This document shows positions 1 through 64,000 of a DNA stretch of 64,000 nt, one piece after another. The stretch is from Isoetes taiwanensis. Its lineage: Eukaryota > Streptophyta > Lycopodiopsida > Isoetales > Isoetaceae. The translations under genes were made by a program, and so were the position numbers. Position 1 is the first letter of the stretch; each line of letters begins with the position of its first letter. The stretch is taken from assembly GCA_021234155.1 (NCBI GenBank), contig JAJEKV010000417.1, forward strand, positions 124,001 through 188,000. The letters are read 5' to 3'. Below the pieces are notes generated by a model. It was not told the origin of the DNA, did not search any database, and saw only the letters and a list, made by a program, of their open reading frames with translations.

Positions 1-298
1 CTTTCATCCGTTTTCCTTTTTACCTTTTTCCTTTCCATTTTTTTTTTTTTCCCTTTTCATCGTTTTCCTTTTCCCTTACTTTTTTCCTTTTCCCTTTTCC
101 CTTTTCCCTTTCATCGTTTTTCATTTTCCCTTCCCCTTTTCCTTTTACCTTTTCCTTTTTCCTTTTCCCTTTCATATTGAAGCCATAGTCAAGATGAAAT
201 TTTAGTTGAAGACACGCACACATCATCTCCACCATTGGTCAATCAAATCCTCTAATCAGGATTTAGGGGCTCCATTGAAGACACACGCTATAACATTA

Positions 299-2200
299 CT
301 AGTAATGGTGCCCAGCGTTGCTGGGCAAATGTTGGGAACATTTGTGGATGGAAACCTATTCAGCTCAGACTCATTAACCAAGTCCATCATATAAGAGGTT
401 TTTGTGCATTTGATAACCTTCCTTTGCTCTATCCTCGTGATATCCTTTTTCCTCATTTTTTCTTACACACTTTCTTTTTTTTTTCCCTTTTCTTATTTTT
501 TCACGACATTTACTTTTCTCCTTCTCTCTCAAACTTTTTTTTTTTTTTTTTCTTTTTACCCTCTTCTCCCTCCTCTTTTCCTTCCTTTTCTCCTTCTCAA
601 TTTTTCCCTTTTCCCTTTCCCTTTTGACGCGTTTTTTTTCCTTGATTTTTCACCTTTCTCCACCCTTCCCATTTTTCTCATGCTCTTTTTTCCTTTTTTT
701 TTTTCCCATTCCTTTTGCTTTTCTCTTTTCCCTTCCCTTTTCTCATGCTCTTTTTGCATTCCCTTTTTCCCACCTTTTTTTTATGTTTTTCTTCCTCTCC
801 TCACCCTCTTCTTCTTTATCTCATGTCTCTTTTTTCCCATTTTCTTCTTCCTTTTTTCTCATGCCTTTTTTCCTTTCCTTCCCCCCTTTCCGCCTCCCTT
901 TTTCTTTTTCCCTTTCCTTCTTTCTTCATCATTTCCCCACCCTTTCCCTTTTTCCCGTGCCCTTTTCCTCTTTCCTTCCCCCCTTCCTTTTCTCTTTTCC
1001 TTTCCCTTTCCTTTTTCCTTTTCCCTTTTTTCCATGTATTTTTCCATTCCCTTTTTTCCACTTTTTTTTACTTGCCTTTTCTTCCGCCTTTCCCTACCCT
1101 CTTCCCCTTTTCCCCGTCCCTATTCCCCTTTTTTCTTTTTTTTTCCCTTTTCCTATGCTCTTTTTCCCTTTATTTTTACCCTTTCCTCACCCTTTCCTCA
1201 CCCTTTCCCTCTTCTAGTTTTTTCTATGCTCTTTTTCCCTTCCTCTTTTCCATTTTCCCTCCTTATTCCTCGTGTTCTTTTTTCTTTCCCCTTTCCCCTT
1301 TCGCCTCCCATTTCCTTTTTCCTTTTCCTTCTTTTTTTCATCCTTTTATCTTTTTCCATGCCCTTTTCCTCTTTCCTTTCCACCCTTTTTTTTTCCTTCT
1401 CTCTTTTCCTTTCCATTTTCCCACACCTTTTTCCATTCCATTTTTTCCACCTTTTTCACATGCCCTTTTTCCTCCTTTTCCCACCCTCTTCCCCTTTTCC
1501 CTTTTCCTCTTTTCCTATTCCATGTTTTCTATTCTCTTTTTGCTTTTCGCTTTTCCCTTTTCCCTTTTTCCATCTCTTTTTCCCTTTCTTTTTTTCCTTT
1601 CCTCACCCCTTTCCCTCTTCTCGTGCCACTTTCTCCTTCCTCTCTCATTTCCCCTCTCCCTTTTCCTCATGCCCTTTTCCCTTTTTTTTTGTCTCCTTTT
1701 TTCCTTCTTCCTTCCCTTTCTATTTTTCCATGCCCTTTTTTCCTTCTCTCCATCATTCTTATCTTCCCCTTTTTCCTTTCCACCAGTTTTAGTCTTCACC
1801 TTTTTCCGGATTTGTTCTATTTTTCTTCCTTTTCCTCCCTTCCCTTTTTCTTTTCCTTATTCGTCCTCACCCTTTTTCCCCTTTTTCCTTTTTCATAGTG
1901 TCCTTTTTCCTTCCCTTTTTCTCCATTTCTTTTTTCTTTCCCTTTTTTAGGCGCTTTTCCTTTCCTTTTCCCTTCTCCGTCTTTCCCTTTTACCGTGCCT
2001 TTTTGCCTCTCACTTTGCCCTTTTTCTCTGTCATTTTTCCCTTTCCTCTTAAGAGATCGAGAGCATGGCCAATCACGGTGGTGGGAAGTTGTGCGATAAA
2101 TCTCGAAGAGCCGAATGCAATGGGCGATCTCAACTATCTAAATTAGGGTTTGATTGAAGACATCAGAAATTATGGCTAAAACTTTATAATATAAAGAAGA
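299..2200 (-). mobile_element. Non-autonomous Helitron with purine-tract body
   Basis: Complete minus-strand Helitron of about 1.9 kb. Its 3' end is CTAG at 299-302 with the hairpin TGCCCAGCAACGCTGGGCA just inside (about 309-327). Its 5' end, TCTTCTTTATATTATAAAG, lies at 2200. It sits between A and T of another Helitron's 5' terminus, with no target duplication, as the family requires. About 120 bp at the 3' end and 150 bp at the 5' end are clearly related to the Helitron at 58534-60975; shared words include GATCTCTTAAG and GAATAGGTTTCC. Everything between is a low-complexity tract. There is no Rep/helicase, so it must be mobilised in trans. Confidence 0.88.
404..2050. repeat. 1.65-kb pyrimidine-rich tract (T4-C3 type)
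   Basis: Almost uninterrupted C/T on the plus strand, made of irregular runs such as CCCTTTTTCC, with rare ATGC and GTGC interruptions. Long open frames (for example 404-1792, rich in F, P, S, L) follow from the composition alone and should not be annotated as proteins. On the minus strand, the sense of the host Helitron, it is GGGAAAA-like. Such a tract can form triplex (H-DNA) and is hard to sequence and assemble. Confidence 0.9.
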
Positions 2201-2210
2201 TAATATAAGA

Positions 2211-4897
2211 TGGCCTTTGTATTCCTTTGTTTGGTGTTTCGCTTCTCCTCGCTTCTATTTTTCAAGGAAGCAAACGTATTCCCTCGGAGAAATATTAACT
2301 TCTTCATGGTAGGTCAGTATTCTCATGAGAATCTTTGAGGTCAGAAGAAAAAAGAATGCAAAAAACGTTCTGAAGTGAATTATGGAACTCCATTATGTGC
2401 AAAATAAAGGCTGGAAGTACCTTTATATTACATAATTTTGAGGCATGTGCGCAATATCCTAAAGCAAAAATAGCTTTGCCAAAATGGACCAACTAAAGCT
2501 TCCATTAAATTGAAGCTGACTTTAATTCAACAATTATTTACGTACAATTTAAATTGCATCAGAAATATTAGTTGTTGAAAATCAAACAGCGATACCCAAT
2601 GGCCTTATAACTGGTCTACTGTAATAGATAACAATTAAGAGCAATTTCTAGTTAAGAGCAATTTGCAGCAATGGAAAGGCAACAAAGTACTTACTGAGAC
2701 ACCTCGGCTAAGGAAGTCCGACTCTCGCTGGTTTGCTCTGTTCAAAAACATGCTTTTTACATATCAATCTCAGCCATGGATTTAAAGCATAAAAAGTTTC
2801 AGACAAATCCAATGAGAACATGTTGGGTGTTAAAATGTGGCTCACTATTGTGTTGCCATGATAAGTTAAAACCCAGGAGATCATGGCACTTTGACAAAGT
2901 TTGTGACTATTTCTCGCACTAACTTTCCCTTGAAATGAGGTAAACATTCCATAATTTTTCCAGACATTTTCCCTTTCAGCACAACCAACCTTTTTGTATT
3001 ATCTATACCTAAGGACACTTTCATCTATTTCCGATTCTGCACGGCATCTAGTGCAGTAAATATTATAAACGGCCTTTGTATTCATTTGTTTGGTGTTGCG
3101 GTTCTCCCTGCTCTGTTTTTTCAAAGAGGAAAATGTAATCGCTCAGAGAAATATTAACTTCTTCATGGTAGCTCATATTCTCATGAGAACAAAAGCGTTT
3201 ACTGTAAATTATTGTGCAAAATAAAAGCTGGATGTACCTTTACAGTACATATTTTGAGGCACATGCACAACATCCTAAAGCAAAAATAGGTTTGCCAAAA
3301 TGGACCAACTAAAGCTTCCACTAATTAGTTCAGCAATTATTTACGTACAATTTAAATCCTGTATTATAAAATTATAGTGCACAATTTAAAATTATTTAAA
3401 TTGCATCAGAAACGTTAGTTGTTGAAAACCAAAAAGCGATACCCAATGGCCTTATAACTGGTCTACTGTAATAGATGACAACGATTAAGAGAAATTTCTA
3501 ATGAAGAGCAATTTGCAGCAATGAAGAGGCAACAAAGTACTTACTTAGACATCTCGGCTATGGGAGTCTGAGGACACTATCATCTCTCGCTGGTTTGCTC
3601 ACAAACATGCTTTTTACATATCAATCTCAGCCTTGGATTTAAAGCATAAAAAGTTTCAAACAAATCCAATGAAACGAAAGGGTTCCATTCATATAGTTGG
3701 CTGCATAATCTATAAGAATTAAAGTAATGATCCATAAGAATTTGGAAGGTGAGATTCAGATTTCCCTTCCATGAAAAGTAAAAAGAGCCAAAATACCTTT
3801 TGGGGACAATACTTGAGGCAGCTCAAGTTGCTAAGTTTTCCAACTTTCATCCAGATGCTAAGCAGCTGTGAAAACCATAAGCACAACTTCTTCTAGAATA
3901 TGTGTCTTCAGCTTGATAAATGTGCAGCGTTTGAATGATAAGAAAGAATTTTGGATGCATTTTCAAGATGGCTGCAATGGCTACCATCGAATTCATAAAG
4001 AACGGAATGAGAATGAAGTTCTTACAGGTATTGTTAGCTCGTGCAAATGATTTTTACTTTCAAAGGGCATAAGGCATTCATAGTTTAAGCATACAGTAGT
4101 TGAGTCAACTAAAATATCTCTAGGCAAGAAATGTTTACCTGTCAGCAGAATGCGCACCTGGATTACGAAAGAATACGTTTCTGCTGGAAAGCTGGGCAAC
4201 ATCATTCTCTGAGCTGAGAAATCGCCTCTCCAAGGAGTGATTTGGTGGAGTTCCAGCGACCATGGCAAAGATTTGTCACCGTGTGAATCGGAGGTGTAAG
4301 TCTATTAACCGGAATTGATGGAAAGAAGCTCGATGCCATGGCTGCAGCAAGTCATGCTTGTGAAAACACGATAGGAAAACCGGAATTGATGGAAAGAAGC
4401 TCGATGCTTTGATTTCTATTCACCAGAACTGATCTACGGGGCTTTCTCAAGATTTTAACAGTTTGCCATCGCCAGTTCTCAGCCTTAACTTGAACCTAAA
4501 TATCAGAGCTTAAGTCAATCTTTAGCGAGACACAGCAAAACTCAAGGGAAATCGAGAGAAAAAAACAAAATATTCATAACTATGGACATGTCGAAACCTG
4601 CAAGGGTTTGCGAAGCTCTTGAAATGGCAGCGAATTTGTTAGCCCCCTTTTACACTCCAAAAGAAGGGGGATTTTTGTAGTAGTAATAACTTTCAAGCAT
4701 AAAAGAGATGATTTGTTAGCTCACCGGATTTCCAACTTCGGATGCCATAGCTGAATGTTCGGAGGAGAGGGAATGGCTGCAATCGAGTTTCTTTTGGGTT
4801 TTTTTTTTAATCTTCGCCGTTTATTTGCTAGATTAAATCTGGGCCGTCCAATTTAGGTCTCCATTCAAGACACACGCTATAATTTTATAATAAGAGA
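2211..4897 (-). mobile_element. Helitron 5' part, remainder beyond left edge
   Basis: A minus-strand Helitron 5' terminus lies at 4897: TCTCTTATTATAAAATTATA followed by GCGTGTGTCTTGAATGG, preceded by A. The same GCGTGTGTCTTCAATGG word follows the 5' end of the element ending at 2210. No matching 3' hairpin is found between 2211 and 4897, so its body probably continues left of the Helitrons inserted at 1-2210. The sequence inside is AT-rich with only short frames; no gene is recognised. Its 3' limit is therefore not defined. Confidence 0.6.
2212..3690. repeat. Tandem duplication, unit about 0.85 kb
   Basis: The segment from 2212 (GGCCTTTGTATTCCTTTG) recurs from 3071 (GGCCTTTGTATTCATTTG). Later shared blocks include AGAAATATTAACTTCTTCAT, GCGATACCCAATGGCCTTAT and CTCAGCC followed by TGGATTTAAAGCATAAAAAG. 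The copies differ by substitutions and by indels, including an AT-rich insertion near 3365-3390, so the duplication is not recent. No conserved open frame runs through either copy. Confidence 0.8.
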
Positions 4898-4935
4898 TAT
4901 TTTAGTACAAAAAGTCTCCGGGATCAAGAGTCTAA

Positions 4936-6427
4936 CTAATCTTGAAATCGCCGGTAAGACGGGTTGTCCTCAAGAAACTTCTTAACTTGGGCCGTCCCTA
5001 CCGAATGACCCAAGTTCCTGATGATGCTTGCTGATGAGCCTCCCTGCAAGGCTCTCGCCAGCTCTTCCACCCTGCGGTCAGATGTAAGGGCCGCGGTCAC
5101 CGTCAATCTCGCCTGTCGTCGATGGGGTATGGTGAAGTCGAAGAGGTCAAGTGCCATTGCTCTCTTGACTAGGACAGCATAGTCGACGTTTGTTGCTATT
5201 CGAGCATGCCTGCCGAAGCCTGAGAGTGCAATCAGCATGAACACTCCTTCCTCACCTCTGGGGCTGAACTTGCGGTGTATCACCGCTACTCTCCCATCTA
5301 GCAGCAGCGGCAGATAGTACCTGAGCGACCTGTCGTTGTGTGTCGCCGAAGCTTCTCCGCTTGTTTGACCTCCAGCTCTGTGCCGCCCGGCGTACTCGTC
5401 GACCTCTATCTCAGTCAGCTCCCTGTAATCTTCAATTGTGGAGTCGACTCGTCTGAGGTCAATTCCTGCTCCTCTTGTTGGTGGTGGTGTCGCGGATCTC
5501 GGCATTAAGATGCTGGTTGTCTTGCCTCTGATCCCCATCGGTTCCTGTAGAGCAAGGAACTCTTCCTCCGTCGGCAGTCTATTTGCAGCTCGGTCTGCCT
5601 CCATGATCTGCCGGATATTGCCGTAAGCTTGGATGTCGGAGGTTGACTCTCCCGTATACGTGTCGGCCTCCCTGACTTGAAGTGGAAAGTCCGAGGCTCC
5701 TCGGACGATGAAGTCGTCCAAGTCAGACTGTCGTAGTTGGTGTAGCAGCTCATCCAATCGAAGTTCCCTCTCCCTGCATTCGGGGAGGTTCTGGATGTCG
5801 CTGAGGAGTAGATACTCCTCTCCGTCGATGATGATGGGGGCTAGGCTTGTGATGCCTAGCCCGAGTGGGGGAGCAACTCTGATGTTCTGCCTGCTCTGCT
5901 CGAAGTTGATCAGCTCCTGTTCTGCTTGTTGCCATTCCTCCTCTGAGTCGAGCTCCGTGTACTTATCGTCGTCCGACTCCTCTTCTTCTTCCTGCTCTTG
6001 CTGATACTGCAAAAGCATCTGCTCCTCTGCTTGCACTGCTATGGGGTCCACCTCCATCGGGGGAATAGAGGTTGCCCCCATTGGGTTTTCGGCGAGGTGG
6101 GATAAGAAGATAGCTAGGGCAGCGGTGTAGGAGAAGTACTTGGTCCTGTTGGCTGTCAGTCAGAACCATGTAGTCTGGCAGTCTCTGCGCCTTGTTAGTT
6201 AGGTACTTGGCGATGTTGGGAACATCACCCAAGGCTGCTTGAAGGGATGGGCGGGGTACAAAATAACCTACGCAAGGGGGGAGCTGGACAAGGGAGGGTC
6301 CTACCCTAGCTTGGAACTCTACTAGGACTTGTCTGTATGCTAGGGTCGTATTCAGAGTAGCTTGCACGTCTACTTCTTTCCCGAAGACTTGGAAGATGTC
6401 GTCGACATCCGCCAAGAAGATGGGCAT
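4936..6427 (-). CDS. Unrecognised acidic-headed protein, about 495 codons, reading split over two frames
   Basis: The longest non-transposon-like reading in the window outside the LTR elements. Two overlapping minus-strand frames (4936-6081 and 5963-6427) appear to be one gene that looks broken about once. The first part starts MPIFLADVDDIFQVFGKEVD. The middle has an acidic Gln/Glu-rich stretch (EEEEESDDDKYTELD). The C-terminal third looks globular and contains LRYYLPLLLDGR, FMLIALSGFGRHARI, VKRAMALDLFDFTIP and TAALTSDRRVEELARAL. I cannot assign a family. A virus-like or host origin are both open. The start is uncertain; 6427 is the first ATG of the 5' frame and lies about 150 nt downstream of a TATA box. 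The region is GC-richer than the flanking Helitrons and lies outside them, 38 bp from the terminus at 4897. Confidence 0.55.
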
Positions 6428-6513
6428 CGGCGTTGTACCATCGCCGAAGTCAAGAAGATGGCCATTGATCCGCGAAGGGAGAGTATCGAGACGGATGCGT
6501 GCGCCTCAAGGAG

Positions 6514-6616
6514 CCGGAAGATCGCCCTAAGTAGTGGAGAGCAAACTTGCAAGGTGCTAAATGAGAAATGGAGAACCTATTTATAGAAAGGAAGTCGTAT
6601 TTAATTAAAGTGGGAC
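6514..6616 (-). promoter_or_regulatory. TATA promoter and leader shared with the CENH3-like gene
   Basis: Minus-strand order: a 25-bp word GTCCCACTTTAATTAAATAC+GACTT (6616-6592), TATA box CTATAAATAG (6586-6577), leader box AAGTTTGCTC (6548-6539), then GGCGATCTTCCGG (6526-6514). The last three elements recur in the same order upstream of the histone-like gene (26424-26346), with 12 instead of 13 nt between the two leader boxes. The 25-bp word recurs on the plus strand at 17781-17805. The TATA box lies about 150 nt before the ATG at 6427. Confidence 0.6.
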
Positions 6617-6644
6617 AAATCTCGAATTTTGGGAATTTTTCTCG

Positions 6645-7165
6645 AATCTCAGGGGGAGGGAGATGGGGCACACCTTGATAAGGAGAAGGGTAGGAGGAGA
6701 AGGAGGGAGGAGCCACAGGTTGAAGAGGGGAAGGGGCTAAGTCGGAAGAAGAGGGGAAGGCTAAGTTGGAAGAAGAGGAGGGGAGAGAGAGAAAAAGGCA
6801 AAAGGAGGGCAGGGGAGGGATATGTTGGAAGAAGGGGAGGGAGGAAAGGGGGGGAGAGAGAGGCAAAGAGGCAAGCGAGGAAGGGAGGGTAAAAAAGCAA
6901 AAGGGCAAAAAGGGAGGTTGGGGCAAAAGGGGCAAAGGGTCTCCCCAACCTTTCAAAATAATGGTTAAAAAGGAGAGGGAGGGGCAAAGGGGGGCAGGGT
7001 CTCCCCCCCACCCTTTCCAAAATAATAAATAAGGGGAGGGCAAGGGGGCAAGAGGAGGGGCAAGGGGAGGGGCAAAGGGAGGTGGGCAAGGGGGCAAGAG
7101 GAGGGGGAAGAGGAGAAGGGGGAAGGGGGAGAGTGGGGAAGGGGGGAGGGGAAAGCCAAAAATAA
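6645..7165. repeat. Purine-rich tract, G-rich
   Basis: About 520 bp, mostly G and A on the plus strand, richer in G than the Helitron tracts, with runs such as GGGGAGGGAGA. It contains a local duplication around GGGTCTCCCC...CCTTTCCAAAATAAT (about 6926-6970 and 6995-7030). Open frames on both strands here come from the composition. It ends about 50 bp before the Helitron starting at 7216 and lies upstream of the unknown minus-strand gene. Confidence 0.8.
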
Positions 7166-7420
7166 CTAAAGGGGAATGTATCCCCTTGAGATTAAAAAAG
7201 ATTAATATTAAAATATCCTATGTAATAATGTTATAGGGTGTTGTATCCAGCCCTAAATCGGAGGGCTAAGATTGGACCCTAACATTGGACGGCTAAGATT
7301 TGTTTTTTGTTTTTAGATTACGACTAACCCTAATCTATCTCCTGTTGTTAGATAGCAATGGAGGCGAACTGCAAAGGTTAAAACTCAGGAGTCCAGAGCT
7401 CGCAGCAGATTGATTCAGCT

Positions 7421-7636
7421 ATGCACGATTTCTGTTTCACATATCCCTATGGGATTGCAGTATTTTTGGGCGGAATCGTGGGCTATTTATTGAAAGGAAG
7501 CATTCCTTCTCTAGCAAGCGGAGTCATATCCGGATCTTTGTTGCTCTTTTGCGGAAATCGGAGCCTTAAAGCCTACCAAAAATGCTGCAATTCTTTCTCC
7601 TCTCTTTTTCTTGAAACTGGCAAGTTTCGAGTTTGA
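7421..7636 (+). pseudogene. Captured 5' exon of a TMEM14/FAX fatty-acid exporter
   Basis: A 71-codon frame starting MHDFCFTYPYGIAVFLGGIV and continuing GYLLKGSIPSLASG, SLKAYQK. This is the conserved start of the plant TMEM14/FAX5-FAX6 family, small membrane proteins of about 110-120 residues that move fatty acids across plastid or ER membranes. The first two of the usual four membrane helices are present with their Gly-rich faces; the rest is missing. The frame ends in a stop soon after LETGKF. Because it lies just inside a Helitron 5' end and lacks the second half, I read it as a captured fragment, not a working gene. Confidence 0.82.
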
Positions 7637-9402
7637 TAAACAAACCATGAAGTAAAAAAGAAGGTCACTGCGCCAAATCCGGCGACCAGGGTTACTCTGG
7701 CTCTATGTTTTGCTTCTAGATGGCCGGATTTGAGGGTTTTGCATTGCTATAATCAGGAGCATTCTTGCAGATCCTCAGGTAAGGTTTTCTAATTTGTTGT
7801 AGGCTGAAATAGTTTGATTTTGCATGTGTGAATATGACAACGTGAATGAGAATGGAAGTACCACCGTTGCATCTTCTTAAGTCCTCTATTTACAGGAGCG
7901 CCTACCTTTCAAACAAAATGTAAAAATCGTTACAATATAAAATTATTCTCAATTCTAATTACAGAAATAGAGAACTTTTAATCACCTGCATCAGAGTGCA
8001 CATCAGAGACTCTATATGGTTTCTACAGACTGAATCTCCAACAAAAGCTAGCACTTTGCCAGACATTAGCTTAAAAGAGACATTTGCATCCGTAACATGT
8101 TACAAGCATTTGGAGCCCACCTCCCGTTCTCTTTCTGGCCTTCCATTTCCTTGACAATTCTGGGTCTGTGATAAGATTGGACAAGAATCTTTTCCATGCA
8201 GTGGTCCTACAGGGCCATGAACCCATTTTCCAGAAGGATTTGGTAGATTCATTATGTTTTTGCAAGCTTCCCAGCTTCATATGGGTTGGTTCTACAAATA
8301 TTTCCAACAGTCCATACGTGGAAAATGGTGGAATTGTGCTCTATTCTGGTCACGTGTTATCATAGAAGGATCAAAGGATAGGAAACTTCATGAGATACTG
8401 TCATCGATGGCTACAACAGTGAATGGACAATATTATATCTAAGTGCAAATTTCTCTAGGATTTACAACGATTGAATGAAGCAGATTGTGATTTTGGGGAA
8501 GCGTGAGCAAGGCCAAGTATATTGAAGAGCTACATAGTAACAAGCTTTCTCAGAATTGAAGCTATATTTTAGTCTATATTTGTGACCTTTCAGGTAGTAT
8601 GGTCCTTATGGTATCTGCTTTGATTGCACATGCAACACTTTTGATATGAACACTTTTGTAAGTTACTCTTCTAGGGATCACATTGATGATGTTTTGAGAT
8701 AGAGATTCAGTTGCTAATTGGCTTAATGACTGGTTCAACTGTCCAGTTAGCATATGCCTCACAATATTCTGGGGCTCAATCTACTTAGTTTGGCATGTAC
8801 TTCAAGATGAAAAGGTAATGCAAGAATAGTTGGAGTATTGCTAACTATTAAACATGGAAAAGTTTAGAAGCTGGAGTGATGCACAAGATGATTGTGAGAG
8901 GCCATTGTATTGGAAAATGTCAAGCTGAAGCTTCATTTAATGGTGTGAAACTTTTCTACCAGTCAAATGATTTGTTGGTCAAGGTGTATGTTTAAAGTCC
9001 TCGGTCTATCTAGCCTTCCCATTTACAGATTTCAACATTGTACCTCTTGCAAATGAAAAGAAGGTATATAGCAAAGAGGGCAGGTAAGCGTATATTACAA
9101 CTTCGTGTTGCCTAGATGTGGAATGATGAAACTATCAGGATTTGGATGATTAGGCATAGACATAGATAAAGAGCCTTGCTTTGCAGCATGGAATGTTGTG
9201 AAGGTTGGATGCCTATAAAAGATTTTTTTTTTTTTTTTTTTGAGATTTCATATATCACATTCCAATTTAAACAAATGTTTGATGGTGCCAATAGTGTGAT
9301 GTTGCTAGCAAATGGTTTGTCAAAGAGGTTCTTCCTTGATGGAGAACAATTTTTCGTGTGCTTTATTGTGCTATACTGCTATAACTGTACTTGATAAAAA
9401 AT

Positions 9403-10015
9403 GTGGGTACGTGAGAAAACCAGAATTCCTTCTCTCTCCAGCAGACAATAACACAATACTCAATCCACAGAAAGAGCTACCAGTTAAGAAGATCTTGAAG
9501 GTATGCTTTATATTTCCTCCTATAGAAGTTGCCAAACACCAAAATCTGTACCACCTGAAAAACTGCAGGTAAAAGTTTATATGGGACTTGGATGGCAGGA
9601 GAAATTCAGCAAGAGACACTTTGACACATTTTCTCCACCAGATTTCTATACTAGAGTGAGGAACTCATTCTATGGTTGTACGTTATGTCTAATAAATTTG
9701 AACCTCTACTGATGATATTGCATAAGTTCAGTTGGCATTGGGGAGTGCCCGTGAGACCAAGTTATGAAGAAAACAGATGCAATTGAAGATCAATGGATTC
9801 CCCATCGGCATAAAGAATTTGAGTTCCCCGGCGGTTCCTGAAATTCTTTGTTCTTGGATTGAAGTTCATGAATATGACATGTCGACAAGGATGATTTTGC
9901 AAGCCAAGTGGCTCTTCCTGTTTCAGAATTAAAAACCGAGGATTGAAACGTCACATTATGTGATCAAAGAGGGGATGAGCTAACAGGAGTCAGATTACTC
10001 TTGAAATTTCAGTTT
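9403..10015 (+). pseudogene. Captured phospholipase C exons (end of Y domain and C2 domain)
   Basis: Three exon-like blocks match the C-terminal end of plant phosphoinositide-specific PLC. Block 1 (9403-9502) reads CGYVRKPEFLLSP...KELPVKKILK, the linker after the Y catalytic domain. A short intron (GT at 9503, CTGCAG before 9570) follows. Block 2 (9570-9656) reads VKVYMGLGWQEKF...HFDTFSPPDFYTR, the start of C2. Block 3 (about 9736-10010) includes KKTDAIEDQWIP, EFEFP, KDDFASQVALPVSELK and GVRLLLKF, the end of C2, with stops and frame changes. PLC splits PIP2 into IP3 and diacylglycerol, but the catalytic X and Y domains are absent. Retained introns show capture from genomic DNA, as Helitrons do. 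Confidence 0.8.
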
Positions 10016-10638
10016 GTATAACTTGCCAACTAGGATTTTGTAAAATTGGCGATTGTACTATGGCTCTTTTATGTACATAAGAATACACATAAATAAAGGG
10101 CATAAAACGGTATTGCTTATTGATCTTCAAGCTGGACTTAGGACAACAAATGCAATGCAAAAATTGAACAACACAAGGGTGTTGAGTGGAGAGAGCATCT
10201 GATACACAGTAATAGCCATGCAAAAATTGAACAACAAATGCAATGCAAAAATTGAAAACCACAAGGGTGTTTAGTGGAAGAGCATCGATACCACGGTAAA
10301 GATTTGATGTAAAGATTTGCAACAAGCAAAAATCCAAAGCAAAGATTTGATACAATTATCTAAAGATGGTTGAGTGAAACAAGAGCAGATGTCTAAATAG
10401 AAAAAGAATAGAAGTCCAAGTGCGATTGTTCTAAAAAAAATACAATGCAAAACCATTTTAAATCACCCCAATATTCAAAGCCTTCTTCAATCCTTTTAAA
10501 AAAACCTAAAAAGATCCTTTAAAACCTTAATTGCACAAGAAGGCATTAAATTTCAAACCAAGAAGAGTCAGAAAAGGGAATTTGAAGCAGATCTCAAGAA
10601 AGAAATAATGCCCAGCAACGCTGGGCACTTTTACTAGT

Positions 10639-12213
10639 AATTAATAATTTCTTTAATTAAATATAAAATATTTTAATTAATTAAATAAAAAAAATATAAA
10701 CCTTTCTCTTCTCGACTAGTGAGTCGAGAATTGGAAAGTGGATCCCCTTTTACACCAGGAGGAGCAAGTCCAAGGGGCCGCAAGGCCTCGGTCTGCAAAG
10801 TAGCCTCTCCCGCAATCCGATCCCCGAAGAGTAGCCATGTTCTTTGTTTCTGGCCGCTCAGCACCATAACACAACATTCGAATGTTTATGAAATCGTGGC
10901 TGTTCTTTTTCGGCCATGGCTCTAATCCTCCCTTAGAATCCTCCATAACAAATCCTTTGCAATTCTCCATCGAGAGAATGCCAATTCTTTCTCATGGGCG
11001 GTGGATTCTGCTGCTGCAATTGAAGTGTTGTATGCTTCCTAATATCCAAATCTCTCCATCATTACCTCTTGCGAGGGGTTTTGCAATGCAGCCCGGCAGT
11101 CAGTATTATAAGTTCTTCTAAAAGCTTTTGGCGTTGTATCAAGATCTTGGAAAATCGTTGTAACTGGAAGAAAGGTGATTCCGAAGTAAATTGGGCGAAA
11201 AAAGCCGAATTGGGAGCGTCTATAAGCCGGATCTTCTTCCCCTTCATCTCCTTCAAGAACAATAGAGTCACCTCGACATCTTTTGTTGTTTTCACCTTCC
11301 ACGGTCGCTCTCACGTATTTTCAGCCATAGCCAAAGCATAAATGGCCGCCATAGACTTAAGTGGCGAATGTTTAAGCTCCAACAACGGTCGAGGCGGTTT
11401 GCCAACAGATCCGACTCGCCTCGACTCCGCTCAGTAAATCATGCTCAGATCTCCGCATCCGCCACGATCTTGACCATCTCGGTTAACACATGGTGCGGGA
11501 TTCTAATAACGAGAAGAAGATTGCCGGAAGCAAATAAGATTGGGGCGAAATGAAGGCGTGGTGGAGGCGGATCGAGCGGGGGCATATCGTGGGAGTGCGA
11601 GGGCGGATCAGGCGAGCTTTTTTCTCAAGCTTGAAGAACCGCTTAGTCCGGCGGTATTTCTAACTCTGCGGGCCCAAGAACACGCTTTAATCGCATTTTT
11701 CTAGCTTTAATCCGACATTTTTCTAGCTTCTAGATTGGCGGGCATGCTCGAGGCCGGCGATCATTCTCTTTCGGGCATGCTCTAAATAATTCCTTTCGTA
11801 TTCGATCTCCACATTTTTCTGATCTTCCTTTCACATTTTTCAACCGGACTCAGATCGCCACGGTCGGTCGGGCGGTTTTGCCGCCGGATCTTACGCGAAC
11901 GTAAAGCAGATGAAAGGAAATGGTTCTGGATAGCACATCTCCGGCTTTCATGCCATAGCCGGGATCTTGAGACTTCGCCGACCCACGATTTTGTAAGTGT
12001 ACCAAATTTCTTCTTCTAAAAGGTGCGTGCAAATCTCCCCTTTTCAATTTCAAATTTTTGAAAATTCCGCCCTTTTCAATTTCAAATTTTGAACTTAAGA
12101 GGTGGGGAAAAAAAAGCCAAATCTTGAGAGAAAAAAGCGAGAATAATAGTGTGTAAAAAAAAAAAAAAAAAAATACTGGATATAGATATATACGGTTATT
12201 TTTCTAAGGTTAA
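10639..12213. other. Spacer between two Helitrons, no recognised gene
   Basis: AT-rich at the left, then mixed. A perfect palindrome TTCTCGACT-AG-T-GAGTCGAGAA-like block lies at 10709-10730 and matches the stem motif of the fold-back element at 16466. A minus-strand frame at 11062-11295 reads KTTKDVEVTLLFLKEMKGKK; it may be an exon but I recognise no family. Positions 11640-11850 hold short direct repeats around CTAGCTTTAATCCGACATTT. A run of about 22 A lies near 12151. Confidence 0.5.
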
Positions 12214-15200
12214 CTAGTAAATTGCCCCTTTGTTGGTGGGCTTTAGATGTAATTGTTCAACTTTTGTGATCATTCCATGTTATTGTTCACAAACAATCGG
12301 TTAGTAATGTGTTACCAAGTGTTTGAGGAGCCCAAGTAAATTTATCGGATGAATTATGTTAAATCGGCAATAATTTGGCAATTAGGATCCTCAAATAAGC
12401 ATTTAACGGGATCCATTTTTCACCAAGCATTAGGAAGGCGGGAGTCAAAAAGGGGACAAAAAATAGTGGTGCATATGAAGGTGGAAGCTAATTAATAAGG
12501 GCAAGGGACGGTGAGGCAAGCTCGTGGCGTGCCATAAACAAAGTTGATATTAAAGTTATTGTTGTGTGCGTATATAAAGTGAGATACTCTGTGATATTAT
12601 AGGTTATTATTTTAAAAGTAATAGTGCCCAGCCTTGCTGGGGATTAGTTGCTAGCAAGTTCCATGGGCATAGTACACCATACAAACATTTTGGCCAGAAA
12701 AAAAAAAAAAAAAAAAAAAACAAACAAACAAAAAGAAAAGTGGCACATGGCGATGCAAAGTGACGAATCAAAGGGTCCTTACTTCATTACAAAGGAGCCA
12801 TCATATTAGGGTTTCAGCTCTATATTTATCGTAGTGGTAAGAGTATATCTAGGTATTGTACTAATGCCATGTTATGTTAAATGTAGATATGTGATCTTGA
12901 GATTTCAGGAGCAATTAGAGCAAAAGCAATTTTCCAGATTTTAAATGCAAGAAAGGAAACAATCTACAAATGTGAAGTTGAAATGAAATGAACCGAGAAT
13001 GAAATGAAAAGTCTACTATTTGAAAACCTGCAGAACAGAGAGCAGATCTTAGATCAACAGGTTTTTCCCACACAGTACTCCAAGTTCGCGGTGTTCCTAA
13101 AGGTTTATCATGAGATCAAGGATGGTTGTTAAAGTATTAGGGTAATCTCGTTCTTTGGTCCTTTTTTAAAATGGAGGAGAGGCAAAGGAATAAAATGAAA
13201 TGAAATGCGAAATTGGAATCCTGAGAATAGGTTTACAGAGAATCTAGAAATGGTGGCTTTTTCATCTTGTTAGATCCTTCATCACCAACAAGATGGGATA
13301 GTCAATAAGTATTTACAATTAAGGCTTTCTTTTTCTCTTGCGAGCTGCGGTAGCCAAAATTGTGGAAGCCACGAACCGCGCTTCTTACTTCCATATCCTT
13401 CGCACCTTTATCGCGAGAGATTTGCGATGGAAAAAAGGGCACTATTCATGCTTGCTAGAATCAAAAGGTGAAGAACACAGGCAGTTACAAAAATAAGCGA
13501 AAAATAAATCATGGCAACGAAATGCAATTCCATTCATGCAGTCGTTACAATGGCATTCAAATCGAAGCCATGTCTAATAATATCCAGATGTAGCAAAATC
13601 CCCTTGTCGAGATTCACAATACACGCATCAGAACCATAATCCCAAGAGCATGCACGAAGGTGACATCCTATTTTAGCTCCTGCTTGCAAAACCACCACCT
13701 TGATTATTATTATTTGAAAAAAGAAGCAAAGTTACTACAATTTAAATATGCAAAGAACGAAAAAAAAGGTTGCCATAGCAATTCACCATAAAAATCTTTG
13801 GCAACACTCGGCTCAAAAGGCTTTGACAACAGATATGTATAAAGTGGACTACACCAAGGACATTTCGTTTGTCCCACTCTCTTTTGGTAAACATGCGCGA
13901 GTTTATTTGTCCACTTATGACAAATAGTTTCTTTAATTACCTACAATGAATACATCAAAAATTTAGCACTTGAATCTCTAAAACATCATGCCTTGATGCT
14001 ATTTATTTGTAGGACATGTAAGGATGATAGCAAGTAAAAGAATGGTGCAGACCACCATTTTACTTGCACAAATAAATGACTAATAATGATGAATAATAAC
14101 TTTCTAGCAAATAGAAAAGCTAGCATAATGTTGCAAATGTACACAAACAAATTTGAATTACCTAAAAGAGTCTTCAAATGCAGATAACTAAGAATGAGAC
14201 TTTATAGCATTAATTTGAAATATCACATTGCTTCCTATGACATCAATTCTAACTTGGCATCACGCAATAGACACATAGACTTTAAAACTGCAAAAATGCG
14301 GTTTTAAAAATGCGACCTTTAAAGATGGGACCTCCCTCGATATGCGGGGTTGCACGATCCGCCTAAGAATTTCTCAAGCCCAAAGGAAGTCTTGCTTACC
14401 CATTGATCCGGGCTTGTAGTAATCACGAGCCCTTCATTGCTCTGCAAATCCCATGAGCACCATTTCAAACACAAAGCGAGTGTATGGGTGCGCCCAATAG
14501 TCGTAAGTCCCTGTTTGGTGGAAACACCTCGGTTCGAAACCATGGTAGTGCGGTTTCTTGCGATGATCGGACCGACTTTCGAAAATTTCGGTGCAATTGC
14601 CCACTTTGCTCCAAGCATTGCATAACGCCGTTTATTATTTCCGCATACACCAGCCCGACTTGGAACTATGAATCCTCTGTATACGGATCCATTAATCCCA
14701 AAGGGATCAAAGCCGTAGTCCCGATCAATCTGCTTTGCATGCATTTGTGTTACAACATCTTTGGAACATCGAGCAAAAGGTTTGTGGTCGCCATTGCAAA
14801 AGGTTTTGTGGTCGCCAGAAATTTTGCGGAAGAATGTAGAAAAAAGCAGAGGATCTACATCAAAAAGCATCAAGTCTACCACGTTTGGCCTCAAGTTTTA
14901 AAAATAATGACACCATAGCTTAGCATAACTTGGATAGGCTGTTCAACCTACTCCAATGATCTCCTGCAGTGAAAGAATGTGACAAACATTGGACAGACTC
15001 CCAAAGTGTCCAAAAGCTAACGTAGCATACGTGTCGCCCGGTAAACATTGTTGGTTCATTGTTGGTTTTGATGAAATGGCAAAGCTTCCTAGAGCCTTTT
15101 GCAATGGAGGATAATGCACACCTAAAAACAAACATTGTGTAGCAAGTCTTAAATGATTTCCACGGTTATGCACCCAATGAGACCGATTGATGCTAAATCT

Positions 15201-15793
15201 ACTCACGAAATAGTGATTTTTGTCATTGTCTGAGAGATCATTACGGTTGATTGTTATCTTTGGAATATGTTGTGTAGCCGATGTGCAGCCATTTGGTTAC
15301 GCGAGAAACAAAACAACATTGCAACGGCCCCGATGCCTATCTGCCTTCACTTAGCCTCCAACAACAACTCTGTTGCCCTACGAAAACAAATCATCTTCGA
15401 CCAATTAAAATGGTGCGGGCTGGCCATCCATCGCTCGGATATGGGTGCCGCTTGGCTATGGAGGCGGCGGGCCAAGACTCGAACCCTAATACCTCCAAAC
15501 CCACCTAGCGTGCCATAGCTTCGCCATTGGCGTCTTAGCCAAGAAGATAGCCATAGCCAAGAGCTTGGCCGACACCACCATCAGCTCCTCCTTGCAAAAC
15601 TTATCATAGAAGAGAGGGATTTGGGCCGGAAACTTTGTGTGTTGGACGGGGAGTCTTTTTTTTTTTTTTTTTTTTTTAAATCGCTAGAACGAAACTAAAA
15701 GGGCTATCTCGACCATCCAATTTTCTAATCAAATCTTAACCGTCAGATCTAGGGCGTGGTCCATTACTTGCACTAAAACATTATAATATAAGA
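12214..15793 (-). mobile_element. Helitron carrying an Lhca3 fragment, copy 1
   Basis: Minus-strand Helitron of 3.6 kb. CTAG is at 12214-12217 and the 3' hairpin follows at about 12222-12240 (GCCCAC-CGTTG-GTGGGC type; clearer in copy 2). The 5' end is TCTTATATTATAATGTTTTA at 15793. A second, internal hairpin (TGCCCAGC-CTT-GCTGGG) sits near 12628. A copy of the whole element, split by a Copia element, lies at 34465-46779. It carries part of an Lhca3 gene (14325-14735) and other exon-like pieces I cannot name, such as a minus-strand block near 13560-13700 reading IGCHLRACSWDYGSD. There is no Rep/helicase. A T21 run lies near 15657. Confidence 0.85.
14325..14735 (-). pseudogene. Captured Lhca3-type photosystem I antenna fragment, copy 1
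   Basis: Minus-strand pieces in two or three frames match the first half to two thirds of Lhca3: DYGFDPFG, then YAEIINGxxA (first membrane helix with its chlorophyll-binding region), [17 protein letters not shown] and a FGLEKFLGGS...NPAYRG end. Lhca3 is a chlorophyll a/b protein of the photosystem I antenna, normally about 270 residues; here roughly 140 are covered and there is no start, transit peptide or last helix. Frame changes interrupt it. It lies in the same orientation as its Helitron, consistent with capture. The second copy (36566-36985) preserves other stretches better. Confidence 0.8.
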
Positions 15794-16039
15794 TAAGATG
15801 GAAAAAAATAGCGGGGTGCGTACCAAATTTTAAATTTCTAGGATACCATTAATTGGGCTATAATTTTATTAGTGTCGCCCATATAAATATTTGAATTTTT
15901 GTCGCAAATTGATAGCATGGTTGTGTGCTTGTATAATCATATTTTACACCTTATGTTGACCTTAGAGGTGCTAGGCATATAATTCTTATGTCTAAGATAA
16001 AAAGTTGGCTTATACAAGATAATAGTATACTTTAAATTA

Positions 16040-16465
16040 TTTCAAAGGAAATGATGCATGGCTATACTATATATTGCTTTGCATGGACCATGTGCTAGTA
16101 TGCTATACTATACTATATAACTATATATTGCTTTGTATGGACCTTGTGCTAGTATGCTAATGTGTGCATTATGAAATTGTAGTATAAAGTACTAAAGTCT
16201 GCTAATTAAGGTGTGCTAGTTAATAACCATTTAGGACATTGTCCTAAATCTATGTACCCCCCCTCTTTTTTTAAATTTTAAATTAGTATGATATAGTTTA
16301 TTGTTTTTAGCACACATTAGTATTTAGCACACATTAGTATGTAACAATTGTTTTTATACTAGCACACATTAGTATTAGCACACATTGCACAGCACATTAG
16401 TATTTAGCACACATTAGTATGTAACAATTGTTTTATACTAGCACACATTAGTATTAGCACACATT
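16040..16465. repeat. AT-rich tandem repeats
   Basis: Two small tandem arrays. The first (about 16062-16160) repeats TATATATTGCTTTG(C/T)ATGGACC and GTGCTAGTATGCTA twice. The second (16308-16465) is a roughly 90-bp unit, twice, itself built of TAGCACACATTAGTA words and TAACAATTGTTTTATAC. It abuts the fold-back element that starts at 16466. No coding potential. Confidence 0.8.
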
Positions 16466-17086
16466 GTTCTTAGGGCCATTTTTGGAAAATACGAGCTTTG
16501 AGAACCTTTTTCGACTTCATGAAGTCGAGAAAGGTTAAAAGCCGAAAAATGGAGTTTTTAGGGGTCATAAGGCCTTTCGACATTCAGCGAAGTCGAGAAA
16601 GGAGGCTCAAAGAGAAAAACGCAGTTTTTAGGGGTCATAGGGCCTTTCTCGACTCGCGAGTCGAGAAAGACAGCTCAAAGCGAAAAACGCAGGTTTTAGG
16701 GGTCGGAAGGCTGCCCTCTGACCCCTAAAACCTGCGTTTTTCGCTTTGAGCTATGTTTCTCAACTCGCAAGTCGAGAAAGGCCTTCTGACCCCTAAAACA
16801 CATTTTTGCTTTTGAATCGCCTTTTTCGACTTCGGCGAAGTCGAGAAAGGCGCCCTATGACCCCTAAAACCGCATTTTTTAAACTTTGAGCCGCCTTTCT
16901 CGAAGCGAAGTCGAAAGGCCCTATCACCCCTAAGAGCAAGGTTTTTGCTTTGAGCCTCCTTTCTCGACTTCAGCGAGTCGAAAGGCCCTATGACCCCTAA
17001 AGCTTGTGTTTTTCTTTTGAGCAACCTTTTTCGACTGAAGTCGAAAGGCTTCTCAGCCCTGTATTTTCCAAAATGGCCCTAAGAAC
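16466..17086. mobile_element. Fold-back element: long inverted repeat of palindromic units
   Basis: The ends are inverted copies: GTTCTTAGGGCCATTTTTGG at the left and CCAAAATGGCCCTAAGAAC at the right. The arms meet near 16720, where AAAACGCAGGTTTTAGGGGTC pairs with its complement across about 14 bp. Each arm is a tandem array of units of about 80 bp, each with its own small palindrome (best: CTTTCTCGACTCGCGAGTCG and onward near 16653) plus the word TAGGGGTC and a GAAAAACGC word. Left and right arms differ in length (about 255 and 360 bp). The layout resembles Foldback-type DNA elements; a TA target duplication is possible but not distinguishable from the repeat. No gene inside. Confidence 0.75.
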
Positions 17087-18071
17087 GGTGTTTTATTTTA
17101 TTTTTTGCATGTAGCATCACTTGACTAACTTGATTTTGTCTTTTGCGGTCCTTATCTCAACCGGATAGTACATGCTTGGGAGCAATGAAAAAGACCAGTT
17201 CATTGAAGAAAGATGCCGAGAAGAGGGTGGTGACATCGGTTGGACATAGAAGCACGTGGCCTATGAAGGAACTCCTCATACAAATTTCTATCGTCCTGTA
17301 AAGTTGCTCTCCGTGACTTGGGCAGAGCTCCGCCGCCGTTTGCGATAGGGTGGTTCATGTGTGAAGAGGGTGTAATCATTGTGACAATACGACCACTATG
17401 GTCTCTTCACCCAGTGTAATGTATATTGTAATGAGCCCATTTATAAATATAAGGTATCTCAAAACTAGTGTTTTTTGGTGATTAAGTAAACAATTTGCTT
17501 AATTTTTGTTGGAATTTATGATCTCTTGTCTACCCACCTAAGAAAATAGAGAAAAAAGTCTTGGTAAAGGAATTCACCCTCACGCGCGAAAAAACTCTTA
17601 TTTTGAATGACAAATAAGCCCCAAAACAGGGGACTGGAAGGACTCGATATCCAAGAAAACCGGGAGAAAGCTTGGATGCACAGTTTCAGACAAAAATTCG
17701 AATTAAGGACAGTTTTCGGGTCGGGTTGCTCCTTTTTGTGTAAAATAACAGGGTTCCGAAAAATAGTGGGAATGGAATGAGTCCCACTTTAATTAAATAC
17801 GACTTAAGGGGGAAAACCCTAATTTTTGGATGATCTAGAATTTACTTAGATTGGGTGACTCTGATCTATTAAAGGGTGCAATTGCGAGTTTGAAGACTAC
17901 TTCTAGGGTTTGCGCATGCTAGAATTGACTACTGAACCTATTGCAACAATTTGGAGATCATTTGGGTATGGGATGGTGAAGAAAAGTTGCGAGGTCTCAC
18001 ACGTTGCGCCCAGACCGATAATGAGAAGTTCATTTTCTGTCCTGGCTCGACGTGTGAGACATGGGCTCTAA
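17087..18071. other. Spacer with no recognised gene
   Basis: No open frame of note. It holds a copy of the 25-bp word GTCCCACTTTAATTAAATAC+GACTT at 17781-17805, which also stands upstream of the TATA box at 6577-6586, and the first small palindrome at 17994-18060. The 5 bp TCTAA at 18067-18071 is the left target-site copy of the LTR element that follows. Confidence 0.5.
17994..18060. repeat. Nested palindrome, copy 1
   Basis: Outer arms GTCTCACACGT and ACGTGTGAGAC enclose an inner imperfect palindrome ATGAGAAGTTCAT. The loop side contains GTTGCGCCCAGACC and TTTTCTGTCCTGGC. Three related copies lie at 24849-24909, 26499-26559 and 26693-26756. Function unknown; it could be a tiny MITE or a protein-binding or RNA hairpin site. 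Confidence 0.7.
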
Positions 18072-20650
18072 TGTAATGGTCCTGGGAAGTTAAGGACCCG
18101 TATTGTACAAGTATTTGTACATAATCCACATAAGCAAACTATAAAAAGGAAAAATTATAGAAGAGGGCTTTTGGTGGTACGTGAGGAGTTTTTGCAAGAG
18201 AGGAGCTCCATAAGGGATTTGAGTTGCAGAGGAGCCGGAGGAGGCTATCTGGAGGCAAGAGCTGGCATAGAACGGCATCAATCTATTCATTCAGGTGGGG
18301 TTTGAATTCTAATTTTTAGGATTCAATTGAAGGTTGCATATGCTATGCATCTGTACGTGTCTTTGTACAGGTCTGGTAAGGGCCAGACTTGGATCTAATC
18401 AGATGGGTTTTGTGATGGCCCTTAAAGGGAGATATGTTGTAGCCATGATTAGAGATGTCTATGCTTGGTGAGATAATAAGCTTGTGAACTGGAGATACAG
18501 AGGTAAACTGCCATGCCTTCCTTGTTAAGATTGGATTAAGAGTTTACAGCTTGAAACTATGGAGATTGGAATTGGATGCTACGTGATAGAATCCGCTTCG
18601 GAGGTTCAGGAATTGCTACAGCAGTTGGACAGAGAGATGATTCTACCATGCAGGGCTAAGTTCATAATACCATGCAGAGCCAAGTTCGTAATCAGAAGGA
18701 TCTTATTGGATTTCTCAAGGATCTTGTTGCAGCCGTCTTATTTGGAGCCATCGGGCTGGATTGGAAATCATCAGCAAATCATGCCGAAATTGGCCGGAAA
18801 GGACGGATTTGGGCCTTACAAGGGCCGATTTGCCCTGGACACAGTGAATCAAAAGGAAACAAGGGCTTCTAGAACTCGCTGAATTGGGCCCGAACAGCCG
18901 AAAACCGCTTCTATAGAGCAATTGGGAAGTAAAAGCATCGATTTGCCTTGAAAAGGCTTGATTCTGGGAAATCGATGTCTTCTGAAGCTGTTACAGTGCC
19001 GAACTTGCATGTTTTTGTTTCTGTCATGGTCTTGTGTGGTTGTCTTAAATGTGATTTGGGAATGTTGCTAACAAATTGTTGATCTTATGGTAAATAAACA
19101 TACAAGTAGTCTCAAGGGGAAGCATGGAAGTGTCAAGGAGCTCGGATTTAGCATTTGCTCTCTAGAGAGAAAGCCCATACAAGTTGCACGAGAATTGGTA
19201 AAACACAAAGGATGGAAAAATATGTAAGAATTGTATTGCTTGGATAACTATTTAACTAAGGAAAGATTATAATTTCATGTAAATAAATCTAATGATTGGA
19301 GTAAAATATATTTCTTGGCTCTTAGAGATGGGGCTTGCACGGGGCTGCTTTTGACGGAAGTTCCAGGCGATTCAGGTCGAGGAACCCCATGGATTTTAAG
19401 CGGGAAAAGCATAAGTTGGAGGCGCCGGTCGAATGCATAAAATAATTCATTAGCTAAGAAGTGGAATTTTAAATATTAAAACTTTGAAACCATACCTAAG
19501 GGAACTTAAGTAAATAATATGGTGAAGCGAGTCCTGCATCGGCCTTACAGGGGGGGTTGAGCACGCTACATCAACATTTGAGTTGTCATTATGGTTTTCA
19601 TCGTCGATCCAGCTACTTCGGCATAGTTAGGTTGTATGGGCAACCTCGACAAGGGCTAAGAGTGTGATCTAGGCACATTTATAAATTCTCTAATGAACAC
19701 ACATGTTATGGTTTTTGCATTGTTCCACTGTTGTTCTTGTGATATTATGTTATGTACTTGGAACCTCCGGGGTCGGACTTCCAGGTTCGGTGGCCTGGGT
19801 AGCTCCGGCATTCTCATGTCATCTGTGCTCTTTGTATCTATGCTCTGTGACACCGGGCGTGGCCTCCTCACGGGCGTAGCTTCCCGGTGAGGTTGTACGT
19901 CAACTCTTGTGAACTCCATGGTAAGAGGTCCTCCAGCGCCAGACGTGGGCTGGGAAGGGTATGCGCATACGAGGTTCACCCCACCAACTCCGCCAACGGG
20001 GCTCGGAATGTGAGCTGGCCGGGCATTTCTCTGCTAACAGGGCCTGCATGTAGGCTGGCTGAGCTTCCCATTGTCCCGGAGCTTTGTTATGTTGTTTTGG
20101 TACTTTGGCTTTGTGTTCTTTGCTCTTGACTCTTATGATATTTCTTTTGTTGTCATTGTCTAGCACTGCACCATAGTCTCTTGTATATTTGGAATTGTTC
20201 ATGTGTATGTTATCCAAGATGCCGAGTGTTTCCATGTATGCAGCAGCAGCTATGGGGTCCCCACTTAGTCACGAGGACTAACCCCAGTGAGTGCATGTGC
20301 AGTGAACCCGCAAGGTGGCGGTCAAGTTGATGGTGGCAATGTGGCCGGGAATCGTGCTTGAGTTCTAGAGCTAGCAGTTTCTGTTGATTCGCTCAGTGTT
20401 GTTGTATATGGATATTGATAACACATCTTAAATATTTACGCTATTGATTTGTCCAGTTAGAACTTGGAATATATTAGGCTTGTGAATATGTTGAATGCAT
20501 GAACCAGGGTTGTTTGTTGAGCCTAAACTGTGGATTTAATTTTCAAAGGAAGATTTGATTCTTCACCTAAATTCACCTGTGCATAAATCTAGTTGTAAGT
20601 CAGACAAGATCCCGAGTTGCCCGGAGGGTCAACTCGGCAGGCTCGTCACA
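18072..20650 (+). repeat. Left LTR of the TR-GAG element
   Basis: Begins TGTAATGGTCCTGGGAAG and ends GGCAGGCTCGTCACA. It is 2.58 kb, long for a plant LTR. The right LTR (22137-24722) matches it over its whole length. Short frames in it appear in both copies and have no recognisable content. Confidence 0.88.
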
Positions 20651-20756
20651 ATTGGTATCAGAGCGTGTTGGATCTTAGTGGGAGTTGAGAATGGTTCATG
20701 CTCTTGAAGTGGGTTGTTAATGTTTCCATTGTCTATGTGCAGACTAGTAAGAGATC

Positions 20757-22052
20757 ATGGATGCTGGTGGTGCTAGTAGTGCAGGGGGAGATGGAGCCGA
20801 TGGAGCTCCAGATGTAACTAGTATCCTGCAAGCTATTCAGCAAGCCTTGCAGCAGAGTGCATCGCAGCAGAAGAGTGAGGCTGAGAAAGCCATTGATAAG
20901 GTGTTAAAGGACACCAAAAGAGAAGTGTTCACAGGTGAGAACACAACAGGGGATGATGCTGATGCCTGGCTCCGTGGGGTAGAGTTTTATTTTGATCTCA
21001 TCAAAGCACAGGATTCTGTGAAGGCTTTGCTTGCTCAGGCAATGTTAGGAGGCTTTGCAAGAGTTTGGTGGGAGACATGCCTGATTGATCTGGGGAAGAC
21101 TCCAGTACAGGCTACATGGGCTGATTTTAAGACCGCTTTTGAGGGTCATTTCACACCTCCAGGGTATAAGGTTGAGAAGATGAACGAGTTCTTCGATTGT
21201 GTACAGACTGGCACAGTAGCAGATTATAATGAGAGGTTTAGAAGGTTGCAGCCTCATTGTCCTGCTATGGATAAAGTCAAGTTGTGTTCTAGATTTGTAA
21301 AGGGCCTTCATGTGGATATCAAGAGTACGATGTCAGGAGTTGCTTATAAGGACCTTGAGGAGGTTGTTCGGATTGCCAAAAGCCGAGACGATTTTGGAGA
21401 GAAAGCTGCATTAGAAACCCAAAGAAAAAGACAAGCACCTTCCTCTTGGCCGCTTGAGAGCTCGTATGGCGAAGACCCATCATTTAGAGGGGAGCCATCT
21501 GCTAGTCCATCTGTGGAGGTTCAGAGCAACAATATGAGGAACCGGGCAAGTAGTAGCCAGATTGAAGGTAGTAAGTTACCCCACGGCTCACTGATGAGGA
21601 GAGGCAATGCTTTGAAGAGGGGCGTTGTTTCCGTTTGTAGGGCAACAGCCACACAAGAAACAATTGCCCAAAGATTTGGCAAGATTGAGGGACGTAGCTC
21701 CTCAATGCCCATGGATTCACAACAGCTAGATAGAAGTGCCATGGGACCAGAGCGATCCAATCGATATCCAAATGCTGGTAGAGGCAGAGGCCGTGGAGAA
21801 CCTCGATCGAATCAAAGGGAGCGTCAGCCTGAGGAAAGATGGGGTACAGATGATAGAATCATTGAGCGAAGGCAGCCGAGTGGTGAAGCTAGAGCTGCCG
21901 CAGTGATGGATCTTCCGCAACACCAAATGGTTGTGTACGCCGCCGAAGCTCCACGTGATAGAGCTCAAGGAGCTTCTGTAGTGCAGATTCCAGGTAAGCA
22001 TGATGGTTTTGCTTTTGTTTCATTGTCCGTAGCAGTTGTGTACCTTGCTTGA
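20757..22052 (+). CDS. Gag protein of the TR-GAG element, 431 residues
   Basis: Open frame from ATG about 95 nt after the primer-binding site. Residues about 50-210 fit the Retrotrans_gag domain of Ty3/Gypsy elements: DADAWLRGVEFYFDLIKAQD, ARVWWE, TWADFKTAFEGHFTPPG, DYNERFRRL and FVKGLH. The C-terminal part is basic and Arg-Gly-rich (GRGRGRGEPRSNQR); I see no CCHC zinc knuckle. The protein would assemble particles that package RNA, with the enzymes supplied by another element. The N-terminus is Gly/Ala-rich. The frame looks whole. Confidence 0.8.
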   Translation: MDAGGASSAGGDGADGAPDVTSILQAIQQALQQSASQQKSEAEKAIDKVLKDTKREVFTGENTTGDDADAWLRGVEFYFDLIKAQDSVKALLAQAMLGGFARVWWETCLIDLGKTPVQATWADFKTAFEGHFTPPGYKVEKMNEFFDCVQTGTVADYNERFRRLQPHCPAMDKVKLCSRFVKGLHVDIKSTMSGVAYKDLEEVVRIAKSRDDFGEKAALETQRKRQAPSSWPLESSYGEDPSFRGEPSASPSVEVQSNNMRNRASSSQIEGSKLPHGSLMRRGNALKRGVVSVCRATATQETIAQRFGKIEGRSSSMPMDSQQLDRSAMGPERSNRYPNAGRGRGRGEPRSNQRERQPEERWGTDDRIIERRQPSGEARAAAVMDLPQHQMVVYAAEAPRDRAQGASVVQIPGKHDGFAFVSLSVAVVYLA

Positions 22053-22136
22053 GATTGTTAGTGCAAATTGTCAGTAAGCATGACAGCTCCTAGGATCGAC
22101 CCATGAGGACATGGGTTGAATTTTAGAAGGGTAGAT

Positions 22137-24722
22137 TGTAATGGTCCTGGGAAGTTAAGGACCCGTATTGTACAAGTATTTGTACATAATCCACATAAGC
22201 AAACTATAAAAAGGAAAAATTATAGAAGAGGGCTTTTGGTGGTACGTGAGGAGTTTTTGCAAGAGAGGAGCTCCATAAGGGATTTGAGTTGCAGAGGAGC
22301 CGGAGGAGGCTATCTGGAGGCAAGAGCTGGCATAGAACGGCATCAATCTATTCATTCAGGTGGGGTTTGAATTCTAATTTTTAGGATTCAATTGAAGGTT
22401 GCATATGCTATGCATCTGTACGTGTCTTTGTACAGGTCTGGTAAGGGCCAGACTTGGATCTAATCAGATGGGTTTTGTGATGGCCCTTAAAGGGAGATAT
22501 GTTGTAGCCATGATTAGAGATGTCTATGCTTGGTGAGATAATAAGCTTGTGAACTGGAGATACAGAGGTAAACTGCCATGCCTTCCTTGTTAAGATTGGA
22601 TTAAGAGTTACCTGTAGCGAAACTATGGAGATTGGAATTGGATGCTACGTGATAGAATCCGCTTCGGAGGTTCAGGAATTGCTACATGCCAGCTGGACGA
22701 GAGATGATTCTACCATGCAGGGCTAAGTTCATAATACCATGCAGAGCCAAGTTCGTAATCAGAAGGATCTTATTGGATTTCTCAAGGATCTTGTTGCAGC
22801 CGTCTTATTTGGAGCCATCGGGCTGGATTGGAAATCATCAGCAAATCATGCCGAAATTGGCCGGAAAGGACGGATTTGGGCCTTACAAGGGCCGATTTGC
22901 CCTGGACACAGTGAATCAAAAGGAAACAAGGGCTTCTAGAACTGCCGGAATTGGGCCCTAACAGCCTAAACCGCTTCTATAGAGCCAATTGGGAAGTAAA
23001 AGTATCGATTTGCCTTGAAAAAGGCTTGATTCTCGGGAAATCGATGTCTTCACGAAAAGCATAAAGATCTTAGAACTTGCATGTTTTTGTTTCTGTCATG
23101 GTCTTGTGTGGTTGTCTTAAATGTGATTTGGGAATGTTGCTAACAAATTGTTGATCTTATGGTAAATAAACATACAAGTAGTCTCAAGGGGAAGCATGGA
23201 AGTGTCAAGGAGCTCGGATTTAGCATTTGCTCTCTAGAGAGAAAGCCCATACAAGTTGCACGAGAATTGGTAAAACACAAAGGATGGAAAAATATGTAAG
23301 AATTGTATTGCTTGGATAACTATTTAACTAAGGAAAGATTATAATTTCATGTAAATAAATCTAATGATTGGAGTAAAATATATTTCTTGGCTCTTAGAGA
23401 TGGGGCTTGCCTGGGAGCTGCTTGACGGAAGTTCCAGGCAGTTGCGGTCAGGGAACCCCATGGATTTTTAAGCGGGAAAAGCATAAGTTGGAGGCGCCAG
23501 TCTGAATGCGCAAATAATTCATTAGCTAAGAAGTGGAATTTTAAATATTAAAACTTTGAAACCATACCTAAGGGAACTTAAGTAAATAATATGGTGAAGC
23601 GAGTCCTGCATCGGCCTTACAGGGGGGGTTGAGCACGCTACATCAACATTTGAGTTGTCATTATGGTTTTCATCGTCGATCCAGCTACTTCGGCATAGTT
23701 AGGTTGTATGGGCAACCTCGACAAGGGCTAAGAGTGTGATCTAGGCACATTTATAGTAAATTCTCTAATGAACACACATGTTATGGTTTTTGCATTGTTC
23801 CACTGTTGTTCTTGTGATATTATGTTATGTACTTGGAACCTCCTGGTCGGACTTGTGTTCGGGTGGCACGGGTAGCTCCAGGCATTCTCATGTCATCTGT
23901 GCTCTTTGTATCTATGCTCACGGACACGGGCGCGGCCTCCTCACAGGCGCGTAGCTTTCCGGTGAGGTTGTAACGCCAACTCTTGTGAACTCCATGGTAA
24001 GAGGTCCTCCAGCCGCCGGGCGTGGGCGGGAAGGGTATCATCACGAGGTTCACCCCACCAACTCCGCCAACGGGCTCGGAATGTGAGTGGCCGGGCATTT
24101 CTCGCTAACAAAGGGGCTCGCATGTAGGTCGGGCCGAGCTTCCCATTGTCCGGAGCTTTGTTATGTTGTTTTGGTACTTTGGCTTTGTGTTCTTTGCTCT
24201 TGACTCTTATGATATTTCTTTTGTTGTCATTGTCTAGCACTGCACCATAGTCTCTTGTATATTTGGAATTGTTCATGTGTATGTTATCCAAGATGCCGAG
24301 TGTTTCCATGTATGCAGCAGCAGCTATGGGGTCCCCACTTAGTCACGAGGACTAACCCCACTGAGTGCATGTGCAGTGAACCCGCAAGGTGGCGGTCAAG
24401 TTGATGGTGGCAATGTGGCGGGGAATCGTGCTTGAGTTCTAGAGCTAGCGAGTTTCGTTGATTCGCGGTGTTGTTGTATATGGATATTGATAACACATCT
24501 TAAATATTTACGCTATTGATTTGTCCAGTTAGAACTTGGAATATATTAGGCTTGTGAATATGTTGAATGCATGAACCAGGGTTGTTTGTTGAGCCTAAAC
24601 TGTGGATTTAATTTTCAAAGGAAGATTTGATTCTTCACCTAAATTCACCTGTGCATAAATCTAGTTGTAAGTCAGACAAGATCCCGAGTTGCCCGGAGGG
24701 TCAACTCGGCAGGCTCGTCACA
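22137..24722 (+). repeat. Right LTR of the TR-GAG element
   Basis: Begins TGTAATGGTCCTGGGAAG directly after a purine-rich stretch and ends GGCAGGCTCGTCACA before TCTAA. It aligns end to end with the left LTR. Confidence 0.88.
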
Positions 24723-24848
24723 TCTAAATGGGCTAAACTTGATCAATTTGGGTGATCTAAGGCTGTAATTCCGCTAAACTCGTCGAGTTAGGCAGAATTG
24801 ACCCCTTATTTGGTCGATTTGGAGTCTGTTTTGAGTTTTTTGGGCATG

Positions 24849-24909
24849 GTTCTCACCGTTCTGACGAAAATGAGAATCTCATTTTCTGTCCTGGCGCGAC
24901 GTGTGAGAC
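24849..24909. repeat. Nested palindrome, copy 2
   Basis: Left arm GTTCTCACCGTT, right arm CGACGTGTGAGAC, with a perfect inner palindrome AAAATGAGA-AT-CTCATTTT at about 24867-24885 and TCTGTCCTGGCGCGACG as in copy 1. It lies 135 bp beyond the 3' end of the CENH3-like gene. Confidence 0.72.
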
Positions 24910-25043
24910 ATCGTCTCAATTTTGCTCAAAAACTCCAATTTAACCAAAATAAAAACTAGAATTCTATAACTTAACTTAATTAAGCTAGATCAAACACATT
25001 ATTTACTCACAAAATTCTTTATATTAACAAAAATTTCTGTTAT

Positions 25044-26314
25044 TTACAAAATCTCAAGGGCGTTCTCCCTTGATGTGCCTGGCAAGATGCATATCCCCGC
25101 CTCATGAGGGTGACCCTTTTGCATGTACCGTGCAGGCCGGGCCGAATCTTCAAAATGCTACACTATTTTCAGCCTCGCCGCCTCCCCCGTAAGCACAACA
25201 ACATCTTCGGTCCGCCACGCAAGATGCATGTGTGTTGTATTCCTGCATGACTTCGCGGACCAAGCGTTGAAAGGGTGCCCGGGGGATCAAGAGTCCATAA
25301 CTCTTCTGGAAGTGCCCGATTTCTTTGAGGGCTCTCTGCTCCTTCTGCTTGCTCTTGCTGCGCTTCTTCCCTGGCGCTCTGGGAGGTTTGGGCTTTGGTG
25401 GGGGTGGCTTTAGGGTCTGCTTCGGGGGTACTCCACCTTCGACTGCTCTCACCCTGTGCTCCTGATAGTACGCATTGTACGCCTCCCACTTCGCCATATA
25501 GGCGTCGTGCTCCTTGATCCTCTTCTGATAGACCTTGGCCTGGGTCTATCCGTGACGCCTGGATTGGGGTCGGCGGGCTTTAACTCCTATCCCATCGCCG
25601 GGAGCGGTGGGGCTTCCGCCGCCTGTCTGGCTCCTCACCGCTCTGTGCTGCACCTTTGCGGTGCCTCTTGCTAGGGGTACTTCCTCCTCCGCAGGCGGGG
25701 TTTTGGCCGAACTTCGCCCCTGCGTGTTCGGGGGCGTGGTCCTCGTCCGTGGTCGTCGATTGGAAGGCGAGGTGTTTGTCACGATGGCTGGTTGATGGCC
25801 AGGGACTTTGTTAACCGGCTTGCCCACCTTCACAACCTTCCTTTTGCATATGCCTGGCTTTAGCCCTTCCTCTTCTTTGGCCCATTTGGTGGTTTGAATT
25901 AGATCCTCTCGATTCTTAGATCTCTGCTTTCATACTTGTTGATGAGCAGCGAGGTCTACTTCTTCCCCTGCTAAGCGTCGGCTGTGCTGCTCTTCTCTCC
26001 CTCCCTCCTCACGAAGATGGGTCTTTCGGTTTGGAGTTGCTCTTCACATTTTGTTGGCCCGCTCAAATGCGTTCCGTTGCTCTGCTCCTTCCCTCCTCCT
26101 CTGCGATCTCCTCGAGAATTTGATGCATAATGTCCGCCGGTCGTCTTCTATGATCTCCATTATGGTCGCTCCGATCCGATCCGCATCTTCGCTTTCCGAA
26201 GCTGGTTCGCCTTCTTGAAAAGACGTTCTTGAAGGACTCTCGAAAGAGGCCGAACCGGGCGGCTGGAGGATTCGCCGGCGAGGCTTCCTAGCGATCTGTT
26301 TTGTCTTGGGCCAT
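25044..26314 (-). pseudogene. CENH3-like histone H3 variant with a very long N-terminal tail, broken
   Basis: Minus-strand reading of about 420 codons. It starts at ATG 26314 with a MA.TKQIARKPRRR sequence, the H3 tail tip (MARTKQTARK) after a one-base shift next to the ATG. One frame then runs from about 26310 to 25150, interrupted by three stops (26044-26046, 25930-25932, 25546-25548). It contains a basic, Pro/Lys-rich tail with a coil-like YQKRIKEHDAYMAKWEAYNA. Then comes the H3 fold: RALKEIGHFQKSYGLLIPRA, PFQRLVREVMQEYN (alpha-N and alpha-1), EAAEAENSVAF, FEDS and, after frame changes, C.VHAK, TL/MRR-like and MHLARHIKGERP (alpha-2, alpha-3). ALKEIRHFQK..LLIP is characteristic of plant CENH3, the centromeric nucleosome histone. 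Usual plant CENH3 tails are well under 100 residues; here the tail exceeds 300. No intron signals are needed, so it may be a retrocopy or a non-standard gene. Confidence 0.72.
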
Positions 26315-26345
26315 GTTCGACCGGTTATCATCAGAGCTAAGCGCC

Positions 26346-26424
26346 CGAAGATCGCCTTGGCAGACACGAGCAAACTTCTAAGGAAAGAACGCGGAAATGG
26401 GAGGGGGTCTAGGTCTATTTATAT
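26346..26424 (-). promoter_or_regulatory. TATA promoter and leader of the CENH3-like gene
   Basis: TATA box ATATAAATAG (26424-26415), then AAGTTTGCTC (26377-26368) and GGCGATCTTCGGGCGC (26356-26341) before the ATG at 26314. The same boxes precede the unknown gene at 4936-6427 with almost equal spacing. The first nested palindrome upstream begins 75 bp beyond the TATA box. Confidence 0.6.
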
Positions 26425-26498
26425 GGGTCAATTTTAGGTTAACTTTTAAACTACCTTTTTGGGGTGCTTAAAACATCTAAAACTCCTAATTGAGCATG

Positions 26499-26559
26499 GT
26501 CTCACCGTTCGCTGGCCAAAAATGAAAACTCATTTCGGCCTGCCCGCGACGTGTGAGAC
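26499..26559. repeat. Nested palindrome, copy 3
   Basis: Arms GTCTCACCGTTCG and CGCGACGTGTGAGAC around AAAATGAAAACTCATTTCGG. It lies upstream of the CENH3-like promoter, so copies 2 and 3 bracket that gene. Confidence 0.7.
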
Positions 26560-26692
26560 ATGGTGGGGTCCACTGTTAGGTTTAACACTTTTTAAACATG
26601 TAATTTGCTAATTCTACTGATTCTTAGCTCTAATTTAGAATTATCAAGTTGTTTTACTATAATTTACAACTTTTTGGTATGTTTAAGCTGAA

Positions 26693-26756
26693 TGTCTCAC
26701 ACGTTGCGCCCAACCCGAAAATGAGAATCTCATTTTACGTCTCCTTCTGTGTGAGA
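26693..26756. repeat. Nested palindrome, copy 4
   Basis: Left arm TGTCTCACACGTTGCGCCCA, identical to copy 1 over 19 bp, then AAAATGAGA-AT-CTCATTTT and right arm TGTGTGAGAC. About 135 bp beyond copy 3. Confidence 0.7.
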
Positions 26757-26948
26757 CCACCCTACTTTTTGGATGTTGGCTCACCAATTCTTAATCTTTT
26801 TATGTTTTCATTCATTTTAACTGTTACTAGCTTAGCAAAACTAAAAAAATGAGAAAACATTTTCCCATTTTTCGAGAGGTTTAAGGATCCTATCAAGTTA
26901 GTACCATCGGGAACATGGCGCTGCTTTGCTCTTGGTCTCAAGAACATT

Positions 26949-28550
26949 GCTCGATACCACTTTGTGGCGTCCCCTACTGCAGAGATACCGGTGCACTCAC
27001 CGTGATACAAACAGAGTTCTTCCCTCATACCAGCTCCATGCCGATCACTGGGGCCCTCCACATGACACTTCCCAGAACCGTGGCGGGTTCCAGTGGGGAA
27101 GAGTGAAGGGGTCATTTTACCCGCCTCCGGGGGATCTACCTACCTACAAAGCGTAAAAACATACATGTCAAGATATAAGAGCAACACATATATCCACCCC
27201 TAGGGTGGCACATCACATCCGCAATAGACAATGATCAAGACAATGCATAAGGGAAATCCTACCCAAGGCTCGCATTAATGTGGATGGACCGACAAGCCCG
27301 GGTCTCGTGAGTTCATTGCGCATTTAATTCATGGCAATGGATTTGGTGGGCATAAGAACATGGCAATGGGTAGTCCACTCCATCCGCCCCTCTTGTGCAC
27401 ACTTTGCGTAGTAGGTGAAAAGTGTTGGGACTCGATCAGAGCCCACGGATGCATAGCCAAGGGGCTATATCCTCGGGTTACATCTCCCCGCCCGATGGGG
27501 CGGTAGGGATCACTCCCCTCCAGAGATCTACATGCCGACTCAAAGGTGACTAGAGGTCCTTGCCCCGTATTCGACTTGAACTCAATGGAAGGTCATATCC
27601 ACCACCTCACGAGTGTCGAGCCCATGCCTTGCCCACACGCGGTGGCAAGCCATTAGACCTAGTCACAATGATCCCCGGTAGCACTAACACACCATAGGGA
27701 TCGTTCAAGAGTCAGAACACGGACCTTCTTATAAGCCAGTCTGGCCCCTTCACCCACAACCAGGTGTGGCTCTTGTGCACAGGCCGCAACTACAGTGTGC
27801 TAGAGAGGCTACTCTAGGAGCATCAACTACAAAGCCTTAGGTCTCTACCCCCCTTCCCAATACAAGGAGTTCATAGAGATACATCATCCATATACATCAT
27901 AGAGAACTAAAGAACTAGATCTAATCTACATCATAGAGTTAGGTTCTTTAGTTAGAATCTGCTATCTAGAGATCTAGAGGGCTGCTATGGGCAATTTAAG
28001 AGGCTAGACCTACTGATTTGATGACCGAAATAGGGTTAAGACTATTAAATTGCCTAAATACCTGATCCTTGAGTTCCTCCTCCTGACCTGAGCTCGACCA
28101 TCCTGCTGAGATGCTCGAATCAAGGAAAACTAATGATGCAATTCTCTCAGACAGCGTCTGGGAGGCGGTTTTGACCCTTGGGGCAGCCCAAATAGAGTCC
28201 AGGAACCCTAGAAACGAAAATTGGGGGAGTTAGGGTTTCCCTCCCTAAATAGACAAGGGGGTTGGCTAGGGTTTCCAATTATCCCCTTTTGGCATGTGGG
28301 ATAATTGGAAAAAGGGCCCACTTGCCTTTAAGGTCTAGGTGGCCAAATGTGCCCACATGGAAATGTGTGCACCCAAATGTGCTCACATGGAAATGTGTGC
28401 ACATTAATGAATGTGCATATTGGGAAATGTGCACATTAATTACACGTATAGGTATGGCCCACTTGGCATTAAGTGGCCACATGGGAAAATGTGCACTTAA
28501 GTGAATGTGCACATGGTTTAATGTGCACATTAATAAATGCACACTCCTTG
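26949..28550 (-). mobile_element. Gypsy-type LTR piece with primer-binding site
   Basis: On the minus strand an LTR ends GGGGACGCCACA at about 26963, followed after AAG by TGGTATC-GAGC, the initiator-tRNA primer-binding site, at about 26961-26949. The LTR body to the right contains blocks also found in the LTR at 61929-63557, such as CCACTCCATCCGCCCCTC and GGTCTCTACCCCCCTTCCCA. The outer end is not defined; a LINE begins near 28570. No gag or pol is seen on its internal side, where the CENH3-like gene lies instead. It is an incomplete fossil. Confidence 0.55.
28338..28550. repeat. Array of GTGCAC palindromes
   Basis: About ten copies of an AAATGTG(T)GCAC-like word, several extended to AATGTGCACATTAAT, with irregular spacing and CACATGG joints. 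It lies at the promoter-distal end of the LTR piece. TGTGCACA is self-complementary, so the array could bind dimeric factors or be simple repeat drift. Confidence 0.65.
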
Positions 28551-28569
28551 CACGTTGCCCCCTAGGGCT

Positions 28570-31070
28570 ACTAGCCTGGCTATACGTTGGCGTACACGCC
28601 GGTCGGTGGAAGGCGGTAATGCTGCGATTGAGGCAAAGATAAAGATATCGTCCGGGAGCGATATTGTCTAGCCGAACGTCACAAGCACCATGGTATATGG
28701 GAAGATTATTGAAGAAACAGCCCTGAAGATTTTGGAGGGGACTCAAGCAGAAGGGAGGGGACAACAATATGAAAACAATGAGTGAGATAGACGGTATTGG
28801 AACAACGGGATGGGCAACGCCATGGGAAAAGTACCTGGATAAATTGTATAAGACAGGGGCACCTCCAGTACCAATACCAATACTGCAGGATTTGGACAAA
28901 CCATGCTTCAACATGTTAGAGGTAATGATAGCTCTAAACAGGATGGCTAACCATAAAGCACTGGACCTATATGGTCTGACCGTGGAATTGCCGGGTGTGC
29001 CGAGAGGTAAATCACGCCGGACAGGGTCATAGACATTTTTAACGGCATCATACATACAGGGCTTCCAGATAGATGGACATACAATAGAGTCATACCTCTA
29101 CATAAGGCAGAAGCGCATAGATCCGTGGAACTATAGGACGATAATGGTGAGCTCCATTTTCGCAAAATGGTTTGGAAAAGTACTCGATAACAAATTAAAG
29201 AAATGGGCAGAAGAAGGAAACATGAGAGCACAAGGGCAAGCAGGATTCAGGCCAGAACACTCAACCACCGATCACCTGGTGACTCTTCGGATACTAATAG
29301 AACAAAACAAAACACAGGGAAGGAAGATCATCTGTTGCTTTGTAGATTCGAAAAAAATTCATTAAACACGCCCAGGGAGAAGCTATTAAAAAGACTGATA
29401 GACATGCAAGCCCCGATAAATATGGTAGGGTCGATTGCAAGATTATACCATAAGGTATATGCTAAGATGGAACAGGAAGGGGCACCGATAACTGCGGGAC
29501 ACAGCGTAAAAACAGTGGCTGCCCGTTATCCCCAACTCTGTTTGGAATATACATCTAGATGCTTTGCAGGGATACATAGCAGAACAGCAAGGGGATGAAT
29601 ATGCCCCCACACTAGGAGACACGAAGGTGCCAATAATACTATATGCTGACGACCTAAGCATGATGGCCACAAAAAACAAAGGGATGCACTGACTGCTAAG
29701 AATTCTACAAAAATTTGCGGATGAAACAGGTGGACCAGAATCTAGCAAAACCAAGATAGTCATCTTTGGTCATAAGAACGTGCATAAACCCCCGGATATA
29801 AAGAAAAAGACATAGAGGAAGCAACGGAATACATATACCTAGGGTACGATGCACATGGTACAGGGAAATGGGCCAAAGGAGCTGACGCCAGGTTCCAAAC
29901 AGCTATAGGGAGTTACTTCAACATGAAGAATTTTTGCAACAGAAGTAGAATAATTGACTGGGACATCAAATGTTACTTTTATTCAAGGCAATGGTAGGCA
30001 CCGCCGCTTATACGGGCGAAGCATGGGGGCAGCCTACCGCATTTAAAGTGGGAAAAGGGAAGGAATTCTTAGGCAATGGCATGCATGTGAATTCAGGGTA
30101 AGAACAAAAATCGCCATTGACAATCATGATCCTCGAAACAGGGCAAAACCAATGGAAGTGAGAGCATGGAGAGAACCATAAGGTAACCGGGATCGGGATA
30201 ATGCGGGGAGACATTCAAGGAAAACTGTCTAGTATTGCAATTACCGAATCAGCAAAATTACACATCCTCACAGGAAGTGGATGGTTTAAAGATGTGGCAA
30301 TTTGGACCAGAGAGATGGGATTAAATTTGAGTGACCTAATTGAAGAAGGAAGGTGGAATGAGGAATGGGCAGACAGAGCCACATGAACGTGGCTGCAAAG
30401 ACACACAGGTCCCAAGACAGCCTGGCTCATGCAAGTTTTCAATCCAGACCAGCAAATAGGACACCAGATGTATCGGGATAACATACTGGGGAAAAACAGA
30501 AGAGACATCCTGGCTAGATTCAGGATGGGAAGTCATGATCTAAGAATCGAAAAAGACAGGTGGAGAGGGATAGACAAGGAGGACAGGATATGCAGAATAT
30601 GTGACGATGGGAGAATAGAGGATGAGAGCCACATGATTAACGATTGCCCGATCTACGGAGACATCAGAGACAAATACAGAAGTATAAGATGGGGGGAACC
30701 GGTCTACATCATGATGACGATAACAGAATCGCTTTGAGATTTGGCAGACGCGATTCAGAGAGACATAGAGAAGTACACAGTGAAAGAGGGTTCGTAATAT
30801 GATCCGTACAAAACGGGTCATAAAACCCCATACAAATTGTTCAGCTAAAAGCTGATTGATAACGACGCATCATTGCACCCGCCAATGGCCAAGGTAAAGC
30901 GGGATGCCGGGTAATAAAAAAAAAGTCGGCGGCCTAAAAGGCTACATCATAATAAATAAGTGATGTGCTAGTAGCACCCTTTTTTAGGGAGCTCGCCCAT
31001 GCTACACAAGTCCAGGGGCCTCGCGGCACAAGGGACATTAATGTATTCTATTCTATTCTATTCTATTCTA
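28570..31070 (+). mobile_element. LINE (non-LTR retrotransposon), decayed, 5'-truncated
   Basis: Fragments in several plus-strand frames follow the order of a LINE ORF2. Near 28870-28990 there is a DKPCFNMLEVMIALNRM..HKALDLYGLT block like the start of the reverse transcriptase. At 29144-29365 comes IFAKWFGKVLDNKL...QAGFRPEHSTTDHL. At about 29640 the catalytic ILYADDLSMMA (YADD) appears, then EYIYLGYD at about 29830. Near the end (30429-30737) is a zinc-knuckle tail CRICDDGRIEDESHMINDCP (CCHC). Many frame changes and stops are present. The 3' untranslated part ends in five copies of TTCTA (31041-31070), a tail type seen in some LINE clades. No endonuclease domain is seen. Confidence 0.8.
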
Positions 31071-32139
31071 ATAGTTGATGAACAGACACTGACCATGGAA
31101 GTTCTCTTTCGCCTTTTGGAAGAAATTATGGGTGACTTGAAACTTTTGGTCGCGGCTGCTACTTTAGAGGCCAAAATTTTAATGTTGCTCCATACATCTT
31201 ATAGAGATTTTCTAATTAGAGCTAGAAAGAGATTATTCGAAGCAACTATTTATGTAGTTAATTAGATCCATATCTGTAAAGTGAACCTCCTGGTGACATC
31301 CTTCAGAAGATGCATGCAGGAAGATATCATGGGGGATACAAACTTCAAAAGATGAGGTTGGTCGGCTAAGTTGTTCCTTTTTAATTTGCTCTCACATTAA
31401 CCATGTGCTAGAAGGTTTTTGAGGCTATCTCTACATCCTTAAAGGATTGTGATCAATCAAGAAAAAAGATTGTAGTGTAGTATTCTTCTCCATCAATAAC
31501 ATTGTGTTAGGGTGATTCAGACTTTAGAAAATAGAAGGGGCATAAGCCCAACATTCATGTTGAGTCATCATGGTTTCTTCAATTTCCATAGCAAGCATTA
31601 CGCTCAATAAATAAAGGTCGTACACAAGCAGAGAAATGTTTCATCTTCTAAAAATATGCTAGGTGTCTTGTACATCAAAAAGTAGGACTCGTATCTAGTT
31701 GATTCATAGGATTTATCAGTAGACAAAAAATGTAACTTAATTATATTTGTTGGCTTCGGTTTAGTGGTACACATTACTCTTAGAATAAGTATGTCTAGAC
31801 TTAGAGGTTGTCTAGAATGGTCAACGTAATGTGATAAAAATAAGTATATTTATTTGTTTGGGCAATGTAATAAGGTAATAGTCTAAGATTTTATGGTGAA
31901 AGTTAGACCAGTTGCAGTTGTAGTTGCAGGGGAGATTAGACCTTGGGTTGAAGGCAACTTGTCAACGTTGACACCATTATGGTATACGATTTGCGCAATG
32001 GTAAGTAATCGTGATAAATGGTTTAATGTTTATGGTGAAATTTAGACCAGTTGCAAGAGGGAACATGGGGAGATTAGACCTTGTGTTGAAGGCTTCTTGT
32101 CAACAGTGACACCATAATGTTGAGAGACCACATATTTAA
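31071..32139. other. Spacer with no recognised gene
   Basis: AT-rich. A frame ending at 31265 encodes a short LFRLLEEIMGDLKLLVAAAT helix-rich peptide with no family I know. Two diverged copies of a block around TTAGACCAGTTGCA...AGACCTTG and CAACAGTGACACCAT (31905-31985 and 32040-32115) form a direct repeat just before the Helitron at 32140. Confidence 0.5.
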
Positions 32140-35100
32140 CTAGTAATGGTGCCCAGCGTTGCTGGGCATAAGTTAAGAATGTATAAATGATGTTCAAGAG
32201 AATGGTGAGATGCCCTAATGGATTGGTATTAGCTCAATATTCCGTTCCTTAATCAGCTAGCATCTTTAACACTTACGTGGAGCATCATTTTGGAATAATT
32301 CTTAAAAACATAGCGTGTTTTAAGGCTCTTTCCTTTTGTTTTAGTCTTTAATCTCTCAAAAAATAATAACGATAATCTTCCTCTTATTGTGCAGAGCATG
32401 TCCCCTTTTGCTTTCCACGGTCCACGTTGTTGTATCCGCCCTAAGAACCGCATTTTGCAATTGTTCCGACCTAACAATTGCATGTAAAAGCATGTCCTCT
32501 AATGCGGCGGTTTGTACATGGCTCGCGCAGCAAATTTCGAAGCTTCTAAATGTAAACAACATGCCATACATAAAATATTGCTCTATATTTTTGGTTTCAA
32601 TACCTCAAAGATTGAACTCATCGATAAACAAAAAAAAAGGGGGTGGGTGGGGGGAGGGGGTAAACAATAGTCTCTAGGCTTTTTGTTCATGAAACAATGG
32701 GCCACGTCTATTTTATAAAGGATATTGGAAACAATTGTTTATTTCCAAACCCTTAATCGAGATTGATGTTTATGAGGGTGTTTATGCAAACTTCTCCCCA
32801 AATACCAAACGAATTGGGCAAACATAATGTCTATTTCTTGATAGTGCTCTAATGTTATCTTAGCGATTTAACGTTGCTTTATTACTCAAAAAGCTGCAAG
32901 ACATAAGTAATTGCTTCAATTAAAAATCTATAGCCCATGCACATGTTAACACTCTAAGCATTTTTACATGTAGTCCAATATTTGGGGCGATTTCAGGTTG
33001 AATTCCACACTGACTATAGAATGTAAGTGAAATTCAATCAAACCATATGCACTTACATAAATTAAAACATTTTCAAGGCCTTTCCCACCAACTTTAATTC
33101 AGACTCAAGGATAATTGTGTATCAAGCACCATCTTCTACTATGGAGGTTAGATTACGCCCATTCAACAAAAGCCGGTAATCTGCCGAATCTTCAATCGCA
33201 TCTTGTGTGATCTGGTAAGAACGTTCTCTAAAGTGCCGAAAGACCAACATAACATGTTGCAATGACCAATATCAATGGCTTTGCAAGAGGCACCGCTTTG
33301 GCTTGATAACCGATGTAGTCGTTCAAATGAAACTTCACACCAATGCTTCGTCATCCTGGTGGCCGCCTCAAAGGACACTGCAGTTGGAATGCAAAAGAGA
33401 ACGCGGTAATCCCGCAAGCACGCCAAGTAGCGCAAAGATATATCGTTTCAATCGCCGAGCTTACAAAGGCAGCCATTCCTTCAAGAATCGGCGTGATGAT
33501 GGTACAGCCCGGCGAGGAGGTCAGTGGGAGCTCGCAACCAAAGAGTGTTCGAGAGGACATCTTCCCCGTAATTTATACCAACAAAACCTTCAAAACTCAG
33601 AGGCGATTGCAAAACCTAATTATAAATGCAAGAAATTCAAAGAAACTAACATGCAATGCAAGGACTTCACGAATGGCCTCAAAGACATTGAGATCTTCTT
33701 CATCCCATGCCTTCCAATCAGCCACCAAATCTGCCCAAATCTGTAGAATACGATCAATTTTCGCCGCCTCACTTGAGAGGGTTCGACATGTATTTAACCA
33801 ACGCCCAAGAAGGAGTGATGCGTCGTTTAAGCGGGAAGGAGGTGGTAGTCGCCAAAGACCTTTAAAATCCCTGCGAGAAATGAGGCAAGATGAAAGTTGC
33901 TCATTTACCATTGTAGACTTATGCAATGTACCGTAAATATCGGGTCAAAACAAACTTGTGGTGCGCTTAGCCAAGCTTGCTGCAAAAGCTTGGCAACAAT
34001 ATCCGCAATTGTCTCACCCGGACTTCCAAGCGGGAGAATTTGCTTCATCATTTTCTTCGGGTTCAAGATCGCCCCCAGCTCAGATTAGCAAACCATTGCG
34101 TAAAACCCAAGTTCTACAACCTGAAGTAACAGGACAACCAAAGATGTAAAATTTCTCGAGAAAAAATATCTCACAATCGGAGCAGATCCCATCATGGTGT
34201 GCATCAAGTCTTGATTGACAAAATAAAAGTAACAATGCATCAAATCTTCATAAGACGCGGGGGCTTATTTGATTCAATGACTAAAAGGTAACAATGCAAG
34301 CCATAAAATGCACTAACAACAAAATAGAGAGTGATGACCATCCCAAATATGGTGACTTCATTTTGGCCAGCAGATTCAGTCAATCAGTTAAATTTCAAAT
34401 ATGCATATCTTTGATTTAATCTAAACTTGAACAAAAACCAACTTCCAAATCAATCTTGTACCTACTAGTAAATTGCCCACCGTTGGTGGGCTTTAGATGT
34501 AATTGTTCAACTTTTGTGATCATTCCATGTTATTGTTCACAAACAATCGGTTAGTAATGTGTTACCAGGTGTTTGAGGAGCCCCGTAAATTTATCGGATG
34601 AATTATGTTAAATCTGGCAATAATTTGGCAATTAGGATCCTCCAAATAAGCATTTAACGGGATCCATTTTTCACCAAGCATTAGGAAGACGGGAGTCAAA
34701 AGGGGACAAAAAAATAGTGGTGCATATGAAGGTGGAAGCTAATTAATAAGGGCAAGGGACAGCGAGGCAAGCTCTGACGCGTGCCATAAACAAAGTTGAT
34801 ATTAAAGTTATTGTTTGTGCGTATATAAAGTGAGATACTACGTGATATTATAGGTTATTATTTTAAAAAGTAATAGTGCCCAAATTTTCTTTGGGATTAG
34901 TTACTAGCAAGTTCCATGGGCATAGTACACCATACAAACATTTTGGCCGACAAAAAAAAAAAAAAAAAAACAAACAAACAAACAAACAAAAAGAAAAGTG
35001 AGCGCACATGGCGATGCAAAGTGATCTAATCAAAGGGTCCTTACTCGTACAAAGGAGCCATCATATTAGGGTTTCAGCTCTATATTTATCGTAGTGGTAG

Positions 35101-36565
35101 AGTATATCTAGGTATTGTACTAATGCCATGTTATGTTAAATGTAGATATGTGATCTTGAGATTTCAGGAGCAATTAGAGCAAAAGCAATTTTCCAGATTT
35201 TAAATGCAAGAAAGGAAACAATCTACAAATGTGAAGTTGAAATGAAATGAACCGAGAATGAAATGAAAAGTCTACTATTTGAAAACCGCACTTGAGAGAG
35301 GATCTTAGATCAACGAGTTTTTCCCACCACAATACTCCAAGTTCGCGGTGTTCCTAAAGGTTTATCATGAGATCAAGGATGGTTGTTAAAGTATTAGGGT
35401 AATCTGTTCTTTGGTCCTTTTTTAAAATGGAGGAGAGGCAAAGGAATAAATGAAATGCACGAAATTGGAATCACAGAATAGGTTTACCGAGAATCTAGAA
35501 ATGGTGGCTTTTTTCATCTTGTTAGATCCTTCATCACCAACAAAGTAAGGATAGTCAATAAGTATTTACAATTAAGGCTTTCTTTTTTCTTGCAGAGCTG
35601 CGGTATAAAATTGTGGAAGCCCCTGAGGCGCTTCTTACTTCCATATCTTTTTACGCACCTTATCGCCAGAGATTTGCCATGGAAAAAAGGGCACTATTCA
35701 TGCTTGCTAGAATCAAAAGGTGAAGAACACGGGCAGTTACAAAAATAAACGAAAATAAATCATGGCAACGAAATGCAATTCCATTCATGCGGTCGTTACA
35801 ATGGCATTCAAATCGAAGCCATGTCTAATAATATCCGGATGTAGCAAAATCCCCTTGTCGAGATTCACAATACACGCATCAGAACCATAATCCCAAGAGC
35901 ATGCACGAAGGTGACATCCTATTTTAGCTCCCGCTTGCAAAAACCACCTTGATTATTATTATTTGAAAAAAGAAGCAAAGTTACTACGAATTTAAATATG
36001 CAAAGAACGAAAAAAGGTTGCCATAGCAATTCACCATAAAAATCTTTGGCAGCTTTCTCACTCCAAAAGGCTTTGACAACGGATATGTATAAAGTGGACT
36101 ACACCAAGGACATTCTGTTTGTCCCACTATTTGGTAAACATCTGCCGAGTTTATTTGTCCACTTATGACAAATAGTTTCTTTAATTACCTACAATGAATA
36201 CATCAAAAATTTAGCTTGAATCTCTAAAACATCATGCCTTGATGCTATTTATTTGTAGGACATGTAGGATGATAGCAAGTAAAAGAATGGTGCAGACCAC
36301 CATTTTACTTGCACAAATAGCGACTAATAATGATGAATAATAACTTTCTAGCAAATAGAAAAGCTAGCATAATGTTGCAAATGTACACAAACAAATTTGA
36401 ATTACCTAAAAAGAGTCTTCAAATCTGGATAACTAAGAATGAGACTTTATAGCATTAATTTGAAATATCACATTGCTTCCTATGACATCCAATTCTAACT
36501 TGGCATCCGCAATAGACACATAGACTTTAAACCGCAAAAATGCGGTTTTAAAAATGCGACCTTTA

Positions 36566-36985
36566 AAGATGGGACCTCCCTCGATATCAGGGGTTTTCGA
36601 TCCGCCCAAGAATTTCTCAAGCCCAAGGAAGTACTGCTTACCCATTGATCCGGGCTTGTAGTAATCCACGAGCCCATACGTGCTCTGCAAATCCCATGAG
36701 CACCATTTCAAACACAAACAGAGTGTATGGGTCTGCCCAATAGTCGTAAGTCCCCTGCTGGTGGAAACACTCCAGTTCGAAACCATGGTAGTGCGGTTTC
36801 TTTGCAAGATCAGACCCAGCTTTCCGAAAATTTCGGGTGCAATTGCCCTCGCTGCTCCAAGCATTGCATAACGCCGTTTATTATTTCCGCATACACCGGC
36901 CGACTTGGAACTATGAATCCTCTGGCTAACCATACGGATCCATTAATCCCAAGGGATCAAAGCCGTAGTCCCGATCAATCTGCAT
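36566..36985 (-). pseudogene. Captured Lhca3-type fragment, copy 2
   Basis: Minus-strand pieces read [20 protein letters not shown] followed by GLI, and [20 protein letters not shown] followed by KFLGGS and GGPIF. These are hallmarks of Lhca3: the first transmembrane helix, the stromal loop and the approach to the third helix. The part in between is in another frame (ETALPWF region). There is no start codon, transit peptide or C-terminal helix. Orientation and extent match copy 1 at 14325-14735. Confidence 0.83.
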
Positions 36986-37424
36986 TTTGTGTTACAACAT
37001 CTTTGGAACATATCGAGCAAAAGGTTTTGTGGTCGCCATTGCAAAGGTTTTGTGGTCGCCAGGAGAAATTTTGCGTAAGAATGTAGAAAAAGATGAGAGG
37101 ATCTACATCAAAAAGCATCAAGTCTACCACGTTTGGCCTCAAGTTTTAAAAAATAATGACACCATAGCTTAGCATAACTTGGATAGCTGTTCAACCTACT
37201 CCAATGATCTCCTGAAAGTGAAAGAATGTGACAAACATTGGACTGACTCCCAAAGTGTCCAAAAGCCGCTTAACGCACTGTGTCGCCAGTAAACATTGTT
37301 GGTTCATTGTTGGTTTTGATGAAATGGCAAAGCTTCCCTAGAGCCTTTTGCAATGGAGGATAATGCACACCTAAAACAGCATTGTGTAGCAAGTCTTAAA
37401 TGATTTCCACAGTTGTACAGCCCA

Positions 37425-37738
37425 TGTTAGAATCAGCCTGTAATTGTTCGTACACGTGGCAGTGATGGATTAACCCAAATGCACGGCCTTGATTATGGTA
37501 ACTGGATCTGAACCGACACAAGGCAGGAGAAAAGGCTGGAGCGAGACCCTAGTGTAGAACGGAGTTTGGAAGGCAGCGTTTGTCTGGATGAATCCGTTTG
37601 TATCAGAATCGTGGGAGTCTCAGGTTTGAGCAGTTGATCGCTTGGGCTGTCGGGGTGTAGAGGTTAGTTGGCTGCAGGAAGTGTCAGCCATATTTTGTGA
37701 CTGTGTGAGCAAAAGCCAGGGACTGCCCAGATCCGTCA
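37425..37738 (+). repeat. Left LTR of the plus-strand Copia element
   Basis: About 314 bp, from TGTTAG to CCGTCA, directly followed by the primer-binding site. Matches the LTR at 45855-46166. Confidence 0.85.
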
Positions 37739-38624
37739 GTGGTATCAGAGCCAGGCTGATTGGCAAGCAGGGATGGCGAGCAGATTGGCACTCACCTATC
37801 TGAATAGCACAGAAGTATTTGATGGAGAAATCGGATTCCAATTGTGGAAGGCCAAGATTATGCAGGCACTGAAGGTGGATAAGCTCTGGGATCTGGTTGA
37901 TCCGGAAAGGTCAGGACTGAATGTGAAAGGTAAGAAACCAGCCACACCAGTAGCACTCAAAATATCGGTGAAAACAGAATCAGGAAGCAAAGAGACAAAG
38001 GAGGAAGTTCCAGATGAGGAGAAAGAGGAGAGGGCAAGAGCCATAATCATGGCGAAGCTGAGTGGAGACATAATGCTGGAGATACAAAATTTATCAGCGG
38101 CAGAGATGTGGATGTATTTGATCGAGAGGTACGAAGAGGTGACCTCTTCCCAAATAGATGTTTTAGAAATGAGGATGCGCACACTGCAATATCAGAAAGG
38201 GGATAAGGTAAATGAGCTATTTCGGAAATTCAGAATATTGTTTCACGATCTTGAGGGAGCTGGAGCAGCGTACTCCGAGCGAGCTAAGGTAAATGCTATT
38301 GCACGTGCTTTTCAAAATTCGTTTAAAGATATTGCTAGATTAACAAGGCGCACTGCAAAAACCTTGGATGAAGCAATAGAAACAATAAGAACTGAGTTAG
38401 AACAGGAAGAAGTGGCAGAGCAAATCCAGAAGATACAAAGTGAGCAGCGGCGAGGTGAAGAACAGCCCGTCGCATTGTATGCTGGTGAGAGAGGACGAGG
38501 CCGTGGAAGAGGCCGAGGCAGGGGGAGCATGACAAGCATACAGTGCTATGGATGTGAGGAGTATGGGCACATAAAGGCAGAGTGTCCCAATAGAGGAAGA
38601 TGGAGCCGAGGACGGGGATCACGT

Positions 38625-39297
38625 TGTTAGAAAATGTGCTTCTCAATATGCCTAGCAAGATAACTTGAAAGACTACTTGTTTCACAAATCTTTATTCAAC
38701 CTTGGGAGCCAAAAGGTGGTCTCTAATCCCAAGTCTATTGAAAACAAGTACAAGTAATAGTTCAAGTGATAATCATCTAGCAATAATCATAAAATCACTT
38801 CATGATCATAATAGTCCTTTTCTAGATGGTTTAAACAATAACTTAAACTAGTAAACCATTGAAATCACTGTAGCATAGTTACTGTAGCTACAGTATTGAC
38901 CAAAATACTGTAGCTGGGTTGACCACGAACTATTCCTCTGCTAATCCGGCCTTGAAATCTTCTGTGTTAACGTCTCCACATTGCTAGCTCCTTCTCGAGC
39001 ATATATATCTTCATTCCGACGGTGTAGGGGCCAGATCAACTTGCTAAACTAGGAGAAAACCGTGTTCTTCATTATCCCACAGGCATACGTGAGAAAATCG
39101 ACACCTCAGGAATTATCCCACATGCACATTAGAAGAAACGGGCTTTTCTCAACCATTGAAGCTTAGGTTTAGAAAAATAAGCAATAAACACTTCAAATGT
39201 TCGAATGTTTGAATCAACCTTAGGCACCATGGATTTTCAACCTTGTGTGAGGTAACCATGCACTTGATTATCAACCTGAAGCTGACCAAATACCAAC
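38625..39297 (-). repeat. LTR of the minus-strand Copia element
   Basis: About 673 bp. On the plus strand it begins TGTTAGAAAATG and ends ATACCAACA, giving matching TG..CA termini on either strand. It contains the repeated word CTGTAGC/TACAGTA at 38870-38910. Confidence 0.7.
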
Positions 39298-42200
39298 ACT
39301 CCTCCTCAGCTTCTTTAGTTGATAACATTAAGACAGTTTCTGAACTGATTGAATTTATTCTCAGCCAAAGCTTTAGTTAAGATGTCAGCTGTTTGATCTC
39401 CAGTCTTTATATACCTCATTTGAATAACCTTCTTTTCTGCTAAATCTCTGATAAAGTGGATGTTGAGCTCGATGTGTTTTGTTCTCTCATGTGCAACTGG
39501 GTTTTTCACTATTGCAATACAACTTTGACTATCTGTGAAGATTTCAGTGGCTTCAACCTGTTCACAATTTAGTTCATTTAATAACCTTTTCAACCAAGCA
39601 ATCTCCTTGGCTACTAGAGAGGCAGCTGCATATTCTGCTTCAGCAGAACTCATGGCTATGGCTGACTGTTTTTTGCATCTCCAAGTAACAACTCCTCCAG
39701 CCAGAAAAATTGCATAACCTGAAGTTGACTTTCTACATTCCAAGTCACCTCCCCAATCTGCATCACTATATGCAAGTAATTTCAAATTGTCAGAGGTATA
39801 ACAAATTCCATGATTCTGAGTACCTTTCAAGTATTTGAGCACTCGTTTTCCAGCTTCCCAGAGTTCCTTAGTAGGATTATGACATCTTCTACTTAATATG
39901 TTTACTGCATATGCTATATCAGGCCTGGTACTATTTGCCAAGTATAGTAAACAGCCAACTAATGCCCTATAGGGAATGAATTCCATGTCGCTATTTCTTT
40001 ATCGGTTTGCTCTTGATTGTCGGGCCAACTTTGTGGCCTTGGTAGCATTGGAATTTTTGCTGCATTTGCATTTGCCAGATTAAATCTCTCCAGCATGTTT
40101 TCCACATGTTTACTTTGGCTCAACTTTAATGTCTTTTCTTGTTTGTTTCTGACCACATCTATTCCTAGAAACTTCTTCAACTCACCAAGATCAGTCATTT
40201 GAAAACGTGATTTGAGAATATTTTTGCATTCATCCAATAATCTCATAGAATTTGCTACCATAATGCAATCATCCACATAAAAGTGCAATGATGCAAAAAT
40301 TATCTTCTTTTTCAAATCATACGGGTTTCCATCATTTTTAATTTTTCAAAACTTTGTTCCTTCAAGAAATGATCCATGCATAGATACCATTCTCTTGGAG
40401 ATTGTTTTAGACCATAGACTGCCTGTTTAATTTCAGACCATGTTTTTATCTTTTTCAAATCCAGGTGGCTGTTTCATGTATGCTTCTTCTTCAAGGATAG
40501 CATTTAAGAAAGCAGTTTTTACATCCATGTGATGTAGTTCCAAACCTAGAGCATTTGCCATTGCCAAAAGAATTCTAATGCTAGTAAGTTTGACAATTGG
40601 AGAGTATGTCTCCTCATAATCTCTTCCCCTTTTTTGAGTAAATCCTTGTGCTACTAACCTAGCTTTGTATTTCCTTGTACCATCAAGGGTTTTGTTTTAT
40701 TCGAAAATCCACTTGCTTCCAATAATATTTTTCCCCTTTTCTGGTTTGACCAGATCATAGGTTTTTGTGTCTTCAAAAGATGTCAACTCATCTTCCATGG
40801 CTTTTAACCATTCAATTTTATTCACACTATTTTGCACTTCTTCAAAGGTTTCTGGTATTAGCTCATTTTCTAGAATGGTCATAATTTGTTCATAAGGTAT
40901 TTCCTCTTCCTCTTTTTTCCTTTCAATTCGTCTGCTTCTACCTTGTTCAGTTCTTCCATATTGCATTTCTCCTAACCCTGCCTCCTCAATTAATCTTTGA
41001 GCTTGAGTTTTTCTTTTTCTTCCCATATTTTCTTGAACATTTTCTGCCTCAGGTATATTTTCAGCTGGTACCACAGTAGTTTCCTTTTCCCCATTTTCTG
41101 CACTTATATGCTCCATGTCTGAACAAGTGTCTGAGACATCATTCTTTTCATTATCTTCATCATCATCCAGATCTACCTTGTTCTTATTTACATCAGAACT
41201 TTGCTCCTGGATTTTGACTCCTTTTTTGTATCTATTTTTATAGACAACCTTTTCATTGAATAAGACGTCTCTGCTAATAATAATGGTTTGCTTTTCTGGT
41301 ATAAAAATTCTGTAGCCTTTTGATTCAGTGTCATATCCCACTAAGAAACCTATCTCTGCTTTATCATCCAACTTCTTTCTCAATTCTATTGGCTTGTGTA
41401 CATAACATAAACAACCATATGTTTTGAGCCAGTCAAAATTTAATCTTTCATTTGGATTCCAAACTAGATTAGGTATCTTACCTTTTATACTTGCAGATGG
41501 TAGCATGTTTTGAACTCGGATTGCAGTTCTCAAAGCCTCCTCCCATAAGTTTCTTGGTAAACCACTTTGTTTAAGCATTGCCCTTACTGCATCCAAAATT
41601 GTCCTATTTTTCCTTTCAAAGCAGTTCCATTTTTTGTTGAGGACTAAATCTGCAAAGTTAGTTGTCTTTTGATGCCATGATTAATGCAAAAACTTCTAAA
41701 CTTTTGTGATAGGTATTCTCCTCCTCGGTCAGATCTAACACATTTGATTTTTAGACCAGTTTCTCTTTCAACTTCAGCCACAAATTGTTTGAATGCTTGT
41801 AATGCTTGAGATTTTCTTGTCAAGCAATAGATTGTGCATTTTCTGCTATAGTCATCAATGAATGTAATGAAGTATCTATGATTTGTCCTACTTTTTACAT
41901 TCAAGGGGGCCACATAGGTCAGTATGAATGAGTTCTAAAACTTGTTTTGTCTTTGATTCCCTTCTTTTGAAAGGTAGTCTATTCAATTTCCCAACCGCAC
42001 ATCCTTCACATAATGGATCTTCCTTTCTGTGTCCTTTGCGGAGTTTATAACTCCAAGCTTACGTAAAGTTCTTAGATTGTGATAATGTGTATGTGCTAGC
42101 TTCTGTTATGCCATAATTCTAAATCGCTTCTTGAATTATGTTTACATTGTTTGCCATAAGACCATGCATTTGAAATAAGTTCCCCATCCTCTTTGCTCGA

Positions 42201-42433
42201 AATTTTAGAATTCCATTCATAAGAACATTACATTCTTTGGAGTCAAAAGTAATTTTGTACCCCAAGTCTACAAGCTGACTCACAGAAATCAGATTCTTAA
42301 TAATAACTGGCACACACAACACATCTTCTATATTTACAATGTTCCCCTCCAGATCTTCAAGTTGTAATAATCCTTTACCCTGAATCTCAGTTAGAGCTCC
42401 ATTTCCAACTTGAATTTGCTTAGAATTAAGCTT
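38625..42433 (-). mobile_element. Second Copia element, incomplete, inserted in opposite orientation
   Basis: Lies within the plus-strand Copia element, between its gag and its protease. In minus-strand order it shows part of a protease/GAG-pre-integrase region (from 42433), integrase (RSDRGGEYLS), a variable acidic linker, reverse transcriptase (FYVDDCIMV), RNase H (YSDADWGGD) and one LTR (39297-38625, TGTTGG to CTAACA) after a purine stretch GAAGCTGAGGAGG. Only one LTR is seen and no gag, so it is an incomplete fossil with a few breaks. It belongs to a different Copia lineage from its host, with clearly different protein sequence. Confidence 0.82.
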
Positions 42434-45400
42434 CGTGGGTGGCAAGCGTTAGTGGAGAAGCTGGCAGTAAAGAGGACGAAAAACCAGTTATTGGAGCACT
42501 GACAGATGAGGAGGTAAGTAAAAGTAGACCCAATTATAATTATGTAAATGCTTGCAAATCGGAGAAGGCTAACATCTTGACTTTAGATTCTGGAGCTGAA
42601 GTCTCCGTAGTTAATTCTCACGGACTGTTGAAAAATGTTAAGTCTAGTGAAAAATCAAGGGCGGTACAGATGGGGAATGGTGCAGAGCAAACGGTGTCCG
42701 GACGAGGGGAGCTGAAATTGCCAATAGGAGAGAAGAATGTTCTTAACATTCCGGACACATTGTATACCCCTGGAATGCTGTTTAATTTGGTATCAGTAGC
42801 AAATATTGTGGATAATGGTTTTGATTTGTTTTTCCACAAACATGGCTGTAAGTTCATTAAAAATGGAGTGAAAGTATTTGAAGCACAACGTAATGGAAAC
42901 TTGTTTCAGATAGATTTGAAATCCATTAACAAAGTTTGCTTGATGGATGATTTGCATTCATGGCATTTGAGATTAGCGCATGCAGGATACAATAATATCA
43001 AGATGGCTAAAAGGCATGAACTATTGGAAGATCTGATATTCAAGGATGAAAATCATGGTATCTGCGAAGCTTGTATGCTTGGAAAGCAAACCAGATTGCC
43101 TTTTGAAAATAAAGGAAATCGTGCATTAGGATTATTAGAACTAATTCATTCTGATGTATGTGGTCCTATGCAAGTGCAGAGCCTTGGAGGCAAATCTTAC
43201 TTTGCCACCTTTATAGATGACTTTAGCAGGCGCACGAAGTGCTATTTTCTTAAGACCAAGGATGAAGTGTATAAAGCCTTCAAGCTGTTCACAGCAGAGG
43301 TAGAACGAGAGAAGTCATTGCAAGTGAAGTGTCTAAGATCAGACCTTGGGGGAGAGTATAGGTCCGATGAATTTAGGGAGTATAGTCAATTGCACGGTAT
43401 CAAAAGACAGTACACTTGTCGATACACTCCTATTGCAATGGAGTAGCCGGCGGAAAAAAATCGAACCATTATGAATGCGGCCGGAGTATGCTTAAGCATG
43501 CAAAGCTTACCCAATTATTTGTGGGGAGAAGATTCTTAAAACAGCGTGTTACATACAAAATGACTTCCCACCGCGGTGAAAGTGAGAGGTGCGATTACCG
43601 TAAGAAATTTGGACAGGTAAAAGACAGTCAGTCAGAAGATTTAAGATATATGGATGTCTAGCATACATGTTGGTTCCAGAAGAACTGAGACAAAAACTTG
43701 ATAGCAGAAGCATTTGCACTTTCTTGGTAGGATATGATGAGCAGACGAACGGATACAGACTGTATGACCCAATCACCCGAAGGATCCACATAAGCAGGGA
43801 CGTTGTGTTTGATGAAACTGTGTTGTATAAAAATAGGAAGGAATTAAACAGCTTGGAAATGAGAGAATGGATACCTTTGGAATATACAGAAGACAATGAA
43901 AGACAGGAACCTGAAAAGTTCATGGATGTACAGGTACATACTCCCGTGGATGTAGGTGATGAGACGGATATTGAACCGGATGAAGCACATGAGGTCATAG
44001 AGGCCGAAAGTGTGTTTCATACACCGGAAAGAACACGTGAGGAGGTGCATGAAGCTATAGATGCTGATAGTGCACCAAGTGTTGAGCATGAAGAAGAGCA
44101 GGGAATAGCAGCAGACAGAATTGAGGAAATGCGTGCAGCAGAGGAGGAAATTGTTGAGACAAGACCTAGAAGTCGAAGCCGTCGTAGAGAAGTTGAGCTT
44201 TGAGGGCGAGCTGCCCCTTGACCGAGCTCTATGGCAGAACAAAAAGGGAGCCAAAGCCGAAGGTAATATCTTGCATTGTGGAACCTAAAACAATAGAACA
44301 AGCAATGTCAGGGCCGGATGCAGGAATGTGGAAGAAGGCAATGGAAAGTGAATTGGATTCCTTCAAACGCATTAACAGAACTTATGCTTTGGGTAGCTCG
44401 CCCAAGGACAAAAATGTTGTAGGTAGCGGTGTGGTTGTTCAAAATCAAAAGAAATGCCGATGGCTCAAAGAAAGGTACAAAGGCTAGGCTAGTCATGGCG
44501 GGATATCTGCAGAAGCAGGAGTAGATTACAAAGATACATTCTCGCCTATTGTGAAGTTGACCAGCGTAAGAACACTGTTGGCTCTGGCAGTACAGCAGAA
44601 CATGGAGATAGAACACATGGATGTGAAAACTGCTTTCCTGAATGGAGATTTGGAGGAAGAAATATTTATGGAGCAGCCGCAAGGATATGAACAAGGGAAG
44701 GACATGGTATGCAAACTAAAGAAAGCAATATATGGCTTGAGGCAGGCATCCAGACAATGGTACTTGTGTATGAATAAATTTTTAGTATCCATCGGATTCA
44801 GGAAACTCAAAACAGAGGGCAATCTATACATGTGGAAAGAAAGGGATAAATGTTTGATCATGGCTTTGTATGTAGATGACTGTGTCATTGTTAGCAATGA
44901 CAAGGATTGGGTAAATAAATGCAAAATGCTCTTGAAGAGGCGTTTTCAGATGACAGATGTGGGAGATCTTAAAAAACTTTTGGGAATGGAGGTTAGAAGA
45001 AATCGATCAAATGGGGAGTTGTATTTGACACAAGAGCAGTACATCAAGAAAATGTTAAGCAGATTCAGGATGGTAGATTGTAATCCTGCCAAAACTCCAA
45101 TTGCGCCGGGCACGAGAATTAGTAGCAGAATGTGCCCCACGTCTTCGTTAGAAATTCAGGAAATGAAGTCTAAACCCTATCGTGAATTGGTTGGTAGTTT
45201 GCTCTATGCTGCAAATTGTACCAGGCCGGACATCACTTATGCTGTCAATTTGCTCAGCAGATTCAATAATAATCCAGGCATACAGCATTGGATAGCTGCT
45301 AAACGAGTGTTGAGGTATTTGAAGGAGACAATTAATCATGGCATTCGATTCACTCGAAGTGAAAAGGTCGAGCTAGTAGGATATGCAGACGCAGATTGGG

Positions 45401-45854
45401 GAGGAGACATAGATGACAGAAAATCCACTTCTGGATATATCTGCAAAATTGGAGATACACCCATATCATGGGCATGCAAGAAACAAGAGTGTGTAGCAAA
45501 GTCAAGCGCAGAAGCAGAATATGTGGCAGTTTCCTTGGCAGCATCAGAAGTCATATGGCTTCGGAGAATGCTGGATGAATTGGGGTATGCGAATGGCAAG
45601 GCCACATTGCTCTCTTGTGATAGGATAAGTGGGGGTTGCTATGAGTAGAAATCCCACCTGCCACTCTAGAACAAAGCATATAGAGATACATCATCACTTC
45701 ATAAGAGACGAAGTTGAGAAGGGAGAAATCGACGTAAGACATATTTCGACAAATTTACAACAGGTGACATGTTGACTAAAGTTTTAACAGAGCCTAAATT
45801 AAGATTGGCCAAAGATCAAGTAGGAGTATCGATTATACAGCTGGCTGGGGGAGA

Positions 45855-46166
45855 TTGTTAGAATCACCTGTAATTGTTCGCATTAACGTGGCGTTGATGG
45901 ATTAACCCAAATGCACGGCCTTGATTATGGTAATGGATCTGAACCGACACAAGCGGGGAGAAAAGTGGGAGCGAGACCCTAGTGTAGAACGGAGTTTGGA
46001 AGGAAGGCGTTTGTCCGATGAATCGATTGTATCGTAATCGTGGGAGTCTCGGGTTTGAGCGGTTGATCGCTTGGGCTCCGGGTGTAGAGGTTAGTTGGTC
46101 TGCAGGAAGTGTCACCATATTTTGTGACCGTGTGAGCAAAAGCCGAGGGACCGCCTGCATCCGTCC
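45855..46166 (+). repeat. Right LTR of the plus-strand Copia element
   Basis: About 312 bp following the purine tract. It aligns with the left LTR along its length. Differences fall almost only at CTG, CAG or CCG triplets. Confidence 0.85.
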
Positions 46167-46635
46167 GCCCAATGAGACCGATTGATGCTAAATCTACTAC
46201 GAAATAGTGATTTTGTCGTTGTACGCAGAGATCATTCGGTTGATTGTTATGCTGGAATATGTTGTGTAGCCGATGCAGCCATTTGGTTCTCCCGAAACAA
46301 AACACCGGCAACGGCCCCGATGCCCTATCTGCCTTCACTTAGCCTCCAACAACAACTCATTTGCCCTACTTAAAACAAATCATCTTCGACCAATTAAAAT
46401 GGTGCAGGCTGGCCATCCATCGCCGGATATGGGTCTTGGCTATGGAGACGGCGGGGCCAAGACTGAACCCTAATACCTCCAAACCCACCCTCGCGTCATA
46501 GCTCGCCATTGGGCATCTTAGCCAAGAAGATAGCCATAGCCAAGAGCTTGGCCGACACCACCATCGCTCCTCCTTGCAAAACTTATCATAGAAGAGAGGG
46601 GATTTGGACGGAAACTTTTGTGTGTTGGACGGGAG

Positions 46636-46668
<33 letters not shown>

Positions 46669-47379
46669 GCTAGAACGAAACTAAAAGGGCTATCTCGACC
46701 ATCCAATTTTCTAATCAAATCTTAACCGTCAGATCTAGGGCGTGGTCCATTACTTGCACTAAAACATTATAATATAAGATAACATAGCTTCTGCAGAAGT
46801 AAATGATGAGGCGTTTGACATGTCTTTCCCAAGGATTCTTCTCTAGCTTTTGTGATATGGAACTTCTGCTGCATGAAGATTCGTGGATTCTTTGAGCTCG
46901 AGCTTCACTCTTGCGGGTGGAAGCTTCCAAGAAAGCATGCGCTTCGGCCTCTACCCTGCCTCTGTGAGCCTCGGCTATGGCCTCTGCTTTCTGATTTATG
47001 GACTTTCCCAACGAAGAAACGCTAGCAGATGAATCACTTCTTGCAATAGCCACTTGCGATCCGGCGAAGATCCCTCTTAAGAACCTTGCCCCCATGCCCA
47101 ACACTAAATAATCTATTCCGCCTTCTTGTTTTACACCTTCACACCTTCACCTCTGCTGTTCTGAAGCTTTCACCCGCCTTCACCATGTTAGCCGCCTTGA
47201 AACCATACCGAGAGGAGATAGATGCAAAATCGAGTAAGGGAAAACATTCCGCCATAGCCAAGCTTAACTTAGAGCTGCTCCTGCCGCAAACAAAAAAAAA
47301 ACTCTAGGAAAGGTAATTAGGAAACGATGCAGATGATGCCACGTGGCCTGGCGGAATCTCAGCCGCCCAATCTAGGGCG

Positions 47380-47463
47380 CCATTCAAGACAGACATACAC
47401 TATAATTTTATTATATAGGGCGCCATTCAAGACAGACATACACTATAATTTTATTATATAGGA
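47380..47463. repeat. Tandem duplication of a Helitron 5' terminus
   Basis: A 42-bp unit (GGGCGCCATTCAAGACAGAC through ATTTTATTATATA) stands twice in exact tandem at 47378-47419 and 47420-47461, at the 5' end of the outer Helitron. Similar shorter terminus duplications occur at 58534-58565. Confidence 0.85.
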
Positions 47464-49628
47464 TATAGGATTGTTTGGGCAATGGTTAAATTTGTATGAT
47501 TAAGATGGAAGGTGTAGATTAAGTGGTGAAAATGGAGGGTGTGGTGGAGATGGAAGGTGTTGATTAAATGGTGCAATGGAGGGTTGAGATTAAGTAAAAA
47601 CAAAAGCTCCCTCCGCCCCCCTCCCTCCCTCCCTCTCTCTCAAGAACTAGGATGAGATGCTATAGGGCACAAAGCAACTCAATGAAACTGATAGGAAAAG
47701 AAGGAGAATAGTAGCGGTGCGATACTAAACTAGAACTGAATCAATGCGCATAGCACCTCTTATTATGAAAGTCATATTGTGTGCATGTAGTAATCATCTA
47801 AGAATGGATAAAAGCATGCTACAATTTACCATCTAAAGTGTCTTTTAGCAACCAAAAAAGTGCCCAAAAAATACCTCGCAATGGTATTAAGAACTTGCAT
47901 AAATATCGCAAAGCTTAAAAATTGATTCATTCATTTTAGTCTCTAATAGTGTTGTTATCATCTTAATACTACAAGGGGTTTTCCTCCCACACGGGGGGTT
48001 TTTTCTTTATTTTGTGTTTGAAAACTTTCTACTATATTGTAAAACCGTCTCATAGGCCAGTTGGCCACCGTGGACGTTAAAATATACTTCCTTCATTCCT
48101 TCCTTCTAATGATTTTGATGATAGCAAAAAAAAGAAAGTACTAGTTTTAAAAGTATCTACTTTTGAGGGTTGCAAAAATGGTACTATAGCATCTTTTCAC
48201 CCAAATGCCTAATCATTGGATAATTAGTTAAGCTCCCTCTAGAAGCAGGTGTTAGAATATTGCATCATATTCTGCTCCTCCATAATTCCTAGCCCCACAT
48301 CTAGGTCGTATAACAAAACAATATCTAAGAGATAATGGTATGCAAGCATCAATCATCCATGTACCATCTCCTGTACTTCCTCTTCTTTCCAACCCCCTTT
48401 TCTAAGTGCACATGCTATTGTTTCTAAGTACTCACATAAAGCTGAATCTTGATACAATTTATCATGAATAAGATCATCATTATAAGTGTATGCTAAATCC
48501 TCGACCTCTGAAACATGATTCCACAATTCCACCTCTCTTTCATTTTGCAATAGCACAAGAACTATGAAGCTCTCCAAACTTCTTTGAGAGGTTCTCTTCA
48601 AAGAGTTGTCATTGATGTTGTATTTGATGTTGTCTTTCACAGATTTTTTCTTAGTACTCCATCCAGAGGCTTCTAACATGCACTGGAGACTTGTCATTTT
48701 TGAGTTGGGCAACTTTCCTTCTCACATAAAGCCTGGTTGCTGGTAGAAGACTGAGTTTGTGATGCAATAATGTAGGTATCCTCCCTTCTTATGGTGCCAT
48801 GCACACACATGCACCAGGAGTAAAGAGAGATAATTGAGGACAAATTAGAGTAAGAGAATCAACACGAAAAGAGAAAAAAGGAGAATGCCCATGTGAAGAG
48901 GTTACCTAGTGGGGTAATGGCTAGTGGTCCAATGTTTTTTTTTAGGATACGTGTTGGTGTACAGACAACTGTTGTACATAAGATAATCTCAAGATCTTGG
49001 TGTATGTACAACTTAGCTGCATGTAAGAGAATATCACTACCAACCATCAATTATGTATAGATGTTGCAATACTAACCATTAGTTATATATGGTGGGAGGT
49101 GCATTGCAACCATCAACTGTGCACTTTAGTGCTATATTGATGTCATTTTATCTACAAATATGATGCAAAAAATCATAGTACTCGCAAGATCTAAGTTTCA
49201 CAAATTGGAACTTAAGCTTTAACTTTGACAATTACAACCTTTTATATTGTAAAAGAGAAAAGGAAAGCCATATTGAAGTTCATAATGAGGAAAATTTTAT
49301 AGCTATTTCTGATCAAGGGAATGACGTGCAACATGTAATGGTTAGAAAAAAAAGAGAGAAAGGGAATAGTATATTAGATCCATTTGGAGAAGTCTTTGTC
49401 ACAAAAGTTACTTTTTACTGAAATTATTTAGAACTTGCATGGAATTAACAACATTGGTAATAAAAATAAGAGCTTATTTTGCCTTTATACTGCGGACCCT
49501 AATATTATTGTCTTGAAAGAGCATAAGTTGCATGATGAGAGTCTTATTGGAAATGTTTTTTCTATTGATTTCTACTTATGGTAGCTAAATGATAGTTCAA
49601 TTGGCATCTCTATATCTTTAAACAATAA
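47464..49628. other. Spacer with one unassigned exon-like frame
   Basis: AT-rich DNA with a CT-rich run (CCCTCCCTCCCTCCCTCTC near 47615). The one notable frame is minus-strand 48353-48712 (119 codons): it reads ESFIVLVLLQNEREVELWNH and DLIHDKLYQDSALCEYLETI followed by a Lys/Glu-rich end. It looks like a helical, possibly repeat-type protein exon, but I do not recognise the family. No start context or neighbouring exons are evident. Confidence 0.4.
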
Positions 49629-50036
49629 CTAGTTAAGGTGCCCAGCGTTGCTGGGCACAGGTTGGAACTGGCAATGTTGGAGACCTAGAAATAATATGGA
49701 ACTGGTAATGTTGGTGGCCTAGAAATAATAAGGTTGCATTGTAAAATGACGCTGCCTAGCATTGTTAGGCTATAAGGTGGTTGGTGTCCTGGCATTTGGA
49801 AGATTGGACCTAGATTGGCATAGAATTTAGTTCTAGCAACTTCTTGGGTATCGATAATTTTAAATGTCTTTATCTATTGTGTCTATTGTGTACAGTTGAA
49901 TACATCCAATGCACCATATGGTGGTGGTGTTGGCCACTTATGATTTACTGTTGAATTGGAAGTAGACTATATTGACAAGGGGATGACCAAATCTTTATGT
50001 CACCTGAATTTTTTATAGTATACGTAATTTAAGATT

Positions 50037-50370
50037 TAAACATTGTTCTTGCGTTTTGGTTACACTACACGCAGATCCACATGTAGTTTAAACAGAATTG
50101 AAGGAATATGCGAACAAATAACAAATATTTAAACATTGTTCTTGCATTTTGGCTGCACTACACGCAGATCCACATGCGATTTTAAACAATTGAAGGAATA
50201 TGCGAACAAAATCAATATTAATAGATTATCACATTTATACAAACAAATCACATGTTGATTTAAACATTGTTCTTGCGTTTTGGCTGCACTACACGCACAT
50301 CCACATGCCGCTTAAACAGAATTAAAGGAATATGCGAACAAATAACGAAGATTTAAACATTGTTCTTCAA
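50037..50370. repeat. Minisatellite, about 95-bp unit
   Basis: Three full copies and one partial copy of a unit with TTTAAACATTGTTCTTGCGT, CTGCACTACACGCAGATCCA and GAAGGAATATGCGAACAAAT. The third copy is separated by a short AT-rich insertion (50205-50255). Confidence 0.85.
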
Positions 50371-51929
50371 CCGACTACCTTCATTAGTCGCCAATCGAGC
50401 AAGAAATCACAGGCCCCTAGAGCTTGCTTGGAGGGAACAAAACATAAGGCATGTTACGCAAGCATTTAACATATTCGAGGATTAAGAAAGGCAATAGAAG
50501 AATCATCACGAGCGAATAACACAGATGAATCTTCAATCAAAATAATAACACGGATGAATTATCTTGAGTAACTAATCAACTCGACGTAACACATGCTTTC
50601 AAGTATTCAATAACCATGTGAATTTTGAAAACATTACTTGGAAACTTGGGTTAAATATTTGTCGCTTGCAACATCAATGATGTAAAAGAAAGAAACCAAA
50701 GATATTTACATTAAAAGAAACCAGATGCATCAAAGAAGCGAAATCAAAGAAACAAACCGCAGTATTTTTATGCTTCAAATCACATGCATGTATCGAATCC
50801 GCTTGATCGGAACATCCGAGGTCGATAGCGGCTGGTGGAGCTTCACGATGCAAGCCGCTACAACTGATTCAATCTATCCGCTACAATTTGATGAAATCTG
50901 TTCATATCCAATGCTATCCGTTCATATCCTATGCAATCGTTTCTACAATCTATCCGCTACAATCTATGTTCTCCAAAGGATATCAACCGCAACTCAATAT
51001 AAAAAGTAAGTGGGGGAATGGGATCTTTTTTTTTTGTTATCTACTTATGACATTCTCATGTATATTTTGTGCACTCTGCACATCTCGACATTATTTCTAG
51101 CATGGTTCTCATATCATAAGCTGCAAAGCAAAGAAAAGCCATGCACGAGAAGAATAAGTAAAAACACTAATCGCCTAATGATTTTCCATCTAGTCTTTGG
51201 CGAGACCCATGCCTCTTTGGAAGCTAAATTAATGCTAGCCATGAAATAATGATGGTCAATGAAATGATGATAAACCAAATAATGATAATTAGCAAAACTT
51301 GCATTACCTTCCTTTTCTCGCATATCGTTTCAAACTCAATCAAGCCAATAGAGAACATTAAGATTTCCAAAAACGCGGCCACTCACTCTATATATGCTTA
51401 AATTCAAACAAAGTTACATGTACTTGATTTGTGAACCACGGCGCAACCACCTTTGGCAATGGAGTATAGTGGACATTAGACAATCAAGTCTTGTATATTT
51501 AAAAGTAAAATAAGCTTGTAATCCATCAAGCGATACCTTTCCATCTGGTAGCGTAAAGCTTTTTCGCTTCTCACTTTCTACTTAATGAAAATTGTCATGA
51601 ACTCCCCGCAAGTAGATATGTAGTGAGCACTCTACACAAATAACACAAAAATGAGAATAGAATCGGACATGCATGCCTCTTGAGGACAGGCGGTGAGCAA
51701 AGCATGAGTTGCTAAGCCCGAAGCGACCTCCACGACCACAGACCTCATCCTCTTGTTCGCCATAGCCACACGACCACATGACCTCACGATTTCATGGTCT
51801 TAGAACCAGCTTCATCATCATAGTGCCGGACACCATTTCGGCCCGGACCTATAAGCTCCATCAAGGCTCTCTAAAAGAGCTTATAGTCCGATACCATTCA
51901 CGGATAGGCATAACGAAAAACCCATGCTT

Positions 51930-52225
51930 AAGAACCATAGCCATAGTCCGGACCATTGGCCTTTGGGCGAGAAAAGCCATGCCCGGATGTTTATGTGCAT
52001 TATATCCGGGTGCATTGGCGTTTGGAGTACCCCTCCGCTTGAGCCGAAGAGAAATTTTGCTTAAGAACATCTTAAGAAAAGCCATGCCCAGTTTGTTTGG
52101 GTCCGCAATACGCCTTAAGAAACCCAGTTGTTTGTCTGCGCCATAGCCGGACCATTGGCCTTTGAGCAGAATAGCCATGCCCAGTTGTTTGGGTCTGCCA
52201 TAGCCGGAGCATTGGCGTTTGGAGC
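51930..52225. repeat. Imperfect tandem repeat, about 85-100 bp unit
   Basis: Words AAGCCATGCCC(A)G.TTGTTTGGGT, CCATAGCC.GACCATTGGCCT and GCATTGGCGTTTGGAG recur three to four times. Both strands stay open across it, which explains the long frames 51778-52146 and 51861-52229. Confidence 0.7.
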
Positions 52226-52381
52226 GCACAGCCCTAACCTAGTGCCCTAACCCGTCACGTCAGGCTATAGTTTTTTGTTGAGGACGTTGCACCATCTCCA
52301 CCATTGTTATACTTGATCAATTCCAGGCCGTCAGATTTAGGGCGTGGTCCATTACTTGCAGTAAAACATTATAATATAAGA

Positions 52382-53854
52382 TCTTGACCTCTACAAAGAC
52401 ATGGATAATGATACGATTGTAGGTGAAAAACCTTGAATACTTCTATACTATGTAGAAGGTTTGGTTTGACCATTTATGACTATGCCCTTCGGGGCATGAT
52501 CTACTGGCAGGACCTTAAACCACCACATTCGAGGTCATGGGTTCAAACTTGGCCAATATCGGTCTAGTAATGGGGACTTTAAAAATCCATTGCCCCGAGG
52601 TGACAAGTTCAACTACGATCAACCGTTCCTATGGTAGAGACCTTAAACCTACCATATGTACTCGATAATCACATGCAAAGCAACTCCTAACATATCGAGC
52701 CTAGGTAGTGGATTGGCTTCCATGTGATATGTAAAATAAAGTGATGTAATATGTACTCATGATAGCAATCCTGATGATATGATAGACTATAGATCATGAT
52801 GTGATGATGAAAATGTACTCATCATAACTATAACAATCTTGATGATATGATTTTTAAATAATTTGCAATTTGATGATATCATTCTAGTTGGGGACTTCCT
52901 ACAAATTTTGAAATGGGAATTTAAGGCCTATATTATATGAAGAGCTTAATGCTTGAAACAACCTAACCACTTTTTATAATCTCTCCATCAGTGTTGATTT
53001 TAGCGGCTTTATATTGCAAAATTGCTATATTTCTAGATTTTTGTAAATATTAGTAGGCTTCCTTCAGTAAGAATACGAGATTAATTTGCCAAAGTTTTGT
53101 TTGAAGAAGCCTTCCCTCTTATACTCATTCTCATTCTCATTCTTTAGTGTCATACTTATGCCTTAAATGTCTTTAGGGCATGATAAAGCCATACCGTTTG
53201 ATGACTTTACCATCGGACACACCCATACTTAAAATTTCAGACACAATCACAAAAACAAAATGGACTTTACAATATAAAATAGTGATATTTATGTGCGTCA
53301 TTATATTGCACTCATGACAACAATGATATGTTAGGATTTTAGACATTGTCACAAGTACTACACGAATACTTTAGTGGTTAATGTTTAATCGCCACATGCA
53401 TTACACAAATTCTTGAATGGGTAAAATTTATCGCCGTCCAAATAAAAATTGAGTCTAAAATTATTGTCAAAGTATTGATACTCAGATACGCACAGGAGCC
53501 GAGCAGGTCTCGAAATTTGAACCCCTGGCAGAGGATGTCTTCCAGTTGAATCCCGCAGAGGTAGCTTGGCCAGGATATCAGATGACAACCATATTTCATG
53601 CTATGATAGGTAGTTGTTGTTGCTGGATAGTATCTTTGACCTGGTCATTTATAATGGGTTGGCACCAAGGAAAATACCATGACAGAAATAAGACTGTTGT
53701 TAAACTGTATAGACATCTATCATGAGGGGAAGAAAATATATACACATATCAGGTGAGTATCACATTTAAGGGTCTGAACGAGATTTGAACCCACTACCTC
53801 TGGAGTGGTAGCTGTTGCATCCTAACCGAAAAGGCCATGATGATTTGGATAAAA
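52382..53854. other. Spacer with tRNA-like (SINE-like) motifs
   Basis: No gene. Three RNA polymerase III B-box-like motifs occur: ATGGGTTCAAACTTGG (plus, near 52539), GGGGTTCAAATTTCG (minus, near 53513) and GTGGGTTCAAATCTCG (minus, near 53780). The last belongs to a tRNA-like stretch (53772-53837, minus) with a CTACC-ACTCCAGA-GGTAG stem-loop. These may be SINEs or tRNA pseudogenes; acceptor stems are not convincing. The last one directly follows the 3' side of the LINE piece at 53855. Confidence 0.4.
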
Positions 53855-54960
53855 CCAAATCACACGCTCCAGACCTGATAGTTAATCATCACAGTGAGTG
53901 CACGAGGGCCGAGCTGATCCCGGCGATCCATGACCTCTTGAAGGTATGGTCCCAGCATCCGCACTGAGGTCGTGCTCAACATCTCATACAGGGGCTGGCC
54001 AGGCCGGACCAGCCCAGCATAATGTGTCTGAATTTCATCGTATGCCGGGCAGCTAGGGTGTGGCATTTGTCTTCCACATCTCCAACTTGGTAGCATTGAC
54101 AAAGCCTCTCCTGGTGCGGCTTCCCAATCCATCTCCTTGTCTCAATCTGGAGATGGTATGCGCCTGTACCGATAGAGGCAATGGAGCTGCGCTTTTTCAT
54201 GGGTAGATGTGTGCACATGTAGCATTGTGGTTCCCACTCCAGTATGGGGTTTATGCGGTATTGGTAATGTGCCATCTTGACCTGTTCAAGGGTGCTGGCA
54301 TCTTATAGCTTCCTGAGGAAGCATGTAGGTACTGTCTGAGGCTGCGGCCATCTACCTTCGTTTGCACTCGGATGCACATGTGCTCATGCACATTCCATCT
54401 GGCCAATCACTGAGCTCTCTTTTCCCTCCAGCAGGCCTTTAGGCGTTGAGGCCCCATTGCCATGGTGTAAGCGAGGTTAGAGAGGCGAGCATCGTCCATA
54501 CTAACCACCTTCTGGAAGTAGATGATGTGTCTATCAAGGGCCCCCCCTCTGAAGAGGCAAGAAGCACGTCTCCTGCAACAGTATTTGGTATGGAACTGTG
54601 GACTTTACCCCCAGGGCCCGTGCCAAGAAAGCTTTCTGCACCTGCTCCAATTCATTCCAAATGGTGAGGGAAACCTAGTACATGTTCCACTACTGGTGGG
54701 CCCAATCATACATCTCCGCCTTATGGCTATTGTTCTGCATTGCACAAAGTGCCTGTTGCGGCTCGTAACTAGATGGAATTGTACCAGTTCATGGCAGATG
54801 AAAACTTCACCCCCAAATATTTGTAAGTGGGTATCACTTCGACATTTTGACCATGATAAATGAGGGTTATGGCCCTTGATTGGTGCACAAATGATATGAC
54901 GACCACCTTGGTCTTGGCCAAATTGAGGTGCATATCAGTCGCCTAGCAAAATGTGTCCAG
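53855..54960 (-). mobile_element. LINE 3' piece, decayed
   Basis: Minus-strand frames match the end of a LINE ORF2: MHLNLAKTKVVVISFV and PTYKYLGVKFSSAMNW (after the catalytic part of reverse transcriptase), then near 54275-53860 MAHYQYRINPIL...GAYHLQIETRRW and a CCHC-type tail CQC.QVGDVEDKCH...CPAYDEI. The layout of the tail is like that of the LINE at 28570-31070 but the sequence differs. Several frame changes and stops are present. The upstream catalytic part is not recognisable beyond 54960. Confidence 0.75.
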
Positions 54961-55639
54961 GGCATCGAGATGGAGTTATAAAAAATAAAATAAAAAAATA
55001 GCCTTTTCAGCACTGGGATGTATAGCAAGTACTTGACTGGCACACAAGAATGACCATCTCAGTTAGTGGAATGCCCAGCATACAGGAAGTCTGGAATATA
55101 ATTTTGCTTATACTGCTTGAGTATCTGGATGAACCATACGGTCAAGCTCTTTGAGCAGAGAAGCTTCCCGAGAAATCTAGTCCTTGTAGAAATTTAAACA
55201 AACGTAGTCGCAACTATAGCAGTTCAACATGCCTGGATCTTGAAAAAAACATGGAATGAGGAAAGAAGGGAAGCTGAAACAAGAAATTGGATAATATGGG
55301 GCTGAGCCAATTGCATCTGGTCGCCTCTTGCATGGTTCTAGCATGACCCAGCCTAAGAAATACAGAACAATGTTAGAGGAAGAAAACAGACGGACATTCA
55401 TAAGGAAATAAACCCACAGGGGGGAAAGCTGTTTGAGGGGGCCATGGATTTTCATAGTGATTGAAATGACATTCCAACTCAGAATAGATCATCGTATAAA
55501 ATGGGAAAATTTTTACTCTTAGATCATCTTTGGTTCCGGCTCGGTTGTGCTCAATTAGCTTCTATGCAAAACCTTGAGGCAGAGGCGAAAACACAAACAT
55601 TTTTTCGTAAAAAAAAAAAATAAGTGGACTTGGTTTGGA
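54961..55639. other. Spacer, possible older LINE sequence
   Basis: No gene recognised. Minus-strand frames near 55000-55180 could be more of the LINE but have no diagnostic motif. An A-rich run lies near 55607. Confidence 0.4.
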
Positions 55640-57106
55640 GGAAATGTTAGGGTTTCGAAGCGGCTAGGGCAGCGGCTATGGCCGCGCCTGTTTCTTGCAG
55701 AGCAGAGATACTAGGTCGTTGCCAGAAGGATGCGAGCCTTCGCGTCGCTGCCATCGTCAAGATTGAAGCAGCTGGGGTCGTCGATACATCTTCTAGTATT
55801 GGAGTTCCTGTTTTGATCTGAGGTAGGCAGAGCACAGTGCTTCGTTTCTCCAGGAGGGCCGAAGGTTTGGCTGGTAAGCTGGGAAGCTCTAGAGCATGGT
55901 TTCTTCTAGTTTGTGGTGTCTTCAAGATAGACTCATGAAGGCTGTTGATGGCGTTTGGGTTTGCATTTGGGTTTGGTTTCTCTGCACTCCCGCAAGTGAT
56001 GACGGCCTGCACACAGTGTGGGCTAGATTTAACTCGAAAGTCTTCTTTCCTTTTATGGTTCTTGTCTGTAAATAGTTAGCCAAGCTAATAATAGGCTTTA
56101 GCTCATGAATGGCCCTGTATCTGAGGCCGCACGAGCTGAAATACTATTTATTTGTCTTGATTAACCTCCACAAGGCTTCCGTGTTATTTGCTCTATGGCT
56201 TCCCTCGTAATGCGGCGATTGTGAACGAGTTGTTGGTCGAGGCGGGTGTTTAGCATGATGCGCATGGCTTTGGGTGCTAGTGTGGCCACTGCAGATGGCC
56301 GGCGCTTAGATCTTACCTTGGTAATAGGGATAAGTTTAGGGAGGTGCTTCAGATCTATTGGCAGGTAAGTGTCTATGTTGGCAAGTTGGAGGCAAGGCTA
56401 CTGCGCAGGACCCTCTTCTATTGTGCTTTCAAGTGCTAAATTCACGTTCTTTTCATAGCCAGTTTGTTTTCACTCAGTGCTTTTGCTCCCCCCATCCTGG
56501 CTGGGGGAGCTTAGAATCCAAAGGTGTTATTAGAGCTGTCAAACATGGCAATGAAGTAGGAGATCTGAATAGACTTCTTGGGGCGGGAGACCCAGGTTGT
56601 TTAAGTGGCTGTAAGAGCAGATTGGGATCGAGATCTATGCAAGTCAGAATGGGCAAGCGCAATAGGTGGACCACCCTTTTTGGGGAGGCATGTTTATGAT
56701 CGTCTATGTTGAAGGAAGATGCTGTGTTGTATCTCCCCTATTACATGCTGGAACAGGGAGAGGAACCCTATAGTACTTCATTGTAGGTAGGCTTTCAGGT
56801 CAAGTTAACGCTCGGAATGATGCTTAAGGCTTTAAGCCCTACTGTGCTTGCATGGAAGACCTGATTTAGTGAGTATGTGGATCTCTCTTTGGTGCTGGTT
56901 GGAGGAAATGATACTGCCCAAGGTTGGATTTTAAGCTTGGCTTTATATGGTAGAATTCTTCCTATCCGATCCATCTTGGGATCATTCTATTTGATTAAAT
57001 ACTTCCTATCTGGCCTATTGTGGAGCCTTAATAAGGTTGTTGTACCATGATTCTATTAATATATAAAATATCTTGCATTGAAAAAAAAAAAAAAAAAAAA
57101 AAAAAA
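55640..57106 (+). mobile_element. PolyA-ended retroposon, probably an L1-type LINE end
   Basis: The segment ends GGAGCCTTAATAAGG...TATTAATATATAAAATATCTTGCATTG followed by about 27 A (57080-57106). A near-identical 3' end (TGGAGCC, TATTAATA, AAAATATCTTGCCTTC, polyA) occurs at 60220-60310, showing a retroposon family. A weak frame at 56358-56699 has no recognisable motif. The start is a guess based on the open, GC-richer stretch after 55640; no target duplication is clear. Confidence 0.5.
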
Positions 57107-58533
57107 GTAGGTCGAATAAAGCTTACCTCTGAAGAAATATTTAAGGTTGTGCAAAATAAGAATAATAAGAATGGATCATCTTCTAATTCCAATGAAGTGA
57201 GAGGCAAAAGTTCAAAATTATCTTAGCGGTTGCAGGCGCCCAATCCATCTGAATGCCTAATCAGGCACAAAACAAGAAGAAATCCGGATACAAAGAAAGA
57301 AAGGGAAAAAAATCACTATCTTTCAGAAGGCCAGTTATTGGAAAGGGCCTTGGAAACAAAGTACATTCAATGAAGCAAGAACAGAAGCAAAGGTCCATCT
57401 GATTTCTGACCCTAAGATGATATGGAGTTTTCGCACGGGCGTTTGGAAACGTTGGGCTAGATTAGATGGTGCTCATTCTGGAGGAGGCATTATGCAAGTA
57501 AGGTAGGGTCCCGTCAATGGTGATGTCCCCTCCACGGCGTCACTTTGACCCTTTGTTTTGTGAGGTGGCTACACCCTAGTGGTATACTTGGACTCCTCGA
57601 TGGCAGTGTTAGGGTTTGCGTTGGCATGCCTTTCTCTAAATATGGCAAACCCTAATCTCAAAGTCATTACAAGTTTAGGCAATCATTCTCTTCAAAATTT
57701 AGATGCCCTTTGAAGATTTAGCGCCTCACCTCAATTGCAGATTATATAGATCATTGACATGGCGGTCTCTATGGCATTATCCTAGCTGCAGATCTTATGG
57801 ATCATTGACATGGTGATTCCAGAGCTTTTGATTCAATGTTTCCTTGCTTGTGGCCTTCAATTCACATGTTCTAATGTTGTTTTTGTTTGACCGTAGGTAT
57901 AACTAGCGCCAAAGAGCTTGAGAACTATCTGCTTCTTCTTAGAACCTTTGCTGCTTTGAAGGAGTTATAGACGGTAGAGTGTTATTTTCAACATATGTAT
58001 GACTTTACTGCATGTATTCTGTCGCTGTCTGTTATATGCTTCTTCTTTGATCCAAGTAAGTTTACAGCTTAGTTCTTCATTTTTTATTGATTCCTTGCTT
58101 GCATGCGTGACACTAACATGATGTTTATGCCCTATCCATCATTTCGGAAAATGTGCTTAAGTCTTTCAGTGAAATGGTCATGCTCAGTTCTTTTATTTTT
58201 TGCTTTAAATGGATTGAGAGACAACACCATCAGTGCTTGTTCAAGATTGAGGACGTTGCAGTTTTGTCTGGCATTCTTCTGATGCATTTTTTATCTATAG
58301 CCATGCCATTGTACAAGACTGCACAAATGCAATTGATGTTCTGATGTTAAGGCTTATTTCTGGCCTTTTGTTTTGCGAGAGCTCTTGCTTTATCTTGCAT
58401 ACTTGTAGATGAGTAAAGCAGTAACATGATTGTGCAGGTCTCCAAGCACTACTGACCCAAATATTTTAAATTGAAATTAATATTATAGCAGCCTTTTTTT
58501 CCTTTGATACTTTGATTAATTGAATTTTATTTA
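57107..58533. other. Spacer with no recognised gene
   Basis: Mixed-composition DNA. The frame at 58153-58344 (WIERQHHQCLFKIEDVAVLS) has no family I know. Positions 58426-58533 are the left copy of a 108-bp direct repeat that continues after the Helitron. Confidence 0.45.
58426..58533 (+). repeat. 108-bp direct repeat, left copy
   Basis: Runs from ATGATTGTGCAGG to GAATTTTATTTA and matches 60983-61090 with about five substitutions. The Helitron begins at the next base. Confidence 0.88.
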
Positions 58534-58689
58534 TCTTATATTATAATGTTCTTATATTATAATGTTATACCGTATTGAATGGATCAAGCCCTAATTTAAA
58601 TGGCTGAGATCATCTGATTGAAATTGAAGGCCGAGATTTATCACACGACTTTTCACTACCGTGATTAGTCATGATTTGATCTCTTAAGG

Positions 58690-60830
58690 GGAAAGGAAAA
58701 GGAAAGGGGAGGAAAGGCATGGGTAAAAGTGAAAAGGAAAGGGAAAAAGGGCATGGGGAAAAGGGGAAGAGAGAAAAGGGCAAAGAAAGGGGAAAAGGGA
58801 AGGGAAAAATGGCATGGGAAAAATGAAAAAAAAAAAAAAGAATATAAATAGAGAGGGAGAAAGAGAAGGAAAAAGGGCAACGGAAAAAAGGGAGGAGAAT
58901 AAGGGAAAGGATGAGAAGAAGGGGATGAATAAAGCGAATGGAAAAAAGGGAAAGGGAAAGGAAAAAAGAAAAAGGGAAATGGAAAGAGGAAAAGGGAACC
59001 TAGAAAAAGGGCACGAGGAAAAGGGCAAAAGGGAAGGGGGAAAGGGCATGGAGAAAAAGGGAAGAGGGGAAGGGTGAAGAAAGAGGAAAAGGGAAGCGAA
59101 AAGAGAGCATCGAAAAAAAGAAGGGAAAAGGTTAGAGAAAAAAGGTGACGAAAGAGGAGAAGGGAAGGGGAAAATGACATGGAAAAAGGGAAAGGGGAAA
59201 AGAAAAAGAGAGGGAAAAAAGGAAGATATAAAGGTATTGAGGAAAGGGAAAGAGAGAAACGGTGGGAAAACGGAGGGGGAAAAGATGAACAGAAAAGGGT
59301 GGAAAGAAGGGGATGAACAAAGCGCATGGAAAAAGGAAAAGGAAAAATGGAAAAGGGAGATGGAAAGGGGAAAAGGGAACCTAGAAAAAGGGCACGAGGA
59401 AAAGGGCAAAAAGGAAGGGGAATGGGCATGCAAAAAGGGGGAAGAGGGAAAGGGTGAAGAAAGAGGAAAAGGGAAGCGAAAATATGGCATCGAAAAAAGG
59501 AAGGGAAAAGATTAGAGAGAAATGTGAGGAAAGAGAAGAAGGAAAGGAGAAAATGGCATAGAAAAAGAGACGGGGAAAGGGAAAAAGAAAAAGAGATGGG
59601 AAAAAATGAAGATAAAAAGGCACCAAGAAAAAGGAAAGAGGGAAAGGGTGGGAAAATGAGGAAAAGGGGAACAGAAAAATGGTGGAGAGCACAGAATAGA
59701 AAAAGAGGAAGAGGGGAAGGGGAAAAGGGCACGAGAAAAAAGGGAAGAGGGAAAGGGTGAGAAAATAGAAAAAAGGAAGGGAAAAAGAGCATGGGAAAGG
59801 GGAAAAAAAGAGGAAAGGGGAAAGTGGAAGAGGGAAAAGGATGGGAAAAAGGAAAAGGGGCACATAAAAAAGATGGAGAAATGCGAATGGAAAGAGGCAT
59901 AAGAAAAGGGAAAGCGAAAATGAAAAGGAAAATCTTATAAAACTCCGGTGAGTATAGGTACTTCAAGTACGAGACATCGGAAATGGGTTCTTATTCTCCC
60001 AGTAGTACTTGAGTATGGATAGAATATGGGCCGAGTTAAGGCGAGGGATGATACCTCTACTCTTTTGCCCGTGTCTGTTGCAATTCCAGAAGTGGAACTT
60101 AAAGAGGTAGCATCTTCAGGTAATCTGGGGTCAGTATTTGGGATGGATTGCTATAATGGTGTCTGTGCCTTTTCTCTACACTTTTTGGGAAAACATGCTG
60201 AAATGTTTTAGGCTATCTGGCTTTGGAGCCATAAATAAATGTATTTTTTACATACTATTAATAAAACTAAAAATATCTTGCCTTCAAAAAAAAAAAAAAA
60301 AAAAAAAAAAAGAAAAGGAAGGAGGAAAGGGAAAGGGCATGAAGAAAAGCGAAAGGCTGTGGAAGGAATGAAAAAGGAAGAGAAAGGAAAAAAGAAAAGG
60401 GAAGCGGAAAGGGGGGAAGGGAAGGGAAAAAAGGCACGAGGAAAGGGGAGAGGGAAATGGGAAAACAGAATGGAAAAAGAGCACAGGATAAAGAGGAAGA
60501 GGGTGGGAAACGAAGAAAAGGGCCACATGAAAAGTTGGGGAAAAGAGAAGAAAAATGGGCATGGGAAAATGGAAACAAAAAAGGAGAGGGAAAAATGGGA
60601 AGGGTGAGAAAAAGATAAAAAGGAAGAGAAAAAGCCTATCAGAAAAAGGGAAAGAGAAAAAAGGGAAGGGGAGGGAGAAGGGGGCTAAGAAAAGAAAAAA
60701 AGGAGAAGGGAAAAAGATAACGTGTAGAAAAAATAAGAAAAAAGGGAAAACGAAAAAGGAAAGTGTGTAGGATAATGAGGAAAAAGGGAAATACGGGATA
60801 GCGCAAAAGACAAAGGAAAGAAGAAGGGTA
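58690..60830. repeat. Purine-rich tract (G3-A4 type), two parts
   Basis: Nearly pure A/G on the plus strand, interrupted by GCATGGG and GGGCACGAGG words, and split by the retroposon at about 59933-60310. A higher-order repeat of about 388 bp is visible: GGGGATGAATAAAGCGAATG (58921) to GGGAACCTAGAAAAAGGGCA recurs from 59309. So the tract grew by duplication of blocks, not only by slippage. Confidence 0.9.
59924..60319 (+). mobile_element. Short retroposon inserted in the purine tract
   Basis: A non-purine insert of about 380 bp ending AAAATATCTTGCCTTC plus about 26 A. The 9-bp word GAAAAGGAA stands on both sides (59924-59932 and 60311-60319), a likely target duplication. The 3' end matches that of the retroposon ending at 57106. 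A 61-codon frame (60026-60211) has no recognised motif. Probably a 5'-truncated L1-type LINE. Confidence 0.65.
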
Positions 60831-60982
60831 TTAGATGCACAAAAACCTTTTATAACTCAGCAACACTAGACTTAGTTTCTATTATATTGATTTATGAAAA
60901 GAAGTTTGGGCTGAATAGGTTTCCGTCCACCGAGGTTCCCAACTTATGCCCCGCAACGCTGGGCACCATTACTAGTCATCAT

Positions 60983-61090
60983 ATGATTGTGCAGGTTTCC
61001 AAGCACTACTGACCCAAATATTTTAAACTGAAATTGATATTATAGCAGCCTTTTTTCCCTTTGATACTTTGATCAATTGAATTTTATTTA
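60983..61090 (+). repeat. 108-bp direct repeat, right copy
   Basis: Same as 58426-58533; followed by TCATCTG. The Helitron's own right flank is TCATCAT, so this copy shows the site as it was before insertion (A then TCATC). Confidence 0.88.
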
Positions 61091-61928
61091 TCATCTGTGG
61101 TCTTTAAAGTAAAGAACCAACTTTAACATTCCTTCATGTTTGTCATAAAGTACACCTTTTTCCATTGTTGTTGGCTAAAGCCATTTGTGATCTAAGCCAA
61201 TCCAATTTCAAGGTCTTCATATGTTGGTTATCAAGTAGCACTTTACCTTCATCTATGCTACTTTCTCTTTCATTTTCGTTGTCTATGCTTTACCTTCATT
61301 GAACTTCTATTATCGAGATTGCAGGTCTGAAGCAGATGGACATTTTAAGATGTGGGTCTATGAGACCATATCCTACGTGTAATTATTTCTGTACAATAAT
61401 GAATCTTGTAGCAATTTGAGTTCCTAACCTCTAAGTTGTAGTATGTATTAAGTTGTTTATAAATTGATTTTGTTGATCATTGTTCTTTGTGTTTGATATT
61501 TCGGCAATAGAGGAATGGTGAAGCCTGGCTGTAATAGTGCTGGTCTTATTTAAGTGACTTTGGGAGATATTATAAGGTATCATAATATAATTGATAAGCT
61601 ACTGCTCTTTATTTACAGGTGCAGGTGCAGATAATGGTATCTGGCCAAAAAATTTGGTCAATAGGGTTTCAATTCCTCTTTACTGTTGATCAAACTAGTA
61701 ATCAACTAGTTCCTAGGTGAGAGTATCTAGGTAATGTCTAAGATTTATTCGGGTATTCACTACCACCATTTAGGTTACTGATATGTGCCAATTGTCCTAA
61801 AGTTAGCACCATCCTGGTTACATCACCTCACCATGTCTTCGATCACTGCCTCACCATTAAGGATTCCTGCCTCACATGAGCAGCATGCGCCATTGCAACC
61901 AAAGTATCACCGTCAGTGGGTTTGGACC
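61091..61928. other. Spacer with no recognised gene
   Basis: AT-rich DNA without a frame of interest. It includes exon-like CAGGTCTGAAGC and TTTACAGGTGCAGG junction-like words, but no coding match. Confidence 0.45.
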
Positions 61929-63557
61929 ATGTGACGCTCCCCTCCAAATATACGGCGCCCCGCCCTATATCTCATGGGAAATCCCCCATCCAGCACACCT
62001 ACCGCATGGGCCCTCCGTCTATCCCGCACCTAGGATGGCCATGGTGCGGGAAAGGGACACGAAGATGTCTTGCGCGCCTTTCCCCTGTGGGCTCCTATAA
62101 CAGCGGAAGCATAAACATAGACATAAGCACTAACAATAACAATAACAATACAATCAGCTACCTCGAAGGGTAGTACCATTATCCATCCATAGATCCATCA
62201 TAGATAACAATACATCATAAAGTAGAGTAGCTCCTACCTAGACTCAGACTCGTAAGTGAAGTCGACTGAAGGTTGTGCCTCAAGATAGAGCAGATTGAGA
62301 CATAACAATGGTGGGGCTGGCTATAGACAATGGCTAAGGTTGACCACTCCATCCGCCCCTCATGTGCATACTTTGCATGGGCTAAATCGGGCTCTGGCAT
62401 GACTATAATCTGCCGGAGACGTAGTCTCATGGTATTACCCATTGGGCCTACTTGGGGTTGCATCTCCCAAGTCCAATGAGGTAGGAAGGGTTGCATCTCC
62501 CCTTCCCGAGGACTAGTAGCTCCATGGGCGGCTAGAGGATCGTGGCGATACACGTCCTTATCCTTATATGACTCAACTCTCCAAAACAAGAGCCAAGCCG
62601 ACACTTGCAACTCTTGAGAGTCAGGGCGACATCATTGACCCAGGAAATGTCGGACCCATACCCGTCCCACGCGAAGTGACCGACTATAGGCCTAGCCTAC
62701 TATGGGTCCCTAGTAGCTGCGCTCAGCAGGGACCTCCCTCCACTTTTCCACAAGCGCTAGGTCACTCCTGTATCCGGGTGGATTCTTATACATAGGCCGC
62801 ATACTAAGAGGAACTACGGGGTCTAAATTAGGAGCACCATCTATATAATGGCCACTAGGTCTCTACCCCCTTCCCAATACGAGAGGGGCAAGCAAGATCA
62901 ACCAACATCACATATCCACATAACATGATAAATAATGAGAATAACATCTAATCCTAATCACATGCATCTAACTTACAGTTAGAGTTCATTGATTAATGTT
63001 CGAAACCTAGACTGGGGGTTCTAGGAAACTTTACTAGCAAGATAAGATACTAGCTCATCTGGAATCCTAGTTTCCAAGTGATCTACCTATGAAACTACTC
63101 TGAATACCTGATCCAGACGAACTCTCTCCAACTCCTGGGGTCTCCATGACTTGCTAACGAGTCGGGGTCGTTCCTCCTTCCTCTGATAAGCGCACTACAT
63201 TGGGGCTGTCGATCTAAGCTGCGCCACAATGAATGGTATTTGAAACGGAGTTCCGAACGAAGAACGAGTCTCAAGGTAGTTGGAGCCAAAAAATGGCTTA
63301 GGGTTAGGGCATTTATAGGTTAGGGTTCCATGTCATTGCCACATGGCTCGAATGGGGTGCTTTTATGTGGCGGGTGCCCAATAGGGTGAGGCCATGTGGA
63401 AATGACCCTATGCCTAATGTTGGCTAAGTTATATGAATAACTTATCCATGCTCCCTTTTTCACCTACTCTGGTATTATAGCTACTAAAGTAGACTTGTAC
63501 AGTGATGTGGCCCAAAAATATACGTATTTATAGCATATATTTCAGGAGAACATCACA
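61929..63557 (-). repeat. Probable solo LTR, Gypsy-like
   Basis: Begins TGTGACGCTCCCC and ends AACATCACA (inverted TGTGA/TCACA), about 1.63 kb, with similar 5-bp flanks GACCA and GACCC. Shares blocks with the LTR piece at 26963-28550 (ACTCCATCCGCCCCTC, GGTCTCTACCCCCTTCCCAA). No primer-binding site or purine tract adjoins it, so it is most likely a solo LTR. Orientation is taken from the related piece. An AACAAT repeat lies near 62130. Confidence 0.55.
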
Positions 63558-64000
63558 GACCCCCTGACTTTGCATGGTAATTCTGAGGTGTAATTTTAGT
63601 TTTAGGATGCAAAGTAACTAGATTCGGATATGCCCATGCGTGAAATTCAGAATTCGGCCTTGCTATATGGATTTGATGATAGTTTTTGTCTTAAGTTCAC
63701 CACTGCTGGCATCATCACCCTTTTTTTTAACGGCCGGTGATTTTTTTAGATCAACATCCTATGTTTTAGGATAAATCCATGTCCCCCTGTTTGACCTAAC
63801 TTACGTAAGCGGGCATTTCATCTTGCTTCTAGTTGGATTTTGTGGTCTATCTGGCAGAGGTGACGTTTGCGTATTTTCCAAGGTGCACACATCTCTGATC
63901 AGCAGCTTCTCCGTTGTGCTCAGCAGAAGATCACTAAAGCTTATTGTTGCTCATCTCTAGCCGATGATAAAAAAGAGATAATTTGGCAGACGTATTTACG
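63558..64000. other. Right-edge spacer
   Basis: Nothing recognised. A stretch near 63840-63960 could be exonic but is cut by the window edge. Confidence 0.4.

Follow-up and report, generated by a model that had tools for sequence, protein, structure and literature searches.

A histone H3-fold gene in chromovirus-type Ty3/gypsy retrotransposons of Isoetes taiwanensis

Results

A broken histone H3 gene in a decayed retrotransposon

The window, a stretch of 64,000 nucleotides of the Isoetes taiwanensis genome (assembly GCA_021234155.1, contig JAJEKV010000417.1, positions 124,001 to 188,000), holds a broken histone H3 open reading frame (ORF) amid the remains of a long terminal repeat (LTR) retrotransposon and two later insertions. 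Its features, in window coordinates, are as follows.

26963 to 28683, minus strand: 5′ LTR of the histone-carrying retrotransposon, start TGTGACGTT, aligned to the LTR of the related copy L041 (start 860, end 2503)
26949 to 26959, minus strand: decayed primer-binding site (PBS) TGGTATCGAGC (TGGTATCAGAGC in relatives), from comparison with relatives
26694 to 26736, minus strand: palindrome remnant upstream of the histone ORF (in relatives, a 67-base palindrome on both sides of the ORF)
25054 to 26314, minus strand: broken histone H3 ORF (tip at about 26314, tail of about 300 residues, fold at 25054 to 25332), from frame changes, stops, tblastn, DNA copies and Pfam
24865 to 24909, minus strand: palindrome remnant on the downstream side of the histone ORF
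18072 to 24722, no strand assigned: later insertion within the histone element, a gag-only LTR element (LTRs 18072 to 20650 and 22137 to 24722)
17806 to 18071, minus strand: histone element continued, 94% identical to L041 4764 to 5029, with a palindrome at 17994 to 18060
6592 to 17805, no strand assigned: second of the two later insertions, 11.2 kb long and bounded by perfect 25-bp terminal inverted repeats
4884 to 6591, minus strand: histone element continued, ORF2, with a stop-free stretch of 407 residues; similarity to L041 stops at 4884

The window is collinear with L041 in the order LTR, H3 ORF, ORF2, over three stretches separated by the two later insertions, and of the two LTRs only the 5′ one is kept. 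This LTR probably ends at GCCACA, directly before the PBS, which in relatives is of a type that we take to be that of initiator Met tRNA. In the gag-only element, the LTRs are about 2.58 kb long and agree at 2505 of 2557 aligned bases (98.0%). Its gag-like ORF, at 20757 to 22052, encodes 431 residues, and its target duplication is TCTAA; with about 1.5 kb between the LTRs, the element has no space for pol. The 11.2-kb insertion, a putative large DNA transposon, has the terminal inverted repeats AAGTCGTATTTAATTAAAGTGGGAC and carries internal inverted and tandem repeats at 16306 to 17049. Towards the window ends, a pyrimidine-rich segment (1 to 2000) and a purine-rich one (58500 to 60800) are about 66% alike in inverted orientation and of low complexity.

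The H3 tip, read from the window sequence, is (P)KTKQIARKPRRR near 26300, and the fold runs through RALKEIGHFQKSYGLLIPRAPFQRLVREVMQEYNT, VHAK and MHLARHIKGERP as far as 25054. Pfam Histone matches the open piece at 25150 to 25497, minus strand (41 bits, E = 2.6e-10); the tip-bearing open piece at 26044 to 26373, minus strand, is without a Pfam match. Frame −2 carries both ends, with five stops between the tip and the end. The initial annotation had described an H3-type tip at the ATG and an H3 fold at the other end of a single frame of about 1.2 kb. Tip and fold are both present, on the minus strand, but the ATG sits in a different frame, which reads MAQDKTDR and then stops. Likewise, the frame is not open, although relatives show that tip, tail and fold make up one ancestral ORF.

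All 20 long-tailed H3 ORFs compared from other genome sites match the window ORF (tblastn, best E = 2.9e-14). A 1381-base stretch of the window has end-to-end copies elsewhere in the genome that are 73 to 86% identical, and searching the genome's DNA with the window ORF yielded 45 matches at the 40 places scored out of 1751 candidates. Aligned globally, the window ORF and L041 differ by 54 frame-changing gaps, a figure obtained at lenient gap costs and set aside. The histone signal in the window is above chance, and the protein cannot be made from this copy.

Architecture of the related elements

The relatives fall into the window's own group (group B) and a sister group (group A). Three group B loci were fetched with flanks (L041, L042 and L043); L042 and L043, each 10 kb, align to L041 at 87% along about 9 kb. 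L041, which continues in L044, holds, in order, LTR, PBS, palindromes, H3 ORF, palindromes, ORF2, gag with Ty3 capsid and a pol part of reverse transcriptase (RT), RNase H, integrase, SH3 and chromodomain, with a polypurine tract directly upstream of the 3′ LTR. In L041 the LTR lies at 860 to 2503, the PBS TGGTATCAGAGC at 2505 and the H3 ORF at 3167 to 4429. L041 and L044 form a two-LTR copy whose LTRs (1644 and 1656 bp, with TGTGACG...GTCACA ends) share 96.1% of 1617 aligned bases (K2P 0.040). In this copy, the one examined end to end, a 5-bp target duplication, CGTGG, stands at both ends; its pol frame is not open over the full length.

Pfam models above cut-off in the elements are Histone (96.2 bits), gag, Ty3 capsid, RT, RNase H, integrase, SH3 and Chromo, the search of the gag-pol region having taken in L041, L044 and the group A locus L011. 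The Chromo match reaches 39.6 bits in L044 and 35.1 bits in L046 (cut-off 25.1), L046 being the sole group A continuation fetched. In L011, the rve model scored 30.3 bits, below its cut-off of 32.6, and the integrase zinc-binding model was above cut-off.

Group A comprises 20 loci (L009 to L028) chosen for long open frames, with an H3 ORF of 411 to 464 residues counted from the first Met. Measured against L010 with pieces longer than 200 bases, 18 of the 20 have an LTR-like stretch upstream in the fetched DNA (absent from L022 and L023), and 17 have a downstream gag-pol region (absent from L009, L013 and L025). The exact PBS TGGTATCAGAGC occurs in 13 of these loci and in all three 10-kb loci of group B. 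L009 is arranged as LTR, H3 ORF, ORF2, LTR, with no gag-pol between repeat units of about 2.25 kb that are 95.5% identical; it is a putative recombinant or non-autonomous form.

ORF2, located between the H3 ORF and gag and encoding about 500 residues (L026, 5275 to 6720; L043, 5100 to 6686; window, 4884 to 6591), is homologous between groups A and B by profile comparison (97.9% probability over 431 columns). This suggests a common ancestor having this gene order. ORF2 of both groups is without a match in Pfam or NCBIfam.

Four 67-base palindromes surround the H3 ORF, two per side, in all three flank-fetched group B loci (in L041 at 2712 to 2778, 2913 to 2979, 4576 to 4642 and 4775 to 4841), and they were not found in any of the 20 loci of group A. 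One 24-base half occurs 1687 times genome-wide. At a guess, these palindromes may act as RNA hairpins or recombination sites.

It is thus well supported that the window histone is the first gene of a decayed, twice-interrupted Ty3/gypsy LTR retrotransposon of the chromovirus type, whose integrase bears a chromodomain, and that the element encodes an H3-fold protein of about 420 residues. Among the three origins offered by the initial annotation, a histone carried by a mobile element was the right one: LTRs, PBS, gag-pol and target duplication surround the relatives with which the window is collinear.

The H3 protein is under selection

The initial annotation had proposed searching the fold against histone profiles and the genome for an intact paralogue with the same tail. 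The fold matches Pfam Histone, and among the best 60 of 177 PDB matches, 59 are named H3 types and one a “Histone domain-containing protein”. The genome yielded 16 open group B relatives of 409 to 433 residues. All of them begin with MARTKQTARKP, which contains the exact residues 1 to 9 of H3, and they end in the H3 fold, with altered C-termini in L047 and L049. Nine were chosen from rows matching from residue 1, which biases the set toward an intact tip. The earlier suggestion that a tip and a fold at opposite ends reflect growth of the tail within one H3-type gene fits these 16 relatives, in all of which the two stand at opposite ends.

Pairwise comparison of the 16 open copies (NG86, 120 pairs) gave mean dN and dS of 0.000 and 0.866 for the tip, 0.144 and 0.770 for the tail, and 0.038 and 0.710 for the fold (dN/dS 0.05). 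In group A, dN/dS is 0.04 for the fold and 0.13 for the N-terminal part in subgroup A1 (11 copies), 0.02 and 0.13 in A2 (7 copies), and 0.11 and 0.43 across all 20 copies. Being drawn from open copies alone, these ratios are biased toward intact frames; they bear on the lineage and not on each copy. It is well supported that selection maintained an H3-fold protein during multiplication of the elements, whose lineage had acquired an H3-type gene.

Residues R69, R72, R83, C110, H113, R116, T118, D123 and L126, which we take to be important H3-H3′ interface or DNA sites, are conserved in 20 of 20 group A and in 14 to 16 of 16 group B copies. Other H3 sites have changed in group B: R49 to K, R63 to P and K79 to N in all 16 copies, and R129 to H in all 15 copies with a letter there. 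Basic linker segments are present in the element H3 proteins. The group A fold is near-canonical, with a mean identity of 86.2% to host H3, and stands behind different N-terminal parts. The tails of the two groups have no homology in hhalign, and nothing above cut-off was found for the H3 ORF tails in NCBIfam. None of the 20 group A ORFs begins with ARTKQTARK; thus, the tip is not essential in every version of the protein. The ORF of L027 (3765 to 5009) starts with MARTKGTK, close to the H3 tip, a hint that an H3 tip may formerly have stood at the start of this group A element too.

Copy number in the genome

Across both strands of the whole genome, the exact tip MARTKQTARKP occurs 419 times, the window-type fold motif TVHAKRVTLMR 706 times and the canonical-type motif AIHAKRVTIM 1263 times, host genes counted in. 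Host-type tips (MARTKQTARK followed by codon class WSN) number 25, at least one of which is an element copy, so that element-type H3 motifs exceed host-type tips by more than 10:1. Backward-pattern controls gave no matches. The counts take in motifs whatever their LTR context; that context was examined in 20 loci of group A and three of group B.

A Pfam Histone search of the genome, in which the best 150 of 8705 loose candidates were scored, placed all 150 above cut-off. The first 15 resemble host H3 (full-model matches; eight translations read), and 36 of the 150 lie within open frames of at least 400 residues (hand count). A protein search for group B places scored 99 of 16029 loose candidates. 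By hand count, 42 of these are stop-free from residue 3 or earlier to residue 417 or later, and 35 have a stop within the main match; at several places, the match starts at residue 3 to 13. Related copies thus number in the hundreds in this genome, and many of them can still be read and have been shaped by selection. The listed places are scattered across many scaffolds, with no targeting to one region apparent. Pattern searches of IMG/VR gave 8 and 29 matches, none confirmed as a viral relative.

CENH3-type residues in group B

The residues HFQ, LLIP and RVTLM are typical of CENH3, and plant CENH3 starts with MARTK and has a longer loop 1 than canonical H3. The group B fold carries all three motifs, as does Arabidopsis CENH3, and shares the MARTK start with plant CENH3. 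Loop 1 of group B, compared with reference sequences, is of H3 length without the CENH3-type insertion, and the fold is more similar to host H3 (56.8% identity) than to Arabidopsis CENH3 (51.7%). For these two reasons, we do not file group B as CENH3; the CENH3-like label of the initial annotation is apt for the three motifs but not for the loop or the overall identity. A further departure from plant CENH3 is that the group B gene has a tail of about 300 residues, is LTR-borne and is multicopy. FastTree joins the group B fold to Arabidopsis CENH3 at 0.903, with CENH3 as one long branch, and the fold may possibly descend from an old CENH3.

The host CENH3 itself was not identified among the best 150 of 6960 candidates retrieved with the Arabidopsis CENH3 fold; the top 15 are host H3 places, and the rest are known by position alone. 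A host CENH3 gene at the window locus is ruled out by collinearity with the L041 element and by the in-frame stops.

Discussion

Known chromoviruses, including lycophyte ones, resemble the elements described here in their LTRs, Met-type PBS, gag, RT, RNase H, integrase with SH3 and Chromo domains, and 5-bp target duplication, according to the available parts of two papers (PMC3350952, PMC2864245). The Isoetes elements differ in that further ORFs lie between PBS and gag, beginning with one for an H3-fold protein; those parts of the two papers show no histone ORF. The portion of PMC9289625 at hand describes orchid Ty3/gypsy elements with an extra ORF containing an AlkB-like RNA demethylase domain, which likewise represents gain of a non-canonical domain as an additional ORF retained across subfamilies, although the orchid product is an enzyme and the one here a histone.

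Histone-encoding DNA viruses are already known, as set out in the available text of PMC9145170. In the accessible sections of PMC9145170 and PMC5423620, a bracovirus H4 with an extended N-terminal tail enters host nucleosomes and alters host expression via that tail. This H4 and other single viral histones share with the element a parasitic genome, one core histone and a longer tail, but the bracovirus case involves a DNA virus, H4 and a shorter extension. Nudivirus Orf1, of 1111 residues, resembles the element protein in its long unrelated N-terminal part before the histone fold; as excerpted from PMC9145170, it differs in that its last 200 residues form an H4-H3-like doublet with 30 to 40% histone identity, in a DNA virus. 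The main text of that review, as available, has no match for “retrotranspos” or “retrovir”, and PMC7264820, which reviews the additional ORFs of plant LTR elements, has none for “histone”. The same is true of the available main text of two Isoetes genome papers, one of them PMC8566536.

We consider it very probable that, overall, an H3-carrying Ty3/gypsy element with a selected protein, presumably acting on chromatin, explains the window. The conservation of dimer and DNA-contact residues, the free group B tip and the chromodomain integrase point to a putative role in chromatin. Using its H3 dimer surface, the element H3 would pair with host H4 and then join nucleosomes or H3-H4 chaperone complexes. 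In group B, the exact H3 residues 1 to 9 at a free N-terminus could serve as a substrate or decoy for host H3K4 and H3K9 enzymes and readers, and the element-specific tail of about 300 residues might connect the histone to element products. The net effect that we favor is that the element would mark or occupy the chromatin of its copies or of its target sites, whereby integration may be guided or H3K9-based silencing blunted. Compared with HP1, two of three cage aromatics have been lost from the element chromodomain and one (W) is kept, which makes direct reading of methylated K9 by the integrase doubtful. The interacting factor of the diverged plant chromodomain type had not been found, according to the available part of PMC3350952, and a direct link from tip to integrase is therefore only a guess. 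The most specific version, in which element-encoded nucleosomes with an authentic H3K4/K9 tip would sit at copies of the element or at its target sites, there directing integration or preventing silencing, is tentative, though a real possibility. If true, it would give a retroelement a histone code arm of its own.

Several other explanations deserve weighing. The element protein could act as a soluble decoy that never enters nucleosomes and instead titrates H3 chaperones, H4 or H3K9 methyltransferases, weakening silencing. Histone mimicry by viral proteins is known, which counts for this proposal, as do the exact tip held at dN 0, the altered R63 and R129 of group B and the long charged tail, which could hinder normal nucleosome packing. 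Yet the fold too is under strong selection (dN/dS 0.05), and several DNA-contact and H3-H3′ residues that a decoy would scarcely require are retained; we regard a pure decoy as rather doubtful. A packaging role, in which the H3-fold protein would coat element RNA or cDNA in a virus-like particle or pre-integration complex in the manner of a Gag accessory, would suit the basic linker segments and the position of the gene as the first ORF past the PBS, before ORF2 and gag, in both groups. It is nonetheless unlikely: the elements already retain a Gag with a capsid domain, and packaging leaves the kept H3-specific surface and the modifiable tip unexplained.

A functionless passenger, an H3 piece once captured and since multiplied by chance with the element, would accord with the dead window copy and with the 35 of 99 scored group B places that contain a stop, but 42 of the 99 are near full length without one, and the H3 gene has been retained in two diverged groups. 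Such a passenger would hardly show dN/dS of about 0.05 in the fold and 0 in the tip at dS of about 0.7 to 0.9, and separate captures from host genes are contradicted by the common element-specific tails, which makes this account very improbable. The main reading of the initial annotation, a long-tailed host CENH3 gene that lies among repeats by chance, draws on the CENH3-type motifs and the FastTree grouping. It is extremely improbable given relatives ringed by LTRs, PBS, gag-pol and target duplication, the collinearity of the window with them, 706 exact fold motifs rather than one host gene, and the absent loop 1 insertion.

Among the matches listed in the open PMC literature, we found no retrotransposon encoding a core histone. 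In practical terms, element copies swamp searches for H3 and CENH3 in this genome, and such searches call for caution. The elements of I. taiwanensis offer a natural system for testing the use of histones by genomic parasites against H3K9-based silencing.
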